Assembly: GCA_949358305.1 (NCBI GenBank)
Contig: OX442319.1
Span: 4,588,001-4,652,000, forward strand
Direction: 5' to 3'
Source of the DNA: Strigamia acuminata
Taxonomy: Eukaryota > Arthropoda > Chilopoda > Geophilomorpha > Linotaeniidae
Length of the DNA: 64,000 nucleotides
Part shown: positions 1 through 64,000 of the stretch, one piece after another
Layout: each line of letters starts with the position of its first letter
Position numbering within the stretch: the first letter of the stretch is position 1
Made by a program: the position numbers and the translations under genes
Notes under the pieces: generated by a model
The model's database searches: none
Seen by the model: only the letters and a program-made list of their open reading frames with translations
Told to the model about the DNA's origin: nothing

Positions 1-721
1 GCTCACACGATCGTATTTTTTCCTTGTTAATTTGTTTTCGGGGTGCGAGCGCAGACTTCACGTCGCCTCGCGTCTCGAAAATTCCTCATGACTTGAGTCA
101 CGAGCGAGACAATGGGCTCGAGCCATAAATAATTTTATGACAAGGGGAGAATATTCTGTAAAAGAATATTTTTCTCCACAAGTAATTTGACGCATCAAAT
201 TGATGCAACTTAACATTCGTACGATGAATTTTTCGGTGTGTTGGATGAATTTAATTTGACTTTAACTTTTTTAAAAAAAATTAGACAAAGTCCGACTTCG
301 GAATAATTCTTTATTAGGTTTATTTATTTAATAAAATTTCGACAAGCACATTTATTGTGCAATTTTAGTAATAATTTACACCCGACGAATTCTTTTTACG
401 AATGACTGATAATTATTAATTTAATTATTAGTAATGTCCTAATTAATGTTAGAATTAATTTGAAGTAAAATCTGATGAAAAGAATCCAGATTAAAGGCTC
501 GATTCCGTCTCGCTGTGCGTTTTGGACATGAGACAGATTTTTACGTGATGACTTCTCTTTTTCTATCCGACGAGGGACAATTCGTCCTACGTTTGCACCG
601 ATAGACAGGAATCGGTCTCGACGGACGGCTGCACGTATCGGCAACGTCCCTCGAAACCAACCATTTATCTACGTATTTAATATTAACTTTTTATTAATCG
701 TTTATTTCTCCACCCTTCCAG
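1..721 (+). other. AT-rich leader upstream of an LTR-element ORF
   Basis: I see no gene here. By position it is internal sequence of the LTR element whose 3' LTR starts near 10311. The last bases before the ATG at 722 form a pyrimidine-rich tract ending in CAG (about 706-721), which looks like a splice acceptor. The following ORF may therefore be read from a spliced subgenomic RNA. The 5' LTR and any gag-pol would lie left of the window. Splicing is inference. Confidence 0.4.
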
Positions 722-2795
722 ATGGCATTACGTAGAACATGGGGACCATTAGACCCCGCTTGCATCACTCGTGGCGGGATATTTCGAGGCGCGCTGCCCG
801 ATTTTTACCGACGATGTTTCGGCGAAGACGCCGACCCTTGGCGCCTGCGAATACTACATTCCCGATGCATCGCCCGACGTTGGGTACGAGACTGCACGCT
901 CCTGGATACGTTCCCGGAGGGAATGCGCGAAGGCATCGCCACAGAGTTAGCTCGTGACGATGACCCGAAATCGCCAATTTTCCACCCCGGATTGTCAAGT
1001 CAGTACACTGGCAACCCGGCGGAGGAACACGTGCTGCATGCGTGGCGAGCAGCCGAGACAGAAGAGGCCCGTGAGGCCATCTATCAGCATTATAGACAAC
1101 AGCTGGTGGATACCGCTACGGCAGTGGCCGAGCGCATCCTCCAAAACGAGGGGATGACCGCGGATGATATTCATCTGTGGTTTGAGAGGCTGCGATTGGG
1201 AGAGAGTACGCCCCAGTGGAGACCTCGGATGGGAATTTTAACATCCCAAGCCGAGATGTGGCAGCTCCACTACCTGGGGATTTTGGGGCCCAAGAGCAGC
1301 TACCCGCGGAAGCGCAAGCGCTCCAAAGGCGCCGGGGACAGCCAGTCGCGTTCCCCAGCGACAACCAAGAAGCAGCGTGTCGCTCAAAACACGACTGAAG
1401 GCAACGAAGCTGGGCCATCCACTAGTACGGTGCGTGACCCTTCGCAGTATTCCCGACCGCGAATTTTCGTAAACCGTCAGATTAAAGACGGTAAGGAGTA
1501 CAAGGAGGTTTGGATGTCTGGTGACGAAGAGCGAGTCTCTCGTCCCAGCACTTCTAGACGTCCGCTGACTCATCGCGAGCAGCGGAAAAAAGATCGCAAA
1601 GAGCGATACTTCGCGAGGTGCGAAGCTCGGGGCCGTCCCATCCCCGAACCCGCCTACGTCTCCAAGAGAGCGGGTCGACGAAGTGGTAGCCAGTCAGGTG
1701 AGCGAAGCGTCCCAGCGGCAGATACGCGGGACCTTCGCGAGATTCTGACTCAGATGAAGCGGACGAAACTGACACGTTTCGATCCCGCGATGAAACACGC
1801 CAGGAAGATGGGTGTTGTCACCGACGGGAAGGTGACCCCACACGAGGTGGCAAGGTGGCTCGCAGACTACATAAATTCGCGACCACGACCCGATGGCACG
1901 CCAACCGCCATCGTGCAGCCTTCGGGCTCCGGACAACATCTCCCGGCGCCCCAAGTCGCAATGACTGGGGTGCAGACGACGGAGACGCCACCACCGCCGA
2001 CGCAGCCAACACCACCGCTGCCGACGCCAACGCTGCCGACCAAGACGCAGCCGCCTCCGAACCTGCCGCCGCCGTCGTTGTTGAATTCGAGCGATCCGCC
2101 GGATTTGCACACCGACCGCTCAGTCCCTCTCCCCGTTGGACAGAGCATTGCGCAGGAATGTCGAGCCAATTTGACCGGCATTTACAGGCCGAGCCAACCC
2201 CGACCCGGTTCCTCGGCCCTGTTTTTCGAGAGGCGAGACGAAGAAGCGCGACTCGCGAGAGAAGCCGCCAACCCGACTATCTCCGAGCTCTCAGCGTTCC
2301 GCTTCGTGATGGAAGACCCAAGAGTCTCCGCACCCGCCTTGCGAGGTGTGGACCAGGCCCAGCGATATTTCATCGAATGGGCAACGGCGATGATGAGTAA
2401 GCTCTCGTGTGCCTTCACTGCGGATTCAGAGCGATCGAATCCAGTGAATCGTCGCAGCCTACAGCTATCATTGACCAAGGTCATGATGCAGCTGCTAACC
2501 CCAGCACTCTTCGGAGAAGGGCGTCAGGCGATGGCCGCATGGTCTGTCGTGGACAGAGAGGGTGTACAGGTTCCCCGTGCACTCCTCGCAGAGTGGAGTT
2601 CCATTCTGCCCGACCCTGTGTTGACTCGGTACGAGCTAACCAGGGATGTGGTAAACCCCGAATTCGAGGGGTACAAGTTGCGAAGCACGGCGTTTCGTTA
2701 CACCTCCGCCACCTGGACAGCGGCGCCTACCCAACAACTGCGCGCCTTGACCATCCAGACGGAAGAATCGGCAGAGGATGTAGACATGGTGATCT
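722..2795 (+). pseudogene. 5' part of a non-env 3' ORF of an LTR element, split by Copia-1
   Basis: First 2,074 bases of a long ORF starting at ATG 722. It stays in frame to the 5-bp target site GATCT (2791-2795), where Copia-1 is inserted. The same frame resumes after the second GATCT, so the uninterrupted ORF would have coded for about 921 residues. I do not recognise the family. There is no CCHC knuckle, aspartic protease, RT or integrase motif. Visible traits are a basic, Arg/Lys-rich stretch (about residues 190-350), a Pro/Thr-rich linker (about 395-465) and a more globular alpha-helical-looking C-terminal third. It lies just upstream of a polypurine tract and LTR, so I infer an accessory ORF in the env position. 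It could instead be an unusual gag. The GC-rich coding sequence contrasts with its AT-rich leader. Confidence 0.6.
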
Positions 2796-3348
2796 TGTTG
2801 GACTTTGGAACCGCTTTTCACCTAATTAAATCGTTTTTCGATGTGAAATGACTTTGAAATGTTTATTTTATTATCCATCGGTTATCTTTTCTTATTCGGG
2901 GTAATTTAGTATTGTTTCTTATGTTTTTCCTTAGTTTCTATGTAAAGGGAATGCATGATGCCTTTTAGATGTGTCTTATCCATCTGGCATCATGCATCCT
3001 CTATTCTGTGTGTATTTCTACTTATTGTTTCTATTTTCGGCCACCAGATGTCTCTGGCAGATTGCAAATGGCCGCGCACACAGCCAGTGTGTTTCTCTAT
3101 GTTTTCCAATGGTTTTTGGATCAATTATGTAAGTTTTCTCGAATTAAAGTGTATTTTGTTAATTATCAGTATTAGTTTATGTGCCACACGTCGTTATAAG
3201 TGTGGCACACGCGTTTTCTGGCCCAATACAGACCCGAACTCGCGTTTACGCATCACGGCAATTTTTCCAGCTCATGCATTGCCGTGAGCACGTTATTTTC
3301 ACGCTTCCAGCACGATTTATCGTGCATTTATTGCGCCACAGAGCTACA
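2796..3348 (+). repeat. 5' LTR of Copia-1
   Basis: 553 bp, starting TGTTGGACTTTGG and ending GAGCTACA. It matches 9025-9577 without visible differences. The short ORFs inside it also occur in the 3' copy and are not taken as genes. Confidence 0.97.
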
Positions 3349-3350
3349 AG

Positions 3351-3363
3351 TGGTAGCAGAGGC
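3351..3363 (+). other. Primer-binding site of Copia-1
   Basis: TGGTAGCAGAGGC, two bases after the LTR. It begins with TGG, as expected for complementarity to a tRNA CCA end, and resembles the initiator-Met-type site common in copia elements. The exact tRNA is not proven. Confidence 0.7.
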
Positions 3364-4070
3364 CTGGAAAGACACCAGTGCCTCGTTTTTTCACTAATTT
3401 TCCGTAAATTTCGCGATTTTTTCGCGATTTGTGCGGAAATTTTTGTTTATTTCCAGTTTTTCGCCGAATTTCCGATGTCTCGACACACTTTGTACCCCGG
3501 AGTACAGTGTGGCCACATAGAACTTCATCTCGCTTAGTACCCCGGTGTACGGCGAATTTTTTTTCAGAAGTTTTTCCCGATTTTCACAATCGGACGGCGA
3601 TTTTTTTCCCGATTTTCGAAATCGGTCGGCGATCTTTTGAAGAATTCCGCATTTTTTATGCGCGGTGTGCACAGGGACGTCTGTGCATACAGATTCATCA
3701 ACTTCTCCTTCCTTTTATTTCAGATTTCGAATTTATTTGTTAGTTTTAAGTTTTTTGGTGTGGGTCAATTAGAATCCTTGGCGCCCTTCGTCCAAATCTG
3801 GGCAAGCGTCACTGTATTCTTAGACAAGGCTGAGCCCTGCGCCACCTAACATTCCCGCGGCCCCAGGTGGTCATAAAGGACGTTAGGGGGACACTTGTCT
3901 AAGGTTTTCAAGCCAATTTTAGCATTGGCTCCCCGTCGAGGTCTTTCCGCTTCGAACAACGTTTGTGTGTGCGTCGGTAGTGCTTCGAGTGCTTCGAGTG
4001 AAAAGTGCTTCAATTTCGTCAATTGTGCTTCGATTTTCGGAAATTTTTCGACGATTTTTCCTCCGCAATC

Positions 4071-7000
4071 ATGCAAAAGGCTTCCGAAGCGACGTTGGGA
4101 CGTGTACCGGTCCTGACGACCGGCAACTACGAACAATGGCAACGAACAGTTAAGATGTTGCTCAAAAGTGAAGGCCTGTGGCATCACGTCACAGAAGACG
4201 GCGAGGAGGATTTTCTGAAGACGGCGGATGATAAAGAGAAACGCAAATATCAACGTCGGAAGGAACGAGCCCTAGGAACAATTTATTGTTTGGTATCCGA
4301 AGCCAAACAGTCGGCACTCGATGGCTGCGAGACACCGAAGGAACAATGGGACATGCTCGCCAAGATCTACGCCCCCAGTTCACTTGCCCGTCAGGCAGCT
4401 ATGCGCCGACAGTTCTTGCAATTGAAACTGGAGCCGAACGAGGAGATGCCCGATTTCCTGGGGCGTGTAGACCTGATGGTTCGTCAATTGAAGGACATCG
4501 GAGAGGACATTCTCCCTCGACATCAGGCCTACCAGTACCTCGATTTTCTTCCAGCGGATTACGACCAGGCAACGTTCTCCATTTACCATTGGCCGTTGGC
4601 GAATTTTACCCCGGCCAAAGTCTCCGAACAGCTCTTGTCGGAATACCTTCGTTTGAAGTCGAAATCCGACCACGATACGAAGAAGACGACGGCATTCGCC
4701 GCGGACAATCGCAACCGCAGTCAATCTCGCAATCCTCGTCCACTATCGCAAATTTGTTGTTTCAATTGCGATCAGATGGGCCACTACGCGAACAAATGCC
4801 CTCTTCCGCGCCGACAATCGAAGGAACAGCAACCGGCAGCTGCACTACAAGGACGATCTCGCAGCAAAAACCGACGTCGAAAGGGAACCAATTCTCAGCA
4901 ACCGGGTGGTCAAAGCCGTGAAATTTCCCGCCCGCGACGTGATGCTGCGTACCTCTTGTCTGCGCCACCAGTTGTTACAGCACCGACTGTGCATTTCCTC
5001 CAATCCCACGAATGGATCGTTGATTGCGGCGCAACCGACCACGTGTCGCACGTTAAAGCGTGGTTCACGAACTTTGTTTCCGTTGTCCCGTTTAACATCG
5101 AGTTAGGACAAGGCAGTTCGAAGGTCACAGGCAAAGGTGACGTTCCGGTCAAGTCGCTCATCGATGGCTGCGAATGCACCGTAATGCTACGCGACGTCTT
5201 ATTCGCACCTGACTTCGGCGCCAACTTAATCTCGGTTTCTCGGATTGATAAATGCGGACATCACATCCACATTCACAACTCGGAATTGCATACGTATGAA
5301 ACGGACATCAAACTAAGTGTTCTTCGGGCGAAACAGAAGTCTGGACTTTATTTCGTGGATGGGCTTATCTCGCCATTCGCCGCTCCGACTAATGTTTCGA
5401 GTTCTCCACCCGTTTCATCGTTGCCTCCGACTCCGACACCGACCACTCTAGTGACGAAGGAAGAGGACTTTCCCGCATTGCCCAAGTCTTCCAACAAGGC
5501 TAAGACGAAGTCGGCTGACAATATGACCGATTTCCGCTTGCCCGTCTCCTCCAACACCTTACTGGTCCCTTCATTTTTTCCTACCAGTCCTGCTCCTATT
5601 CCCGGATCCCAACCTCAACAGATCCGGATGTATTCCAATGCCCTCACATCTCCTCTTCCCGTTGCCAAGTCAAACGCAACATTACCTCCTCCTGTTGCTA
5701 AGTCAAATGCAACATCACCTCTTAAACCGGTTACTACGTCGGTCAACGTCGCGGATGCCACGGGATTGTGGCACAGCAGACTGGGTCACCTGCACACCAA
5801 AGCCATGCGGACTTTGGCTGCTAACTCCCAGGTTTACGGACTTGATCCAGCTGCTGTTCGACAGGAACTTTCATGCAACACGTGCCGTGTCGCCAAGTCT
5901 ACGCGTGCTTCGCATAAGCCGATTTCCGCGCCTTTGACCACGAAACCGCTTGAATTGCTTCACATGGACGTCTGGGGTCCGTCGAGGCTGCCTTCCATTG
6001 GTGGCGCTAATTTCGCCTTCACCATTATCGACGACGCCACCAGGTATGCCTGGCTTTTCCCGATCGCCCGTAAATCCGATGTTTTTGCTACCTTCAAAGA
6101 CTTTGTTTCCCGTGTTGAACGTATAGCCGATTGCCGGATCAAAACGATTCGTACCGACCGTGGAGGAGAATTCATTTCAAGGGATTTTGACCGTTATCTC
6201 GCCGACAAGGGCATTGTTGCACAACGGACCAATCCCGCGAGCCCACAAATGAACGGAGTCGCCGAACGCCTGAACCGGACGATGGGCGATTATCTCCGCT
6301 CCGTTAGATCCGAAACCGGATTTCCGCATACGCTTTGGGCCGAACTTGCTGTGACTTTCGTGTACATCAAGAACCGAAGTCCGCATTCGAAGCTCAACGA
6401 CGAAATCCCGTACATTTTGTGGCGCCAGCGAGCTCTCTCCGTCAGACATTTTCGTAAAATCGGTTCCAAGTGCTGGGTGCACTTCACCGCGCCTGGACGC
6501 AACAAACTGGATCCTCGAGCGTGGGAGGGATTTCTCGTCGGCTACGCTTCTGGTACTCGCGGTTATCGAGTTTTGAATCCGGCTACGAACACTGTCACCG
6601 AAACTGTCCACGTCCAAATCGATGAACGGCAGAACTTTAAACGCTCGCCCTTTTATGTTCCGGATCCGGATGACAATGCTCCACCCATGGAGGAGCCTGC
6701 TCGTGGCCACACCCCGTCGCGTGTCACTTTTCATGATAATTTCCCAACTCAACCTTGGCCTCGACGACGTCGCGATTCGGATAACGATTCTTCCGCCGGC
6801 AGTAGTGACGATGATGGAATTATCAGTCGTGCTCAGTCTGTCGCTTCGACCGCTCCGTCTTTCGCTTCATTTGCCCCGTCCGCCGCTGCAAGCGTGCCTC
6901 TGGATGGTGAGGCTATTCCTGATGGCTCCGTGACCGCTGCCGATGACTCCGTTACTGCAGCGACCGTTGCAGGACATGGCCAATTTTCTCCAACCATACG

Positions 7001-8978
7001 TTCCACGCGTTTACCCCAGCTGCGACGTTCGATCTCTTACCCAACTCTTCCATGTCTTGACGATACCACGGCGATGTCTGTACAGGGTTCTGACTTTGAC
7101 GACGACCTTCTTGACGAAGCGGCCGCCTTGCCTATTCCCGCTCCGGGTACGCCTAATTTGGCCCCTTTACGTGCTCTTCATTGCCCTTGGAGTTTTATTG
7201 GCGGCGTTTCGCCCTTCAGCGGATGGAGGAGAGAGGAACATCTCCGGAAAGATCAAATCCCGGGAAAGATCAAGGTCGACGTTTATTATTATCCGGAACA
7301 CGGTGTCCGCTTGCGGTCGCAGAACGATATCGCCGCTTATTGTTTCGCACATCGGCTACCGTATGACGAGTCTATTTTCTTTTTTGGCAATTTGGAACAC
7401 CACATGCCCTATGTTCCACCATCGCCTCATCGTGTCTTCATGTGTTTTCGGGAACCGGCCACATATGCCGAAGCAGTTAAATTGCCCGAAGCACCGAAAT
7501 GGACCGAAGCAATCGACGAGGAGCTTTCTACTTTCAAGAAGCGCGAGGTTTACAAAGAGGTTCCGCGTCCACCGGATAAGACAGTCCTAGGTTGCAAGTG
7601 GATTTTCAAGTTAAAATCGGACGCCACCGGGACAATTCATCGATACCGTGCCCGACTTGTCGCACAAGGTTTCCGCCAAACAATGGGCGTTGATTTCGAT
7701 GAAGTTTTTAGTCCGGTAGTTAACTTCGTGCTCATCCGATTTTTCTTCTGTCTTCTAGTCGTCTTGTTGGGATGGAGGGATACTCATCTCGACGTAAAAT
7801 GTGCCTACCTCTACGGCGACCTCGACCACGAAATCTACATGCGGATTCCCGCCGGTGCCACATGCTCCTCGCCCGACAACGTCTGGTTGTTGACCAAGTC
7901 GCTTTACGGTCTTCATCAGTCGGGGCGCATGTGGTACCAAAAGCTCGATGAAACGTTAACCGGACTCGGATTCCAGAAATTTCCGGCTTGTAATTGCGTT
8001 TACGCATTTGGACATTCGGCCATCATGTTAGTTTACGTTGACGACATCGTTTTATTTTACGCGTCGGAGAACATCCGAGACCGTATTCTTGCATTGATCA
8101 CGAGCAAGTTCGAAATCGTCAACCTCGGCCCGATAACCAAGTTGCTCGGAGTGGAATTCGAGCGTCGTGACGGGAAAGTCTTCATGACTCAACGCAATTA
8201 CATCGATAAACTCCTCAAAAAGTTTAATGTTTCGTCCGATGCACTCATTAAAGTGCCTGTTACACCGGGAACCACGCTCGTGAAAGGCTCGTTGGACAAT
8301 CTCCCGGATTTCCCGTATCGGTCGCTCATCGGATCATTACTTTTTCTCGCTTCTCGCACTCGTCCCGATATCTTATACTCGGTCATCGCTCTCTCGCAGT
8401 ACAACAACTGCTACGACCAAAGCCACATTAAGTGTTTGCTTCAAGTTCTTCGATATGTGGCCAATACGAGTGATTATTCCATCGAACTTTCGAAATGCGA
8501 TTCGAGTCAACTGTGGGGTTGCACAGACGCCTCTTGGGCCTCCGACATTGCTACATCGAGATCATTCGGCGGATACATTGTCTACATCGGAAGTGTGCCC
8601 ATTGGCTGGAGCTGCAAGAAACAGACCAGCGTTGCCTGCTCCACTATGGAAGCCGAATTTGTGGCATTAGTCGAAATCGTCAAAGAATTATACTGGTTGG
8701 ACAGTATTTATCAAGTATTTCCGCCTTTACGTCGATTATCGAAACCGATCATATTTTCCGATGCCCTCGCCTCGATTCAGTTCACGAACAACGACATCGA
8801 GAACTCGAAAACGAAACATATTCGAGTAAAATTTCACTGGCTTCGTGAGTGGCATATTGCCGGATGTTTCGAACTCCGCAAGATTCCGGGTGAGATAAAT
8901 GTATCCGACATTTTCACCAAGTGGCTCAGTTCAGAGCGCCTCCGGAATTTATTATCACGCATTTTCGTCTCGAAGTAG
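4071..8978 (+). CDS. Copia-1 Gag-Pol polyprotein with an MBD-like insert
   Basis: Single ORF of 1,635 residues. I chose the ATG at 4071; the open frame before it has no better start. Domains in order: Gag with one CCHC zinc knuckle (C230-C243); aspartic protease with a DCGAT core near 318, Cys replacing the usual Ser/Thr; GAG-pre-integrase HHCC near 565-610; integrase with catalytic acidic residues in MDVWGP (near 632), DRGGEF (near 696) and the later Glu; long Ser/Pro-rich spacer; an MBD-like segment at about 1046-1106; reverse transcriptase with YVDD near 1322; RNase H with TDASWASD near 1485. All catalytic blocks are visible and uninterrupted, so the protein is probably functional. The MBD-like segment is not part of the canonical copia layout. 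The protein would form the particle, copy the RNA and integrate the cDNA. Confidence 0.95.
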   Translation: MQKASEATLGRVPVLTTGNYEQWQRTVKMLLKSEGLWHHVTEDGEEDFLKTADDKEKRKYQRRKERALGTIYCLVSEAKQSALDGCETPKEQWDMLAKIYAPSSLARQAAMRRQFLQLKLEPNEEMPDFLGRVDLMVRQLKDIGEDILPRHQAYQYLDFLPADYDQATFSIYHWPLANFTPAKVSEQLLSEYLRLKSKSDHDTKKTTAFAADNRNRSQSRNPRPLSQICCFNCDQMGHYANKCPLPRRQSKEQQPAAALQGRSRSKNRRRKGTNSQQPGGQSREISRPRRDAAYLLSAPPVVTAPTVHFLQSHEWIVDCGATDHVSHVKAWFTNFVSVVPFNIELGQGSSKVTGKGDVPVKSLIDGCECTVMLRDVLFAPDFGANLISVSRIDKCGHHIHIHNSELHTYETDIKLSVLRAKQKSGLYFVDGLISPFAAPTNVSSSPPVSSLPPTPTPTTLVTKEEDFPALPKSSNKAKTKSADNMTDFRLPVSSNTLLVPSFFPTSPAPIPGSQPQQIRMYSNALTSPLPVAKSNATLPPPVAKSNATSPLKPVTTSVNVADATGLWHSRLGHLHTKAMRTLAANSQVYGLDPAAVRQELSCNTCRVAKSTRASHKPISAPLTTKPLELLHMDVWGPSRLPSIGGANFAFTIIDDATRYAWLFPIARKSDVFATFKDFVSRVERIADCRIKTIRTDRGGEFISRDFDRYLADKGIVAQRTNPASPQMNGVAERLNRTMGDYLRSVRSETGFPHTLWAELAVTFVYIKNRSPHSKLNDEIPYILWRQRALSVRHFRKIGSKCWVHFTAPGRNKLDPRAWEGFLVGYASGTRGYRVLNPATNTVTETVHVQIDERQNFKRSPFYVPDPDDNAPPMEEPARGHTPSRVTFHDNFPTQPWPRRRRDSDNDSSAGSSDDDGIISRAQSVASTAPSFASFAPSAAASVPLDGEAIPDGSVTAADDSVTAATVAGHGQFSPTIRSTRLPQLRRSISYPTLPCLDDTTAMSVQGSDFDDDLLDEAAALPIPAPGTPNLAPLRALHCPWSFIGGVSPFSGWRREEHLRKDQIPGKIKVDVYYYPEHGVRLRSQNDIAAYCFAHRLPYDESIFFFGNLEHHMPYVPPSPHRVFMCFREPATYAEAVKLPEAPKWTEAIDEELSTFKKREVYKEVPRPPDKTVLGCKWIFKLKSDATGTIHRYRARLVAQGFRQTMGVDFDEVFSPVVNFVLIRFFFCLLVVLLGWRDTHLDVKCAYLYGDLDHEIYMRIPAGATCSSPDNVWLLTKSLYGLHQSGRMWYQKLDETLTGLGFQKFPACNCVYAFGHSAIMLVYVDDIVLFYASENIRDRILALITSKFEIVNLGPITKLLGVEFERRDGKVFMTQRNYIDKLLKKFNVSSDALIKVPVTPGTTLVKGSLDNLPDFPYRSLIGSLLFLASRTRPDILYSVIALSQYNNCYDQSHIKCLLQVLRYVANTSDYSIELSKCDSSQLWGCTDASWASDIATSRSFGGYIVYIGSVPIGWSCKKQTSVACSTMEAEFVALVEIVKELYWLDSIYQVFPPLRRLSKPIIFSDALASIQFTNNDIENSKTKHIRVKFHWLREWHIAGCFELRKIPGEINVSDIFTKWLSSERLRNLLSRIFVSK
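7206..7389 (+). other. MBD-like domain coding segment in Copia-1 pol
   Basis: Encodes about 61 residues between integrase and RT. A GW-R start (G1051, W1052, R1053), an RK pair, GK followed by DVYYY, P-x-x-G, LRS, an Ile-Ala-Ala-Tyr helix and a final F-F-F follow the order and spacing of methyl-CpG-binding domains (GWxR, RxxG, GKxDVYY, PxGKxxRS, helix, FxF). This is motif reading, not a profile search. Key DNA-contact positions (the Arg of RxxGxxxGK and of RS) appear partly retained. Inference: a targeting or chromatin-reading module. Confidence 0.6.
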
Positions 8979-9013
8979 CTTTTTCGATCATTCAACACCG
9001 ACATTTTACATCG

Positions 9014-9024
9014 AAGGAGGGAAT
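9014..9024 (+). other. Polypurine tract of Copia-1
   Basis: AAGGAGGGAAT lies directly before the 3' LTR TG. It would prime plus-strand DNA synthesis. Confidence 0.8.
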
Positions 9025-9577
9025 TGTTGGACTTTGGAACCGCTTTTCACCTAATTAAATCGTTTTTCGATGTGAAATGACTTTGAAATGTTTATTTTAT
9101 TATCCATCGGTTATCTTTTCTTATTCGGGGTAATTTAGTATTGTTTCTTATGTTTTTCCTTAGTTTCTATGTAAAGGGAATGCATGATGCCTTTTAGATG
9201 TGTCTTATCCATCTGGCATCATGCATCCTCTATTCTGTGTGTATTTCTACTTATTGTTTCTATTTTCGGCCACCAGATGTCTCTGGCAGATTGCAAATGG
9301 CCGCGCACACAGCCAGTGTGTTTCTCTATGTTTTCCAATGGTTTTTGGATCAATTATGTAAGTTTTCTCGAATTAAAGTGTATTTTGTTAATTATCAGTA
9401 TTAGTTTATGTGCCACACGTCGTTATAAGTGTGGCACACGCGTTTTCTGGCCCAATACAGACCCGAACTCGCGTTTACGCATCACGGCAATTTTTCCAGC
9501 TCATGCATTGCCGTGAGCACGTTATTTTCACGCTTCCAGCACGATTTATCGTGCATTTATTGCGCCACAGAGCTACA
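9025..9577 (+). repeat. 3' LTR of Copia-1
   Basis: 553 bp, same termini as the 5' LTR, followed by the second GATCT duplication at 9578-9582. Confidence 0.97.
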
Positions 9578-9582
9578 GATCT

Positions 9583-10274
9583 CGCCGACGAGCGGAGTTC
9601 CGATTCCGCCACCGATGCCTGCGGAGATATCCCCGCAAGGACCCGCCCTGTTCGAAGTGGCGGGTAAACCAAAGCGCTTGCTGTGCCGAACGCCACCCGT
9701 CAGGTCCGTCGAGCAAACGAAGCCGACACCGCCCGGGACCTCGCCGGCCCGAGCGGCGACATCAACGCAAGCAGTGATTCCCGCGGCCACCCAGAAGCCG
9801 AAGCCGGCACCACCTCCACCAGACTATTATGGGCGAATCATCGACGAGTTTCCCCATCTTTCGATGACGACGGCGACCAGGAGGTTTATCCTCGCGCAGC
9901 GGGACAAAGGCAAATCGGTCTTCATCTGGCTTCACAACCAGATCCGGAAGACTAAAGACCTCATCTTCCACCAGAGGTTGCTGAGAGCCCACCGTGCGCC
10001 AGTGACGCCAGCGGAAGCCAATGCCATCCGGCATACGAACACCGGCTTCTCCGCCTACATCCCGAGCGTTTGGTTACACGAGAGGACGCGTGCCCCGCAT
10101 GAGCCAGTTGACGGCCATGCATTATGTTTCATTACGGAGCATGAGGACCCCCGTGATCGGTCCTCGGCGCTAGTAGGCGATCTACCCGCGCCACCCGGCA
10201 CTCAACCGCCTGTCCCTGGAGTGAGTTACGCCCAGGTGACGGACTCAGTGTCGGGTCCCCCAGGAAAGAAGTGA
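9583..10274 (+). pseudogene. 3' part of the ORF interrupted by Copia-1
   Basis: Continuation, in the same phase, of the ORF that begins at 722. It starts immediately after the second GATCT and ends at TGA 10272-10274. It encodes a Pro-rich stretch followed by a segment with aromatic and basic residues, and no domain I recognise. It ends 36 bases before the LTR, with a polypurine tract between. The only break in the ORF is the Copia-1 insertion, which again suggests that Copia-1 arrived recently. Confidence 0.6.
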
Positions 10275-10299
10275 TCGCTCAGCCCCACGGTCTGAGCTC

Positions 10300-10310
10300 G
10301 GAGGGGGAAG
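10300..10310 (+). other. Polypurine tract of the outer LTR element
   Basis: GGAGGGGGAAG lies directly before TGTTGTGACC, the inferred start of the 3' LTR. Confidence 0.65.
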
Positions 10311-11327
10311 TGTTGTGACCCGACTGGACCGGGGTCAACGAAGAGTTTCTCTCGTGACCTCGTTTCGGGTGTAAGGGGAGCCGCAAGCGCGTCTCCCTTC
10401 CCTCAGTGCATTGACATCTAGTCAATGGACAGGCGTCTGCCCTGAGGGAGTGGGGATGGCTCGTCCACCCCACCATTGGGTGATTCCGGTCACCTGTCAA
10501 CCCCGCTTTGTGCAAAGGAATGTGCCTTGCACTGAGCGGGCAGAACCAACACAACCATCAAACGAGAAACACACGTAAACCCGTCGTCCTACAAGATCAG
10601 GCCCAAGTAAAATATACTGGGATTGACCAAGGACAAAGGACAATTTACCGTGAGTACGTTTGGTCAGTGTCAAACTCCGCAGAGTAACCTGCGAGATAAG
10701 ATTACCACACTATTTTAGCACACCAGCTAGAAATAGTAAAAACCACTCCAGTTTAGCGAGTTGTGCAGACAAACGGTCGCACAAGCCTAAACTGCAGTTA
10801 AACCACGACGAGCGTTCCCGCCGCTGTGTGATCGCCGGGAGCCAGAAGAGTCCGCCGCTGTGTGATCGCCGGACACCACACAAAAACCTAGACAACAGCC
10901 CGAAGTAAGCCTTTTAACTAAGCATTCACTCGCGCCCGACCAGCGTGAGCCCGAAGGACCAGCCAGAGACGAGCCGAGGACGCCATATTGCCACGCCGGC
11001 CCAAGACGACATCGCGTTGCCACAACGACGACGCCATCTTGGACGCGAACGAAACAACAGACGACCTCGCCGATTCCAGCCAGCTTTCATCATACCTTTA
11101 CATTTCCATTTCCCTTCACCCATTCCGATTTACCTTTTACCTACCTTTCATATATATATATAAGATATATCTGTATATTGTCCCACAGAATAAATCTATA
11201 TTATATTTTACCTTTTATATCTGTGTAATCATTTCTTTGGGTAAACCGCTTGAGACAAAGCGGTAGTGAGTTAGTCGAATTAAGTAATCAACCCACGAGT
11301 TAGCGACGGTTAGAGTTGAGCGCGACA
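10311..11327 (+). repeat. 3' LTR of the outer LTR element (right end approximate)
   Basis: The LTR starts TGTTGTGACC after the polypurine tract. It includes a TATATATATA stretch near 11151-11162 and an AATAAA near 11188. I place the right end at ...GCGCGACA (11327) because sequence shared with 15641-15865 begins a few bases later. The partner LTR lies outside the window, so this end could be off by several bases. No coding capacity recognised. Confidence 0.6.
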
Positions 11328-11334
11328 ACTTCAC

Positions 11335-11545
11335 TTCTTTTTTCCGCCATCCATTAGCGCGCTTGTAATAACTGAAAAAACAATCAATCAACATAAATCA
11401 AAACATTAAAATTTAAATCGGATTTTTACTTGTTTTTTTTCACGGCGCGGATTTTGCCACCAATTACACAGCGACCGAACACACTCGAATTCGCCATTTT
11501 TGTTATTTCTAGTTCCACCGACTTGCCACAGGGCGGCGCTGAAGG
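11335..11545 (+). promoter_or_regulatory. 5' flank of the TPI copy, duplicated at 15641-15865
   Basis: About 210 bp starting near CTTCACTTC and ending with CCACAGGGCGGCGCTG. It recurs with small differences at 15641-15865. Here it precedes a TPI-like first exon; there it lies beside minus-strand ORFs. It probably represents a duplicated promoter or 5' region. No TATA box is obvious. Confidence 0.4.
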
Positions 11546-11625
11546 TCTGCATTGCAATACATGAGCGTTCTATTAACCAGAAATTCGAAAAACGGTTGTT
11601 TTTGTGCGGTTTTGTGGGAATCGAG

Positions 11626-13130
<1,505 letters not shown>

Positions 13131-13139
13131 TCTGGCTAA

Positions 13140-13757
13140 AAAAGTAAAGAGGATAAATTTATTTTGGATGGACCTGAAGGCGTTCTACACTATTGGTATG
13201 ATTTTCACCTATCACCACATCTATTTTTTGCTGGTGGGTGGATAATGATTTGGGATGAAATTGCCGTGAATGAAACGTCAAATCTTGCAGTTGTTACACT
13301 AAATTCCGCATTTGTTTCACCATATTCTGAAGCAATATACTACTCTTCTTTCATTTAGAGATGAAATTAATGTTCTAATGTTTGAATTTCACCAAATAAT
13401 GCTACCCATGCTAAGGACAACCCCGAATAATCTAAAATATTTTGTTAATTCAATGGCAAATAGGTTCATTATAAAGTATTAGAACGAATTGGAAGCATAC
13501 CAGACATTAGAAATGAAAATTGGTTATATTTTTGATGATTTAGAGCACATGGTCTCAAACTTTTTTCCAGCATAAATGGCATTTTTTGAACAATTTTTTT
13601 TCTTTCTTAAATTTGATTTGAGTTATTGTTTTATAATTTTAAACAATGCTTTAGTGTCATGATTACTCATGATACAAATTTGTAAATAAATTTTTAAGCC
13701 AAAATTTGACTTGCAACCAAGAAACCTGTAGTGGTCTCAAACTTTTTTCCACCACTG
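13140..13757 (+). mobile_element. Decayed Tc1/mariner transposase fragment
   Basis: The stretch after 13145 reads like the mid-transposase block of Tc3/mariner-type elements: FILDGPEGVLHYWYDF followed by a Gly-rich GGWIMIWDEI segment. The ORF closes at 13358 and frames are broken after that. The end near 13757 has the Tc1-like terminal sequence GTGGTCTCAAACTTTTTTCCACCACTG followed by TA. No left terminus found. The same remnant occurs in an intron of both DEG/ENaC copies on the minus strand. It encoded a cut-and-paste transposase and is not functional now. Confidence 0.65.
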
Positions 13758-13759
13758 TA

Positions 13760-14880
13760 TTAATGTTGTGAATAGTGACATTTGTACCCGTTCTTGCAAG
13801 TGCTTAATGCCGCCATATTTTTCTAATTAGCCTTCCGGTTTAATGGATGTCTAACGTATACTGAAGTTTCGGCACTCGGACCTTACTGTCGTATTTAAGA
13901 CAAATTAATTAGATTAATTAAAATTTGAACCTATTGAACTATTGTTTATTTGTTTTTAACATACAACAAAACACAATATCGATGAGGATCTCAGTGCATC
14001 TGTTTAGGTTAAAACGCGCAATTATGAGATTTCCTACGAAGATTAGCAACATTTTGGTGACACAATTTGTCACGGTCCTGACTTTAGACAGTAGAAATTT
14101 TCAAAATTTTGGGCGCATTTTGCGCCTTTTCCCTAATTTTTCCCAATTTTATTGAGAAATTGTTTTGATTTCTTTAAATTATTTTATTTTCCCTTAAGTC
14201 CAAATTTATTATTTTATTTTATTTTATTTTATTTTATTTCCTTTATTTTTATCATTTATCTTTAATCTGGCCTGGTTTTAATCACCCCATCCAGACAATT
14301 CATGAGAATTCTGCCATAAATTGATATAATCGCGCTCTAAATTTACATATCTCACCCCTGGTCACCTGTTTTCTGCCCAGCCCCCATTGGGAATTGACTT
14401 GGCCTTTGACATATGATCAGAGGTGACTTGTTACATCAGACAACTGAAATCAGACAGAATAATTTTCGCCTTCGACGAGTTAACGTCTCCTGTCTCAACT
14501 GGGAGATTTCTTAGAGCGATTGATGTTGCGCATAAGCGCATGTGGCCATTATGCAGCCCGAATTCTCATGGTTGGCTATCTAACCGATACATTTATTATT
14601 TGCCCATTATTTGCGTACGAATTACTGGAGAAACGGCGTATTCGACGGTCTTAATTCGTCGGTACATTTTTATGCCACGACTGTGACTTTCTCCTCAACC
14701 TGGACATTTGAATTTATACTCGTCTCAATTGCGTATTCATTTCATTTTCGACGGTTCGACGACGTTGTCTGCGGTTTGGTACCTGTGTGCGCGTTCACCC
14801 AACGTCCGCCATTTTGCGCAGCGCCCGAATTGATATCCTGCACCCATAAATACAGATTTCACTACTAGACGCTGTCTTAA
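13760..14880 (+). other. No recognised gene
   Basis: AT-rich, with an (ATTTT)n run at 14205-14240. Weak open frames on the plus strand at 14423-14868 show no domain, start context or splice pattern that I can defend. Confidence 0.4.
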
Positions 14881-14885
14881 CCTAG

Positions 14886-15709
14886 CTACCACCCCAGCGA
14901 AGTATTAAGAGTTGCGGCGCCTACAAACCTAAATTTTCTGGTTATTACAATCCCTGGAAATTCACAAATTTCCGAAACATTTGTTGAAAAGTCGAATACG
15001 ACGTGACAAATTCCTGCACGATATAGCTTGGTCAAACTCGGATGTTTATTCAATTTGTTACATAAAATATCCAGCAAACTTGGTCCACAAATAACAATGA
15101 CACTTTCACTTTTTCTTGACACAGACACGTCACTCTCTTCGATTTCTACAACATCATCTTCCACTTTTTGAACTATGACCTTAGAATGATTTTCCCAAAC
15201 CACAACTTCATCCAACCAAGCACCCACAAAACCGGTATCAATTTAAAGATTTCTTTAATCCAAGATATTATTCTCCAACTAACTCAACAACTCCGATATG
15301 TTCTATTAAACGCCGAGTGCACTAATCTTGACTGCCGTTTCTCGTCCACCTCTTTCCCAGCAGTTTTCCTAACACACGTCTTCTTATCCCCGCCCTGTCT
15401 ACGGGCCTGCCTGATACATATCAACTCTCCATCGCCACTTCTTTCTCCGCTCGCTTGTGCGCTTTCATCTTCACCACCGACGCTCAACAAATATCTAACA
15501 GCTCCGACTCGTTGCTCCCTCGTACTCACGTCCCCGAACTGCGGCGGCAGAATGTTCCGAATGGGCAAATACTTTTTGCAACTCAACTGGCAACTCCCAC
15601 AACTGCAATCCGCCGTTTGCTCCGACACAAACTCTTCCGCACGCTTCACTTCTTTTTTCCGCCATCCATTAGCGCGCTTGTAATAACTGGAAAAATAATC
15701 AATCAACAT
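14886..15709 (-). CDS. Uncharacterised minus-strand ORF pair
   Basis: Two minus-strand open frames (15284-15709, 141 residues; 14886-15227, 113 residues) that could be exons of one gene. The first is Lys/Arg/Glu-rich with a Cys cluster (CSCGSCQLSC). The second contains acidic stretches and a hydrophobic segment. I recognise neither. The first starts about 60 bp inside the duplicated flank 15641-15865, which also precedes the TPI copy in opposite orientation, so the original arrangement may have been divergent genes sharing one promoter region. They could also be chance ORFs. Confidence 0.25.
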
Positions 15710-15865
15710 AAATCAAAACATTAAACATTAAATCGGATTTTTACTTGTTTTCTTCACGGCGTGGACTTTGCCACCTATTGCACAGCCGACCGAACACAGT
15801 CGAATTCGCCATTTTTGTCAATTCTAGTTCCACCGACTTGCCACAGGGCGGCGCTGCGAAAAAAT
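15641..15865 (+). repeat. Second copy of the TPI 5' flank
   Basis: Near-identical to 11335-11545 with scattered substitutions and small indels, ending GACTTGCCACAGGGCGGCGCTG. Downstream sequence is unrelated: a minisatellite here, a TPI exon there. Confidence 0.8.
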
Positions 15866-15885
15866 TCCATTTTTAAGACTGAAAC

Positions 15886-16165
15886 TTCATTTTTTAACCA
15901 AAAAATACTAAAGAATTCATTTTTTGACCAAAAAATACCAAAAAATTCATTTCTAGACCAAAAAATAACAAAAAATACCAAAAAAAAACAATTTTTTGAC
16001 CAAAAAATAACAAAAGAATTAATTTTTCACTAAAAAATAAAAAAAAATACCAGAAAAATAATTTTTGACTAAAAAATCCATAAAAATTCATCTTTTGGAC
16101 CAACAGATTCATGTATTGACCAAAACATTCCAAGGTTTTGCCAAAAAATTCCTAGTTTTTACCAA
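15886..16165 (+). repeat. Degenerate A-rich minisatellite
   Basis: Repeated units of the type TTTTTTGACCAAAAAATAC (about 25-35 bp) with drift. It probably lies inside an intron or intergenic spacer before 16257. Open frames across it are repeat artefacts. Confidence 0.7.
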
Positions 16166-16256
16166 TATTTACGCGAAAAATTAAACCGGTTTACTGTTAA
16201 AATATTTTCCCATAAGAAAACTAAACTTAAAAAATCATTTCCGCCTCTTATCCTAG

Positions 16257-17452
16257 AATGCCGTCAACTTTTCGCGCTTCTGACAGCCAGCCCCGACAAC
16301 CGCATCAAACTGAGCCAAGTCGAACTGCACTCCTACATGATCCTCTGCAAGAACGACCCGACACTCGACGCATCGCAGCCAGGGCTGGACCACACTCTGG
16401 CGCCCAAAGTGATCAAACCTTTACACTCTGAACAAAATTGAACAAAACCTGAACAAATTTTTTTGGTCTCAGGTGTTGGCTCGCATGTCCGAACTCCTAG
16501 CCATCCCCGCGTCCATTCTCAAGACCGAAGTCGAATGCGACGACCACTGCGAGGTCGCCGCCATGTTTTACCTCCTCCTCGCGTCCACCAAAACACGCAA
16601 AACCCCCACAATACCCCCCATCCAATGCCCAGACACCAACTCCCAGACATTCTCGTCTATCTCTTCAATCACTTCCAATGTCCCCTCCGTCCCCTCCGTC
16701 GCCCCGTCTCCAAGAACCCCGCAACTCCAACCGCGACAAGAACTAAGTCCTTGCAGCGTCCGGGGGGGCGCCGGCGAAGCGGATCCGTTCGTCTACTGCC
16801 AAGGATCCGCGTCCACCAAAACGAGTGTGGGGGGCCGGAAGCTTCCGGAGACGGGGTGTGCGTGGACGGGTCCAGAAGACGTCTGAAGGACAAGCAGAAA
16901 GCCAATCAGATGCGGACGGGCTCGGGAAGACGATTGAGTTTGAAGCATTTGTGTTTCAAGGGTCAGTCTTCTGACGCGTCTTTGAGTCGACTTCTGCAGG
17001 AGAAACGAACGCGAAGACCGAAAAACAGCGAGGAGGACGAACCGGAGTTGAGTCCCATGAAAGAGGAGGGGAAAAGACGTCCACGCGCGTCCGGGGACTC
17101 GTGTTTTTGTATGTTGAATTACGCGAACCGATGGTTCGTCGAGTGTTGGTGGAACCCGTTTGTGAAGAGGCGATCGAAGTGGGCGAATTTTATCTGGCAC
17201 AATAGTGGGGAGAAGAGCGGGATGGAGGAGGGGAATGTGGAGGAGGTGGAGGTGGTGGTGAAGGCGGATGTGGAGGGCGACGAGGTGCACTTGGTTCGGC
17301 CGAGATTTGCGAGTGGGAGGCGGAGGAGGAAAAATGGGTTGTTTAGGGTGTCGAGGAGGTGTTTGGGGAGAAATAGAGCTCATTGTCGCGGGAATAGGAG
17401 ACGATTCAAGAGGAAGATGAGGGAGAATGTGGTACTCAGGGGATACCGATGA
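16257..17452 (+). pseudogene. Possible AMPK-related (SIK-like) kinase 3' fragment
   Basis: Exon 16257-16408 follows a CTCTTATCCTAG acceptor and reads like the end of a kinase C-lobe (CRQLF, a P-D-N-R-I turn, then a terminal helix). A 64-bp GT-AG intron joins it in phase to 16473, where the sequence resembles the UBA-like autoinhibitory segment of AMPK-related kinases (RMSELLAI, then AAMFYLLL). The coding frame then runs through Ser/Pro-rich sequence and stops at 16886. An overlapping frame continues to 17452 with basic stretches and is followed by AATAAA near 17501. No ATP-binding or catalytic loop was found upstream. I infer a partial or decayed kinase gene. The family call rests on weak motif similarity, and the 3' frame may be an unrelated ORF. 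Confidence 0.35.
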
Positions 17453-17680
17453 TTGTTTTTGTTGTGGTGCGTTTGCTAAATTTTGTACACCGTGAATGAA
17501 AAATAAAATTTTATATTTTTAAATGTTTGTGTTTGGTTTTGGGGAGTTGTTATTTTGTTGCCACCGAAATGAAGAAATAAAATGAAGAATATTGATCGCC
17601 AACAATGTGACAATAACGTTTAGTAGACGTTATGCCCAAATTCGTACAAACGATGCGTTCACGTGTCGTTAACATGCTCG

Positions 17681-17688
17681 TATATAAA
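17681..17688 (+). promoter_or_regulatory. TATA box of the LRR gene
   Basis: TATATAAA ends about 50 bases before the ATG at 17739. That leaves room for a short leader starting around 17710-17720. Confidence 0.55.
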
Positions 17689-17738
17689 GAATTTGTTCCA
17701 TAAACTATTATCATTTTCATTTGACCCGTACAGTCGAC

Positions 17739-19064
17739 ATGCCACGCAGGAAATCCGCTTCGAGCTTGGAAGATTTGTGTTTGAAAGTGGTGACCAGTCG
17801 AATTAAAGAACGAGAGATACAAGATCGACTGGAAAATCTACCGCCCGTGCTTATTAATAACCTATTTGAAAGTATACCAAAGTATAGTACTTGGATGAAC
17901 AAATTTTACCGAGTGGCAGATTACAATCTAGGTTTGCCTTCAAAAACATTCTTTCGACCTGGCACCATGTCACTATACCATTTGAATCTGTTTGATATTT
18001 CCATGATTCCTCTACTCGATAAAATTGGCCAAACTTGTACAAACCTTGTGCATTTAAGCTTGGTAAGATACGAAAACGCTCCAGTACTGCCGACTGAATC
18101 CATGGTCAATCTGCTTCAGAATTTACCGAAACTTCAATATTTAGACCTTTCGTATCGAACAGAAGAATGCACGGATGATATTGCTGCTGCAATCGGAAAG
18201 AATTGTCCACTGATGAAACAGCTCAACATGGAATGTAGCCCAAATCTTACTGACATTGGGCTGCGGTCATTGTGCTGTTGCATCAAACTCAATTCTTTGA
18301 TTATTACAGCAACTCATACCACGGTCGAGGGGCATTTGTTCGTTCTCAACCAACTGCCACTTTTAGAAGAGTTCAAAAACGATCATTGGCACGAAATATT
18401 TACTGAGTTAATCGAAATATCGCCTGGAAACACTTATTCCACCAAAAGTGTTGCAGTGAGGAGTATCGAACATATCCCTATCCTGAGGACAAATTTTCCA
18501 CATTTAAGAAACTTGACGTTGAAAGAAGTCGAAGGTTTGGATTTTAATAGTGCAATATGGCCACAACGATTGAAAGCTCTCCATCTGATTAGTGTTACAC
18601 TGGTGAATATTAGACTTATTGATCGCGCTTGGCCAATGTTGGAGGAGTTATCATTAAGTGGTTGTACATTTTGCGTTAAAAGTGATGCCTTCAATGCTCC
18701 ATTGCAAAACCTTCGTCGTCTGAAATTAAGCTGTAAAAATGCAGTCGTTACTGAACAACAAATGAAAATGTTATTTGTACAATGTAAAAGTTTAGAAACA
18801 TTGTATTTTAGTGGTTGTGCAATGCTTTCTGACGATTTACTTCTAAAACTAATTGCAGAGTTGAATGCGCTAGAATTTTTAGGATTTCGTAAATGTCACT
18901 TGATTACTTCTGCTTCCATCATAAAATTGTTGGACATACAAAATCCGATGAATACGATACGAATTAGGGTGTGTAATAATATTGGCTATTCAGATGATGA
19001 TGTAATTAAATATCATGTTGAACGTAAAAACTTGAATTTGCAGGTTGAACTCTCAGAGGTTTAA
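17739..19064 (+). CDS. Leucine-rich-repeat protein with elongin BC-box
   Basis: Single-exon gene of 441 residues. I chose ATG 17739; the six upstream codons are open but lack an ATG. Near the N-terminus, S9-L10-E-D-L-C14-L-K-V-V18 fits the BC-box consensus SLxxxCxxxV. About 20 residues later an LPP-containing segment resembles a cullin box. The rest is leucine-rich repeats of the LxxLxLxxC type (about residues 80-420), including RRLKLSCKNAV- and LETLYFSGC-like units. This layout resembles the ZYG11/ZER1/LRR-1 group of substrate receptors for cullin-2/5 elongin ligases. Function is inferred: recognise a substrate through the LRRs and recruit a ubiquitin ligase. There is a TATA box upstream and AATAAA just after the stop. 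An F-box-like LRR protein is the alternative. Confidence 0.75.
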   Translation: MPRRKSASSLEDLCLKVVTSRIKEREIQDRLENLPPVLINNLFESIPKYSTWMNKFYRVADYNLGLPSKTFFRPGTMSLYHLNLFDISMIPLLDKIGQTCTNLVHLSLVRYENAPVLPTESMVNLLQNLPKLQYLDLSYRTEECTDDIAAAIGKNCPLMKQLNMECSPNLTDIGLRSLCCCIKLNSLIITATHTTVEGHLFVLNQLPLLEEFKNDHWHEIFTELIEISPGNTYSTKSVAVRSIEHIPILRTNFPHLRNLTLKEVEGLDFNSAIWPQRLKALHLISVTLVNIRLIDRAWPMLEELSLSGCTFCVKSDAFNAPLQNLRRLKLSCKNAVVTEQQMKMLFVQCKSLETLYFSGCAMLSDDLLLKLIAELNALEFLGFRKCHLITSASIIKLLDIQNPMNTIRIRVCNNIGYSDDDVIKYHVERKNLNLQVELSEV

Positions 19065-19072
19065 ATAAAGAC
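19065..19072 (+). terminator. Polyadenylation signal of the LRR gene
   Basis: AATAAA overlaps the region immediately after the TAA stop codon. Confidence 0.6.
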
Positions 19073-19210
19073 TTTTACTTTTTTACCGTTTTGATATTTG
19101 TTTCAACTTCCGGAATTGATTGTTTGTTTATGAATTGTAATGTCAAAATTGACGCATTGACGCATTGTAGCGCCGACCAGAGTCAAGTGCATTGATTTTT
19201 TTAACCTATA

Positions 19211-19387
19211 TGGAGTGTTTGACTCCATTGGTCAATCGACCATTTTGTTTGTAATGACGCGCTGTTCGCAGCACCACCTATTTTACTTTTCTTTAATAAA
19301 TTCACTTATGTAAATTCGTAATCCAAGATGGTCGTTCCTTCGCGTACTCCAACACAATCAGACTTCATCAATTCGAAAGACACAATA
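19211..19387 (+). repeat. 5' LTR of Gypsy-2
   Basis: 177 bp, starting TGGAGTGTTTGACTCC. The right end at ...CACAATA is set by the target-site match at the other end. It is followed by TGGCGACGAG, a likely primer-binding site also seen in Gypsy-3. Confidence 0.8.
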
Positions 19388-19578
19388 ATGGCGACGAGGA
19401 AGTGATAATCTTCAACAATCCACGGTATCAAATGAAAATTGTGAACTTTTTCGAACTTTTATGAACTTTTCGTCGATTTTTCGGACCGTCGCTGACCACG
19501 CGTCGTCACGTTAGGCCTAGTTGCTAGTTCCCAATTTTCCTGTGTTTGTGCCTGCTTTTGAGCGACTTTTGCAATCAA

Positions 19579-20600
19579 AATGTCGTCGCTTAAAGGCGCA
19601 CCGAAGGAATATGACCCGGCGGACGACAGCAGGGAGAATCGGTGATGGAATACGCTCTGGCGCTTCAAGAATTGGCCCAGAACTGCAAGTTTGCAAATAA
19701 ATCTGACGAGCTACGCAATCGTTTCTTGTGCGGCTTGAAAAACGAGCAAGTTCAGCAAGCGCTGACTTTGAAGGACAATTTGACTTTCGATGTGGCGGTC
19801 GAGTTTGCAGCCTCTGCTGAGATTTTACGTAAGGAATTTTCGGACATTGCTGCCAAGACACCTTCATCTGCTCCTGTGCACAAAATGAGCGACGCGAAAC
19901 CACGTTACGAGAGGAGAAGAGGTGGAAAACAACACACGAAAGGTACCAATGTGTTCCCCAACCAGCAGCAGCCATCCAATCGAAAAGGAAATGTGCATGC
20001 GTGTTCGGCGTGTGGCAAAAACAACCACTCTCGTGATTCGTGCCGTTTCAAGGATGCCAAGTGCCACGGCTGTGGCAAGACGGGCCATATTCGTCCAGTT
20101 TGCCGCTCGTTGACGCAGAACCACGCCCCGACCCATTCAGTTGGCGTTTTGGACGATTTGACGTTCTATCGCGTCCAAACTCATCGCAAGCAGGTGGTAA
20201 ACGCTGTCCATTTGCCACGAGTGCAGCCAGTTTTCGTCACCGTGCGTATCGACGGTGTAGATCTGGACATGGAGTTGGACACTGGTGCTAGTGCATCAAT
20301 TGTAAATTTGGACACTTACTGTATTTAAAATATTTCTCTCGTTTTCCTTTGCAGACCATTCCGTGCGGCATGACGACGTATACTGGACACCAGATTCCGA
20401 TGGAAGGCGTAGTTGAGGTTCCGGTCGTTTATAAAGGTTGTAATTTCCTTTTGCCGCTCTGCATCGCACGGGATGGTCCTGTACCGCTGTTGGGACGAGG
20501 TTGGCTCTGCATGTTTGGCTTGCTATCAAAAACTGCAGAAGCTGTTGGCGCCAAGATAAATAAAGTGGACACGATCGCTCCCGAAGCCGCTGTCCTCGAT
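19579..20600 (+). pseudogene. Gypsy-2 gag and protease remnant
   Basis: ATG 19579 starts a gag that stops after about 21 codons. The later part of Gag resumes in another frame from 19642, which suggests an internal deletion of the N-terminal half. Two zinc knuckles follow (CSACGKNNHSRDSC and CHGCGKTGHIRPVC), then a protease with LDTGAS near 20275. Inside the protease, 20302-20354 looks like a 53-bp GT-AG intron whose removal keeps phase. The reading continues to 20600, ending in an LLGRGWL block typical of the protease C-terminal part, and is then cut by the MULE-like insertion. It is not functional. Confidence 0.75.
20592..20600 (+). repeat. 9-bp target-site duplication of the MULE-like element
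   Basis: GTCCTCGAT here and again at 23865-23873, directly flanking the element. Confidence 0.75.
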
Positions 20601-20978
20601 GGGCGGGGTTCAAATTTGCGATCGTCAGATTTGCGATCGCTAAAATTGCGATCCTAAATTTGCGCGGACCAAATTTGCGCGGACCAAATTTGCGACGTCC
20701 CAAATTTGCGACGCACATTATTATTAAATCGCTCCCAACGATGCGACCTCTCAAATTTGCGACAACATTTTAGCGCACGATAATTGAGTAAGCTCCCAAC
20801 AACGCGACCTCCCAAATTTGCGACGTAGGCTGAAAATGATCGGAATTGAACAAAAAAGGACTGAAAAATGATCAGAATTGAACGAAAAACACCCAAAAGT
20901 GACCAAAAATCAACCCAAAATGGGGTTGGACTTATTCCGCTTCGCCAAATTCGGCCTAAATACGTTGCGTGACGTGCC

Positions 20979-21661
20979 ATGGCCGAACTGAGCGTTCGTT
21001 GTCCGGATCAGGAGAGTAACAGGCGCAAAAGACCGCCTGACAAGATGTCAAGTCAGATCGCTGCCAACAAAAACGATATGATGAGCCCTTCGAAAGGCAC
21101 GAGCAGGTGGGCCGACTCGAGCAACCCGTACAGCAGTTCCTCCTCCTCCTCCTCCACGCACCGCCATGTCAGAAGGCGACCTAGACGAAGGGGTATTTGA
21201 GACCTTCCCCTTTGACGACTCCAACTCGTCCACCTCGTCCACCGTCGTCGAAACCTAGACAAACCACGCGCACAGCTTCGCGTGTCCCTGCTCGAAATGC
21301 GACGGAGGAGCCACTCGGATGGGGAGATCTAGCAGGACGGACAGCCCCCGCCGATTCGGCGCTGCTTTCGTTTCTCAAGTGGCCGAAGAAACAGAACTCG
21401 TCGTCCGACCCGTTGGCCAAACTGCTCAATTTGTTGTGCGACTCGGAGAGCAACTTGGCGTCCATCGAGATGTCCCCCGTCATCGAGGACATGCCGCCGG
21501 GCTCGGACGTCGCGTACGTGTGTCCCGTGTGCGGCCAGATGTTCTCGCTGCACGACCGGCTCACCAAACACATGGCGAGTCGGCACCGGCACTGTGGACC
21601 GCACCGGAACGCGTGCAGCGTGTCAGAAGTGTCCGGCGGAATGAGCACAGGCGTTTTTTAA
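20979..21661 (+). pseudogene. Captured C2H2 zinc-finger gene fragment
   Basis: GC-rich sequence inside the MULE-like element. The first frame (from ATG 20979) gives a Ser-rich 73-residue peptide. After a frame change, 21197-21661 encodes a peptide with one C2H2 finger, VCPVCGQMFSLHDRLTKHMASRH, preceded by a hydrophobic LLSFLK / LAKLLNLL region. Base composition differs from the AT-rich arms. It looks like a piece of a host transcription-factor gene. I cannot name the parent gene. The broken frames mean it is probably not translated as one protein. Confidence 0.5.
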
Positions 21662-22370
21662 AATTCATGGCAGAATGGGACGAGCGGATTTGAATTGCAT
21701 TGAGGCGGAATTTCAACTTTGTTTACAGAGAGGGGCGGTTTTGGAACCGGCGGAATTGATTCTGGCAGAAATAAACTCTGCCCCCAAAAATGACCGAAAA
21801 CGCGGCAAAAACGACCTAAAATGGCCGTAAATGTATCAAATTGTGGAGTTTTTTGGGTTTACGAGGACGAGAACGAGAACGAGAACGGGATCGAGACGAG
21901 AACGTTTCGAGAACGTTAGTACAAACAGCCAATGGGGGCTGTTCTTTTGTAGTCAACCAATGAGAGATAACTTTTGTAATATTTAAACCGATTGGATTTG
22001 AATAAAGATCACCTTTGAATTAAACAAGCAAGCGTGTGTGTGTTGCGGACCAACGGGTCCGCCATTTTGTTTCAAAGCCAGCTTTTAATAAGTTTACATC
22101 AGAAGTGGGATAGAAGGATTCGATGCGACGATAAACGAATTTATGCAGACTAAACGAATAGACAAAAAGTTGAAGAAAAACGAGACGACGATTGTTTTGC
22201 GGTGGAAGCGAAATTCGGCAACAAACGAATAACCACGTGGTCGGTTCGGGAATCAAGACGAGCGATTTGCCGAGACGACACGTGTTACGAGAAGGTTCAA
22301 GCGGAATTACGAAACGAAGGTATGCGATTATGAAGCCGACAACGACAAAGCGCGAAAGAGCAATTACGCC

Positions 22371-22778
22371 ATGCGGGGCCGGGGTGGCATAGACGGGCGC
22401 ACGTGGGGCGATTCGGACGATTCGGATGGAAAAGCAGAACTAGGTGCGAAACGAGTAGACGTTGATGCGACGCAAGCAATGGATGCGAGTTCTAACGAAT
22501 TTGATGCGATTCCAGTCGAAGTTGATACGAAGTTGGAGGAATTAGATGCGCAAGAACTTGACGTGGAACAGGGGGAGTTTGGTGCGGGTTTGAGGGAGAC
22601 GAACGATGGGGTTAGCGATGAATTAAATGGCGATGACGGAAGCGATGACGAAGACGAAGCGATTCAAAATGGAGACGAGACGATTCGAGATGGAGACGAA
22701 GAAACGGTGATTTTGATGAAAAGAGCGAAACAAATCGCGATGCGGACGAGAAAAGTCGAGATGCAGATGAAGATGTAA
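22371..22778 (+). CDS. Acidic ORF of the TRIM-like element
   Basis: 135 residues from ATG 22371, very rich in Asp and Glu with few hydrophobics. It runs into a coding-like minisatellite of 12-bp units (GATGTAAACGCA, reading D-V-N-A) spanning about 22760-23110, although several units break frame. I recognise no domain. It may be a captured fragment of an acidic host protein or simple-sequence expansion. Translation is uncertain. Confidence 0.3.
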   Translation: MRGRGGIDGRTWGDSDDSDGKAELGAKRVDVDATQAMDASSNEFDAIPVEVDTKLEELDAQELDVEQGEFGAGLRETNDGVSDELNGDDGSDDEDEAIQNGDETIRDGDEETVILMKRAKQIAMRTRKVEMQMKM

Positions 22779-23110
22779 ACGCAGATGACCACGAAGATGT
22801 AAACGCAGATGTAAACGCAGATGTAAACGCAGATGTAAACGCAGATGTAAACGCAGATGAAAACGCAGATGAAAAACGAAGATGACCACGAAGATGAAAA
22901 CGAAGATGACCACAAAGATGAAAACGCAGATGACCACGAAGATGTAAACGCAGATGACCACGAAGATGTAAACGCAGATGTAAACGCAGATGTAAACGCA
23001 GATGAAAAACGCAGATGAAAACGCAGATGACCACGAAGATGAAAACGCAGATGAAACGAAGATGTAAACGCAGATGACCACAGAGATGTAAACGCAGATG
23101 AAAACGAAGT
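22760..23110 (+). repeat. 12-bp minisatellite GATGTAAACGCA and variants
   Basis: About 28 units of 12 bp in three main types (GATGTAAACGCA, GATGACCACGAA, GATGAAAACGCA), with a few length-disrupting units. In one frame they read D-V-N-A, D-D-H-E and D-E-N-A. Confidence 0.9.
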
Positions 23111-23873
23111 TGTAAACAAGATAAGCGTCGGCGAGGACGCCGACATTTAGTCGGATGACCGAGTGTGGAGTTTTTTGGGTTTACGAGGACGAGAACGAGA
23201 ACGAGAACGGGATCGAGACGAGAACGTTTCGAGAACGTTAGTACAAACAGCCAATGGGGGCTGTTCTTTTGTAGTCAACCAATGAGAGATAACTTTTGTA
23301 ATATTTAAACCGATTGGATTTGAATAAAGATCACCTTTGAATTAAACAAGCAAGCGTGTGTGTGTTGCGGACCAACGGGTCCGCCATTTTGTTTCAAAGC
23401 CAGCTTTTAATAAGTTTACAAAATATAACAGAAAATAACATTTTTTAATGATTAAGGTTAAAGTTGTGGGCACATTTTTGGTCATTTTTAGTGATTTTCG
23501 GTATGTTTTTGGACAGAATGTAATATGGAAACAATTACGAGGGCGACGCCAAAAACGATAGGAAACGATCACAGGTGCAACAGCGGTTAGGCGAATGAAA
23601 CAATGATACAGCAGAAACGAAGCTAAAACTTGTCGCAAATTTGGGATCATTTTTAATTCGTCACAATTTTGGGCAAAAATTTGGAACCATCGCAAATGTG
23701 GTCCGTCGCAATTTTGGTCCATCGCAAATTTGGTCCATCGCAAATGTGGGATCATTCCTTATTTTATTTTATTTATTTTATTTTTTTTATTTTTAATTCG
23801 TCGCAAATTTAGAACGTCGCAAATTTGACACAAATTTTCACGATTGCAAATGTGGTCCTACACCGTCCTCGAT

Positions 23874-24869
23874 GCCGCCACGCAGAAGAAACTGGACGGC
23901 GTGCTGTCTAAACACCCACACGTATTTAGAGAAGAAATTGGTTGCTTAAACACTTCGCAGGCCCATATCGACATCGATCCTGCTGTCCAGCCCATCTTCT
24001 TGAAGGCGTATCCAGTCCCCATCGCCATGAAGTCGCTTGTCGAGGCCGAATTGGAAAGACTCCAGTCGCTTGGCATAATTACTCCGGTCGTGTCATCGCG
24101 CTGGGCGACTCCAGTGATGCACGTCAAGAAGTCAGATGGAACGATTAAGTTAGCTAGTTGCTACAACAGAACTATCAACGAAGCTATTCTCCCAAACTCC
24201 TACCCGCTTCCTTTGTTTGCTGACATCACCACTAAGTTATCCGGGGGGGAAACTTATTCCATTCTTGACATGACTTCGGCCTACAACCAAATCGAATTAG
24301 ATCCCGAGTCCCAATTATGTTGTACAATTAATACCCACCTTGGTCTTTTTAGGGTCAACCGGCTATTCTACGGTATTTCGTCCGCTCCAGCGATTTTCCA
24401 GAGGGAGATGGACATCCTGACTGCCAAGATAGAAAGCACGCAACCTTTTATCGATGATTCGGCGCTGACCGGCGCAACAAATGCAGTTCATTTAAAAAAC
24501 TTGGACAAGTTTCTGCACACGTTCCTGAAAGCCGGTTTGACCCTGAATCGAAGGAAGTGTCGTTTTCTCCAACAGGTTGTACAATTTCTCGGTTTTAATA
24601 TTTCAAAGAATGGCATTTCTCCCATTGATTCAAAGCTTGCTCCCTTACGTGACGTGAACCGCCCAACCGACGTTCTGTCGTTGAAGTCTTTCCTCGGGCT
24701 GGTTAACTACTATGGTCGCTTTATTCCAAGCCTGTCCACCTTACTTGAGCCGTTGTACCGTTTAACACGCGACGAGTTCAAGTGGGAATGGACAGAGCAA
24801 CACGAATCGACATGGAAAGCTGTTAAAGTGGCAGTTTCAGTTGAATCGGAACTTGCACACTTTGATTAA
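23874..24869 (+). pseudogene. Gypsy-2 reverse transcriptase remnant
   Basis: Open frame encoding a Ty3-type RT: the RT N-terminal block, an SILDMTSAYNQIELD motif with a catalytic Asp, RLFYGISSAPAIFQ, and FIDD where YVDD/YLDD is usual. It ends as the RNase H domain begins. The DY-type motif before the fingers is altered (ASCYNRT). The changes suggest decay although the frame is open. It resumes directly after the 9-bp duplication of the MULE-like insertion. Confidence 0.75.
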
Positions 24870-25297
24870 GCCAAAAAGTTGTTTTTAACTGTTGACGCTT
24901 CTCCAGTTGGAGAATGCGTACGACGTTGAGGTCGCATTGGACGTTATTTGGAGCCGCCACGTGGATCAATTAATCCACGTGCAGTTAGTTCAAAATTGCC
25001 TCATATTGGGGGGAAAGATAGTGGAAGTTCGCTTCTTTCTTTGCTGCCAATTCCAGAACCGACAATTCCACCGGTAAATATGAGTGTTCCACCAACTATA
25101 CCTGTTCCTACTACCACCACAGCAACCACCGTTGCACCTCAAACCGCTGCTCAGGTCCATGCTCCGCCTTTGCCTGTTTGCGCTCCTTCACCGCCTGCTG
25201 TTGCTGGCCCGAGTGCCGTGCCTCCACCTGCTCGTAGTCCGCGTCCTGTGCGTGATAAGAGACCGCCGGACTTTTATGGTTTCCCAGTGAACAAGTG
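24870..25297 (+). pseudogene. Gypsy-2 pol C-terminal tail after a large deletion
   Basis: After the RT, a stop and frame change, a short RNase H start (LFLTVDASPVGE) is followed at once by a Pro/Thr-rich tail ending PPDFYGFPVNK. Such tails close Gypsy pol after integrase, so most of RNase H and all of integrase are deleted. Confidence 0.6.
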
Positions 25298-25477
25298 ATA
25301 TTTTGGTGTGTTTTTATTGAAATAATTCTCTTTGTAGTCATGTTTAAATTCAATATTTTATTAATTTGATTGTTACATTTGTTCAACCGTTAGTGTTCTT
25401 TATTTGTATTCCTTTACTTAACCTTTTATGTTAGTTCTTCATTTGTAATTGGTGTTTGTCCCAATTAGAGGGGATAC

Positions 25478-25654
25478 TGGAGTGTTTGACTCCATTGGTC
25501 AATCGACCATTTTGTTTGTAATGACGCGCTGTTTGCAGCGCCACCTATTTTACTTTTCTTTAATAAATTCACTTATGTAAATTCGTAATCCAAGATGGTC
25601 GTTCCTTCGCGTACTCCAACACAATCAGACTTCATCAATTCGAAAGACAATACT
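25478..25654 (+). repeat. 3' LTR of Gypsy-2
   Basis: 177 bp, preceded by the purine-rich AGAGGGGATAC and followed by target duplication CTATA. Confidence 0.85.
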
Positions 25655-25659
25655 ATATA

Positions 25660-26476
25660 AGGTGTTTTACTTTTGAATTAAGTTATCATTCAGTTCAATC
25701 TTTAATAGATTTCTTTGATTTTGTTGATGTTCTTGATTTCAGGAGACCGGAAGAGACAATTTTTATGCCATAAAATCGAAATTGGATTTCACAAAATCGG
25801 ATTTCTGAAAATTGACATGGGTCGATTTTCATGGTTTTTAGCCATCTTAATTTCCACATGTTGTTTTTCGCTACGTGATAACAATTTAACATTTAGCAAA
25901 GAATAATGACAAAACACCACAAATCATTCCAGAACCCAGAAAAATAAATTTAAAAACTATTTCTTACTTGGAAGCCCACGCGGTCTTAAAGATTGATACG
26001 CGCAAAGCACCGCTGATACTCGTAACGGTTGGCTTCCCGGCAAAGCAAATGCAGAAAGTGAACACTTTCGATTAAAAATGGACCTGTTTTCGCCGAAATA
26101 AATCAGTAAAAACGCCATAACACAAAAAAGAAGCTTTTTTGACCAATTTGACAAAAGTTATCGTCACAAAAAAATCTAAAAACGATTGTTTGCAGAAAAT
26201 AAATATAAACAATTGGATAGAAATAAAGTGATGAAATCATTTTAGAACCCAAGAAAACAACTTTTTGCGAGAAAAATGGACGTTTTTTCGATCGTTTTTT
26301 GACAAAAAGACCAACGAATACTGTTTTTTTATTAAGGTTAACACCAAAGGACCATTTAGTAATCCTTAAACCCAAAGTTTTGTTAAAATGGCCACCATGA
26401 GGTTAAGAACCACAAAAATCGATATTTGAACAAGAAAAACACATCTCCAAGCAAAAATGAAAGTTTTTGGAATAAA
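25660..26476 (+). other. No recognised gene
   Basis: AT-rich intergenic sequence with scattered A-runs. Open frames here are short and repeat-like. Nothing supportable. Confidence 0.5.
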
Positions 26477-26480
26477 GAGA

Positions 26481-27089
26481 TGTGACCAGCTGCCCACGCA
26501 GGCTGGCCACTTACCTGCAGCACACGGCACTCCACAGCTCTCGCGCACCACGGGTTTCTCGTGCGCAGCCTGTTGTGGTCCCCCGCAACCAGGTGGAGCT
26601 GCGGGCCGTTGGTTTCGGCCAATTGGGACCCGGAAGTGCCCTTTCCGGAAGTGGTGGGCCCCGCAGAAGCCCAAGAGCCACGAGGCAGTTCTTGACTAGC
26701 TAGCAAGGCGAACGGTCGTTTCACGACCGCTCTTCCAAACTAGCTAAGACATGACTCAACCGATTGGCGTGGCGACTCTGTCGCACACCGGGACCTGAGC
26801 GTCCGTGTCCGCCGCGTGCGTCCTGCGTTCTCCGTGAACGCTACGACGACGCGGCCGAACTGTTCTCCGACCACGTGTGTCACGCGGTCTTGTTAGGGAT
26901 GGCTGTTCGCAGCCGTCGCATTGGGAAATACACCTGAGACACCAATCATACCCCTAGACAACAATAAAGCTATTCTTATAACTAAACCTGTGTCTTGTGG
27001 TTGTATTTCGATGGTAATTCATCGTGTGTGTTGTGTCCAGCGTCCCGTGGCTCTCCCCCGACCACGTGGCGTCCGTCCAAACACTCACA
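26481..27089 (+). mobile_element. Solo LTR
   Basis: 609 bp, GC-rich in its first half, starting TGTGACCAGC and ending CACTCACA (inverted TGTGA/TCACA), with 4-bp duplication GAGA on both sides (26477-26480, 27090-27093). It contains AATAAAGC near 26962. No internal retroelement sequence lies nearby, so this is the product of LTR-LTR recombination. It shares its TGTGACC start with the LTR at 10311 but is otherwise different. Confidence 0.75.
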
Positions 27090-27282
27090 GAGAAAAACAC
27101 GCATAGTTCGAGGATGTTTATGAAAAACTAATAAAAATAAACTGTTCTGACTTTATTTGTAAGATGTACGAAAATGTACATTCGAATTTAGAATCTTTTA
27201 TTTTATTTTGGAATTTTATGTTGTTATTTTGCACACTCAAAATATCTTGTTTATTTATCCAAGAAAGCTAACTAACATGAAA

Positions 27283-28431
27283 TTACAATTCTAACCACTT
27301 GTGCCCTAGACAATCTTTGGCCGAGCACCGTTCGTTTGGATCGATCGCCAACATTGGCAACAAAAAGTCAGCAAACTGACCCGCTTCACTCGCATCCCAC
27401 CCAACTTGTCCAGTCAACTTCTCAAGCAGATCGCACGACTTAAACGGAAGAGCGCGCAACAGTTCACCATTCTTACTGAAAAACCCCCTCGACTGTTCAC
27501 TCGCAAATGCAATCCGTTTCGGTATATCTCCCAACAATCTCGCTACAAGCGGCAGATGGTACTGGTCCTCAGAAAACCTGCTACTCGTATTCCTCGGAAC
27601 AGGCGGAAATAAGTATTCACCGGTCGCCAATTCGAACGCCACGCACGCCGTACTCCACACATCCGTATTCGCTCGGTATTCATTCCCCAACGTGATCTCA
27701 GGACTTCGATAAAGTCGTGCATGAATGGCATCCTTGTTATCGGTATCCACCCAACACGCACAGCCCAGATCGATCAAAGTTACCGCTAGATTGTCATCCG
27801 CGTCCAACTTCTTTCGAGGAGACGAGAACTTCACGCCCGCCTTCTCACACATCGCACTTTCCAATTTGAAATCTTCGGTTTCGTCCACGCAAATGTTTTC
27901 CGGCTTTATAGCTTTGTGGATAATTTTACACGTCGTGTGCAAGTAGTCAAGCGCTTCGAGTATCTGCCGCAAGATGCTTTTGACGATGGGCAGTGGAAGG
28001 CTTTTCTTTCCAGAGTCTTCCATCATTTCCCGTAAGTTGGGACCGAGGGTTTCGAACACGAGGCAAATGTGTCTTCTGTCGATAAGAAAAGAATAGACAC
28101 CGGCAGCTGGAATCGTAAATCTGTCGAGTAGTTGAACGATTTTACGCGGCTGGGGATCGTCGGACTGGCATCGTTGCACGCAGTCGAGGAATTCGATCTC
28201 GCGCAGAGCGGCGTCGGTGCATTGGTCCGAACTTCGGACGATTTTTAAGGCGACGAATTGTGACTTTAGTTTGTCCCAGCATAACCATACGGTCGAAAAC
28301 GAACCCCATCCGAGTTTCTGGAGAACGAAATACCTGTTGTGATACGTATTGCCGACTTTTGCTTCGAGGTAGCCGCTGTCTCTTCGTCTAAGCTCGCCAT
28401 AAATGTTTACGTTTTCTGGTTGCGTCGCCAT
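27283..28431 (-). CDS. Intronless SRPK-like protein kinase, probable pseudokinase
   Basis: 382 residues in one exon. Closest in motifs to SR-protein kinases: the LGWGSFSTVWLCWD glycine loop (41-53), VALK with Lys63, IKPEN (175-179), DLGCACW (221-227) with the DLG Asp, and a YRSPE activation-segment end (241-245). SRPKs have HTD at the catalytic loop; here it reads H172-K173-A174, so the catalytic base Asp is Ala. The spacer between the lobes is only about 30 residues, whereas SRPKs have a long insert. An intact ORF with no introns suggests a retrocopy that kept a scaffold or ligand role. If active, it would phosphorylate RS-domain splicing factors, but loss of the Asp argues against that. Confidence 0.85.
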   Translation of the reverse strand: MATQPENVNIYGELRRRDSGYLEAKVGNTYHNRYFVLQKLGWGSFSTVWLCWDKLKSQFVALKIVRSSDQCTDAALREIEFLDCVQRCQSDDPQPRKIVQLLDRFTIPAAGVYSFLIDRRHICLVFETLGPNLREMMEDSGKKSLPLPIVKSILRQILEALDYLHTTCKIIHKAIKPENICVDETEDFKLESAMCEKAGVKFSSPRKKLDADDNLAVTLIDLGCACWVDTDNKDAIHARLYRSPEITLGNEYRANTDVWSTACVAFELATGEYLFPPVPRNTSSRFSEDQYHLPLVARLLGDIPKRIAFASEQSRGFFSKNGELLRALPFKSCDLLEKLTGQVGWDASEAGQFADFLLPMLAIDPNERCSAKDCLGHKWLEL

Positions 28432-28907
28432 TTCAAGTCAATTTCACTGCGATATACGTGTTGGGAAATAAAAGGGCACACGTCAGCGTCGGGATCAAAT
28501 CGATAAGTGTTTTGTTACAAATATTCACAAGGTTTAAATACCAGAAAAAGATTAAACAAAATAGTCTGATTGGGTAATCACGTCTAGTGTACGCGATATC
28601 GCCATCGCCATTACATGCTATCGACGCGCCTTAACGTTTGCGGTGGCCGATCGTTGCATTAAGAAAGTAGATCAAGATTCAAGAGTATATAATAATTATC
28701 AGAAAATTTTATTTATAATAGTAATAGTACACACAAATAAAATTAATTTCATAAAATAATAACCCACAATCTGCATAATTTACCAATTTTCCGAAAAATA
28801 TAAAGTTACGTGAAACGTCACAAAAATATTTCGAATAAATCTAAATGAATTCGGATTGTTGCAGATTGCAGGATATTACGGTACATTTAATTAAAAAATA
28901 ACAATAT
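28432..28907 (-). promoter_or_regulatory. Intergenic spacer: kinase 5' flank and BTB-ZF 3' UTR
   Basis: AT-rich, no ORF of note. It should hold the promoter of the kinase on the right of its start and the 3' UTR of the BTB-zinc-finger gene. TTTATT stretches near 28709 would read AATAAA on the minus strand. Confidence 0.4.
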
Positions 28908-31064
28908 CTATAAATGAATGCGTACGTGTTTCTCTAACATGACTTTAGACTGACTGCAATGGCCACACAAATCACACTTAAACCGCTGTTTGTGCACGTT
29001 GCGATGATTGACGAGCGAACCTTGATTGTGGAACCTTTTTCCGCATTCTTGGCACTCGAATTGAGGTTCGCGTAAATGGATGGGAATGTGTCGGTGTTCG
29101 TGTCGTCGCAAGTCCCTCTGATTGGCGAAACAAGTGCCACAAACGTCGCATTCAAAGCGCTGTAGGTGAAGGTTGCTGTGTTCGATTAAGCTCTTGGAGT
29201 CGAGGAAAGTTTTGGAACACAGAGTGCATTTGAAACTTTGTTGGCCAGAGTCGTCGAGTAATTTTCTGGAGTTGTTGTCTGGAAAAAAATTTTTTTTTAT
29301 TTATTTTTTTTTTTTTTTTACATTTAGAAAGATTATTTGTATTCTAATGATTTTTTTGAAAAAATATTAACCTGAGTCTGTGATGTTCATTGAAGTTGAC
29401 GCTTCTGCTGATGATTTAGCGGAAGGTAAACGTAGAAATTTTCGTGCGGCCCAATTTGCTAGGTGTGTAGGGCAGCTGTCTCTACTTCCTGGGTTGTTTG
29501 GTGCTGGGAAATGTTGTAAAGATGGTTTTACGTCTACGACTGTTGAAAAGAATTTAATATAATTAGCGTTGCACCGAATGCCAAGAAAAGCCGAAGGAAT
29601 GAATAATAATAAAAAGCAATTTGAAAATAAGCAATGAAATTTTGAGGTTAAAAATGCCATTTTGATGTTAAAAATGCAATTTTAATGTTAAAAATGCAAT
29701 TTTGATGTTAAAAATGCAATTTTGATGTTAAAAATGCAATTTTGATGTTAAAAATGCAATTTTGATGTTAAAAATGCAATTTTAATGTTAAAAATGCAAT
29801 TTTGATGTTAAAAATGCAATTTTGATGTTAAAAATTGCAATTTTGATGTTAAAAATTCCAAATTTATGTTAAAAATGCAATTTTGATGTAAAAAACGCAA
29901 TTTTTTATGTAAAAAACGCAATTTTTTATGTAAAAAACGCAATTTTTTATGTAAAAAACGCAATTTTTTATGTAAAAAACGCAATTTTTTATGTAAAAAA
30001 CGCAATTTTGATGTTAGAAATGCAATTTTGATGTTAAAAGTGCAATTTTGATGTTAAAAATGCAATTTTGACGTTAAAAATGCAATTTTGATAGTTACCT
30101 GAGAAAATGCAATTTATTTAGTAAAATTTATCAGTATCAACGTAAGATTTTCATTTAAGTTTTTTTTTTTGACCAAATAGGCAGAATAACCAAATTCAAA
30201 CCGAATATTCAATGCAACCCCGAATTCAAATAAACTCGCTAAAATAAATATTTTTCACGTTATACAATACAAACATGGATTCCACACCTGATTGCAAGTT
30301 TAATCCTTTAATTAATTTATCTCGGTCACTTTCTAACGAACATAAATCGTCATTTTCTTCTGTACACGACGTGTTATTCGCATCTCGACTTTTCTAAAAA
30401 AAAAAAATAAAATAAATAAATAAAAATAAAATTTAAAATTCTTATTTTTCCTAACCGCTTCAATTACTAAATCTTCTTTCCTACACGAACTTTCGGCATT
30501 TTTCTCCACATTCGCCACCTTTCGTCTCGCAGATGCACAATCATTTTCATCCGTCCCATCGCCACTATCACCTCCATCGTCATTAAACGCGCACAAACGT
30601 CTCTTTTTCCTCACCGGCGAATTATTCTCCACTTCATCAGTCACTTTATCACTTTCTCCACTCGACAAATTCTTCTCCGACTTTCCCAGCTCTTCGCAGC
30701 GTTTATTTCCAGTCACTTCGGCCAATCCTTTAATCTGAAGCGCTTCTGCCGTCTTAAGTAACAAGGATAACTCATCCTGGCTCACATTTACTTCCCCCTT
30801 GTACATGAAATCAATTACAGCTTTTAGTTGCTCGAATTTCACGTCTTTTAGGATGACAATCGGATGTTTGCACGGGTTGTCGATGAAAAGGTTTTGGAAG
30901 TAAGGACTGCAGGCTGAGAGCACCATTTTGTGCGCTTTGATGCTCAGTCCTTCGCAAGCGAGTGTCACGTCAACGAAGGCCTCGTTTTGCAGTAGTTGGT
31001 CGAATACTGTTAGGAGGTTTGTTTGGTGGTTTTTCCAGCGAAGACTGAAATGTTGGCTTCCCAT
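28908..31064 (-). CDS. BTB-C2H2 zinc-finger transcription factor (four exons)
   Basis: Minus-strand gene; exons 31064-30456, 30393-30288, 29539-29372 and 29278-28908 join in phase to about 417 residues. Exon 1 encodes a Tramtrack-group BTB domain (residues 5-115), starting HFSLRWKNHQTNLL and containing VDVTLACEG, KAHKMVLSACSPYFQNLF and HPIVILKDV, then an acidic/basic linker with a KKRR putative nuclear signal. The last exon encodes four C2H2 fingers (C-x2-C-x12-H-x3-H type). BTB mediates dimerisation and corepressor contacts and the fingers bind DNA, so a nuclear regulator is expected. The first splice donor (GCG|GTTAGG) is weaker than the others. Intron 3 holds a large AT-rich tandem array. 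I cannot tell which arthropod BTB-ZF ortholog it is. Confidence 0.85.
29640..30105 (+). repeat. AT-rich tandem array in the BTB-ZF intron
   Basis: About 20 units of 20-21 bp, first (AATGCAATTTTGATGTTAAA)n, then a variant ATGTAAAAAACGCAATTTTTT, then the first type again. Spacerless and within an intron, so it is not a CRISPR array. Confidence 0.9.
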
Positions 31065-31525
31065 ATTTTGTTTTTCTGAGATGTCTGGGAAGAGATTTTC
31101 CTGCGTATGCGCGGGAAATGATTAGGAAAATTTTGTGTTGATTTTCGTTAGGTTTTACATACGTGTCAGTTCCAGTGTTGTTTTTTAAAATATAAATTTG
31201 TGATGAATTAGTGGGGGAAAATGTAATTTTCCTGTGGAGAAGGGATGCAGTAAAAAACCACTGGTGTTTTCGCGGAATAGGTAGAGGCCATTTTGTGGTG
31301 ACGCCATCTATTGGTAAAATACATGTTTTTGTGTCTCTAGCGACGGTGGCGCCATCTGAGAATGAATAAAAGTATTTTATTTTCGCGATTGGGAAACTCT
31401 AAAACCCGACAACTCAAATACTCCCAACAGAGCATGTTTTATTCTCAGCTCTATTAGATGAAATACAGGAAGTTTTCATTTATAAATTAGTTGGCAGTAT
31501 GAATAAATAATACAAATAAATGATC
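31065..31525. other. Spacer between BTB-ZF start and MORN5 end
   Basis: AT-rich, with no ORF. It must include the promoter of the BTB-ZF gene (minus strand) and the 3' UTR of the MORN5 copy. No TATA box or other site is certain. Confidence 0.35.
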
Positions 31526-32103
31526 TCAACCATTATCCGCTCTTCCAATTACTTCATCCCAACCTTTACGACATTTAGCAACGATCCAAGCTTGCTCGTC
31601 ACCATCTAATATTTTAATAAATTTTATTTTATTAGTTTAATCCATGGGTGTCCAACCCTTAAAAGGTCACATAAAGACCTTGCTTAATAATAATTGTGAA
31701 TTTCTTACTAGCATGTCGCAGAAACTTTCCTTTGTAACCAGTAATTATCCCAGTTTCCGGATCGTAGAATCCGTCTCCGGTATCGTAACAATTTTGAGGA
31801 ATTTTCGGCGGAGGATCCGTATTCGTTAACTTCGAACAACCGGCGGCTTTCAACCCGCTGATAATTTCCGAATAAAATCGCCGGTCTTGAGGCCCGCAGT
31901 ACTCCCAATCGTGATGTTTCCATGGCAAGCCATCAGAGAAATATATACTTCCACTTCCGTGACATCCACCCGACCAATGGCCTTTATATTCCGTCCCGTT
32001 TTCCAAATAAAGTATCCCTTTTGCGTCAAACTGACCGTCCTTAAATTCTCCGCAAAATGTACTGCCCGTAGGAAAGCTGTAGGTTCCTTTACAATCATCG
32101 AAA
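31526..32103 (-). CDS. MORN5: MORN repeat-containing protein 5, C-terminal exons
   Basis: Two minus-strand exons, 32103-31709 and 31605-31526, joined by a GT-AG intron in phase. They encode MORN units (GTYSFPTGSTFCGEFKDG; GTEYKGHW) followed by the distinctive MORN5 tail: DRRFYSEI, GLKAAG, DPPPKIP, GDGFYDPETG, and a final exon with EQAWIVAKCRKGWDE. MORN5 is a small axoneme- and testis-associated protein in other animals; MORN repeats bind membrane or lipid. The N-terminal exon, which should carry the first MORN unit, is not identified upstream. The 32424-33594 transposon lies in the way, so the gene may be partial or have a distant first exon. Confidence 0.85.
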
Positions 32104-32473
32104 CTACGTGGGATAAAAAATTGTTTTATATTTACGAAAATTGTTTTCTAGTTTAAGATTTTAAAACATGGCAACCCTCGTTTAATTACTGTCTGCAGTG
32201 ATCTCTTTTGCCTGTGTATGAACTGCCTATGTCATCCATAAAATTTATTTGGTTGATGTTAAGTGTATTATAATTAAGCATACTACTATAAATCAGCTTA
32301 GTAAATGGCTAGGACGATTGATCGTCCGTCCATCGTCATGTTAGGGCTATTGTTTAATAATGAATGTTAGATTATTATTTGCTGTTAGTTAGTTGTAAAC
32401 GTTGAAAAGAGATGTAGTTGTTACCCAAGAAAAAAAGTTCCTGCATAATCCTGCATTCTTTGCACAAGAAACT

Positions 32474-32603
32474 TGTGCACAATTCTATGCATAGTGGGTG
32501 CATAAAAGTGGAACCTTTTTGTGAAGAGAAAAATTGTGCATATCAATTTTCTGCACAAAAAGGTTCCACTTTTATGCACCCACTCTGCATGAATTTGTGC
32601 ACA
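32474..32603. repeat. Long perfect-core hairpin
   Basis: Arms 32474-32520 and 32557-32603 are inverted copies. The 27-bp core, starting GTGGGTGCATAAAAGTGGAA (32494-32520) and paired with 32556-32582, is perfect, with a loop of about 36 bases. Confidence 0.9.
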
Positions 32604-32669
32604 GATTTTTGTAAAAAAAATAAAACAGACATAAAATAAAGTACCAAATAAAAAATTTGGTACTTTTTG

Positions 32670-32700
<31 letters not shown>

Positions 32701-33259
32701 TTTTGATCCAAAAAAAAAAAAAAATTTGATCCAAAAAAAAAAAATTTGATTCAAAAAAAAAATTTTGATCCAAAATGAAGATCAAATTGCAGCAACAGCA
32801 AAAAAGAAACTGAAAAGAAAAGCCAAAAGAATTTGAGCCAATATGAAGTTACATCATAATGGGCACTGCAGCCATCAGCCGCCATTGACAGCTATTTTGA
32901 ATAATTGTGATGAAATCACATCACAATGCATTCAATTTTTATCCAAACACACAATCAAATGCATTTTGATGCATTCATTAGTGTCTTGGATCAGGCACAG
33001 AGTTATCCTTGGTTAAAGAAATGATACAATTTTATATGGAGGTGGATATCTAAACACACCTCAATTTCCCTGGTGTGTGACTGTTTAATTCCAAAATTAA
33101 AATGGAAAATGAAGGAATTTTTAGCAACTTTTCTATTCAAGTTGCTTCAAATTACATATTTGACTTATTTAGTTAAGTAAAAAAGGCCAAATTCGAAGGC
33201 AAGTCATAAAAATAAATGCTGACTGTTTAGTTACAAATATTTTCTGACAAGTGTAAATT

Positions 33260-33540
33260 ATATTTGTGCAAGATATATATGTGCACAAAGTTGTTGTGCA
33301 GAATAAGTTTGTGCACGAAGTTGTTATGCAGAATATGCTTATACACACAAAGTTTTTTATGTGAAATAAGTTTGTGCACACAGTTGTTGTGCAGAATATG
33401 CTTATACACACGAAGTTTTTTATGTGGAATAAGTTTGTGCACACAGTTGTTGTGCAGAATATGCTTACACACACAGTTTTTCTGCAGAATAAGTGTGTGC
33501 ACAACGTTGTTGTGCACAAACTTAATCATTCTTCTGCAGA
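33260..33540. repeat. Tandem repeat rich in TGTGCAC
   Basis: Five or so diverged units built on GTTGTTGTGCAGAATA...GTTTGTGCACA, inside the TTA-flanked element. Open frames on either strand are products of the repeat. Confidence 0.8.
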
Positions 33541-33735
33541 ATTATGGCGTCAGGCAGAAATTCTGCACAATTGTGCAGAGGTTTTTGTCTTGGGTTAGCT
33601 TAAATTCTTGAAACTTGGTCGAAATTTGGTCAGAGTATACTCTTTTAAAGGTGGGAAAATGGTCTATATAATCTTTCTTTTTGTTTTGTTTTGTTTTGTT
33701 TTTGAAATAAAATAGAATACAGATATTTAGGATAA

Positions 33736-34005
33736 TTACTTCACTCTGCCGTCGTCAAAGCGCGCCAACAACCCGTCACACTCACGCCATCGTATTCGTC
33801 GGCCCCGCGCACACCGACCATCGTCACATTCCCACGTCCCGTGTGTGGTTCCGTGAATGCCGCGAGTAATTAGAGACCAATAAATCAAAAATATTTTATC
33901 GTTGCATCGTCCGCCGGTCAACCATTGGGTGTGCGCAGCGTGTTGCCCGGGCAAAACACGCAGAATGGCGCGCGGATGGAACAGCAAATGCCTCACTTCG
34001 TTCAC
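33736..34005 (-). CDS. Uncharacterised minus-strand ORF
   Basis: 89 residues, more GC-rich than its surroundings. The C-terminal part has a Cys/Trp/Asp/Arg pattern, THGTWECDDGRCARGRRIRW, that loosely recalls secreted Cys-rich modules. A possible start exon lies at about 34302 (minus, ATGGCGGTCCACGAG). No family recognised. It may be part of a gene between MORN5 and the channel copy, or a chance ORF. Confidence 0.25.
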   Translation of the reverse strand: MNEVRHLLFHPRAILRVLPGQHAAHTQWLTGGRCNDKIFLIYWSLITRGIHGTTHGTWECDDGRCARGRRIRWRECDGLLARFDDGRVK

Positions 34006-34801
34006 GGGCGATATCGTAATGAGAGCAAACTCGGACCAATCGCAATCTCAGTAACATTTTTTATTGTGTGTGTTTGAGCACGAAATATGTAACTTTTCAA
34101 AACCAACAATTTCATATTTAGTGTTTTTTTTAGCATTAAAACGACAATAAACAAGAAAATAGAGATATTTCCACTAAAAACTAAAAGCACAAATTTCTGA
34201 GTAATTTTTCTACAAATTCTAGAAGCATAAACTGTCACAATATGCTGATTTAGGTTCGCCTTGCTTTTTGCTGAACAACTCGTGGACCGCCATCTTCGTC
34301 AAAAACTAAACACCAAACGAAAGAGCGGAAAATACTGCACTAGAAACGTTAATTAAACAGACCTACCAACAGCTAATGATTTATGTGTATTTAATTTTGT
34401 GCGTGTATACATTTTATGAGTCACTCTTCGTAAGCCACCGTATTGTCGGGCCGGTTTTATGTGGGCCACCCGGTATTATTACCATAAAGGTAGAATCGTC
34501 ACAGGCAAAAGAACAATCAGAAGTGTTTTATCGCCTAGTGTAGAGAAAGAAGTGGTGGTTCTATGTTAAAAAGCTCTTGTTTGTCGATTTGCTTGTTCAA
34601 CGAGTGTAAATGTCGAGAGACCGGTAAAAATCCCAATGATTGATCCAATTTGACAAAGCAATTTGACAATGGTAAGTTCTTTCTCTTCAGCAATTATTTC
34701 TCGAATGTTGGTGTCAATATGAAATTCCATTGAGGGATAACGAACTTGATAGGTTACTCGTTCTACAAAAGATAGGAACATATTTTGTTCACAGAGTGTT
34801 A

Positions 34802-35156
34802 TACCTTGTTCGCACCAGAATGTTTGGGCTAGCCCAAAGTTTAAATCTAGTTCTTTTTCTTGGTGCGAACGCATCTGGCCCAAAATTATCTAGTTTAAAA
34901 ATGTTTAAACTAGATAATTCTAATCCAGTTGTGTGAACTAGATAATTGTCAAAGAACTAGATAACTGTCAAGGTCACTTCCCACAATTCCATGCGTAACC
35001 TGGTCAGTTGATTGTCTATTGGCTGCATGCTAGCCTAGATATGTGGCTTTTTGCTTTTTGGTGCGAACGCTCTAGCCTGAACTTTTTAAGCCAACATCAG
35101 GCCAGAACTAGATTTAAACTTTGGGCTAGCCCAAACTTTCTGGTGCGAACATGGTA
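34802..35156. mobile_element. 355-bp TIR element (MITE) in the last exon of copy A
   Basis: 52-bp inverted ends (34802-34853; 35105-35156), nearly perfect, starting TACCTTGTTCGCACCAGAA and containing GGGCTAGCCC. Flanked by TTA (34799-34801, 35157-35159). Copy B lacks the insertion at the matching site (near 56171). Non-coding. TTA suggests PIF/Harbinger-type mobilisation. Confidence 0.85.
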
Positions 35157-36159
35157 TTAGGCAGAAACAATCTTTGCGCGGATCTGTCTTCATTTGAGTC
35201 TCCAAATACATCTTAACAGTTTCTTCGGCCGTTTCTCTAGTCAGGCAAAATGATAGGTTACTCATAATCGTTTCCATGAATGGCAATCTAGAATAGGAAT
35301 GTTGAATGAATATTTACGAGACCAAAGTTTTGTTTGAAAAAATATTTTTGGGCTTTACCAGTAAGTACCAGTCAAACTCTGTGATATTGAAAACACATAC
35401 TTGCAAGTGAATGGTTGTTTCTGGAGCTTGGATATGTAACATGTTTCTTCACATTCTGACACTCGATCATTTGCAGCGCAAGGAATTTTTGGAGTGTTTA
35501 ATCGGACCAACTGAAAAGAATAAACATGTAAGTACCGTAGTAGATTTTTTTAATACAAACATTACCGTTTTTCGAGAAATATAAATTTTGACCAGACTCG
35601 AACCAGGGGTGTAAACAATATATTTTGGGTGAAGAAATTGATTCTGTGGTAGAATGAAGTTCTGGAATGAATGCAATCAAAATAATTTAAACTGAATAAA
35701 AATTAAAAACATCAGAAGATCTCACTGGTTGATTGACATTCCATTTGCGTTCCTGGGGAAAAAAAAGGCTAACTTGTACAAAGTTTTTGTTAGGAAAATA
35801 TGGCAGATCAACTGTAAACATTAAACAGTGAGAAGAAAGTAATATGCATTAAGCATTATCTTTACTTTTCTTAAATTGAGTGCAGATTCCAAACACTGTT
35901 GACACAGTCGACACATTGCCAACATACAGTTTAGCAGATTCATAATTTTTCTGTAAAATCAGATGTTTGTAATTGAAAATTTACAGTAACTTGGCAGGCA
36001 TGGGTGCCATCAGAATTTTTTGAGATGTGGTGCACATTAGTACTGTTTAAAACAGTCAATACTTTCATTATTTAAATGCACCTTTTTCTCACATTGTTAC
36101 AAAAAGTCACAACACACTCACAATAATAAACCAATTTGTCATTAAATTAACTAAATATT

Positions 36160-36580
36160 TTAGATTATTCGGTGTTGTCCTTAGCGTGAGTAGGTGCATT
36201 ATTTGGTGAAATTCAAACATTGGAACATTTATTTCATCTCTAAATGGAAGAAGAGTAGTACAATTGCTTCAGAATGTGGTGTAACAACTGCATAATTTGG
36301 CATTTCATTCAGAACAATTTCATCCCAAATCATTATTCTCCCACCAGCAAAAAATAGATTTGGTGATGGTGGGTGAAAATCATACCAATAGAGTAGAACA
36401 CCATCAGGTTCATCCAAAATAAATTTATCTTTTTTACTTTTTTGGCCATAATTAATACGGAGTAATTAATAATTTGGGGTAAAGTTGCCCTGAATGAAAT
36501 GCCAAATCTTGCAGTTGTTACACCAAATTCTGCATTTGTTTCACCACATTCTGAAGCAATATGCTATTCTTCCATTTACA
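36160..36580 (-). mobile_element. Tc1/mariner fragment in an intron of copy A
   Basis: Minus-strand sequence matches the transposase remnant at 13140-13757 (LDEPDGVLLYWYDF block). It lies between channel exons 6 and 7, and a matching copy is in the same intron of copy B. It therefore predates the duplication. Confidence 0.7.
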
Positions 36581-39140
36581 TAAAAATGCATTTAATTGAG
36601 AATTTTACTTCTTACTCGGACAGTACCATAATGCTGTTCAAAATTAGTAGAGGCGTTCCATAATTTCAGAGGATTGTTTGCAAATTTAGTTGACGGATGA
36701 AGCAAATAAAAAAGCTTGTAATGATGAACATCATCGTGTTGTTGTTTAACTTGATTCTTGATTCGTGCAATTTCATCAGATTCATGGCAACTGACAATGA
36801 GTGGAAAATGAATAATTTTGTCTCTGACCAGAACAACTGTTTTGACGAGTGGATAATCGAAATAATAATTAATCGAAGTGTAAACTAGGCAACTCGATAT
36901 GAAAATAAGAAATAGCAATACAATCTTATTTCCTCTATTCATTTTCTGCTTAATTTCTAGAATTGCTTGAATTTTGTTTTTTAACTTGCGATTTGATTTA
37001 CGAGTAGTTGATTTTCTGAGCATTCTGCAGCAGTGGACAAATATTTCGACGAGTGTCAAACAAGACATTCCGAAGTAGAGTCCGATGTTTCCGCCAATGT
37101 CGCACAGTAAAGAGATGATGTCGTAAGAAAATTGTTCTTGCAATGTACGAACATAATTATTCACAACAGAAACATCAAGGATGTTCTCAAAATGGGGTAT
37201 TGTATTAAAGGACGTGCTGAGTCGTGTCTCATCGCATAAAGCCGGGCATTTGCACTGGTCCGTTGCACTCTTGGAATTAAATGAGTTACTCCACTTGAAA
37301 TATTGATGCATAAGAACAAGATTCTTGCATTCTGGTAGTTTTCTTGCCCCGTAGAACGGATATCTGAGATATGGACAAAATAAACTTTACTCTTGATTCT
37401 GGAAAGCGTGGTCAAATGTTTTGCATTTATTTCCGTTAATCATGATGTAAAATGCATTATAAAAAAAATAAAATCAATTAAGTAGAGTATTGAATGCATC
37501 AACTGAATCTCAAACTTCAAAGAGGTAAACTGAAGAAATGTTATTTTGTCTATAAAATCTAAAAATTGTACCATAGTTATAATATCTTCATGTTGCTCAA
37601 TTTTGAAATGAATGTTTTTATTTGGGACTAACAAACTAACTCGACAGCTGGTTAGGTTAGTTTTGAAAGCATATCTCTGAAATATAGTCGACTTGTCCAG
37701 TCTTTCAGGTGGTCACAATTAAAAACATTCTTTTCAAAATTAAATAACACAAAGCTAACCAAATGACAATTTTTATGACCGCAATTTGATGAATTTAAAA
37801 AATATACCTGCAGGTAATATTTTTCATGAGGCAAGGGAGCAAACAGCCATGTAAGTTGTTGTCGCAAGGATTTTTCTTGGTGTTGAGAAAGTGATACTGA
37901 AAGACAATTTATTAAGTTTCACGTTACGTAAACTATTTTGTGTGATATTTAATTTCACAAACATCCAGTAACAGAGTACGGTATGTATTTTGGATATCCA
38001 GAAGGATCCTGTTAATTTGACACACATCTGCTTATTGATGTCTATTGAAAATTTATGCAAAGTTATACAAGTGACCCCTCAAAAGTTAAAATATGACCTT
38101 GTGGCAATGTCAAATTCGAATAGCAAATAGATCAATTTGGCGCATACGCCCTTTCAGATGAATGACAAATGTATACCATTAGGATTTTTTAATTGAAATT
38201 TTGTGAAAATTTTTTGTTTTTATCAAAATTTTGTTCAATTTCTTACTTTTTCTAAATTAATTGTAGCAGTAGTTCTAGTTGCTGTTAAATGCATTAGTAT
38301 ATTAGTGGTTGTAATCTCTTTCGGTTTCAGTTGTACATGCATTCCTTCACCGGAACGCCTTACATCATACTTGACAGGTGAAGGATCTATTAATACCTAA
38401 AAAGTTTAAGCCCAAGTTTAACAATTTGCACAAGACACAAATTTTATAACTTCAGGAATATTAAAAACATACATTAACAACGTTGCATTTTGCAGGGAAT
38501 TTTAGTTTGATCACCATCTTGTAATCAGAATTTCCGTATGGGAGCAGTAATGCTAATCAACAATAATGGATTTACAAGTAGATATAAAAATTGTTCTTAC
38601 ATTTTTGTTGGTTTTTTACTTACGACTTGAAATTTGTGCAGTGATCCGCAGGAGAGAATCGTAATTTTGAACTGTCAGATTAATGCGTGATTTTCCCTGA
38701 AAAGAATTTCTCACTTATTGGCAAACATAAATAAACATGCAAATGAAGTTTTACCATTTCAAAGTGTGCATCAGTTATATAACTATGTTTGCTCATGTAT
38801 TTTATTTTATCGAGTATATTAAGTTCACCACGCACTTTTGCAGAATAATCTTCTACTTCCTGTGTTGTTTGTGGGAAAATATAAATATATGGGAAAATAC
38901 CATGCGGCGTTTCAGCAAAATGCGCATTGACCATTGTCGGTTCTTCCATGTAATGCAATATTCGATCTGCAGTTTGGTAAACGCACACTGCCAAATTGAC
39001 AACAAGTAATGTGAAAAACAGATAACAAGTCTTTGTTTTCTTTGATGAAATGTTTTTCAGTGATTTGACAAATGATGGTAGCTCTGATTGTTCTGCTATG
39101 ACAGTGCCTACAATGTGTTGCACTTTTCTTCTTCTTAATT

Positions 39141-40730
39141 TGTGACGGTTACACTGTCAAACACTTTGTTAATATAGGACGAACATTTCACCGATAGATG
39201 GCGCTGGTACGTTTTAGCGGTAATTTCAAATTTCGACAATTTTTGAGTGAATAAAATATAAATTACTATTTATATTTTATTCCACTGCGACTTTAGACAC
39301 TTTTAAATACTTTTGGATGTTTAAATATTAGTTGATTTATTTGTCACATAATTCTATTGAATTATGTGCAAACTCTACACCTGGTGAAGTCACCCCCCAT
39401 CACCCACTGTGAGTTGGACTCCTTTTGGATTATAGTCAAAGGGACTTAATCCAAAATGTGTCCTGCGTATCCAGTTCCTGTAGTGGACCTAGTAGAAGAC
39501 TATGTCCTGAGTATCCACTTCCTATGATCTGGGATTGGATGGATTTGACTGCCCAGTGATCCCATTGGATCACTGAACAGCTATTCTCCTCACCGAGTAT
39601 ATATCCCCCTGCAAAACGGATATAGCTCGCTCTTGTTCTGTTTTTGTTTGATACTGATATTACTTGAGCACATATTATACTTCTCTACGTTCCGACAATC
39701 CGTTGTAGAAATACTTTGTATTTAGTGTAAGTATCTAGAGTGGGTAGAAGACTCACAGACACACTTCCCGCCTCTTCATGCCAACATTCCGTTGTAGAAA
39801 TGTAGTAACTAGAGTGGAGAGATTCACAGACACATTTAAGTGTAGTATCTAGAGTGGGGTACAACCCACAGACGCACTCCCTCCAGCTTCATGCCAACAT
39901 TCCGTTGTAGAGTGCAGAATCTAGAGTGGAGTAAAATTCACAGACGCATTGGTAATGTAGAATCTAGAGTGGAGTATTTATATTTCACAGACGCATTATC
40001 AGAGTGATCGACGCGGAGTAATTTCCCGGTTACTCTCCCGCCAGCCAGGACCGAGTGGAGTAATTTCCCGGCGATGGATAACCTTTCCTGCGAGATATTT
40101 CGATTCAATTCGTTATTGGTTTGACGGAACATTTAAGTCTAACTTAGATGTTGATTGCACTCGGGGCAAAAATAGCTCGGCGCTATTTTAATATATTTTA
40201 CTTATTTTCATAGTTTTAGTTAAGTTTGTGACTATAAAATATCATGATCAATTCCATAGAATTAATATGAATATTTATTCTCACATTGTTACATCTCGCA
40301 ATAATTATTGATTACAATAATTATCTGCGACGCGATGTGTGTGACGATACAGAAAAGTCAACCGCACCTCTCGGATATAACCCACCCAGCCTAACCATTT
40401 ACACGCCTTTTAGAACCAAACCCCGGACCATTTAGAAGCCAAAGCCATTCATAGATGACATCTTTTACGTCACAGCAATAAGACCGTTACAAATTCTTAT
40501 TGCATGACTGAAGCCTTCAAATGATATTATTTCAGGGCTTTTGCCAAATAACTGTATAGTTTAACTTATCGTCATTTTAGCCACTTGTAGGCATAGTATT
40601 TATATAAGGTTCAAACCGGAATAAATGTTATATGTTTTGAGAAAACATCAGGTTTGCATATTTTACATTTTCACACGGATAGTTCACACTTTAGTTTAGC
40701 AATTGCTATCTCCAGAAGGTAATCGTCACA
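39141..40730 (+). repeat. 5' LTR of Gypsy-1
   Basis: 1,590 bp, TGTGACGGTTAC...GGTAATCGTCACA, with inverted TGTGACG/CGTCACA ends. It contains an internal tandem array near 39690-40010 of units carrying TCTAGAGTGGAG...CACAGACGCA. AATAAATG occurs near 40620. Confidence 0.95.
39690..40010 (+). repeat. Tandem units within the Gypsy-1 LTR
   Basis: Five diverged units with TCCGTTGTAGA...ATCTAGAGTGG...CACAGACGCACT. The same array is in the 3' LTR (about 52084-52404). Possibly enhancer-like. Confidence 0.75.
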
Positions 40731-40731
40731 C

Positions 40732-40750
40732 GTGGAGGTTCCACCGAGAT
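40732..40750 (+). other. Primer-binding site of Gypsy-1
   Basis: TGGAGGTTCCACCGAGAT, starting two bases after the LTR. TGG-initial, as expected for a tRNA 3' end complement; the tRNA is not identified. Confidence 0.6.
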
Positions 40751-41593
40751 AGGTTGCATTTTATTGAAGTGAACTCTGTGATCAAGTGTAAAATTGAAAA
40801 ATGAATTTTTTGATTATTTTATGTAGATATTATAATTAGAAAATTTCCGATTTTTCTCTATAAATTTACTGTGAAATATTCATTTGTTTTCAAAAAATTC
40901 TCATTATCTTTTGGAAATATTTGGAGTCGAATTTTTGGATTATTTTGAAAACTCATTATAATTCCGAATCTCTTACGAAAAAATCTATTTTGATTTTCCC
41001 AGAATATTCGGCTATATTCTGAAAAATTGCGAAACCTTGAATTTCGATCAAAAACGAATTTGACTAGAAATTCTGCTGACTAAAAAATAAAAAGTTAAAA
41101 TATTTTATGTTACTGGTTAAAAACTTGACTAGTTTTCTATTGTTCTGTCAATGTTAGGAATTATGATTTTTTAATCCCTGACAAGGTAAAGAATGTGCCA
41201 AAGAGAGCCACTCACGATGCAGCTCGGAGTAGGTCATCCAGATGTGACATTGTTGAGAATTTCGGGTTAGAAATTATCAGAAATTTTTCAACATCGCCAA
41301 TCGCAGCAGACTGTCTTGACAAAGGAGATTTTCCGGAAGCTAGTTTGACAACCAATATTCAGCCACACTTGCTTTTCGACAGTGCGACCATCCAGTTGTG
41401 CCTTTGTGACCAGTGCCCGTTTGGACCATTCTTGACCACGCAACAGGACAGTTTTTTCCCGAAGCCACTTCAGTTTTAGCAGCTAAGGTTGTATTTTTTC
41501 AAATTATTTCTTAGTTTAATATTAAGCGTGTTACATTTACGCTAGTCAGTTAAAGTTTATTTTTTCTTTTGTACGTGTATTTCTTTGAGTATT

Positions 41594-43642
41594 ATGGCCC
41601 GTAGACCTGTAAGAGTTCGTGGAACACGAGGAAATCGTGGAGCACGACGACGTGGTGGTATGTGTGAAACACCAAGAGGAATTGTGGAGTCTGATTTAGA
41701 AAGCCAGGGGGAAGAAAATGTTCCTAGAGACGTTTCCAACCCAGGTAGTTCTCAAACGGATCCACTATCCGTCCCGCATGATTTAGAGGTTTACTGTCGC
41801 CATTACCAATTGGAAGTGACGCAGTTTTCCTCTCTGTGTGAAGCTCAACAATACACGGCGAATAATCATCACGAGAGAAATCGTGTAATTACTCCCGATG
41901 TAGTTGTAACCAACGAACGAAGTGTTTCTGTAGATCGAACTGGCCCTCGTTCACCGGCCACATATCGCTACCAGCAATTACCTGGATGGCGAATGAATGT
42001 TGCTCGTGACGACAATGGGCAGTTAAATTCTTCATTATCCGTTCAACCTTCGATTCAGTTACCAGCTAGTTCTTGGCGATCGAATTCGGCCGAAAGAATG
42101 GGAAATTCCGGACAAGGAAATATTTCTGCGCCAATTTCCCGAAATTTGCCAAGTGCGACGGCAGTAAATAATAATTTACCCGCTCCCACTGGGAATTTGA
42201 ATGATTCTTTTCGAGTTCCACAGCCTCGAACTAATCTGTCGGTCCTACCAAGGGGGAGAAATGAAAATTATCAAAATTTTCAATCTCACACCCAATCTGA
42301 TGGGGATTTTAGGAATTATAGAAATTCCCGCTCTCAGGGTGGACGAGCTCCGCCGAGAAATCAACGATTTCCCAGAGCTCCTGGTGACCCTCGTGACTCC
42401 GATCCTAACTCGAGTAGTGACGAATCTCACGCTGGTGGAGGGGGAAATTATAACAATAATTTCCACCGACGTAATAATTCTCGTTCTCCTCCGCCACCTG
42501 ATAGACGCCAAAATTTTCGAGAAGAACCAAATCCGCCACTCAGAGACCAAGAAAGTCGGTCTACACCCAATTCGAACTCTGCTTCTAATTTGTCAGACGA
42601 AAACGTAAAACAAATTATTCAGGGTTTGGTTGGTCAGATTCGAAGCCCGAGTAATCCCAGTCAGAATTTTGGAAAAGGAATCGAGATTCCTATTTTTGAC
42701 GGGAAACAGACAGAGGTTGCGCGATTCCTTGAAATCGTCAAAGCTGTCGCACTCGGGAAAGGCATTCCTTTAGACGACATGGTACACACTGCTGTACCTG
42801 GACGACTATTAGGCCATGCACAACGTTGGTTCCATAAGCAACGCCACACTTTTAACAGTTGGCGAACTTTCGAAGCCTCTTTTCTCGATTGTTTCGACCT
42901 CGTTCCACTTACAAGAGAAAGGCGACTTCTTAATGTAAAACAACGAGCCGACGAATCACTTTATAGTTTTCTTCTGCGTTATACGCAAGAACAAGGTGAA
43001 GTGCCGCCAGGTGATAAAACTGGACGTGCGCAATTATTCGACAATCTAACTCAAGAAAGTTTCACGGCGTTATGTACACAAGGAATGTATGGTAACTTTA
43101 CAGTAGATGACATTCTACAATATGTAGGAGCAAATCGCTCTAAGTTTGAAAGTTCTCAACTTGCAGCCAAATTGGAGTACGATAATCGAGAGAATCATCC
43201 TACTCCCAAACTTCACGAAAAATCTAAGATTTTTCCATCCAAAACCTCACTACGTTTAACGCAAACACAAGATGAAGTTGAAGATGAAGACGAGTCGGAA
43301 AATGACGACTCAACTGACGATGGTTCAATGGAGCGATTATTTGCCGCCCAGTATGAAAAAACTACTGGAAAATGCTTTTTCTGTCACGAGCCTGGACATT
43401 TTAAAAGAGAATGTCCCGCTCTTGCCAAAAAATTAGCAGGGAAATCAGACTCGTTAAATACAAATAAAAGATTTAACCACTCTGCTCCCAACCCCGAGTT
43501 TAAACGACCCAAACAAAATTGGGTTACGTCAGAAACTTTAGACTCCAAATTTACTGACTTCCAGAAAAACATGGTTGACCTGTTAATTAAGCATTTACCA
43601 GCAGCCACTGAGTCAGTCACTCCCGATGAGACAAAAAACTGA
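41594..43642 (+). CDS. Gypsy-1 Gag
   Basis: 682 residues from ATG 41594 (the first ATG; the open frame extends three codons upstream without ATG). The N-terminal half is Arg/Ser/Asn-rich and probably disordered. A Gag capsid-like helical region lies near 355-520, with one CCHC knuckle near 594-607 (CFFCHEPGHFKREC). It ends in ACA AAA AAC TGA, where the A-AAA-AAC heptamer is an in-frame -1 slippery site directly before the stop. It forms the particle and binds RNA. Very long for a Gypsy Gag because of the extended N-terminus. Confidence 0.9.
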   Translation: MARRPVRVRGTRGNRGARRRGGMCETPRGIVESDLESQGEENVPRDVSNPGSSQTDPLSVPHDLEVYCRHYQLEVTQFSSLCEAQQYTANNHHERNRVITPDVVVTNERSVSVDRTGPRSPATYRYQQLPGWRMNVARDDNGQLNSSLSVQPSIQLPASSWRSNSAERMGNSGQGNISAPISRNLPSATAVNNNLPAPTGNLNDSFRVPQPRTNLSVLPRGRNENYQNFQSHTQSDGDFRNYRNSRSQGGRAPPRNQRFPRAPGDPRDSDPNSSSDESHAGGGGNYNNNFHRRNNSRSPPPPDRRQNFREEPNPPLRDQESRSTPNSNSASNLSDENVKQIIQGLVGQIRSPSNPSQNFGKGIEIPIFDGKQTEVARFLEIVKAVALGKGIPLDDMVHTAVPGRLLGHAQRWFHKQRHTFNSWRTFEASFLDCFDLVPLTRERRLLNVKQRADESLYSFLLRYTQEQGEVPPGDKTGRAQLFDNLTQESFTALCTQGMYGNFTVDDILQYVGANRSKFESSQLAAKLEYDNRENHPTPKLHEKSKIFPSKTSLRLTQTQDEVEDEDESENDDSTDDGSMERLFAAQYEKTTGKCFFCHEPGHFKRECPALAKKLAGKSDSLNTNKRFNHSAPNPEFKRPKQNWVTSETLDSKFTDFQKNMVDLLIKHLPAATESVTPDETKN

Positions 43643-43673
43643 TTCAGGGGGTTGTTCAAGTTGCCCAACCCCC
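43633..43673 (+). promoter_or_regulatory. -1 ribosomal frameshift signal at the gag-pol junction
   Basis: Slippery heptamer A AAA AAC (43633-43639), in the correct phase, then a 7-nt spacer that includes the gag TGA. A hairpin follows, with perfect stem GGGGGTTG (43647-43654) / CAACCCCC (43666-43673) and an 11-nt loop. The -1 frame opens exactly into pol, which has no ATG of its own at its start. Confidence 0.85.
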
Positions 43674-45019
43674 GCCTAACGAGTTGTTTCCTCTCTCGGA
43701 ATTTTCAAATGATTTATTTTTTCATAAAAAAGAAATTAAAATAAGACATAAGCCTAGTCATCTCACAGTACCTTATGTCGATGATTCGAAGAATAAACCA
43801 CCATCGTTGGTCATTTCTTACGAAGCAGTGCCTGTCTGTCGGAAAGCTAGTAGTTCCACTGGTGGTGTCGATGAGAATTTAAAAATCATGACAGACCAAC
43901 TAGAAAATTTGAGTATTTTCAGTGGAAGTTGGAATGCGCCAAAGAAACCGCTTGTACCCAAAGTTTTCAAGTTAAGGAAAATTCTTAAACTTGAAAAATG
44001 GAACAAGAAAGAACGAAAAATATTTCTTGGCAAACTTTGCAATAGCAAATTAATTAATGGTGGCAAAGATGATCCGCGTATGAATGTCCAAATTGGAGGT
44101 TTAGATTACAACGCACTAATGGACTCTGGAGCCACCCAATGTTTTATTGGAGTACAACTCCTTTCAAACACAGAAATTCCGGTGGAATTCATACAAGAAT
44201 GTCCCCGCGGAATGCGTGTCTGCGCGGTCGGAATAGATCACCGACCTATCGGTCAAGTTTGTCTTTGTGTCAAATGGGCCGATAAAAGGAGAGTTACACC
44301 TATGACCTTCATAATTCTACACAAGAATGTATGTGGGTTGATTTTGGGTCACAATTTTATGCGTAGAACGGGGATAAACCCTAATCCTCGACGGGCTGTG
44401 TTCACCTGTGATGACATGCCCGGATGGACAGCGCCATACGAGACCACTGAACTTAACTGTTGTTTAGCAAGCATTAGGACTTTGGGTCTCCAAGGTGAAG
44501 GAACTCCCACTTCACCTGATTGGGCAGAAAAACTCGTCGAAGGCTGCAACAGCTCGGCGGAAGAAAAACGGTTACTCGTAAACGTTCTTTTGCAATTAAA
44601 AAACGTATTTCGAGATCAATTGGGCTGTACGAAGGTGGCCAAGCACAGCATCAAGTTTAAACCTGGTGCTACTTGGAAACACCAGCCATATAGAATGTAC
44701 AATCCAGCCAAGAAGGCCATTATGACGGAATTGGTCGAGGAGTTAGAGGCTGATGGGTTAATCGAACCTGCCACTGGCCCTTATATAAGTCACCCCGTCA
44801 TAGTGGCTAAACCCGGCGGGAAGTATCGATTATGTATCGACTACCGCTGGTTGAATGCGATCACAGAAGTTGATGCAATTCAAATGCCAAGTATTGACCT
44901 ATTAATTCACCATACTAATCAGGCCAAGTACTTTACATCCATTGATTTAACTAAAGGTTATCATCAAATGGAAATGGAGGAGGAGGATAAGAGCAAAACT
45001 GCTTTTTACACTCCAAAAA
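43639..45019 (+). CDS. Gypsy-1 Pol, protease and first half of RT
   Basis: Read in the -1 frame after gag. A linker is followed by an aspartic protease with LMDSGATQCFIG (near 44115) and the RT N-terminus (YRLCIDYRWLN; SIDLTKGYHQMEME with a catalytic Asp). The frame is lost in the A-run at 45015-45019: a single extra A shifts the reading, which then stops at 45060. The rest of pol continues one frame over from 45020. So this copy cannot make intact RT unless the base is a sequencing error or is bypassed by slippage. Confidence 0.85.
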
Positions 45020-47920
45020 GGCAAATTTCAATTCAAGAGACTGCCATTTGGTCTTTGTAATGCACCTAGCTCTTTTCAACACCTCATGACTACCGTATTG
45101 GGTGACTCTTTATATAAACACGCTCTGGTCTACTTAGACGATATAATTATTTTTTCCGACACATGGGAAAATCATTTATTACATATTAAAGACGTACTTG
45201 AGAAGTTAGATGCCGCAAATCTAACTATCAATAAAGACAAGTCAAAATTTGGTCGAACATCATTACGATTTTTAGGCCATTTAATTTCCGAGGGATCTCT
45301 TCTTCCAGACCCGGACAAAGTCTCGGCTGTAAGGAATTTTCCCAAACCGACTTGTTCTAAAGACATTCAGAGATTTGTAGGACTTGCGAATTTTTTCCGA
45401 AAATTTATTCCTAACATCGCAAATATTGCTCGTCCATTGACCAATATTATGCATGATCAAGCAAAGTTTGTGTGGGATGATCCACAAACAACTGCATTCG
45501 AAACTATCAAAGATATTTTGTGTGACAAGGACCAAGCCCTTCTCCACATGCCAGATATGAATAAGCCTTTTGTCATTTTGACAGATGCTTCTCATTCAGG
45601 TTTAGGTGCAGTACTCTGTCAAGACGTAGAATTATTCTGTGAAAAGAAACAGAAATTAATTATGGTCCCAAAAGCAGTCGCGTACGCCAGTCGAGTGTTA
45701 CACGGGGCCGAAGTAAGGTATTCTACGCCGGAATTGGAGTGTTTGGCCGTTGTATGGGCAATCGAAAGATTTCGCCCTTATATTGAATACACGACTTTCA
45801 CTCTCGAGTCCGATGCTAAGGCCCTTAGCTGGTTGATGAGTACGCCGGAACCATCGGGAAGGTTTGGTCGTTGGGCCGTCAAAATACAATGTGGCGCGTT
45901 TAAAATTATTTTTAGACGCGGTGCAATGAACCAAGTAGCGGACGCATTATCACGCGCTCCACTGTCTGCACTAGACACTCCGGATTATGATTATATCGAA
46001 CCAGAGGAGATCACCCATTTCTATCCAACTTGGAATGGAAACAGGTGTGCATCTTTACAAGTGACGGAGACTGAGCGCAAACATTTTCTCACAAATGTTG
46101 GCCTTAGTTTGGATTTTTTCTCAGAATCATATAATCCAGTTAGATTTCATGATTCTGGAGAAAAGGGGGAGGAAGAAGGATGTACGAGAGAAAATTGCAG
46201 ACATATAGATGTCCACAATTGTAATCACGAAAATGTACACACTGCGCTAACAGATATCCTAAAAGTAGTTCCGCCGACGCGAGACGAAATTATCGAAGCG
46301 CAGCTTAAAGATCCAGCATGTAGTAAAATCCTTGTTTACCTAAAAGGAGACGAAAAATTAAAAAATCGTATCACGGATAAACATTGGTTAAATGCGATTC
46401 GTGGCTACACTCTCGACGAACCGGAAGAAAATAAAGGTGTTATGCTAATTTATTTTGCTCCGACCGATGAGGAGGAGTTAAACGACTCCGGCAACGGGTT
46501 TAAGGCGGTAATTCCACGCTCTCTTGTGAGACGTGCATTATTCGCATGCCATGGCCACCCACTTACAGGACACGCTGGCATGAGTAAAACCCTAGATAGA
46601 GCAAAGAAGATGTATTTCTGGCCTAGAATGAGCAAAGACACTCGAAACTACGTTCGCAGTTGCACTCATTGCCAACAATACAAACCTAGTCAACACCAAA
46701 AGCATCGGGCAAGCTATACACCCCACAACATGACCAACCCATGGGAGACAATAAGCATTGACCTGATGGGACCAAAGCCAGCTGGTCGTTCACAATTAAA
46801 ATGGATTTTAGTAATCATTGATAATTGTACAAAATGGATTGAAGTCTTCCCACTAGCAACTGCATCAAGTGAATGCATTGTTAATAAGATGAGCGAAGTT
46901 TTCCACCGTTGGGGATATCCAAAAAAGATAATCTCCGACAACGGCAAACAATTCGTGTCAACAATATTTAATGATTTTTGTCGAAAAAATCACGTAGATA
47001 TTGCTCACATTAGCCCATATCACGCTGCCGCTAATATTACAGAGCGGGCTAACAGGACTTTAAAAATGATGTTAGCTTTATACTCAGACATTCACTCTCA
47101 CTGGCCAAAATATTTAAATTCTTTTGCCTTTGCGATGCGCACCGCTAAGTCCGAGGCAACAAATTGTTCTCCGATGATTCTTAATACAGGAAGAATCGTT
47201 CCTTTGCCATTTGACCCGCGTATTACTAAACACGCCATCAAATTCGACAAAGAGAACCCCGAAGCTTATGTCTATAGTATTTTAGACGTAATTAGACGTG
47301 CACACAGCGAAATGCATCGGAAAATTCAATCGAATTACGAAAAGCATGATCGACTACATAAAGACAAATATTATATTTGTCAATTTGCCAAAGGAGATCT
47401 CGTGTGGAAAGCCACACATATTTTATCAAATAAAGATAAAGGGATTTCGGCAGGATTCGCTGAGAAACGTGATGGACCTTGGGAAATTACGGCTATTCTC
47501 GGCGGAGGTTCCTACACGCTACGGAAGCTCTCCGACAATTCAAAAGCAAAAGCGATCAACATACAGGATTTAATGCCTTATATCCCAAGTTACCCGATTG
47601 AGGAATGGACATTAGATCAGAAAGTCGGTACCAACGAGTCACACCCGACTCCAGATTGGATGGCAGGTCAGGTTATTAATTCTTCAGAATTAATAAATGA
47701 ACCTGTGTCCATAGAAACAGGGGATTTAGTTGAAGAGAAAGAGGAGGAAACTTCTCAGATTTCTTCTAAAGAGGACGAAACTCCTCAAAATCCGTCTAAA
47801 AAGAGGAAAAGATTTCCATCTCCCGTTCGACAGTCTAAACGAAGACCCAAGCCGAACACAAAATACGTGACCGATTTTGTACAACTCATAAATTGTTTAA
47901 CACAAGTCAAGTTGGGTTAG
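45020..47920 (+). CDS. Gypsy-1 Pol, rest of RT, RNase H and integrase
   Basis: Begins at the GKFQFKRLPFGLCNAPSSFQ block and includes YLDDIIIFS, the RT catalytic motif. RNase H follows (VILTDASHSGLGAVL near 45575), then an integrase zinc-binding region ending CTHCQQYK near 46680, then the catalytic core with IDLMGP (near 46765), DNGKQF (near 46945) and ITERANRT (near 47040). A basic tail ends at TAG 47920. I see no chromodomain. The open frame spans 944 residues from its first ATG at 45086, but by homology it joins the frame before the indel. Confidence 0.85.
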   Translation, partial: GKFQFKRLPFGLCNAPSSFQHLMTTVLGDSLYKHALVYLDDIIIFSDTWENHLLHIKDVLEKLDAANLTINKDKSKFGRTSLRFLGHLISEGSLLPDPDKVSAVRNFPKPTCSKDIQRFVGLANFFRKFIPNIANIARPLTNIMHDQAKFVWDDPQTTAFETIKDILCDKDQALLHMPDMNKPFVILTDASHSGLGAVLCQDVELFCEKKQKLIMVPKAVAYASRVLHGAEVRYSTPELECLAVVWAIERFRPYIEYTTFTLESDAKALSWLMSTPEPSGRFGRWAVKIQCGAFKIIFRRGAMNQVADALSRAPLSALDTPDYDYIEPEEITHFYPTWNGNRCASLQVTETERKHFLTNVGLSLDFFSESYNPVRFHDSGEKGEEEGCTRENCRHIDVHNCNHENVHTALTDILKVVPPTRDEIIEAQLKDPACSKILVYLKGDEKLKNRITDKHWLNAIRGYTLDEPEENKGVMLIYFAPTDEEELNDSGNGFKAVIPRSLVRRALFACHGHPLTGHAGMSKTLDRAKKMYFWPRMSKDTRNYVRSCTHCQQYKPSQHQKHRASYTPHNMTNPWETISIDLMGPKPAGRSQLKWILVIIDNCTKWIEVFPLATASSECIVNKMSEVFHRWGYPKKIISDNGKQFVSTIFNDFCRKNHVDIAHISPYHAAANITERANRTLKMMLALYSDIHSHWPKYLNSFAFAMRTAKSEATNCSPMILNTGRIVPLPFDPRITKHAIKFDKENPEAYVYSILDVIRRAHSEMHRKIQSNYEKHDRLHKDKYYICQFAKGDLVWKATHILSNKDKGISAGFAEKRDGPWEITAILGGGSYTLRKLSDNSKAKAINIQDLMPYIPSYPIEEWTLDQKVGTNESHPTPDWMAGQVINSSELINEPVSIETGDLVEEKEEETSQISSKEDETPQNPSKKRKRFPSPVRQSKRRPKPNTKYVTDFVQLINCLTQVKLG

Positions 47921-49215
47921 GACACAATATATTGAAAATATTTTATTTTTTAAATAAATATTTCCAATCATATTCACGAAGGATTGTTAAATTTTATTAA
48001 TAAAAACATTTCACCAATGTAGATAAAATTTAACAAATGTTTGAGTTATTTTTACACGGCCGATTGTATTTAAATTAATCTACGTGTAAACATTTACTTG
48101 AAACTATGTTTTCCCCCTTTGGGTTAATAGAAACTTCGAGATGAGTAATTACAAACCAATCAAATTACTCCTCGAAACTCCCCTTAACCCCTGGTTTGAG
48201 ATTATCACTCACTTGTTCGCCAAGTTTTGTACTGGACTGAAATCAAGGATTATTCTCGACTTTTCGACGCTTTAACGGATTTTCGCTGAATTTTAGTGAG
48301 TTAAAATCTAGATGATTTTGAACACTTATCGTTTATTTTACTGATTTTTTCATTTGACGAATATCAGTTCAAATTCAGAAATTATCGACACGACGCTGAT
48401 TATCGAAACCATTTCGTGGCAAAATCACAAGGAACCTTCCCGCGAATTCACTACGTGATTTTCCGGTAAATATTTAAGCAATATTTTGTCAAAATTAATA
48501 ATATTTTGACATTAATTGACGACATTTATTTTGGTTAAGCGTCCATTACGGCAGACTTAGAATTTGCACGTGCCGCACAACGTCTTTATCGGCCAACGTC
48601 GCCGGAACCGAGCAGCCCTCGCAAATACGCGAAGCTAGACGTTAAACTAGCCAAATATACCCTGTTAGGACTGCACCTAGTTAGTAAGTGTTTATTTTAT
48701 AAAAGATAAAAAATATCGCTTAAATTCCTTTGAAATTGGTGAGCATACATGTGTTAACAAGTCACGTGTATGATACTAACGAACGCCACCAGATGTCGGT
48801 GATAGATTTTTACTCGGACGAATTATAGAGTTATTCGTACAGTTAAAAATCATGTATATTGTCAGATACTAAAAATACTGCAAAAATATTTTTTAATATT
48901 TTGACAGGTTGTTTAGTTATTATGTCGTTTAGATGTAAAAATTAGGTTTATTTTATTTAATAAACACTAATTTGAATAGTTTTTCAACGATATTGTTTTA
49001 AAGGATAAGATGAAATTATCTACCAAGTCAAGAATAATTATTAATGTTAATAATTATTCGACAAATGAAGGAAACCCGCTAACAAAAGGAACTTAAGAAT
49101 TTAATTGCGAAATTAATCCAGTTGTTGGTCGACAATTAATTTAATTTGAAATTAAATTAATTACCGACAGTTTGATTCGTGTTCTCAAATAAAATTTATA
49201 TTTTTTGAAGATGCA
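47921..49215 (+). other. Spacer between Gypsy-1 pol and the 3' ORF
   Basis: AT-rich, with one coding-like patch at about 48546-48690. It reads an open, GC-richer frame (ADLEFARAAQRLYRPTSPEP) ending at a strong donor, TTA|GTAAGTG near 48690. ORF3 follows TTTTTTGAAG, acceptor-like. A spliced leader joining this patch to the 3' ORF is possible but unproven. Confidence 0.4.
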
Positions 49216-50871
49216 ATGAGTCGCCGAGGTCGTGCTAGCAAGCGACAGTACGTGCATTGGGATCCAGAAGAGTCTGAAGAACCGGATTATCGCTTTGTTA
49301 ATCCCTCCTCTGACCCCGAGCTCGTCGCCAACTGGGCCCGTGATAACCCGGATCTCGTACCGCCCCGAATTAGGACCGCCATGGGTGTTAGCCCGACCGA
49401 CTCACGTCCTTCCAGAGGCCGTCAAGCGAGTCAGCGTGTCGTAACCTATGATGCGCCCCACGAGACTCCGAATTGGGATTTTTCTGACGACTCGTCACAA
49501 TACTCCCGTTCTGCTTCAAGGAGACGGCGCCAAGACGACTTCTCACAAGAAGAAGAATCTTATGAGGAAGCTCCGCCCCAGACTACCAGCAGACCATTTG
49601 CTCGACCACGAAATCCTCGCGATACCGCTAGTCGAGGAAAAACCGGCAAGTCCAAAGGACCCACCAAGTCCACGTTGGCATCTTCATCCGAGGCGTTGAC
49701 CCGCCCAACATCGCAAGCTCGCTCATTATCGGAGCTCAACTTACCGATTTATCGGAAGCAACGGCGAGAACATGTATTTCGCGACATGGAAGCTGCCGCC
49801 TTGGGAACCAACATCATGCCGAAGTCGAAACTGATGTTCTGCCCATTGTGCGCAGGATGCGGATGGTTGTCGTCCTTGTTATCCGGCATTCACGCCGTGG
49901 TCTGTGTGAACTGTCACGGTGGTAAACGCGTTGCCATATCCAGCATGTGGAATGAAGAAATTCTTCCATTTATCGTCAAGGGGCTAAGTACGCCGACAGC
50001 ACGCAATTGGGCGATGTGTCGCGAATGTGGCCTCATCCACCAGGGCCCGGAGCAGGCTATTTATGTAGACCCGGCACAAATGTCCAGCACCTCGACTCCA
50101 CGAGGAGGATTTACGGAGCCACAACGCGAGCCGGAAACCCCCACCCCTGCGATTGATGGAACTTCAGTCGTCTCGGCGGAAAACGAACCAATGTCAGTTG
50201 TTGCGTCTGATTCTCCGCCGGTTGCCTCCGATTCTGGTCTGCAAACCGCCGCTTCTCCAGAGGGAACATCGACTAACAACATGATTGTAGCGACTATTCC
50301 GCTCCCCGAAGTAAGCGACGCTGCTGAACCGGTCATTTTACTGGTTCACCCATACATGCCAAGACCAAACATGTCGCTCACGGAGCAAACTAAGGCGGAA
50401 GTGGAACATTATTTCCCAATTTTGTTGGAAGCAGCTAAGCGTATTAGCGTGTCGATTTCGAACGACCGAATTCCAGATTTAAGCGTGCCACTGGCCGTGA
50501 TCCAATGGATTTTTCATCCATCCCGGCCGGAGTCTTTTCAAACTCGCTCTTTTATTTGGTGTAAGATTTTGCAACAGGTCTCAGCAGCAGCACACCCGTT
50601 GATTCGTGAGGGATGGCACTCTGGCTTACCCGACCATCACTTGGTTTTTTCTGAGCCAACCAGCGCTAACACTATTCCGTTAGGAGGGCCGGATCCCCTG
50701 GAAGTATTCACCGAGGAACAACACAGAATGCTCCTGGATCCACTGATCCATGACGTTGAGCCAGATGTAGTACCGGAATTGGTAGCTATTCGACTTAATT
50801 CTCCACCCGCAGCCGTCTCGGAAGTTGTTACATCCATGGACGGATTTATTGAGGATGAAGAGTTGGACTAG
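49216..50871 (+). CDS. Gypsy-1 extra 3' ORF (non-env)
   Basis: 551 residues from ATG 49216. The N-terminal third is Arg/Ser-rich and disordered. A central Cys-rich region near 205-285 has CPLCAGC, CVNCHGG and CREC pairs spaced like a zinc ribbon. A Pro/Ser/Thr linker and a helical-looking C-terminal region (about 385-500) end in a very acidic tail. No signal peptide, no transmembrane segment and no fusion or furin motif, so it is not an envelope. It lies where env does in errantiviruses. Family unknown; candidate roles are RNA/DNA binding or nuclear/host-factor interaction. The intact frame in a recent copy suggests selection. Confidence 0.65.
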   Translation: MSRRGRASKRQYVHWDPEESEEPDYRFVNPSSDPELVANWARDNPDLVPPRIRTAMGVSPTDSRPSRGRQASQRVVTYDAPHETPNWDFSDDSSQYSRSASRRRRQDDFSQEEESYEEAPPQTTSRPFARPRNPRDTASRGKTGKSKGPTKSTLASSSEALTRPTSQARSLSELNLPIYRKQRREHVFRDMEAAALGTNIMPKSKLMFCPLCAGCGWLSSLLSGIHAVVCVNCHGGKRVAISSMWNEEILPFIVKGLSTPTARNWAMCRECGLIHQGPEQAIYVDPAQMSSTSTPRGGFTEPQREPETPTPAIDGTSVVSAENEPMSVVASDSPPVASDSGLQTAASPEGTSTNNMIVATIPLPEVSDAAEPVILLVHPYMPRPNMSLTEQTKAEVEHYFPILLEAAKRISVSISNDRIPDLSVPLAVIQWIFHPSRPESFQTRSFIWCKILQQVSAAAHPLIREGWHSGLPDHHLVFSEPTSANTIPLGGPDPLEVFTEEQHRMLLDPLIHDVEPDVVPELVAIRLNSPPAAVSEVVTSMDGFIEDEELD

Positions 50872-51520
50872 AAAAGCGTCAACGATGTCGGGATCCGTTA
50901 CTTTCCCGACATTCTCCCCTTTAAGGCAAGACCAGAAGTAACGAGTCCATTTTCTCCATCTCCATTACTTGACCCGGGATGAAACAAAGATTTAGTCAGG
51001 TTCAGGTGTATTTTATGCCGTTTTTTTTTGTGTGGATATTTCAAAGATCTTTAATATTTAAACTAACAATTCTGTTAAAATTTGATTACGAGTCAATGTG
51101 AGTTTGTTTATATGAATACTAATTTTAATACTTGAATTTTAACGTGTAAAGTGTTATTTTGCAAATCATTATATTTCCAGTGAGAAGTTACGTTTTGTGA
51201 AAATAATTGTTAAATTTTATTAATCATTTGTTTGATACAAGAGTTTGGTGTTAGTTTAAGTTATCGCCTTTTCTTGATGCAGTTGTAAGTCCACCTGTAA
51301 AGAGAGATTGGAATTATTATTAATAATTGAGAGTTTTATAATCCTAATAAATATTTTTTGAAGCATTTGATTAAGAAATACGCTTTATTTATACTATTAA
51401 GATATAAAATAAAGGTTTTTACTTACCAAGGATTACAGCTCCAGTTCCAGAGATGACAGTGTGGTCTTGATCCTCAAGATATTCGGAATAAATAGTATGT
51501 TAATACAGGTATTAACATAT
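50872..51520 (+). other. Gypsy-1 3' untranslated spacer
   Basis: AT-rich, no ORF. I see no further feature in it. Confidence 0.5.
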
Positions 51521-51534
51521 ATTTAAGGGGGACT
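51521..51534 (+). other. Polypurine tract of Gypsy-1
   Basis: ATTTAAGGGGGACT lies directly before the 3' LTR at 51535. Confidence 0.75.
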
Positions 51535-53124
51535 TGTGACGGTTACACTGTCAAACACTTTGTTAATATAGGACGAACATTTCACCGATAGATGGCGCTG
51601 GTACGTTTTAGCGGTAATTTCAAATTTCGACAATTTTTGAGTGAATAAAATATAAATTACTATTTATATTTTATTCCACTGCGACTTTAGACACTTTTAA
51701 ATACTTTTGGATGTTTAAATATTAGTTGATTTATTTGTCACATAATTCTATTGAATTATGTGCAAACTCTACACCTGGTGAAGTCACCCCCCATCACCCA
51801 CTGTGAGTTGGACTCCTTTTGGATTATAGTCAAAGGGACTTAATCCAAAATGTGTCCTGCGTATCCAGTTCCTGTAGTGGACCTAGTAGAAGACTATGTC
51901 CTGAGTATCCACTTCCTATGATCTGGGATTGGATGGATTTGACTGCCCAGTGATCCCATTGGATCACTGAACAGCTATTCTCCTCACCGAGTATATATCC
52001 CCCTGCAAAACGGATATAGCTCGCTCTTGTTCTGTTTTTGTTTGATACTGATATTACTTGAGCACATATTATACTTCTCTACGTTCCGACAATCCGTTGT
52101 AGAAATACTTTGTATTTAGTGTAAGTATCTAGAGTGGGTAGAAGACTCACAGACACACTTCCCGCCTCTTCATGCCAACATTCCGTTGTAGAAATGTAGT
52201 AACTAGAGTGGAGAGATTCACAGACACATTTAAGTGTAGTATCTAGAGTGGGGTACAACCCACAGACGCACTCCCTCCAGCTTCATGCCAACATTCCGTT
52301 GTAGAGTGCAGAATCTAGAGTGGAGTAAAATTCACAGACGCATTGGTAATGTAGAATCTAGAGTGGAGTATTTATATTTCACAGACGCATTATCAGAGTG
52401 ATCGACGCGGAGTAATTTCCCGGTTACTCTCCCGCCAGCCAGGACCGAGTGGAGTAATTTCCCGGCGATGGATAACCTTTCCTGCGAGATATTTCGATTC
52501 AATTCGTTATTGGTTTGACGGAACATTTAAGTCTAACTTAGATGTTGATTGCACTCGGGGCAAAAATAGCTCGGCGCTATTTTAATATATTTTACTTATT
52601 TTCATAGTTTTAGTTAAGTTTGTGACTATAAAATATCATGATCAATTCCATAGAATTAATATGAATATTTATTCTCACATTGTTACATCTCGCAATAATT
52701 ATTGATTACAATAATTATCTGCGACGCGATGTGTGTGACGATACAGAAAAGTCAACCGCACCTCTCGGATATAACCCACCCAGCCTAACCATTTACACGC
52801 CTTTTAGAACCAAACCCCGGACCATTTAGAAGCCAAAGCCATTCATAGATGACATCTTTTACGTCACAGCAATAAGACCGTTACAAATTCTTATTGCATG
52901 ACTGAAGCCTTCAAATGATATTATTTCAGGGCTTTTGCCAAATAACTGTATAGTTTAACTTATCGTCATTTTAGCCACTTGTAGGCATAGTATTTATATA
53001 AGGTTCAAACCGGAATAAATGTTATATGTTTTGAGAAAACATCAGGTTTGCATATTTTACATTTTCACACGGATAGTTCACACTTTAGTTTAGCAATTGC
53101 TATCTCCAGAAGGTAATCGTCACA
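51535..53124 (+). repeat. 3' LTR of Gypsy-1
   Basis: 1,590 bp, exactly 12,394 bp after its partner, with no differences seen by eye. Followed by AATT and the severed start of channel copy A. Confidence 0.95.
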
Positions 53125-53128
53125 AATT

Positions 53129-53174
53129 GTTGAATTCGGCCAAATTGTTGATGTGAATTATGCCTTTCCATCAT
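53129..53174 (-). pseudogene. Severed first codons of DEG/ENaC copy A
   Basis: Minus-strand ATG at 53174 and the next 14-15 codons (MMERHNSHQQFGRIQ, the start of the copy B protein). The reading breaks here at the AATT target site of Gypsy-1 and resumes at 39140. Promoter sequence of the copy extends to the right, matching 60131-60353. Confidence 0.85.
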
Positions 53175-54307
53175 GTATACTACGATAGTAAATGCTTGTT
53201 AGCTAATTCAATTAGAATAATTATGTCACATCAAACAGCAGTTAAATACTGGAATATTAATTGACCACTTGCAGTCTCTGTGCAAAGGAAGAATGAGTAC
53301 AGTACATAATGGGCAAATTATAAACAGTTCATCATAAAATCTCTAAAAAATAAACAAAGATAAAAACAGAAAATGTATAGATTAAGAAGAGGGAAGTTTT
53401 TCTGTTTTTGATGCCTAAACCTACACTTGCCCTGATAAAAACTACTGTCACATATACTTATGTCACAATACTTATCCACTGCAGTGGATTCTGGAGCCCA
53501 AACGTATATAAATTACTAATGGTACATTTAACCAACACTAAATGGAGAACAAAAACATTTCTCTTACAAAAAAGATTGTTTGTTTGTCTTATCTTTTAAG
53601 CTGTTTTGAATGGTGAGGTGGTGTGGCTGCTATTTCTGATAAAATAGACCCACAGGGCTACAGATTGTGTATTTTCCAAGTTGATAGGTCTTTCCTAATG
53701 GGTGTTCTGATTTCTGTATCTGCACATTCTGCACCAGTCAGCTGTTGAAATGCATTCAATTTGGTGTTTAGCTTCAAAAGATTGCTTTGATTCTCACCGG
53801 TAGTGGATGACAGGTAGCAAGCTGTTGAATTAGTTATCTGCAATTATTTATTTTTCTAATGTCATGTCAATAAGTAAAATATTTCAGAGCAATGTTTACA
53901 AGTATTGAACGCAAAGAAAGAGGTTTGGTTAAACATTTCAATGTAGAAATACATGTATTTAAGTCAACATTAAATACTACTCATGCGTGATCATTTATTG
54001 ATACAAGGTTTTGATCAGGGTGCTTAGTCCAAAGTAAACAATGTTTGAAACTAATGTAAATGTTACTGTATCTCTTTACTTTTTCACAGACTAAGTAAAC
54101 TTGTGATATTTTCTTAAATATTGTATTTGTACATGAATTGATTTATATGTTGCAACATTTCTGATAGCATTTATACACATTTTATCAAAACCAAAAAAAA
54201 AATATTTAAATTGTGAAAATGAATTACAATTCGAGACGGGACTACCGGTAGGTTGAAAAAATAATTTTTCAGTTGATTTTTGTTAGTATTCTGTTAATTT
54301 ATACACT
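53175..54307. other. Upstream region of copy A; no firm gene
   Basis: 53175-53396 matches the copy B upstream region (60131-60353) and should include the promoter. 53658-53843 is a short minus-strand frame preceded by an acceptor-like TGCAG. It could be a terminal exon, but the protein is unrecognised. The rest is AT-rich. Confidence 0.35.
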
Positions 54308-55536
54308 CCATAAAATTTATTTTGTTGATGTTAAGTGTATTATAATTAAGTATACTACTATAAATCAGCTTAGTAAATGGCGAGGACGATTAATGGTCTG
54401 TCCATCTTTCTAAGGGCTATTGTTTAATAATGAATTTTTGATTATTGTTTGCTATTAATTAGTTGTAAACGTTGAAAAGAGATGTAGTTGTTAGCTTAAA
54501 TTCCTGAAACTTATCAAACATTTTGTGTTTGTTTTCTTTGCAATATTTTCCAACATTCTATTTCATTTATTCATTTATTTTATCTATTACGTAATACGGT
54601 GCTATTTCAGTTTTCAATTACTGCCACTAGGAAATTCGAAGATGGCGGTTTACAGTCACTCGTACAGCACGAAGTGCTAGGCGAAGAAACATCACCATTT
54701 ACCAACTGAGTGCTAGCGAGGTAAATGAAATGTACGATCATAGAAATTATACATATGTATTTGAACCGTTTTCTCAATTTCATGAAATTGACGTCGTCGT
54801 ACCAGTTGGATCGAGCGTCGATGGAAGGCAATTCACGCCGATGGAGCGTCGATGGAGGACGCTAAATATCAAATCTTTGGTAATTTTCCGTCGCTTTTCA
54901 TTATTTTTCGTTATTTTTCTATGAATTTCGACGATTTAATCTCGCGGGTATTGTTGATTGGTGGAAAATTGGATCGTGTAAGCAGGCTACAATTGCGGAC
55001 TAAATTTAAACGCGAGGTTGAAATTAATTGCATTGTTTGTGAGTGACGAAAAATTATGTTTGCAATGCCAGAAACTAATGCTACAAATATTGAAATTCTT
55101 CACCAACAGATTATTGTTTTAAGTTCATATCATTATGTTTATTTTTATGATTTACACAATGTAGTACAAGGTGTATTTAATGTGTACAACTAAGATAATT
55201 CTACGATTAAAGTTCTTGAGATGTGCTCTGTTGGAATTCGAAGAGAAAGATAAAGTGCATTTAAAAAGTGGTTAACACATACTGAATTATTTTTGTTTAA
55301 CCGAAACAGTAGCTGCATTCAAAAATTAAAATATTTTGTGTTTTACTTCAATTTTAAACCAAAAATGACATCATTTCCTGTTTAAACCCATGTTAAAACT
55401 TAAAATACACTTAAACTAAAATATTTATTTTTATTTTTGAATGCATTGCCTATTTTGCGTCGGTTATTGTTCATCGTAGCAATGTTGCATTATGTCTGTA
55501 ATATCTCGTTGGTAATTAAATATTATTACCATAAAG
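54308..55536. other. Copy B downstream flank; possible short exon
   Basis: 54308-54515 matches 32250-32420 and contains the empty target site for the 32424-33594 transposon. 54730-54880 encodes an open plus-strand peptide (MYDHRNYTYVFEPFSQFHEI) ending near a GTAATT donor. It could be a first exon of an unknown gene. Nothing else is supportable. Confidence 0.3.
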
Positions 55537-55819
55537 CAGCAGTCGGCAATAGGCGGACCGCGCAAGGTCGAAACTTGGACCGCGGTGACGTTTTAGCGAT
55601 GTTTTTCTCTCAGTTTTTTTGGTTTTTCGGTGTTTTTTTTCTTGTTTTTCCTGTTTTATTTTTCAAGTTTTTTTGGTTTTATTGGTATTTTTTGGGTTGT
55701 GTGTGTTTATTGGAGGGGGGGGGGGGGGGTTATTTGGCTTTTAAGTGTTTTTTTTCTGGACTTCGATAAAAATTCTCAATAGTATCCGGACCCCACTTAA
55801 AATTAATTGCCGACCCCTG
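55537..55819. mobile_element. hAT-like non-autonomous element
   Basis: 283 bp. Ends are CAGCAGTCGGCAA and TTGCCGACCCCTG (inverted, typical of hAT elements), with 8-bp duplication CCATAAAG (55529-55536, 55820-55827). Copy A has a single CCATAAAG at the matching place (near 34489), so the insertion post-dates the duplication. It contains a run of about 16 G. Confidence 0.9.
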
Positions 55820-55951
55820 CCATAAAGGTAGAATCGTCACAGACAAAAGAACAATCAGAAGTGTTTTATCCGGTTTTATCGCCTAGTGCAGAGAAATAAG
55901 TGATGGTTCTATGTTAAAATAGTTTTTGTTTGTCGAATTGCTTTGTCTCGT

Positions 55952-58900
55952 TTACAATCGTATGAAATATTCAACTAGTGTAAATGTCGAGAGACCGGTA
56001 AAAATTCCAATGATTGATCCAATTTGACAAAGCAATTTGACAATGGTAAGTTCTCTCTCTTCAGCAATTATTTCTCGAATGTTGGTGTCAATATGAAAAG
56101 TCTGTGTGGGATGACGAACAAGATACGATCCTCGTTCTACAAAAGATAGGAACATAGTTTGTTCACAGAGTGGTGGGCAGAAACAATCTTTGCGTGGATC
56201 TGTCTTCATTTGAGTCTCCAAATACATCTTAACAGTCTCTTCGGCCGTTTCTCTAGTCAGGCAAAACGATAGGTTACTCATAATCGTTTCCAGGAATGGC
56301 AATCTAAGAATAGGAATGTTGAATGAATATTTACGAGATCAAAGTTTTGTTTAAAAAATTATTTTGGGCATTACCGGTAAGTACCAGTCAAACTCTGTGA
56401 TATTTAAACAAATGTATTGAAAACACATACTTGCAAGTGAATGGTTGTTTCTGGAGCTTGGATATGTAACATGTTTCTTCACATTCTGACACTCGATCAT
56501 TTGCAGCGCAAGGAATTTTTGGAGTGTTTATTCGAACCAACTGAAAAGAATAAACATGTAAATACCGTAGTAGATTTTTTAAATACAAACATTACCGTTT
56601 TGCGAGAAATATAAATTTTGACAAGACTCGAACCAGGGGTGTAAACAATATATTTTGGGTGAAGAAATTGATTCTGTGGTAGAATGAAGTTCTGGAATGA
56701 ATGAAATCAAAATAATTTAAACTGAATAAAAATTAAAAACATCAGAAGATCTCACTGGTTGATTCACATTCCATTTGCGTTCCTGGGGAAAAGATAGGCT
56801 AACTTGTACAAAGTTTTTGTTTGGAAAATATGGCAGATCAACTGTAAACATTAAACAGTGAGAAGAAAGTAATATGCATTAAGCATTATCTTTACTTTTC
56901 TTAAATTGAGTGCAGATTCCAAACACTGTTGACACAGTCGACACATTGCCAACATACAGTTTAGCAGATTCATACTTTTTCTGTAAAATCAGATGTTTGT
57001 AATTGAAAATTTACAGTAATTTAGCAGGCATGGGTGCCATCAGGATTTTTTGAGATGTGGTGCACATTACCTAAGCTAACCTAACTTAACCTAAGATGGT
57101 GGTTATGCGAAATTAGAGTAAGTAATTTAGTGGGGTTTTAAATGGGACCCATATTTTAGATTATTCGGTCTTGTCCTTAGCATGGCTAGGTGCATTATTT
57201 GGTGAAATTCAAACATTGGAACATTAATTTCATCTCTAAATGGAAGAAGAGTAGTATATTGCTTCAGAATGTTGTGTAACAACTGCACGATTTGGCATTT
57301 CATTCAGGGCAATTTCATCCCAAATCATTATTCACCCACCAGCAAAAAATAGATGTGGTGGTGGGTGAAAATCATACCAATAGTGTAGAACACCATCAGG
57401 TCCATCCAAAATAAATTTATCCTTTTACTTTTTTGGCCAGTTATGTGTTGGTGCATAATTAATAATTTGGGGTAAAGTTGCCCTGAATGAAATGCCGAAT
57501 CTTGCAGTTGTTACACCAAATTCTGCATTTGTTTCACCACATTCTGAAGCAATATACTACTCTTCTTCCATTTATATACAAATGCATTTAACTGAGAATT
57601 TATTTCTTACTCGGACTGTACCATAATGCTGTTCAAAATTTGTAGAGGCGTTCCATAATTTCAGAGGATTGTTTGCAAATTTAGTTGACGGATGAAGCAA
57701 ATAAAAAAGCTTGTAATGGTGAACATCATCGTGTTGTTGTTTAACTTGATTCTTGATTCGTGCAATTTCATCAGATTCATGGCAACTGACAATGAGTGGA
57801 AAATGAATAATTTTGTCTCTGACCAGAACAACTGTTTTGACGAGTGGATAATCGAAATAATAATTAATCGAAGTGTAAACTAAACAACTCGATATGAAAA
57901 TCAGAAATAGCAACACAACAGCAATAGCAATCTTATTTTCTCTATTCGTTTTCTGCTTAATTTCTAGAATTGCTTGAATTTTGTTTGTTAACTTGCAATT
58001 TGATTTAGTTGATTTTCTGAGCATTTTGCAGCAGTGGACAAATATTTCGACGAGTGTCAAACAAGACATTCCGAAGTAGAGTCCGATGTTTCCGCCAATG
58101 TCGCACAGTAAAGAGATGATGTCGTAAGAAAATTGTTCTTGCAATGTACGAACGTAATTATTCACAACAGAAACATCAAGGATGTTCTCAAAATAGGGTA
58201 TTGTATTAAAGGACGTGCTGAGTTGTGTCTCATCGCATAAAGCCAGGCATTTGCACAGTTCTATTGCACTCTTAGAATGAATTGAGTTACTCCATTTGTA
58301 ATATTGATTCTTAAGAACATGGTTCTTGCATTCTGGTAGTTTTCTTGCCCCGTAAAACGGATATCTAAGATATGGACAAAATAAACTTTACTGTTGATTT
58401 TGGAAAGTGTGGTCAAATGTTTTGCATTTATTTCTTTTAATCGTGATGTAAAATGCATTATAAAAAAACTAAAATCAATTAAGTGGAGTATAAAATCTAA
58501 AAATTGTAGTTACAGTAGCTTCATGCTGCTCAATTTTGAAATGAATGTTTTTATTTGGGACTAACAAACTAATTAACTCGACAGCTGGTTAGGTTAGTTT
58601 TCAAAGCATGTCTCTGAAATATAGTCGACTTGTCCAGTCTTTCAGGTGGTCACAATTAAAAACATTCTTTTCAAAATTGAGTAGCACAAAGCTAACCAAA
58701 TGACAATTTTTATGACCGCAATTTGATGAATTTAAAAAATATACCTGCAGGTAATATTTTTCATGAGGCAAGGGAGCAAACAGCCATGTAAGTTGTTGTC
58801 GCAAGGATTTTTCTTGGTGTTGAGAAAGTGATACTGAAAAACAATTTATTAAGTTTTACGTAAACTATTTTGTGTGATATTTAATTTCACAAGCATCCGG

Positions 58901-60130
58901 TAACAGAGTACGGTATGTATTTTGGATATCCAGAAGGGATCCTGTTAATTTGACACACATCTGCTTATTGATATCTATTGAAAATTTATGCAAAGTTATA
59001 CAAGTGGCCCCTCAAAAGTTAAAATGTGACATTGTGGCAATGTCAAATTCGAATAGCAAATAGATCAATTTGGCGCATACGCCCTTTCAGATGAATGACA
59101 AATGTATACCATTAGGTTTTTTTCATTGAAATTTTGTAAAAATATTTGTTTTTATTAAAATTTTGTTCAATTTCTTACTTTTTCTAAATTAATTGTAGCA
59201 GTATTTCTAGTTGCTGTCAGATGCATTAGTATATTAGTGGTTTTAATCTCTTTCGGTTTCAGTTGCACATGTCGTATTTCTCCACCGTAAGACAATACAT
59301 CATACTTGACAGGTGAAGGATCTATAACTACCTAAAAAGTTTAAGCCTAAGTTTAACAGTCTGCACAAGACACAAATTGTATAACTTCAGCAATATTAAA
59401 AACATACACCAACATAATTGCATTTTGCATGGAATTTTAGTTTGATCACCATCTTGTAGTCAGAATATCCGTATGGGAGCAGTAATGCTAATCAACAATA
59501 ATGGATTTATAAGTAGACATAAAAATTGTTCTTACATTTTTGTTGGTTTTTTACTTACGACTTGAAATTTGTGCAGTGCTCTGCAGGAGGGAATCGTAAT
59601 TTTGAACTGTCAGATTAATGCGTGATTTTCCCTGAAAAGAATTGCTCACTTATTGGCAAACATAAATAAACATGCAGATGGAGTTTTACCATTTCAAAGT
59701 ATGCATCAGTTACATAACTATGTATGCTCATGTATTTTATTTTATCGAGTAAATTAAGTTGACCAAAATTACCACCCACTTTTGCAGAATAATCTTCTAC
59801 TTCCTGTGTTGTGAATGGGAAAATATAAACATATGGGAAAATACCATGCGTTGTTTCAGCAAAATGCGCATTGACCATTGTCGGTTCATCCATGTAATGC
59901 AATATTCGATCTGCAGTTTGGTAAATGCACACCGCCAAATTGACAACAAGTAATGTGAAAAACAGATAACAAGTCTTTGTTTTCTTTGATGAAATGTTTT
60001 TCAGTGATTTGACAAATGATGGTAGCTCTGATTGTTCTGCTATGACAGTGCCTACAATGTGTTGCACTTTTCTTCTTCTTAATTGTTGAATTCGGCCAAA
60101 TTGTTGATGTGAATTATGCCTTTCCATCAT
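55952..60130 (-). CDS. Two-domain (tandem) DEG/ENaC channel, copy B
   Basis: Eleven exons with GT-AG introns in consistent phase: 60130-59690, 59631-59559, 59487-59408, 59331-59179, 58833-58745, 58364-57611, 56980-56896, 56841-56756, 56691-56596, 56540-56431, 56303-55952. They give about 772 residues. First unit: TM1 near 53-70, Cys-containing ectodomain, a pre-TM2 block, and TM2 near 360-390 with GMS (377-379), the GxS selectivity-filter position. A short basic linker (392-422) leads straight into a second TM1 (about 424-444), an FPLIVSC post-TM1 motif, a second ectodomain, and a second TM2 with GLS, ending soon after. One exon spans TM2 of unit one and TM1 of unit two. Each unit is short for the family. 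Expected to be an epithelial/neuronal sodium channel of the pickpocket type. Expression as one polypeptide is inferred. Confidence 0.8.
57145..57590 (-). mobile_element. Tc1/mariner fragment in intron of copy B
   Basis: Counterpart of 36160-36580, between channel exons 6 and 7. Transposase-like minus-strand frame (LDGPDGVLHYWYDF) with stops. Confidence 0.7.
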
Positions 60131-60353
60131 GTATACTACGATAGTAAATGCTTGTTAGCTAGTTCAATTAGAATAATTATGTCACATCAAACAGCAGTTA
60201 AATACTGGAATATTAATTGACCACTTGCAGTCTCCGTGCAAAGGAAGAATGAGTAGAGTACATAATGGGCAAATTATACACAGTTCATCATAAAATCTCT
60301 AAAAAATAAACAAAGATTGAAAACAGAAAATGTATAGATTAAGAAGAAGGAAG
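60131..60353 (-). promoter_or_regulatory. 5' flank of channel copy B
   Basis: Matches 53175-53396 with few differences. It should hold the promoter on the minus strand. No TATA box I can defend. Similarity stops where Gypsy-3 begins. Confidence 0.5.
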
Positions 60354-60362
60354 TTGTGGTGT

Positions 60363-60525
60363 TGTAATGCCGAGCGTGGTCACCAGATGGCGGCCATGGT
60401 CGGCAAGGTGATAAAAGCTTGTAACACGTGACCGCAAGGGCACATCTCTAGAATATGCGATTAATAAAGGAAGACCGTCGTTACCACTGAAGTAGTGTAT
60501 TATTTGTGGTTATACAGACATTACA
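60363..60525 (+). repeat. 5' LTR of Gypsy-3
   Basis: 163 bp, TGTAATG...CATTACA, perfect 7-bp inverted ends, with AATAAAGG near 60464. It is followed by TTTGGCGACGAGAG, a primer-binding region like that of Gypsy-2. The 3' LTR is outside the window. Confidence 0.75.
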
Positions 60526-60673
60526 TTTGGCGACGAGAGATTGTGGACTATTAGTGTGTTTGTGGACGGTTTGTGAGCATTTTAGGACGGTTTGTGGACG
60601 TTTTTAAATACTTTATCGTTTGTTTTTTGAGTGGAGCCAAGCAAGTTCAGTGGCGGCAATTTCGACTGGATGG

Positions 60674-61815
60674 ATGCAGGCTACGGGCGTGTTACCGTTT
60701 GACATACATGGGGAATTATCTACGCAAGGTCAGCGATGGACGCGTTGGCTCAATCGGCTGGAAGTATTCCTAACCGCGGCTGGGATTTCGGAGGACGCTC
60801 GTAAAATGACGATGTTGCTGCATTATGTCGGCGAAGGTGTTTATGGTGTGTATGAGGCGATGCCGACCAAGGGAACGGACTATAAAACCACGTCGGAGAT
60901 TCTGACAGCTCATTTTGCGCCGCAGAAAAATGAGGATTTCTGCATTTACACATTTCGGGCTAGTAAGCAAGAAATTGGAGAAACGGTTGATCAGTTTTGT
61001 GCGCGCTTGCGAGGATTAGCAGTAGGCTGTGAATACACGGATTTAGACAAGGAATTGAAAGCTCAAATTATTTTTGCGACGTCGATGGCAAAGTTGCGCC
61101 GCCAGGCGCTGAGAGCTACGAACTGGAAGTTGAAAGATTTGTTGGATGCGGCGCGTAGTTATGAAAGTTCGGAGTGGCAGGCTAAAAAAATGGAAGAGAT
61201 CGGAAGTTTTGAGCAACCAATAGACGTAAATTTTGTTAAGAACGGCACTCCAAAGAGAGGGGATTGGGTGCAGGGTCCGTTCAGAAGAGAGGGAAGTTCG
61301 CCGGGTCCGTCGAGGTTATGTTTTAACTGCGGGCGTGCGTGGCCACATCGTGAGGGGTCAGTGTGTCCGGCTAAGACAGTGAAATGCCACGGTTGTGGGA
61401 AATTAGGATATTTTATCAGATTTTGTCGAGCAAAGCCAGCCGGGAATGAGCGAAAGCCGGTCGAGATTGTGAATGCTGAGCTGGGAGATCAATTATATGA
61501 CGCTGAGGGAAATCCAATTTTTGGAATTACAGTGGGGTCGGTTGAGGCAAAGCGTAGGATGCCGCAGGTCGAGATCGTTATGGGTCGATTTAGGATGAAA
61601 GTGATATTTGGATTGGATTCGGGTGCGCATGTGAATTTGCTAAATCGAGAGGTGTATCGTTCGATTGTACCATTGCCGAAATTGAAAGCTAGTCAGGCGC
61701 GATTGATGCCGTACGGGCAGAGTACTCCGTTACCGTTGCTGGGGGTGCTGTCGACGACGCTGGAGTATGGTGGACGAAGAGTCGTCACGGAGGTGTATGT
61801 GGCGGATGTGGATGG
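60674..61815 (+). pseudogene. Gypsy-3 gag-protease, interrupted by Copia-2
   Basis: ATG 60674 is the first ATG of the frame. About 380 residues: Gag capsid-like region (GQRWTRWLNRLEVFL; ILTAHFAPQKNEDF), two zinc-knuckle-like Cys clusters (CFNCGRAWPHREGSVC and CHGCGKLGYFIRFC), then an aspartic protease with GLDSGAHVNLL near 61613. Gag and protease share one frame. The frame enters Copia-2 at 61816 and stops there at 62017. In the first knuckle the spacing is unusual. The downstream pol would lie beyond the window. Confidence 0.85.
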
Positions 61816-62143
61816 TGTTGAAATATCGTGTATATTTATCACCTATTATGTGCATATGTTTATACTTATATCGTATTATCATGTTATCGCATTATGTATC
61901 AATGTATTACTATTCGTGCTTGGCAGTGAAGATAATCACAGCTCTTGTTTACATGTAACTTGTATATGTTACCCACAGGTGGCTCTGCTTATCACAAGTC
62001 ACATGGTGTATGAATAAACACTCACTTGATGTTTTGGGCGAGGGACTGCACGGCGCAGCTCGCACCAAACAACAGCCAGAATACGAATACTGTCGAGGGA
62101 TTGGACACGAATATGTTCGACGTCGGTTTTCTCACCGAGTTGA

Positions 62144-63964
62144 GTGAAGAAGGATCGGTTATATTTCATCAAACTGAGTGACCAAAAACCCGACTTCGAG
62201 AAATTAAAGCAAAAGGCAAACAACAAAGCGAATGTTGGCGAACAGAAGCAACAAGAGCCGACTAATTTAACAAAGAACACAACAAAGAGCACATCTAATC
62301 CAGAGGAAGCGAGACTTTGGCATGAGCGGCTGGGACATATTTATTTTCCAAGTGTACAAGAGATGAGTAAGCAAGGAGCAGTAATTGGATTACCAATTCT
62401 TGATGTCTCAATCACGCAATGCGATGTTTGCACGTTAGCAAAGAAGAAAGCAGTCTCACACAAGTCGATACCAGGGATTAGATCAACAGAACCACTACAG
62501 TTGTTGCATATGGATGTGTGTGGAGCATTTAGCACACCAACGCTCTCGGGAAACAAATACTTCTTAACTATTACGGACGACTTCTCTCGTTATTCGACAG
62601 TCTATTTAATGAAGAAGAAGGATGAAGTATTTGAGATTTTTCAAAAACATGCGAAACGGATAGAAAGATTGTTAGGAAAATCAATTTTAGCCATTCGCAC
62701 GGATAATGGTATGGAGTTTTGCTCCAACAAGTTCGGACAATACCTTGAAGAGCAAGGAATCGCCCATGAGAGGACGAATGCGTATACGCCCGCCCAGAAC
62801 GGCGATTCCGAAAGACTGAACCAGACGTTAGCAAACGGCATGCGTGCGCTCGTTTACGATGCCGGTTTGGAACATCGATTTTGGGGCGAAGCTATTCTAA
62901 CGTTCAACTATTTGAGAAACAGAATCGCAAAGCTCAACTCGGAGAAGACGCCGATGGAGCTTTACTATGGTCGGAAACCATCTTTACGTCACCTGAGAAA
63001 ATTCGGAAGTCTATGCTTTGTGCAAAAAAGAATACGGGATGGAAAAATAGACAACAAGAGTTTGCATGGCATTATGCTCAAATATTCGAGAATCACGAAA
63101 GGATATCGAGTATGGCTGCCGGAATTTTCGAAGGTTATCGAAACCAGTGACGTGAAATTCGTAGAAAGCAGGCGCGGAGTTGAAGGCGTGCTGGGCTTAC
63201 CAGAAAAGTACACAACTTACATCGATAATTTGAACGACAACTTGGACAATGACAACGATCGCCAATATTATTCTGATGAAGACGTAAGGCCGCCGCTACC
63301 CCCGCCAGTACCAGTTAAGAAGAAGGAAGATCCAGAACTGGAATTGCCTCCAGTCAAATTGAAATTTAGAATGCCAGACGAGAAGTTGCGACATAATTTG
63401 CCAGGAGTGAAACTTCCAAACACTTTGCCACAACCCGGACAAGGACTTTTGAATCCAGTTCCAACTATTCCTGCACTAGTTTGGAAGAAAACAGAGAAGA
63501 TCAGACCAACTGGACAGAAGGATGTCGAATACACGATCGAGGGATACGACAAACCCAAGTTACGCTCGATACCCGACGTGAAGCGTTACTGCACAGAGCA
63601 CAATCTTCACGTACCTGAACATCTTTTTGAGGACAAAAGAAAAAAGAAGCCTTCTGAATCCAATACGACGGCAGATCGTTTCAACATGGACTTAGATGAT
63701 TTGACAATCGACTTTGAAGCTAATCACCTAGAAATCTACGTACCGGTAGATTTTACGAAGTCTTGCGTTGAAAATAGAAAAACCAAGCATATAGACATCC
63801 GATACCATTTTATAAGAGAACTTGTCAAGAAAGATAATCTTCAAATTATCCATGTCGGCACAAAGTCTAATTACGCGGATATCTTCACAAAGTCTGTTGA
63901 TAAGACTGATTTAGTACAATTCTGTAGTCGCTTTTTGGTTGATTTAAGTGTTCTACGTGTTTGA
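62144..63964 (+). CDS. Copia-2 integrase with MBD-like tail (RT-less ORF)
   Basis: Open frame of 606 residues with no ATG at its 5' end (the frame opens at a GTG), probably because a deletion joined it to leader sequence. Domains: GAG-pre-integrase (LWHERLGHIYFP... CDVCTLAKKK), integrase core (MDVCGAF, TDNGMEF, SERLNQT), Pro-rich spacer, then an MBD-like segment at 63464-63640. The frame then jumps to the end of RNase H (KTKHIDIRYHFI...), so the RT is deleted in frame. Not autonomous. It could still make an integrase-like protein if translated; an internal Met would be needed. Confidence 0.8.
   Translation: MKKDRLYFIKLSDQKPDFEKLKQKANNKANVGEQKQQEPTNLTKNTTKSTSNPEEARLWHERLGHIYFPSVQEMSKQGAVIGLPILDVSITQCDVCTLAKKKAVSHKSIPGIRSTEPLQLLHMDVCGAFSTPTLSGNKYFLTITDDFSRYSTVYLMKKKDEVFEIFQKHAKRIERLLGKSILAIRTDNGMEFCSNKFGQYLEEQGIAHERTNAYTPAQNGDSERLNQTLANGMRALVYDAGLEHRFWGEAILTFNYLRNRIAKLNSEKTPMELYYGRKPSLRHLRKFGSLCFVQKRIRDGKIDNKSLHGIMLKYSRITKGYRVWLPEFSKVIETSDVKFVESRRGVEGVLGLPEKYTTYIDNLNDNLDNDNDRQYYSDEDVRPPLPPPVPVKKKEDPELELPPVKLKFRMPDEKLRHNLPGVKLPNTLPQPGQGLLNPVPTIPALVWKKTEKIRPTGQKDVEYTIEGYDKPKLRSIPDVKRYCTEHNLHVPEHLFEDKRKKKPSESNTTADRFNMDLDDLTIDFEANHLEIYVPVDFTKSCVENRKTKHIDIRYHFIRELVKKDNLQIIHVGTKSNYADIFTKSVDKTDLVQFCSRFLVDLSVLRV
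63464..63640 (+). other. MBD-like segment in Copia-2
   Basis: Encodes VWKKTEKIR, then KDVEYTIEG, KLRS, DVKRYC and a final LF. Same order as the Copia-1 segment: W-basic, DV-Y, LRS-x2-D-[IV]-x2-YC, hydrophobic end. It is more divergent from a canonical MBD than Copia-1. Confidence 0.45.
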
Positions 63965-63981
63965 TACAAAGCGAGATAATT

Positions 63982-63994
63982 CGAGGGGGGCGAT
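63982..63994 (+). other. Polypurine tract of Copia-2
   Basis: GAGGGGGGCGAT directly before the TGTTGA of the 3' LTR, which is truncated by the window end. Confidence 0.75.
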
Positions 63995-64000
63995 TGTTGA

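Follow-up and report, generated by a model that had tools for sequence, protein, structure and literature searches.

An intact Ty1/copia element of Strigamia acuminata with a methyl-CpG-binding domain, a further case of the arthropod MBD-Copia retrotransposons

The chromodomain of chromoviruses has a role in directing integration. Retrotransposons with a methyl-CpG-binding domain (MBD) were treated in 2019 by de Mendoza, Pflueger and Lister, whose study reportedly covered Strigamia and a spider (Stegodyphus), named Copia as the element and described binding to methylated CpG-dense DNA. The capture of an MBD by an arthropod retrotransposon family is stated in the title of that study (Genome Res 29:1277), as it appears in the reference lists of the papers citing it (PMC9246332, PMC11244446, PMC8226279, PMC7343188, PMC12344493, PMC11721087, PMC8821070, PMC11292947). 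A passage citing the study adds that copia elements of other arthropods accumulate in CpG-dense DNA (PMC11721087), and another mentions DNA methyltransferases that were captured by Copia and DIRS elements (de Mendoza 2018, in PMC12344493). MBD-bearing arthropod Copia elements have thus been known since 2019, and the element described here is a well-preserved further case of a known family. An initial sequence-only reading of this DNA, which knew of no MBD in Ty1/copia pol, was mistaken in that respect.

Organization of the element and its MBD

The window, by which we mean the whole analysed stretch of 64,000 nucleotides, contains an intact Ty1/copia element at 2796-9577 with identical long terminal repeats (LTRs) and a target-site duplication (TSD). 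The features are as follows.

2791-2795, no strand: left copy of the target-site duplication GATCT, equal to 9578-9582
2796-3348, plus strand: 5' LTR, TG...CA, 553 bp, 100% identical to 9025-9577
3351-3363, plus strand: probable primer-binding site TGGTAGCAGAGGC, directly inside the 5' LTR
4071-8978, plus strand: gag-pol in one open frame that starts at an in-frame ATG and ends at a stop
4149-4667, plus strand: gag, Retrotran_gag_2 (PF14223), E 6e-28
4755-4802, plus strand: zinc knuckle (PF00098), E 5.9e-5
5013-5258, plus strand: Pol_BBD (PF22936), E 3.9e-18, probably the protease region
5757-5900, plus strand: GAG-pre-integrase (PF13976), E 2.3e-8
5940-6245, plus strand: integrase core rve (PF00665), E 4.9e-12
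6429-6638, plus strand: integrase SH3-like domain (PF25597), E 2e-23
7206-7389, plus strand: MBD, PF01429 over 7221-7364, with fold matches
7545-8261, plus strand: reverse transcriptase RVT_2 (PF07727), E 7.7e-57
9013-9023, plus strand: polypurine tract GAAGGAGGGAA, immediately 5' of the 3' LTR
9025-9577, plus strand: 3' LTR, 100% identical to the 5' LTR
9578-9582, no strand: right copy of the target-site duplication, matching the left copy
62144-63964, plus strand: second Copia frame of the window, with Pfam rve and SH3 matches and without an RVT_2 match

The sequence TGGTAGCAGAGGC at 3351-3363 is taken by us to resemble initiator-Met tRNA primer sites. The order of gag, protease, integrase and reverse transcriptase (RT), together with the LTRs, primer-binding site, polypurine tract and TSD, is that of Ty1/copia elements (Pseudoviridae), with the protease represented by Pol_BBD and the primer-binding site by its presumed likeness. 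The element is a recently inserted, intact Ty1/copia of the arthropod MBD-Copia kind. Its recent and intact look had already been noted from the sequence, and the 100% identical LTRs, the open gag-pol frame and the GATCT duplication bear this out.

The insertion interrupts the open reading frame of a repeat (window 722-2795 and 9583-10274; GC 0.60), for which 131 places were scored among 602 candidates, its own included, with 96-100% identity and many of them in 929-aa frames. The left part of the interrupted frame has no Pfam match. Also present in the window is a Gypsy element of 14 kb (39141-53124), the LTRs of which are identical over 1591 aligned bases and which has a probable 4-bp duplication, AATT.

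The MBD sits between the integrase and the RT. Beta strands are followed by a helix, and the motifs run in the order GWRREEHLRK...VDVYYY...RLRS...AAYC...FFF. The sequence-only reading had called this segment an MBD and had proposed a profile search, a fold check and a survey of related copia elements, all of which came out in its favor: PF01429 matches with 29.8 bits (cut-off 21), the 37 best-ranked PDB matches to the predicted fold are MBD or TAM domains, and the module is present in further Copia families belonging to one RT clade. A single-sequence AlphaFold2 model reached a pLDDT of 62.8 and was set aside. No chromodomain was matched at E<=1 in the six scanned pieces; the element has a copia-type RVT_2 and PF01429.

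Four residues of MeCP2, Arg111, Asp121, Tyr123 and Arg133, are taken here as the methyl-CpG contact positions and equated with residues of the MBD-Copia proteins. The window copy retains the equivalents of all four. All 35 aligned MBD rows retain the first Arg as well as the Asp, and the second Arg is replaced in P0006 and P0007 only (Lys). The Tyr123 equivalent is Tyr in 19 rows and is replaced in 16, by Val in nine (L013, L022, L023, L107, L109, L111-L114), by Ile in four (L015, L016, L103, L104) and by Trp in three (L106, L108, L110).

Copies, relatives and constraint

MBD-bearing Copia elements are numerous in the host genome (237.5 Mb searched), the counts from scored places being minimum values. 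When the 100-aa MBD stretch was the query, 150 of 1246 candidates were scored; at least 40 of these places, including that of the window, encode exactly this stretch, and in 149 the matched part is free of stops. The remaining scored places are mainly about 90, 77 and 57-66% identical. A search of the genome with the Pfam MBD gave 1092 candidates, and all 150 that were scored exceeded the cut-off, many of them in frames of 1550-1630 aa; the translated places are mostly Copia pols. The second Copia frame of the window has a divergent MBD-like segment at 63479-63637, which scored 31 bits with our own MBD model (best of 1000 shuffles, 7.6) and had no match to the Pfam MBD at E<=1.

Among public proteins, 29 relatives were obtained at E<=0.001 from 1213 candidates. 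The MBD is present in six of them, in four by precomputed PF01429 (one from the spider Araneus ventricosus) and in two, P0006 and P0007, at the Pfam cut-off of 21 (21.0 and 21.3 bits, independent scan). The latter two also match our own MBD model, but both served as its seeds. The other 23 are absent from the matches of that model (-E 10, --domE 1). The MBD region of the family with Val at the Tyr123 equivalent (V family), used as a protein query, had no match at E<=0.001 among 118 candidates.

An RT tree built from 35 rows places the 11 that have an MBD in a single clade (support 100/100, one label change), in which the window element stands together with the Araneus protein and others; a Copia of the same host without MBD (L164) falls outside. 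The rows were selected by similarity to the window element, which leaves room for an MBD in other Copia elements; P0020 was kept although the stretch entered for it (1057 aa) was too long, and L016 and L122 are identical in the tree. The simplest account would be a single acquisition of the MBD by the element ancestral to this clade.

The MBD of the Copia families evolves under constraint, as judged from codon comparisons of 13 pairs, and the MBD-bearing elements look selected. The dN/dS ratio is 0.03-0.13 in the seven pairs with usable dS, four of which have dS above 1; dS in the MBD was unusable in the other six. Compared with the upstream spacer, the MBD has the lower dN in 11 pairs, and the two pairs with the reverse relation are close ones (L117-L118, L119-L120). 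The frames of L117 and L118 ended at their stops, so that no more than 18 RT codons remained for each comparison. The faster divergence of the spacer in the 11 pairs could be counted for the notion that a Ser/Pro-rich spacer resembles an MBD by chance, to which we give practically no credence: it is refuted by the profile, the fold, the conservation across families and the constraint on the MBD.

Integration sites and methylation of the host

Integration was studied in the 5' flanks of 20 copies from each of five families, with CpG counted over the 200 bp directly upstream of each copy. Copies were taken non-randomly from the matches listed, mostly from long frames, and those of the family with Ile (I family) standing in tandem with another copy were passed over. 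Flanks in which the 5' end was not found were dropped (one of the window family, one of the V family, two of the I family, five of the non-MBD Copia and two of the Gypsy). The mean density was 102.6 CpG/kb for the window (Tyr) family (19/20 copies located), 84.5 for the V family (19/20) and 86.4 for the I family (18/20), compared with 24.7 for a Copia control (frame of 1368 aa; 15/20) and 30.6 for a Gypsy control, the family of the element at 39141-53124 (18/20). The Copia control lacks the MBD according to our own model (one copy read, L164). In Mann-Whitney tests all three MBD families differ from both controls (p 4e-5 to 1.6e-4 for the single comparisons); no difference was seen between the two controls (p 0.25). 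The Val and Ile families thus keep inserting into CpG-dense DNA despite the replaced methyl-contact Tyr.

Flank GC is also higher in the MBD families (0.44-0.51) than in the controls (0.37), and CpG preference is distinguished from GC preference by the observed/expected ratio (o/e) only. At 200 bp the median CpG o/e is 1.38-1.61 for the MBD families vs. 0.53-0.83 for the controls (p 2e-4 to 2.1e-3). The o/e of the V family did not differ significantly from that of Gypsy at 100 bp (p 0.057). A perfect 5-bp duplication surrounds 19 of the 20 window-family copies; the remaining copy is the one whose 5' end was not located. Of the 20 insertions (flanks L043-L082), five are in a GTTAACGG-type repeat, three of them with the same duplication GTTAA, which suggests that this CpG-rich repeat is a preferred target; two others are near a GGCGCGGGC repeat. 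When these seven insertions in two CpG-rich repeats were removed, the CpG density of the window family at 450 bp was 60 vs. 30 for Gypsy (p 0.002). By visual comparison, the flank of one window-family copy corresponds to the leader of a different MBD-Copia.

CpG density served here as a proxy for methylation. The window has a CpG o/e of 1.17, that is, no CpG depletion. For a diverged repeat of the window, of which four blocks were aligned, transitions were counted at 16 of 137 CpG positions and at 68 of 1119 other C positions (p 0.018), and this twofold excess of C-to-T type transitions at CpG hints modestly at CpG methylation in the germline. Among 11 PF00145 matches in the host genome, classed by reading of motifs, four loci were assigned to a DNMT1-like class and one to a DNMT2-like class (the five at C1:30.37M, C1:11.84M, C3:32.74M, C3:35.92M and C1:28.74M), and no DNMT3 was recognised. 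For Strigamia maritima, four Dnmt1 and one Dnmt3 are given in the relevant passage of PMC4244043, and a passage of PMC7343188 places a fraction of 0.758 of 719 transposable elements (TEs) in the highly methylated group. A possible exon of a host MBD gene was seen at C5:5734472-5734570 (61% to chicken MBD2 over 33 aa, with one internal stop). The mitochondrial contig (C157, 15,068 bases) has cox1, cox2, cox3, nad6 and nad2 consecutively on one strand, the names being assigned by reading. Translated with the invertebrate code, its COX1 is most similar to that of a Mecistocephalus centipede (84%), followed by Limulus (83%) and by other arthropods with lower values; these are from the best 120 of 7999 scored candidates, among which no Strigamia is named. 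The match to arthropods led us to discard bryozoan and annelid hosts and points to a centipede-like one.

Possible role of the MBD and comparison with known systems

We consider it quite probable that a cellular-type MBD, acquired once by these Copia elements, tethers their integration to CpG-dense and probably methylated DNA. The MBD would stay attached to the integrase, bind CpG-dense, probably methylated DNA and hold the integration complex there, and new copies would then land in TE-rich DNA, away from genes. It could also be that the MBD goes with the RT instead of the integrase. Steering of integration by the MBD had been put forward in the sequence-only reading; it gains indirect support from the three MBD families lying in CpG-dense DNA while the non-MBD Copia and Gypsy controls do not. 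The CpG-dense flanks might, however, result from selection after integration or from a GC preference due to another part of the integrase. This is unlikely in our view: the higher GC of the flanks speaks for it, and, since the three MBD families represent one lineage, an effect of the MBD is not separable from one of the other integrase parts, but CpG o/e is raised as well as GC, and the sampled window-family copies look young, with their identical MBD stretches and perfect TSDs, so that selection has had little time. A still less probable role for the MBD, and one apart from integration, is to counter or exploit silencing, e.g., by occupying the element's own methylated LTRs, or to aid nuclear import. 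Host MBD proteins do act at methylated promoters, but such a role does not predict the strong difference in sites between Copia elements with and without MBD.

Tethering could also depend on CpG density and not on the methyl mark, at least in the families without the methyl-contact Tyr. We regard this as somewhat unlikely, yet less so than the preceding alternatives. The Val, Ile and Trp replacements, the CpG-dense insertions of the V and I families and the undepleted CpG of the window speak for it, while the window family retains the Tyr, both Arg and the Asp, and methyl-dependent binding of such domains was reportedly observed in 2019. The TEs of Strigamia are, in addition, mostly methylated according to the passage cited above (PMC7343188), and in such a host reading of the methyl mark and reading of CpG density predict the same sites. 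Within this one host, the MBD-Copia lineage may, as a rather doubtful suggestion, have split into different kinds of reader, with families that keep the Tyr on one side and abundant Val, Ile and Trp families on the other. If true, these families would form a natural series, with the transposon shifting the specificity of its reader away from methyl-CpG and toward CpG density or a different modified base.

The element shows how a retrotransposon may exploit the DNA-methylation landscape of its host in choosing landing sites. The host genome contains many near-identical copies, several MBD families and, as internal controls, non-MBD Copia and Gypsy elements, so that the proposed targeting lends itself to a test by long-read methylation data.

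Ty1 and Ty5 are likewise Ty1/copia elements in which the integrase C-terminus selects the target, but they contact host proteins and have no folded DNA-binding domain. Chromoviruses have similarly captured a domain that reads chromatin and lies close to the C-terminus of the integrase; unlike the present element, an MBD-bearing Copia, they belong to Ty3/gypsy and their domain reads a histone mark. The methyltransferase-bearing Copia and DIRS elements have also captured host DNA-methylation machinery, in their case a writer enzyme and in streptophytes and dinoflagellates, whereas here it is a reader. Closest are the arthropod MBD-Copia elements of 2019, with which the window element shares the arthropod host, the accumulation in CpG-dense DNA and the MBD in the Copia pol. 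Both marks of that group, an MBD in Copia pol and insertions CpG-denser than those of other LTR elements, were found here; a possible difference is that in this genome the Tyr-substituted families retain the CpG preference.
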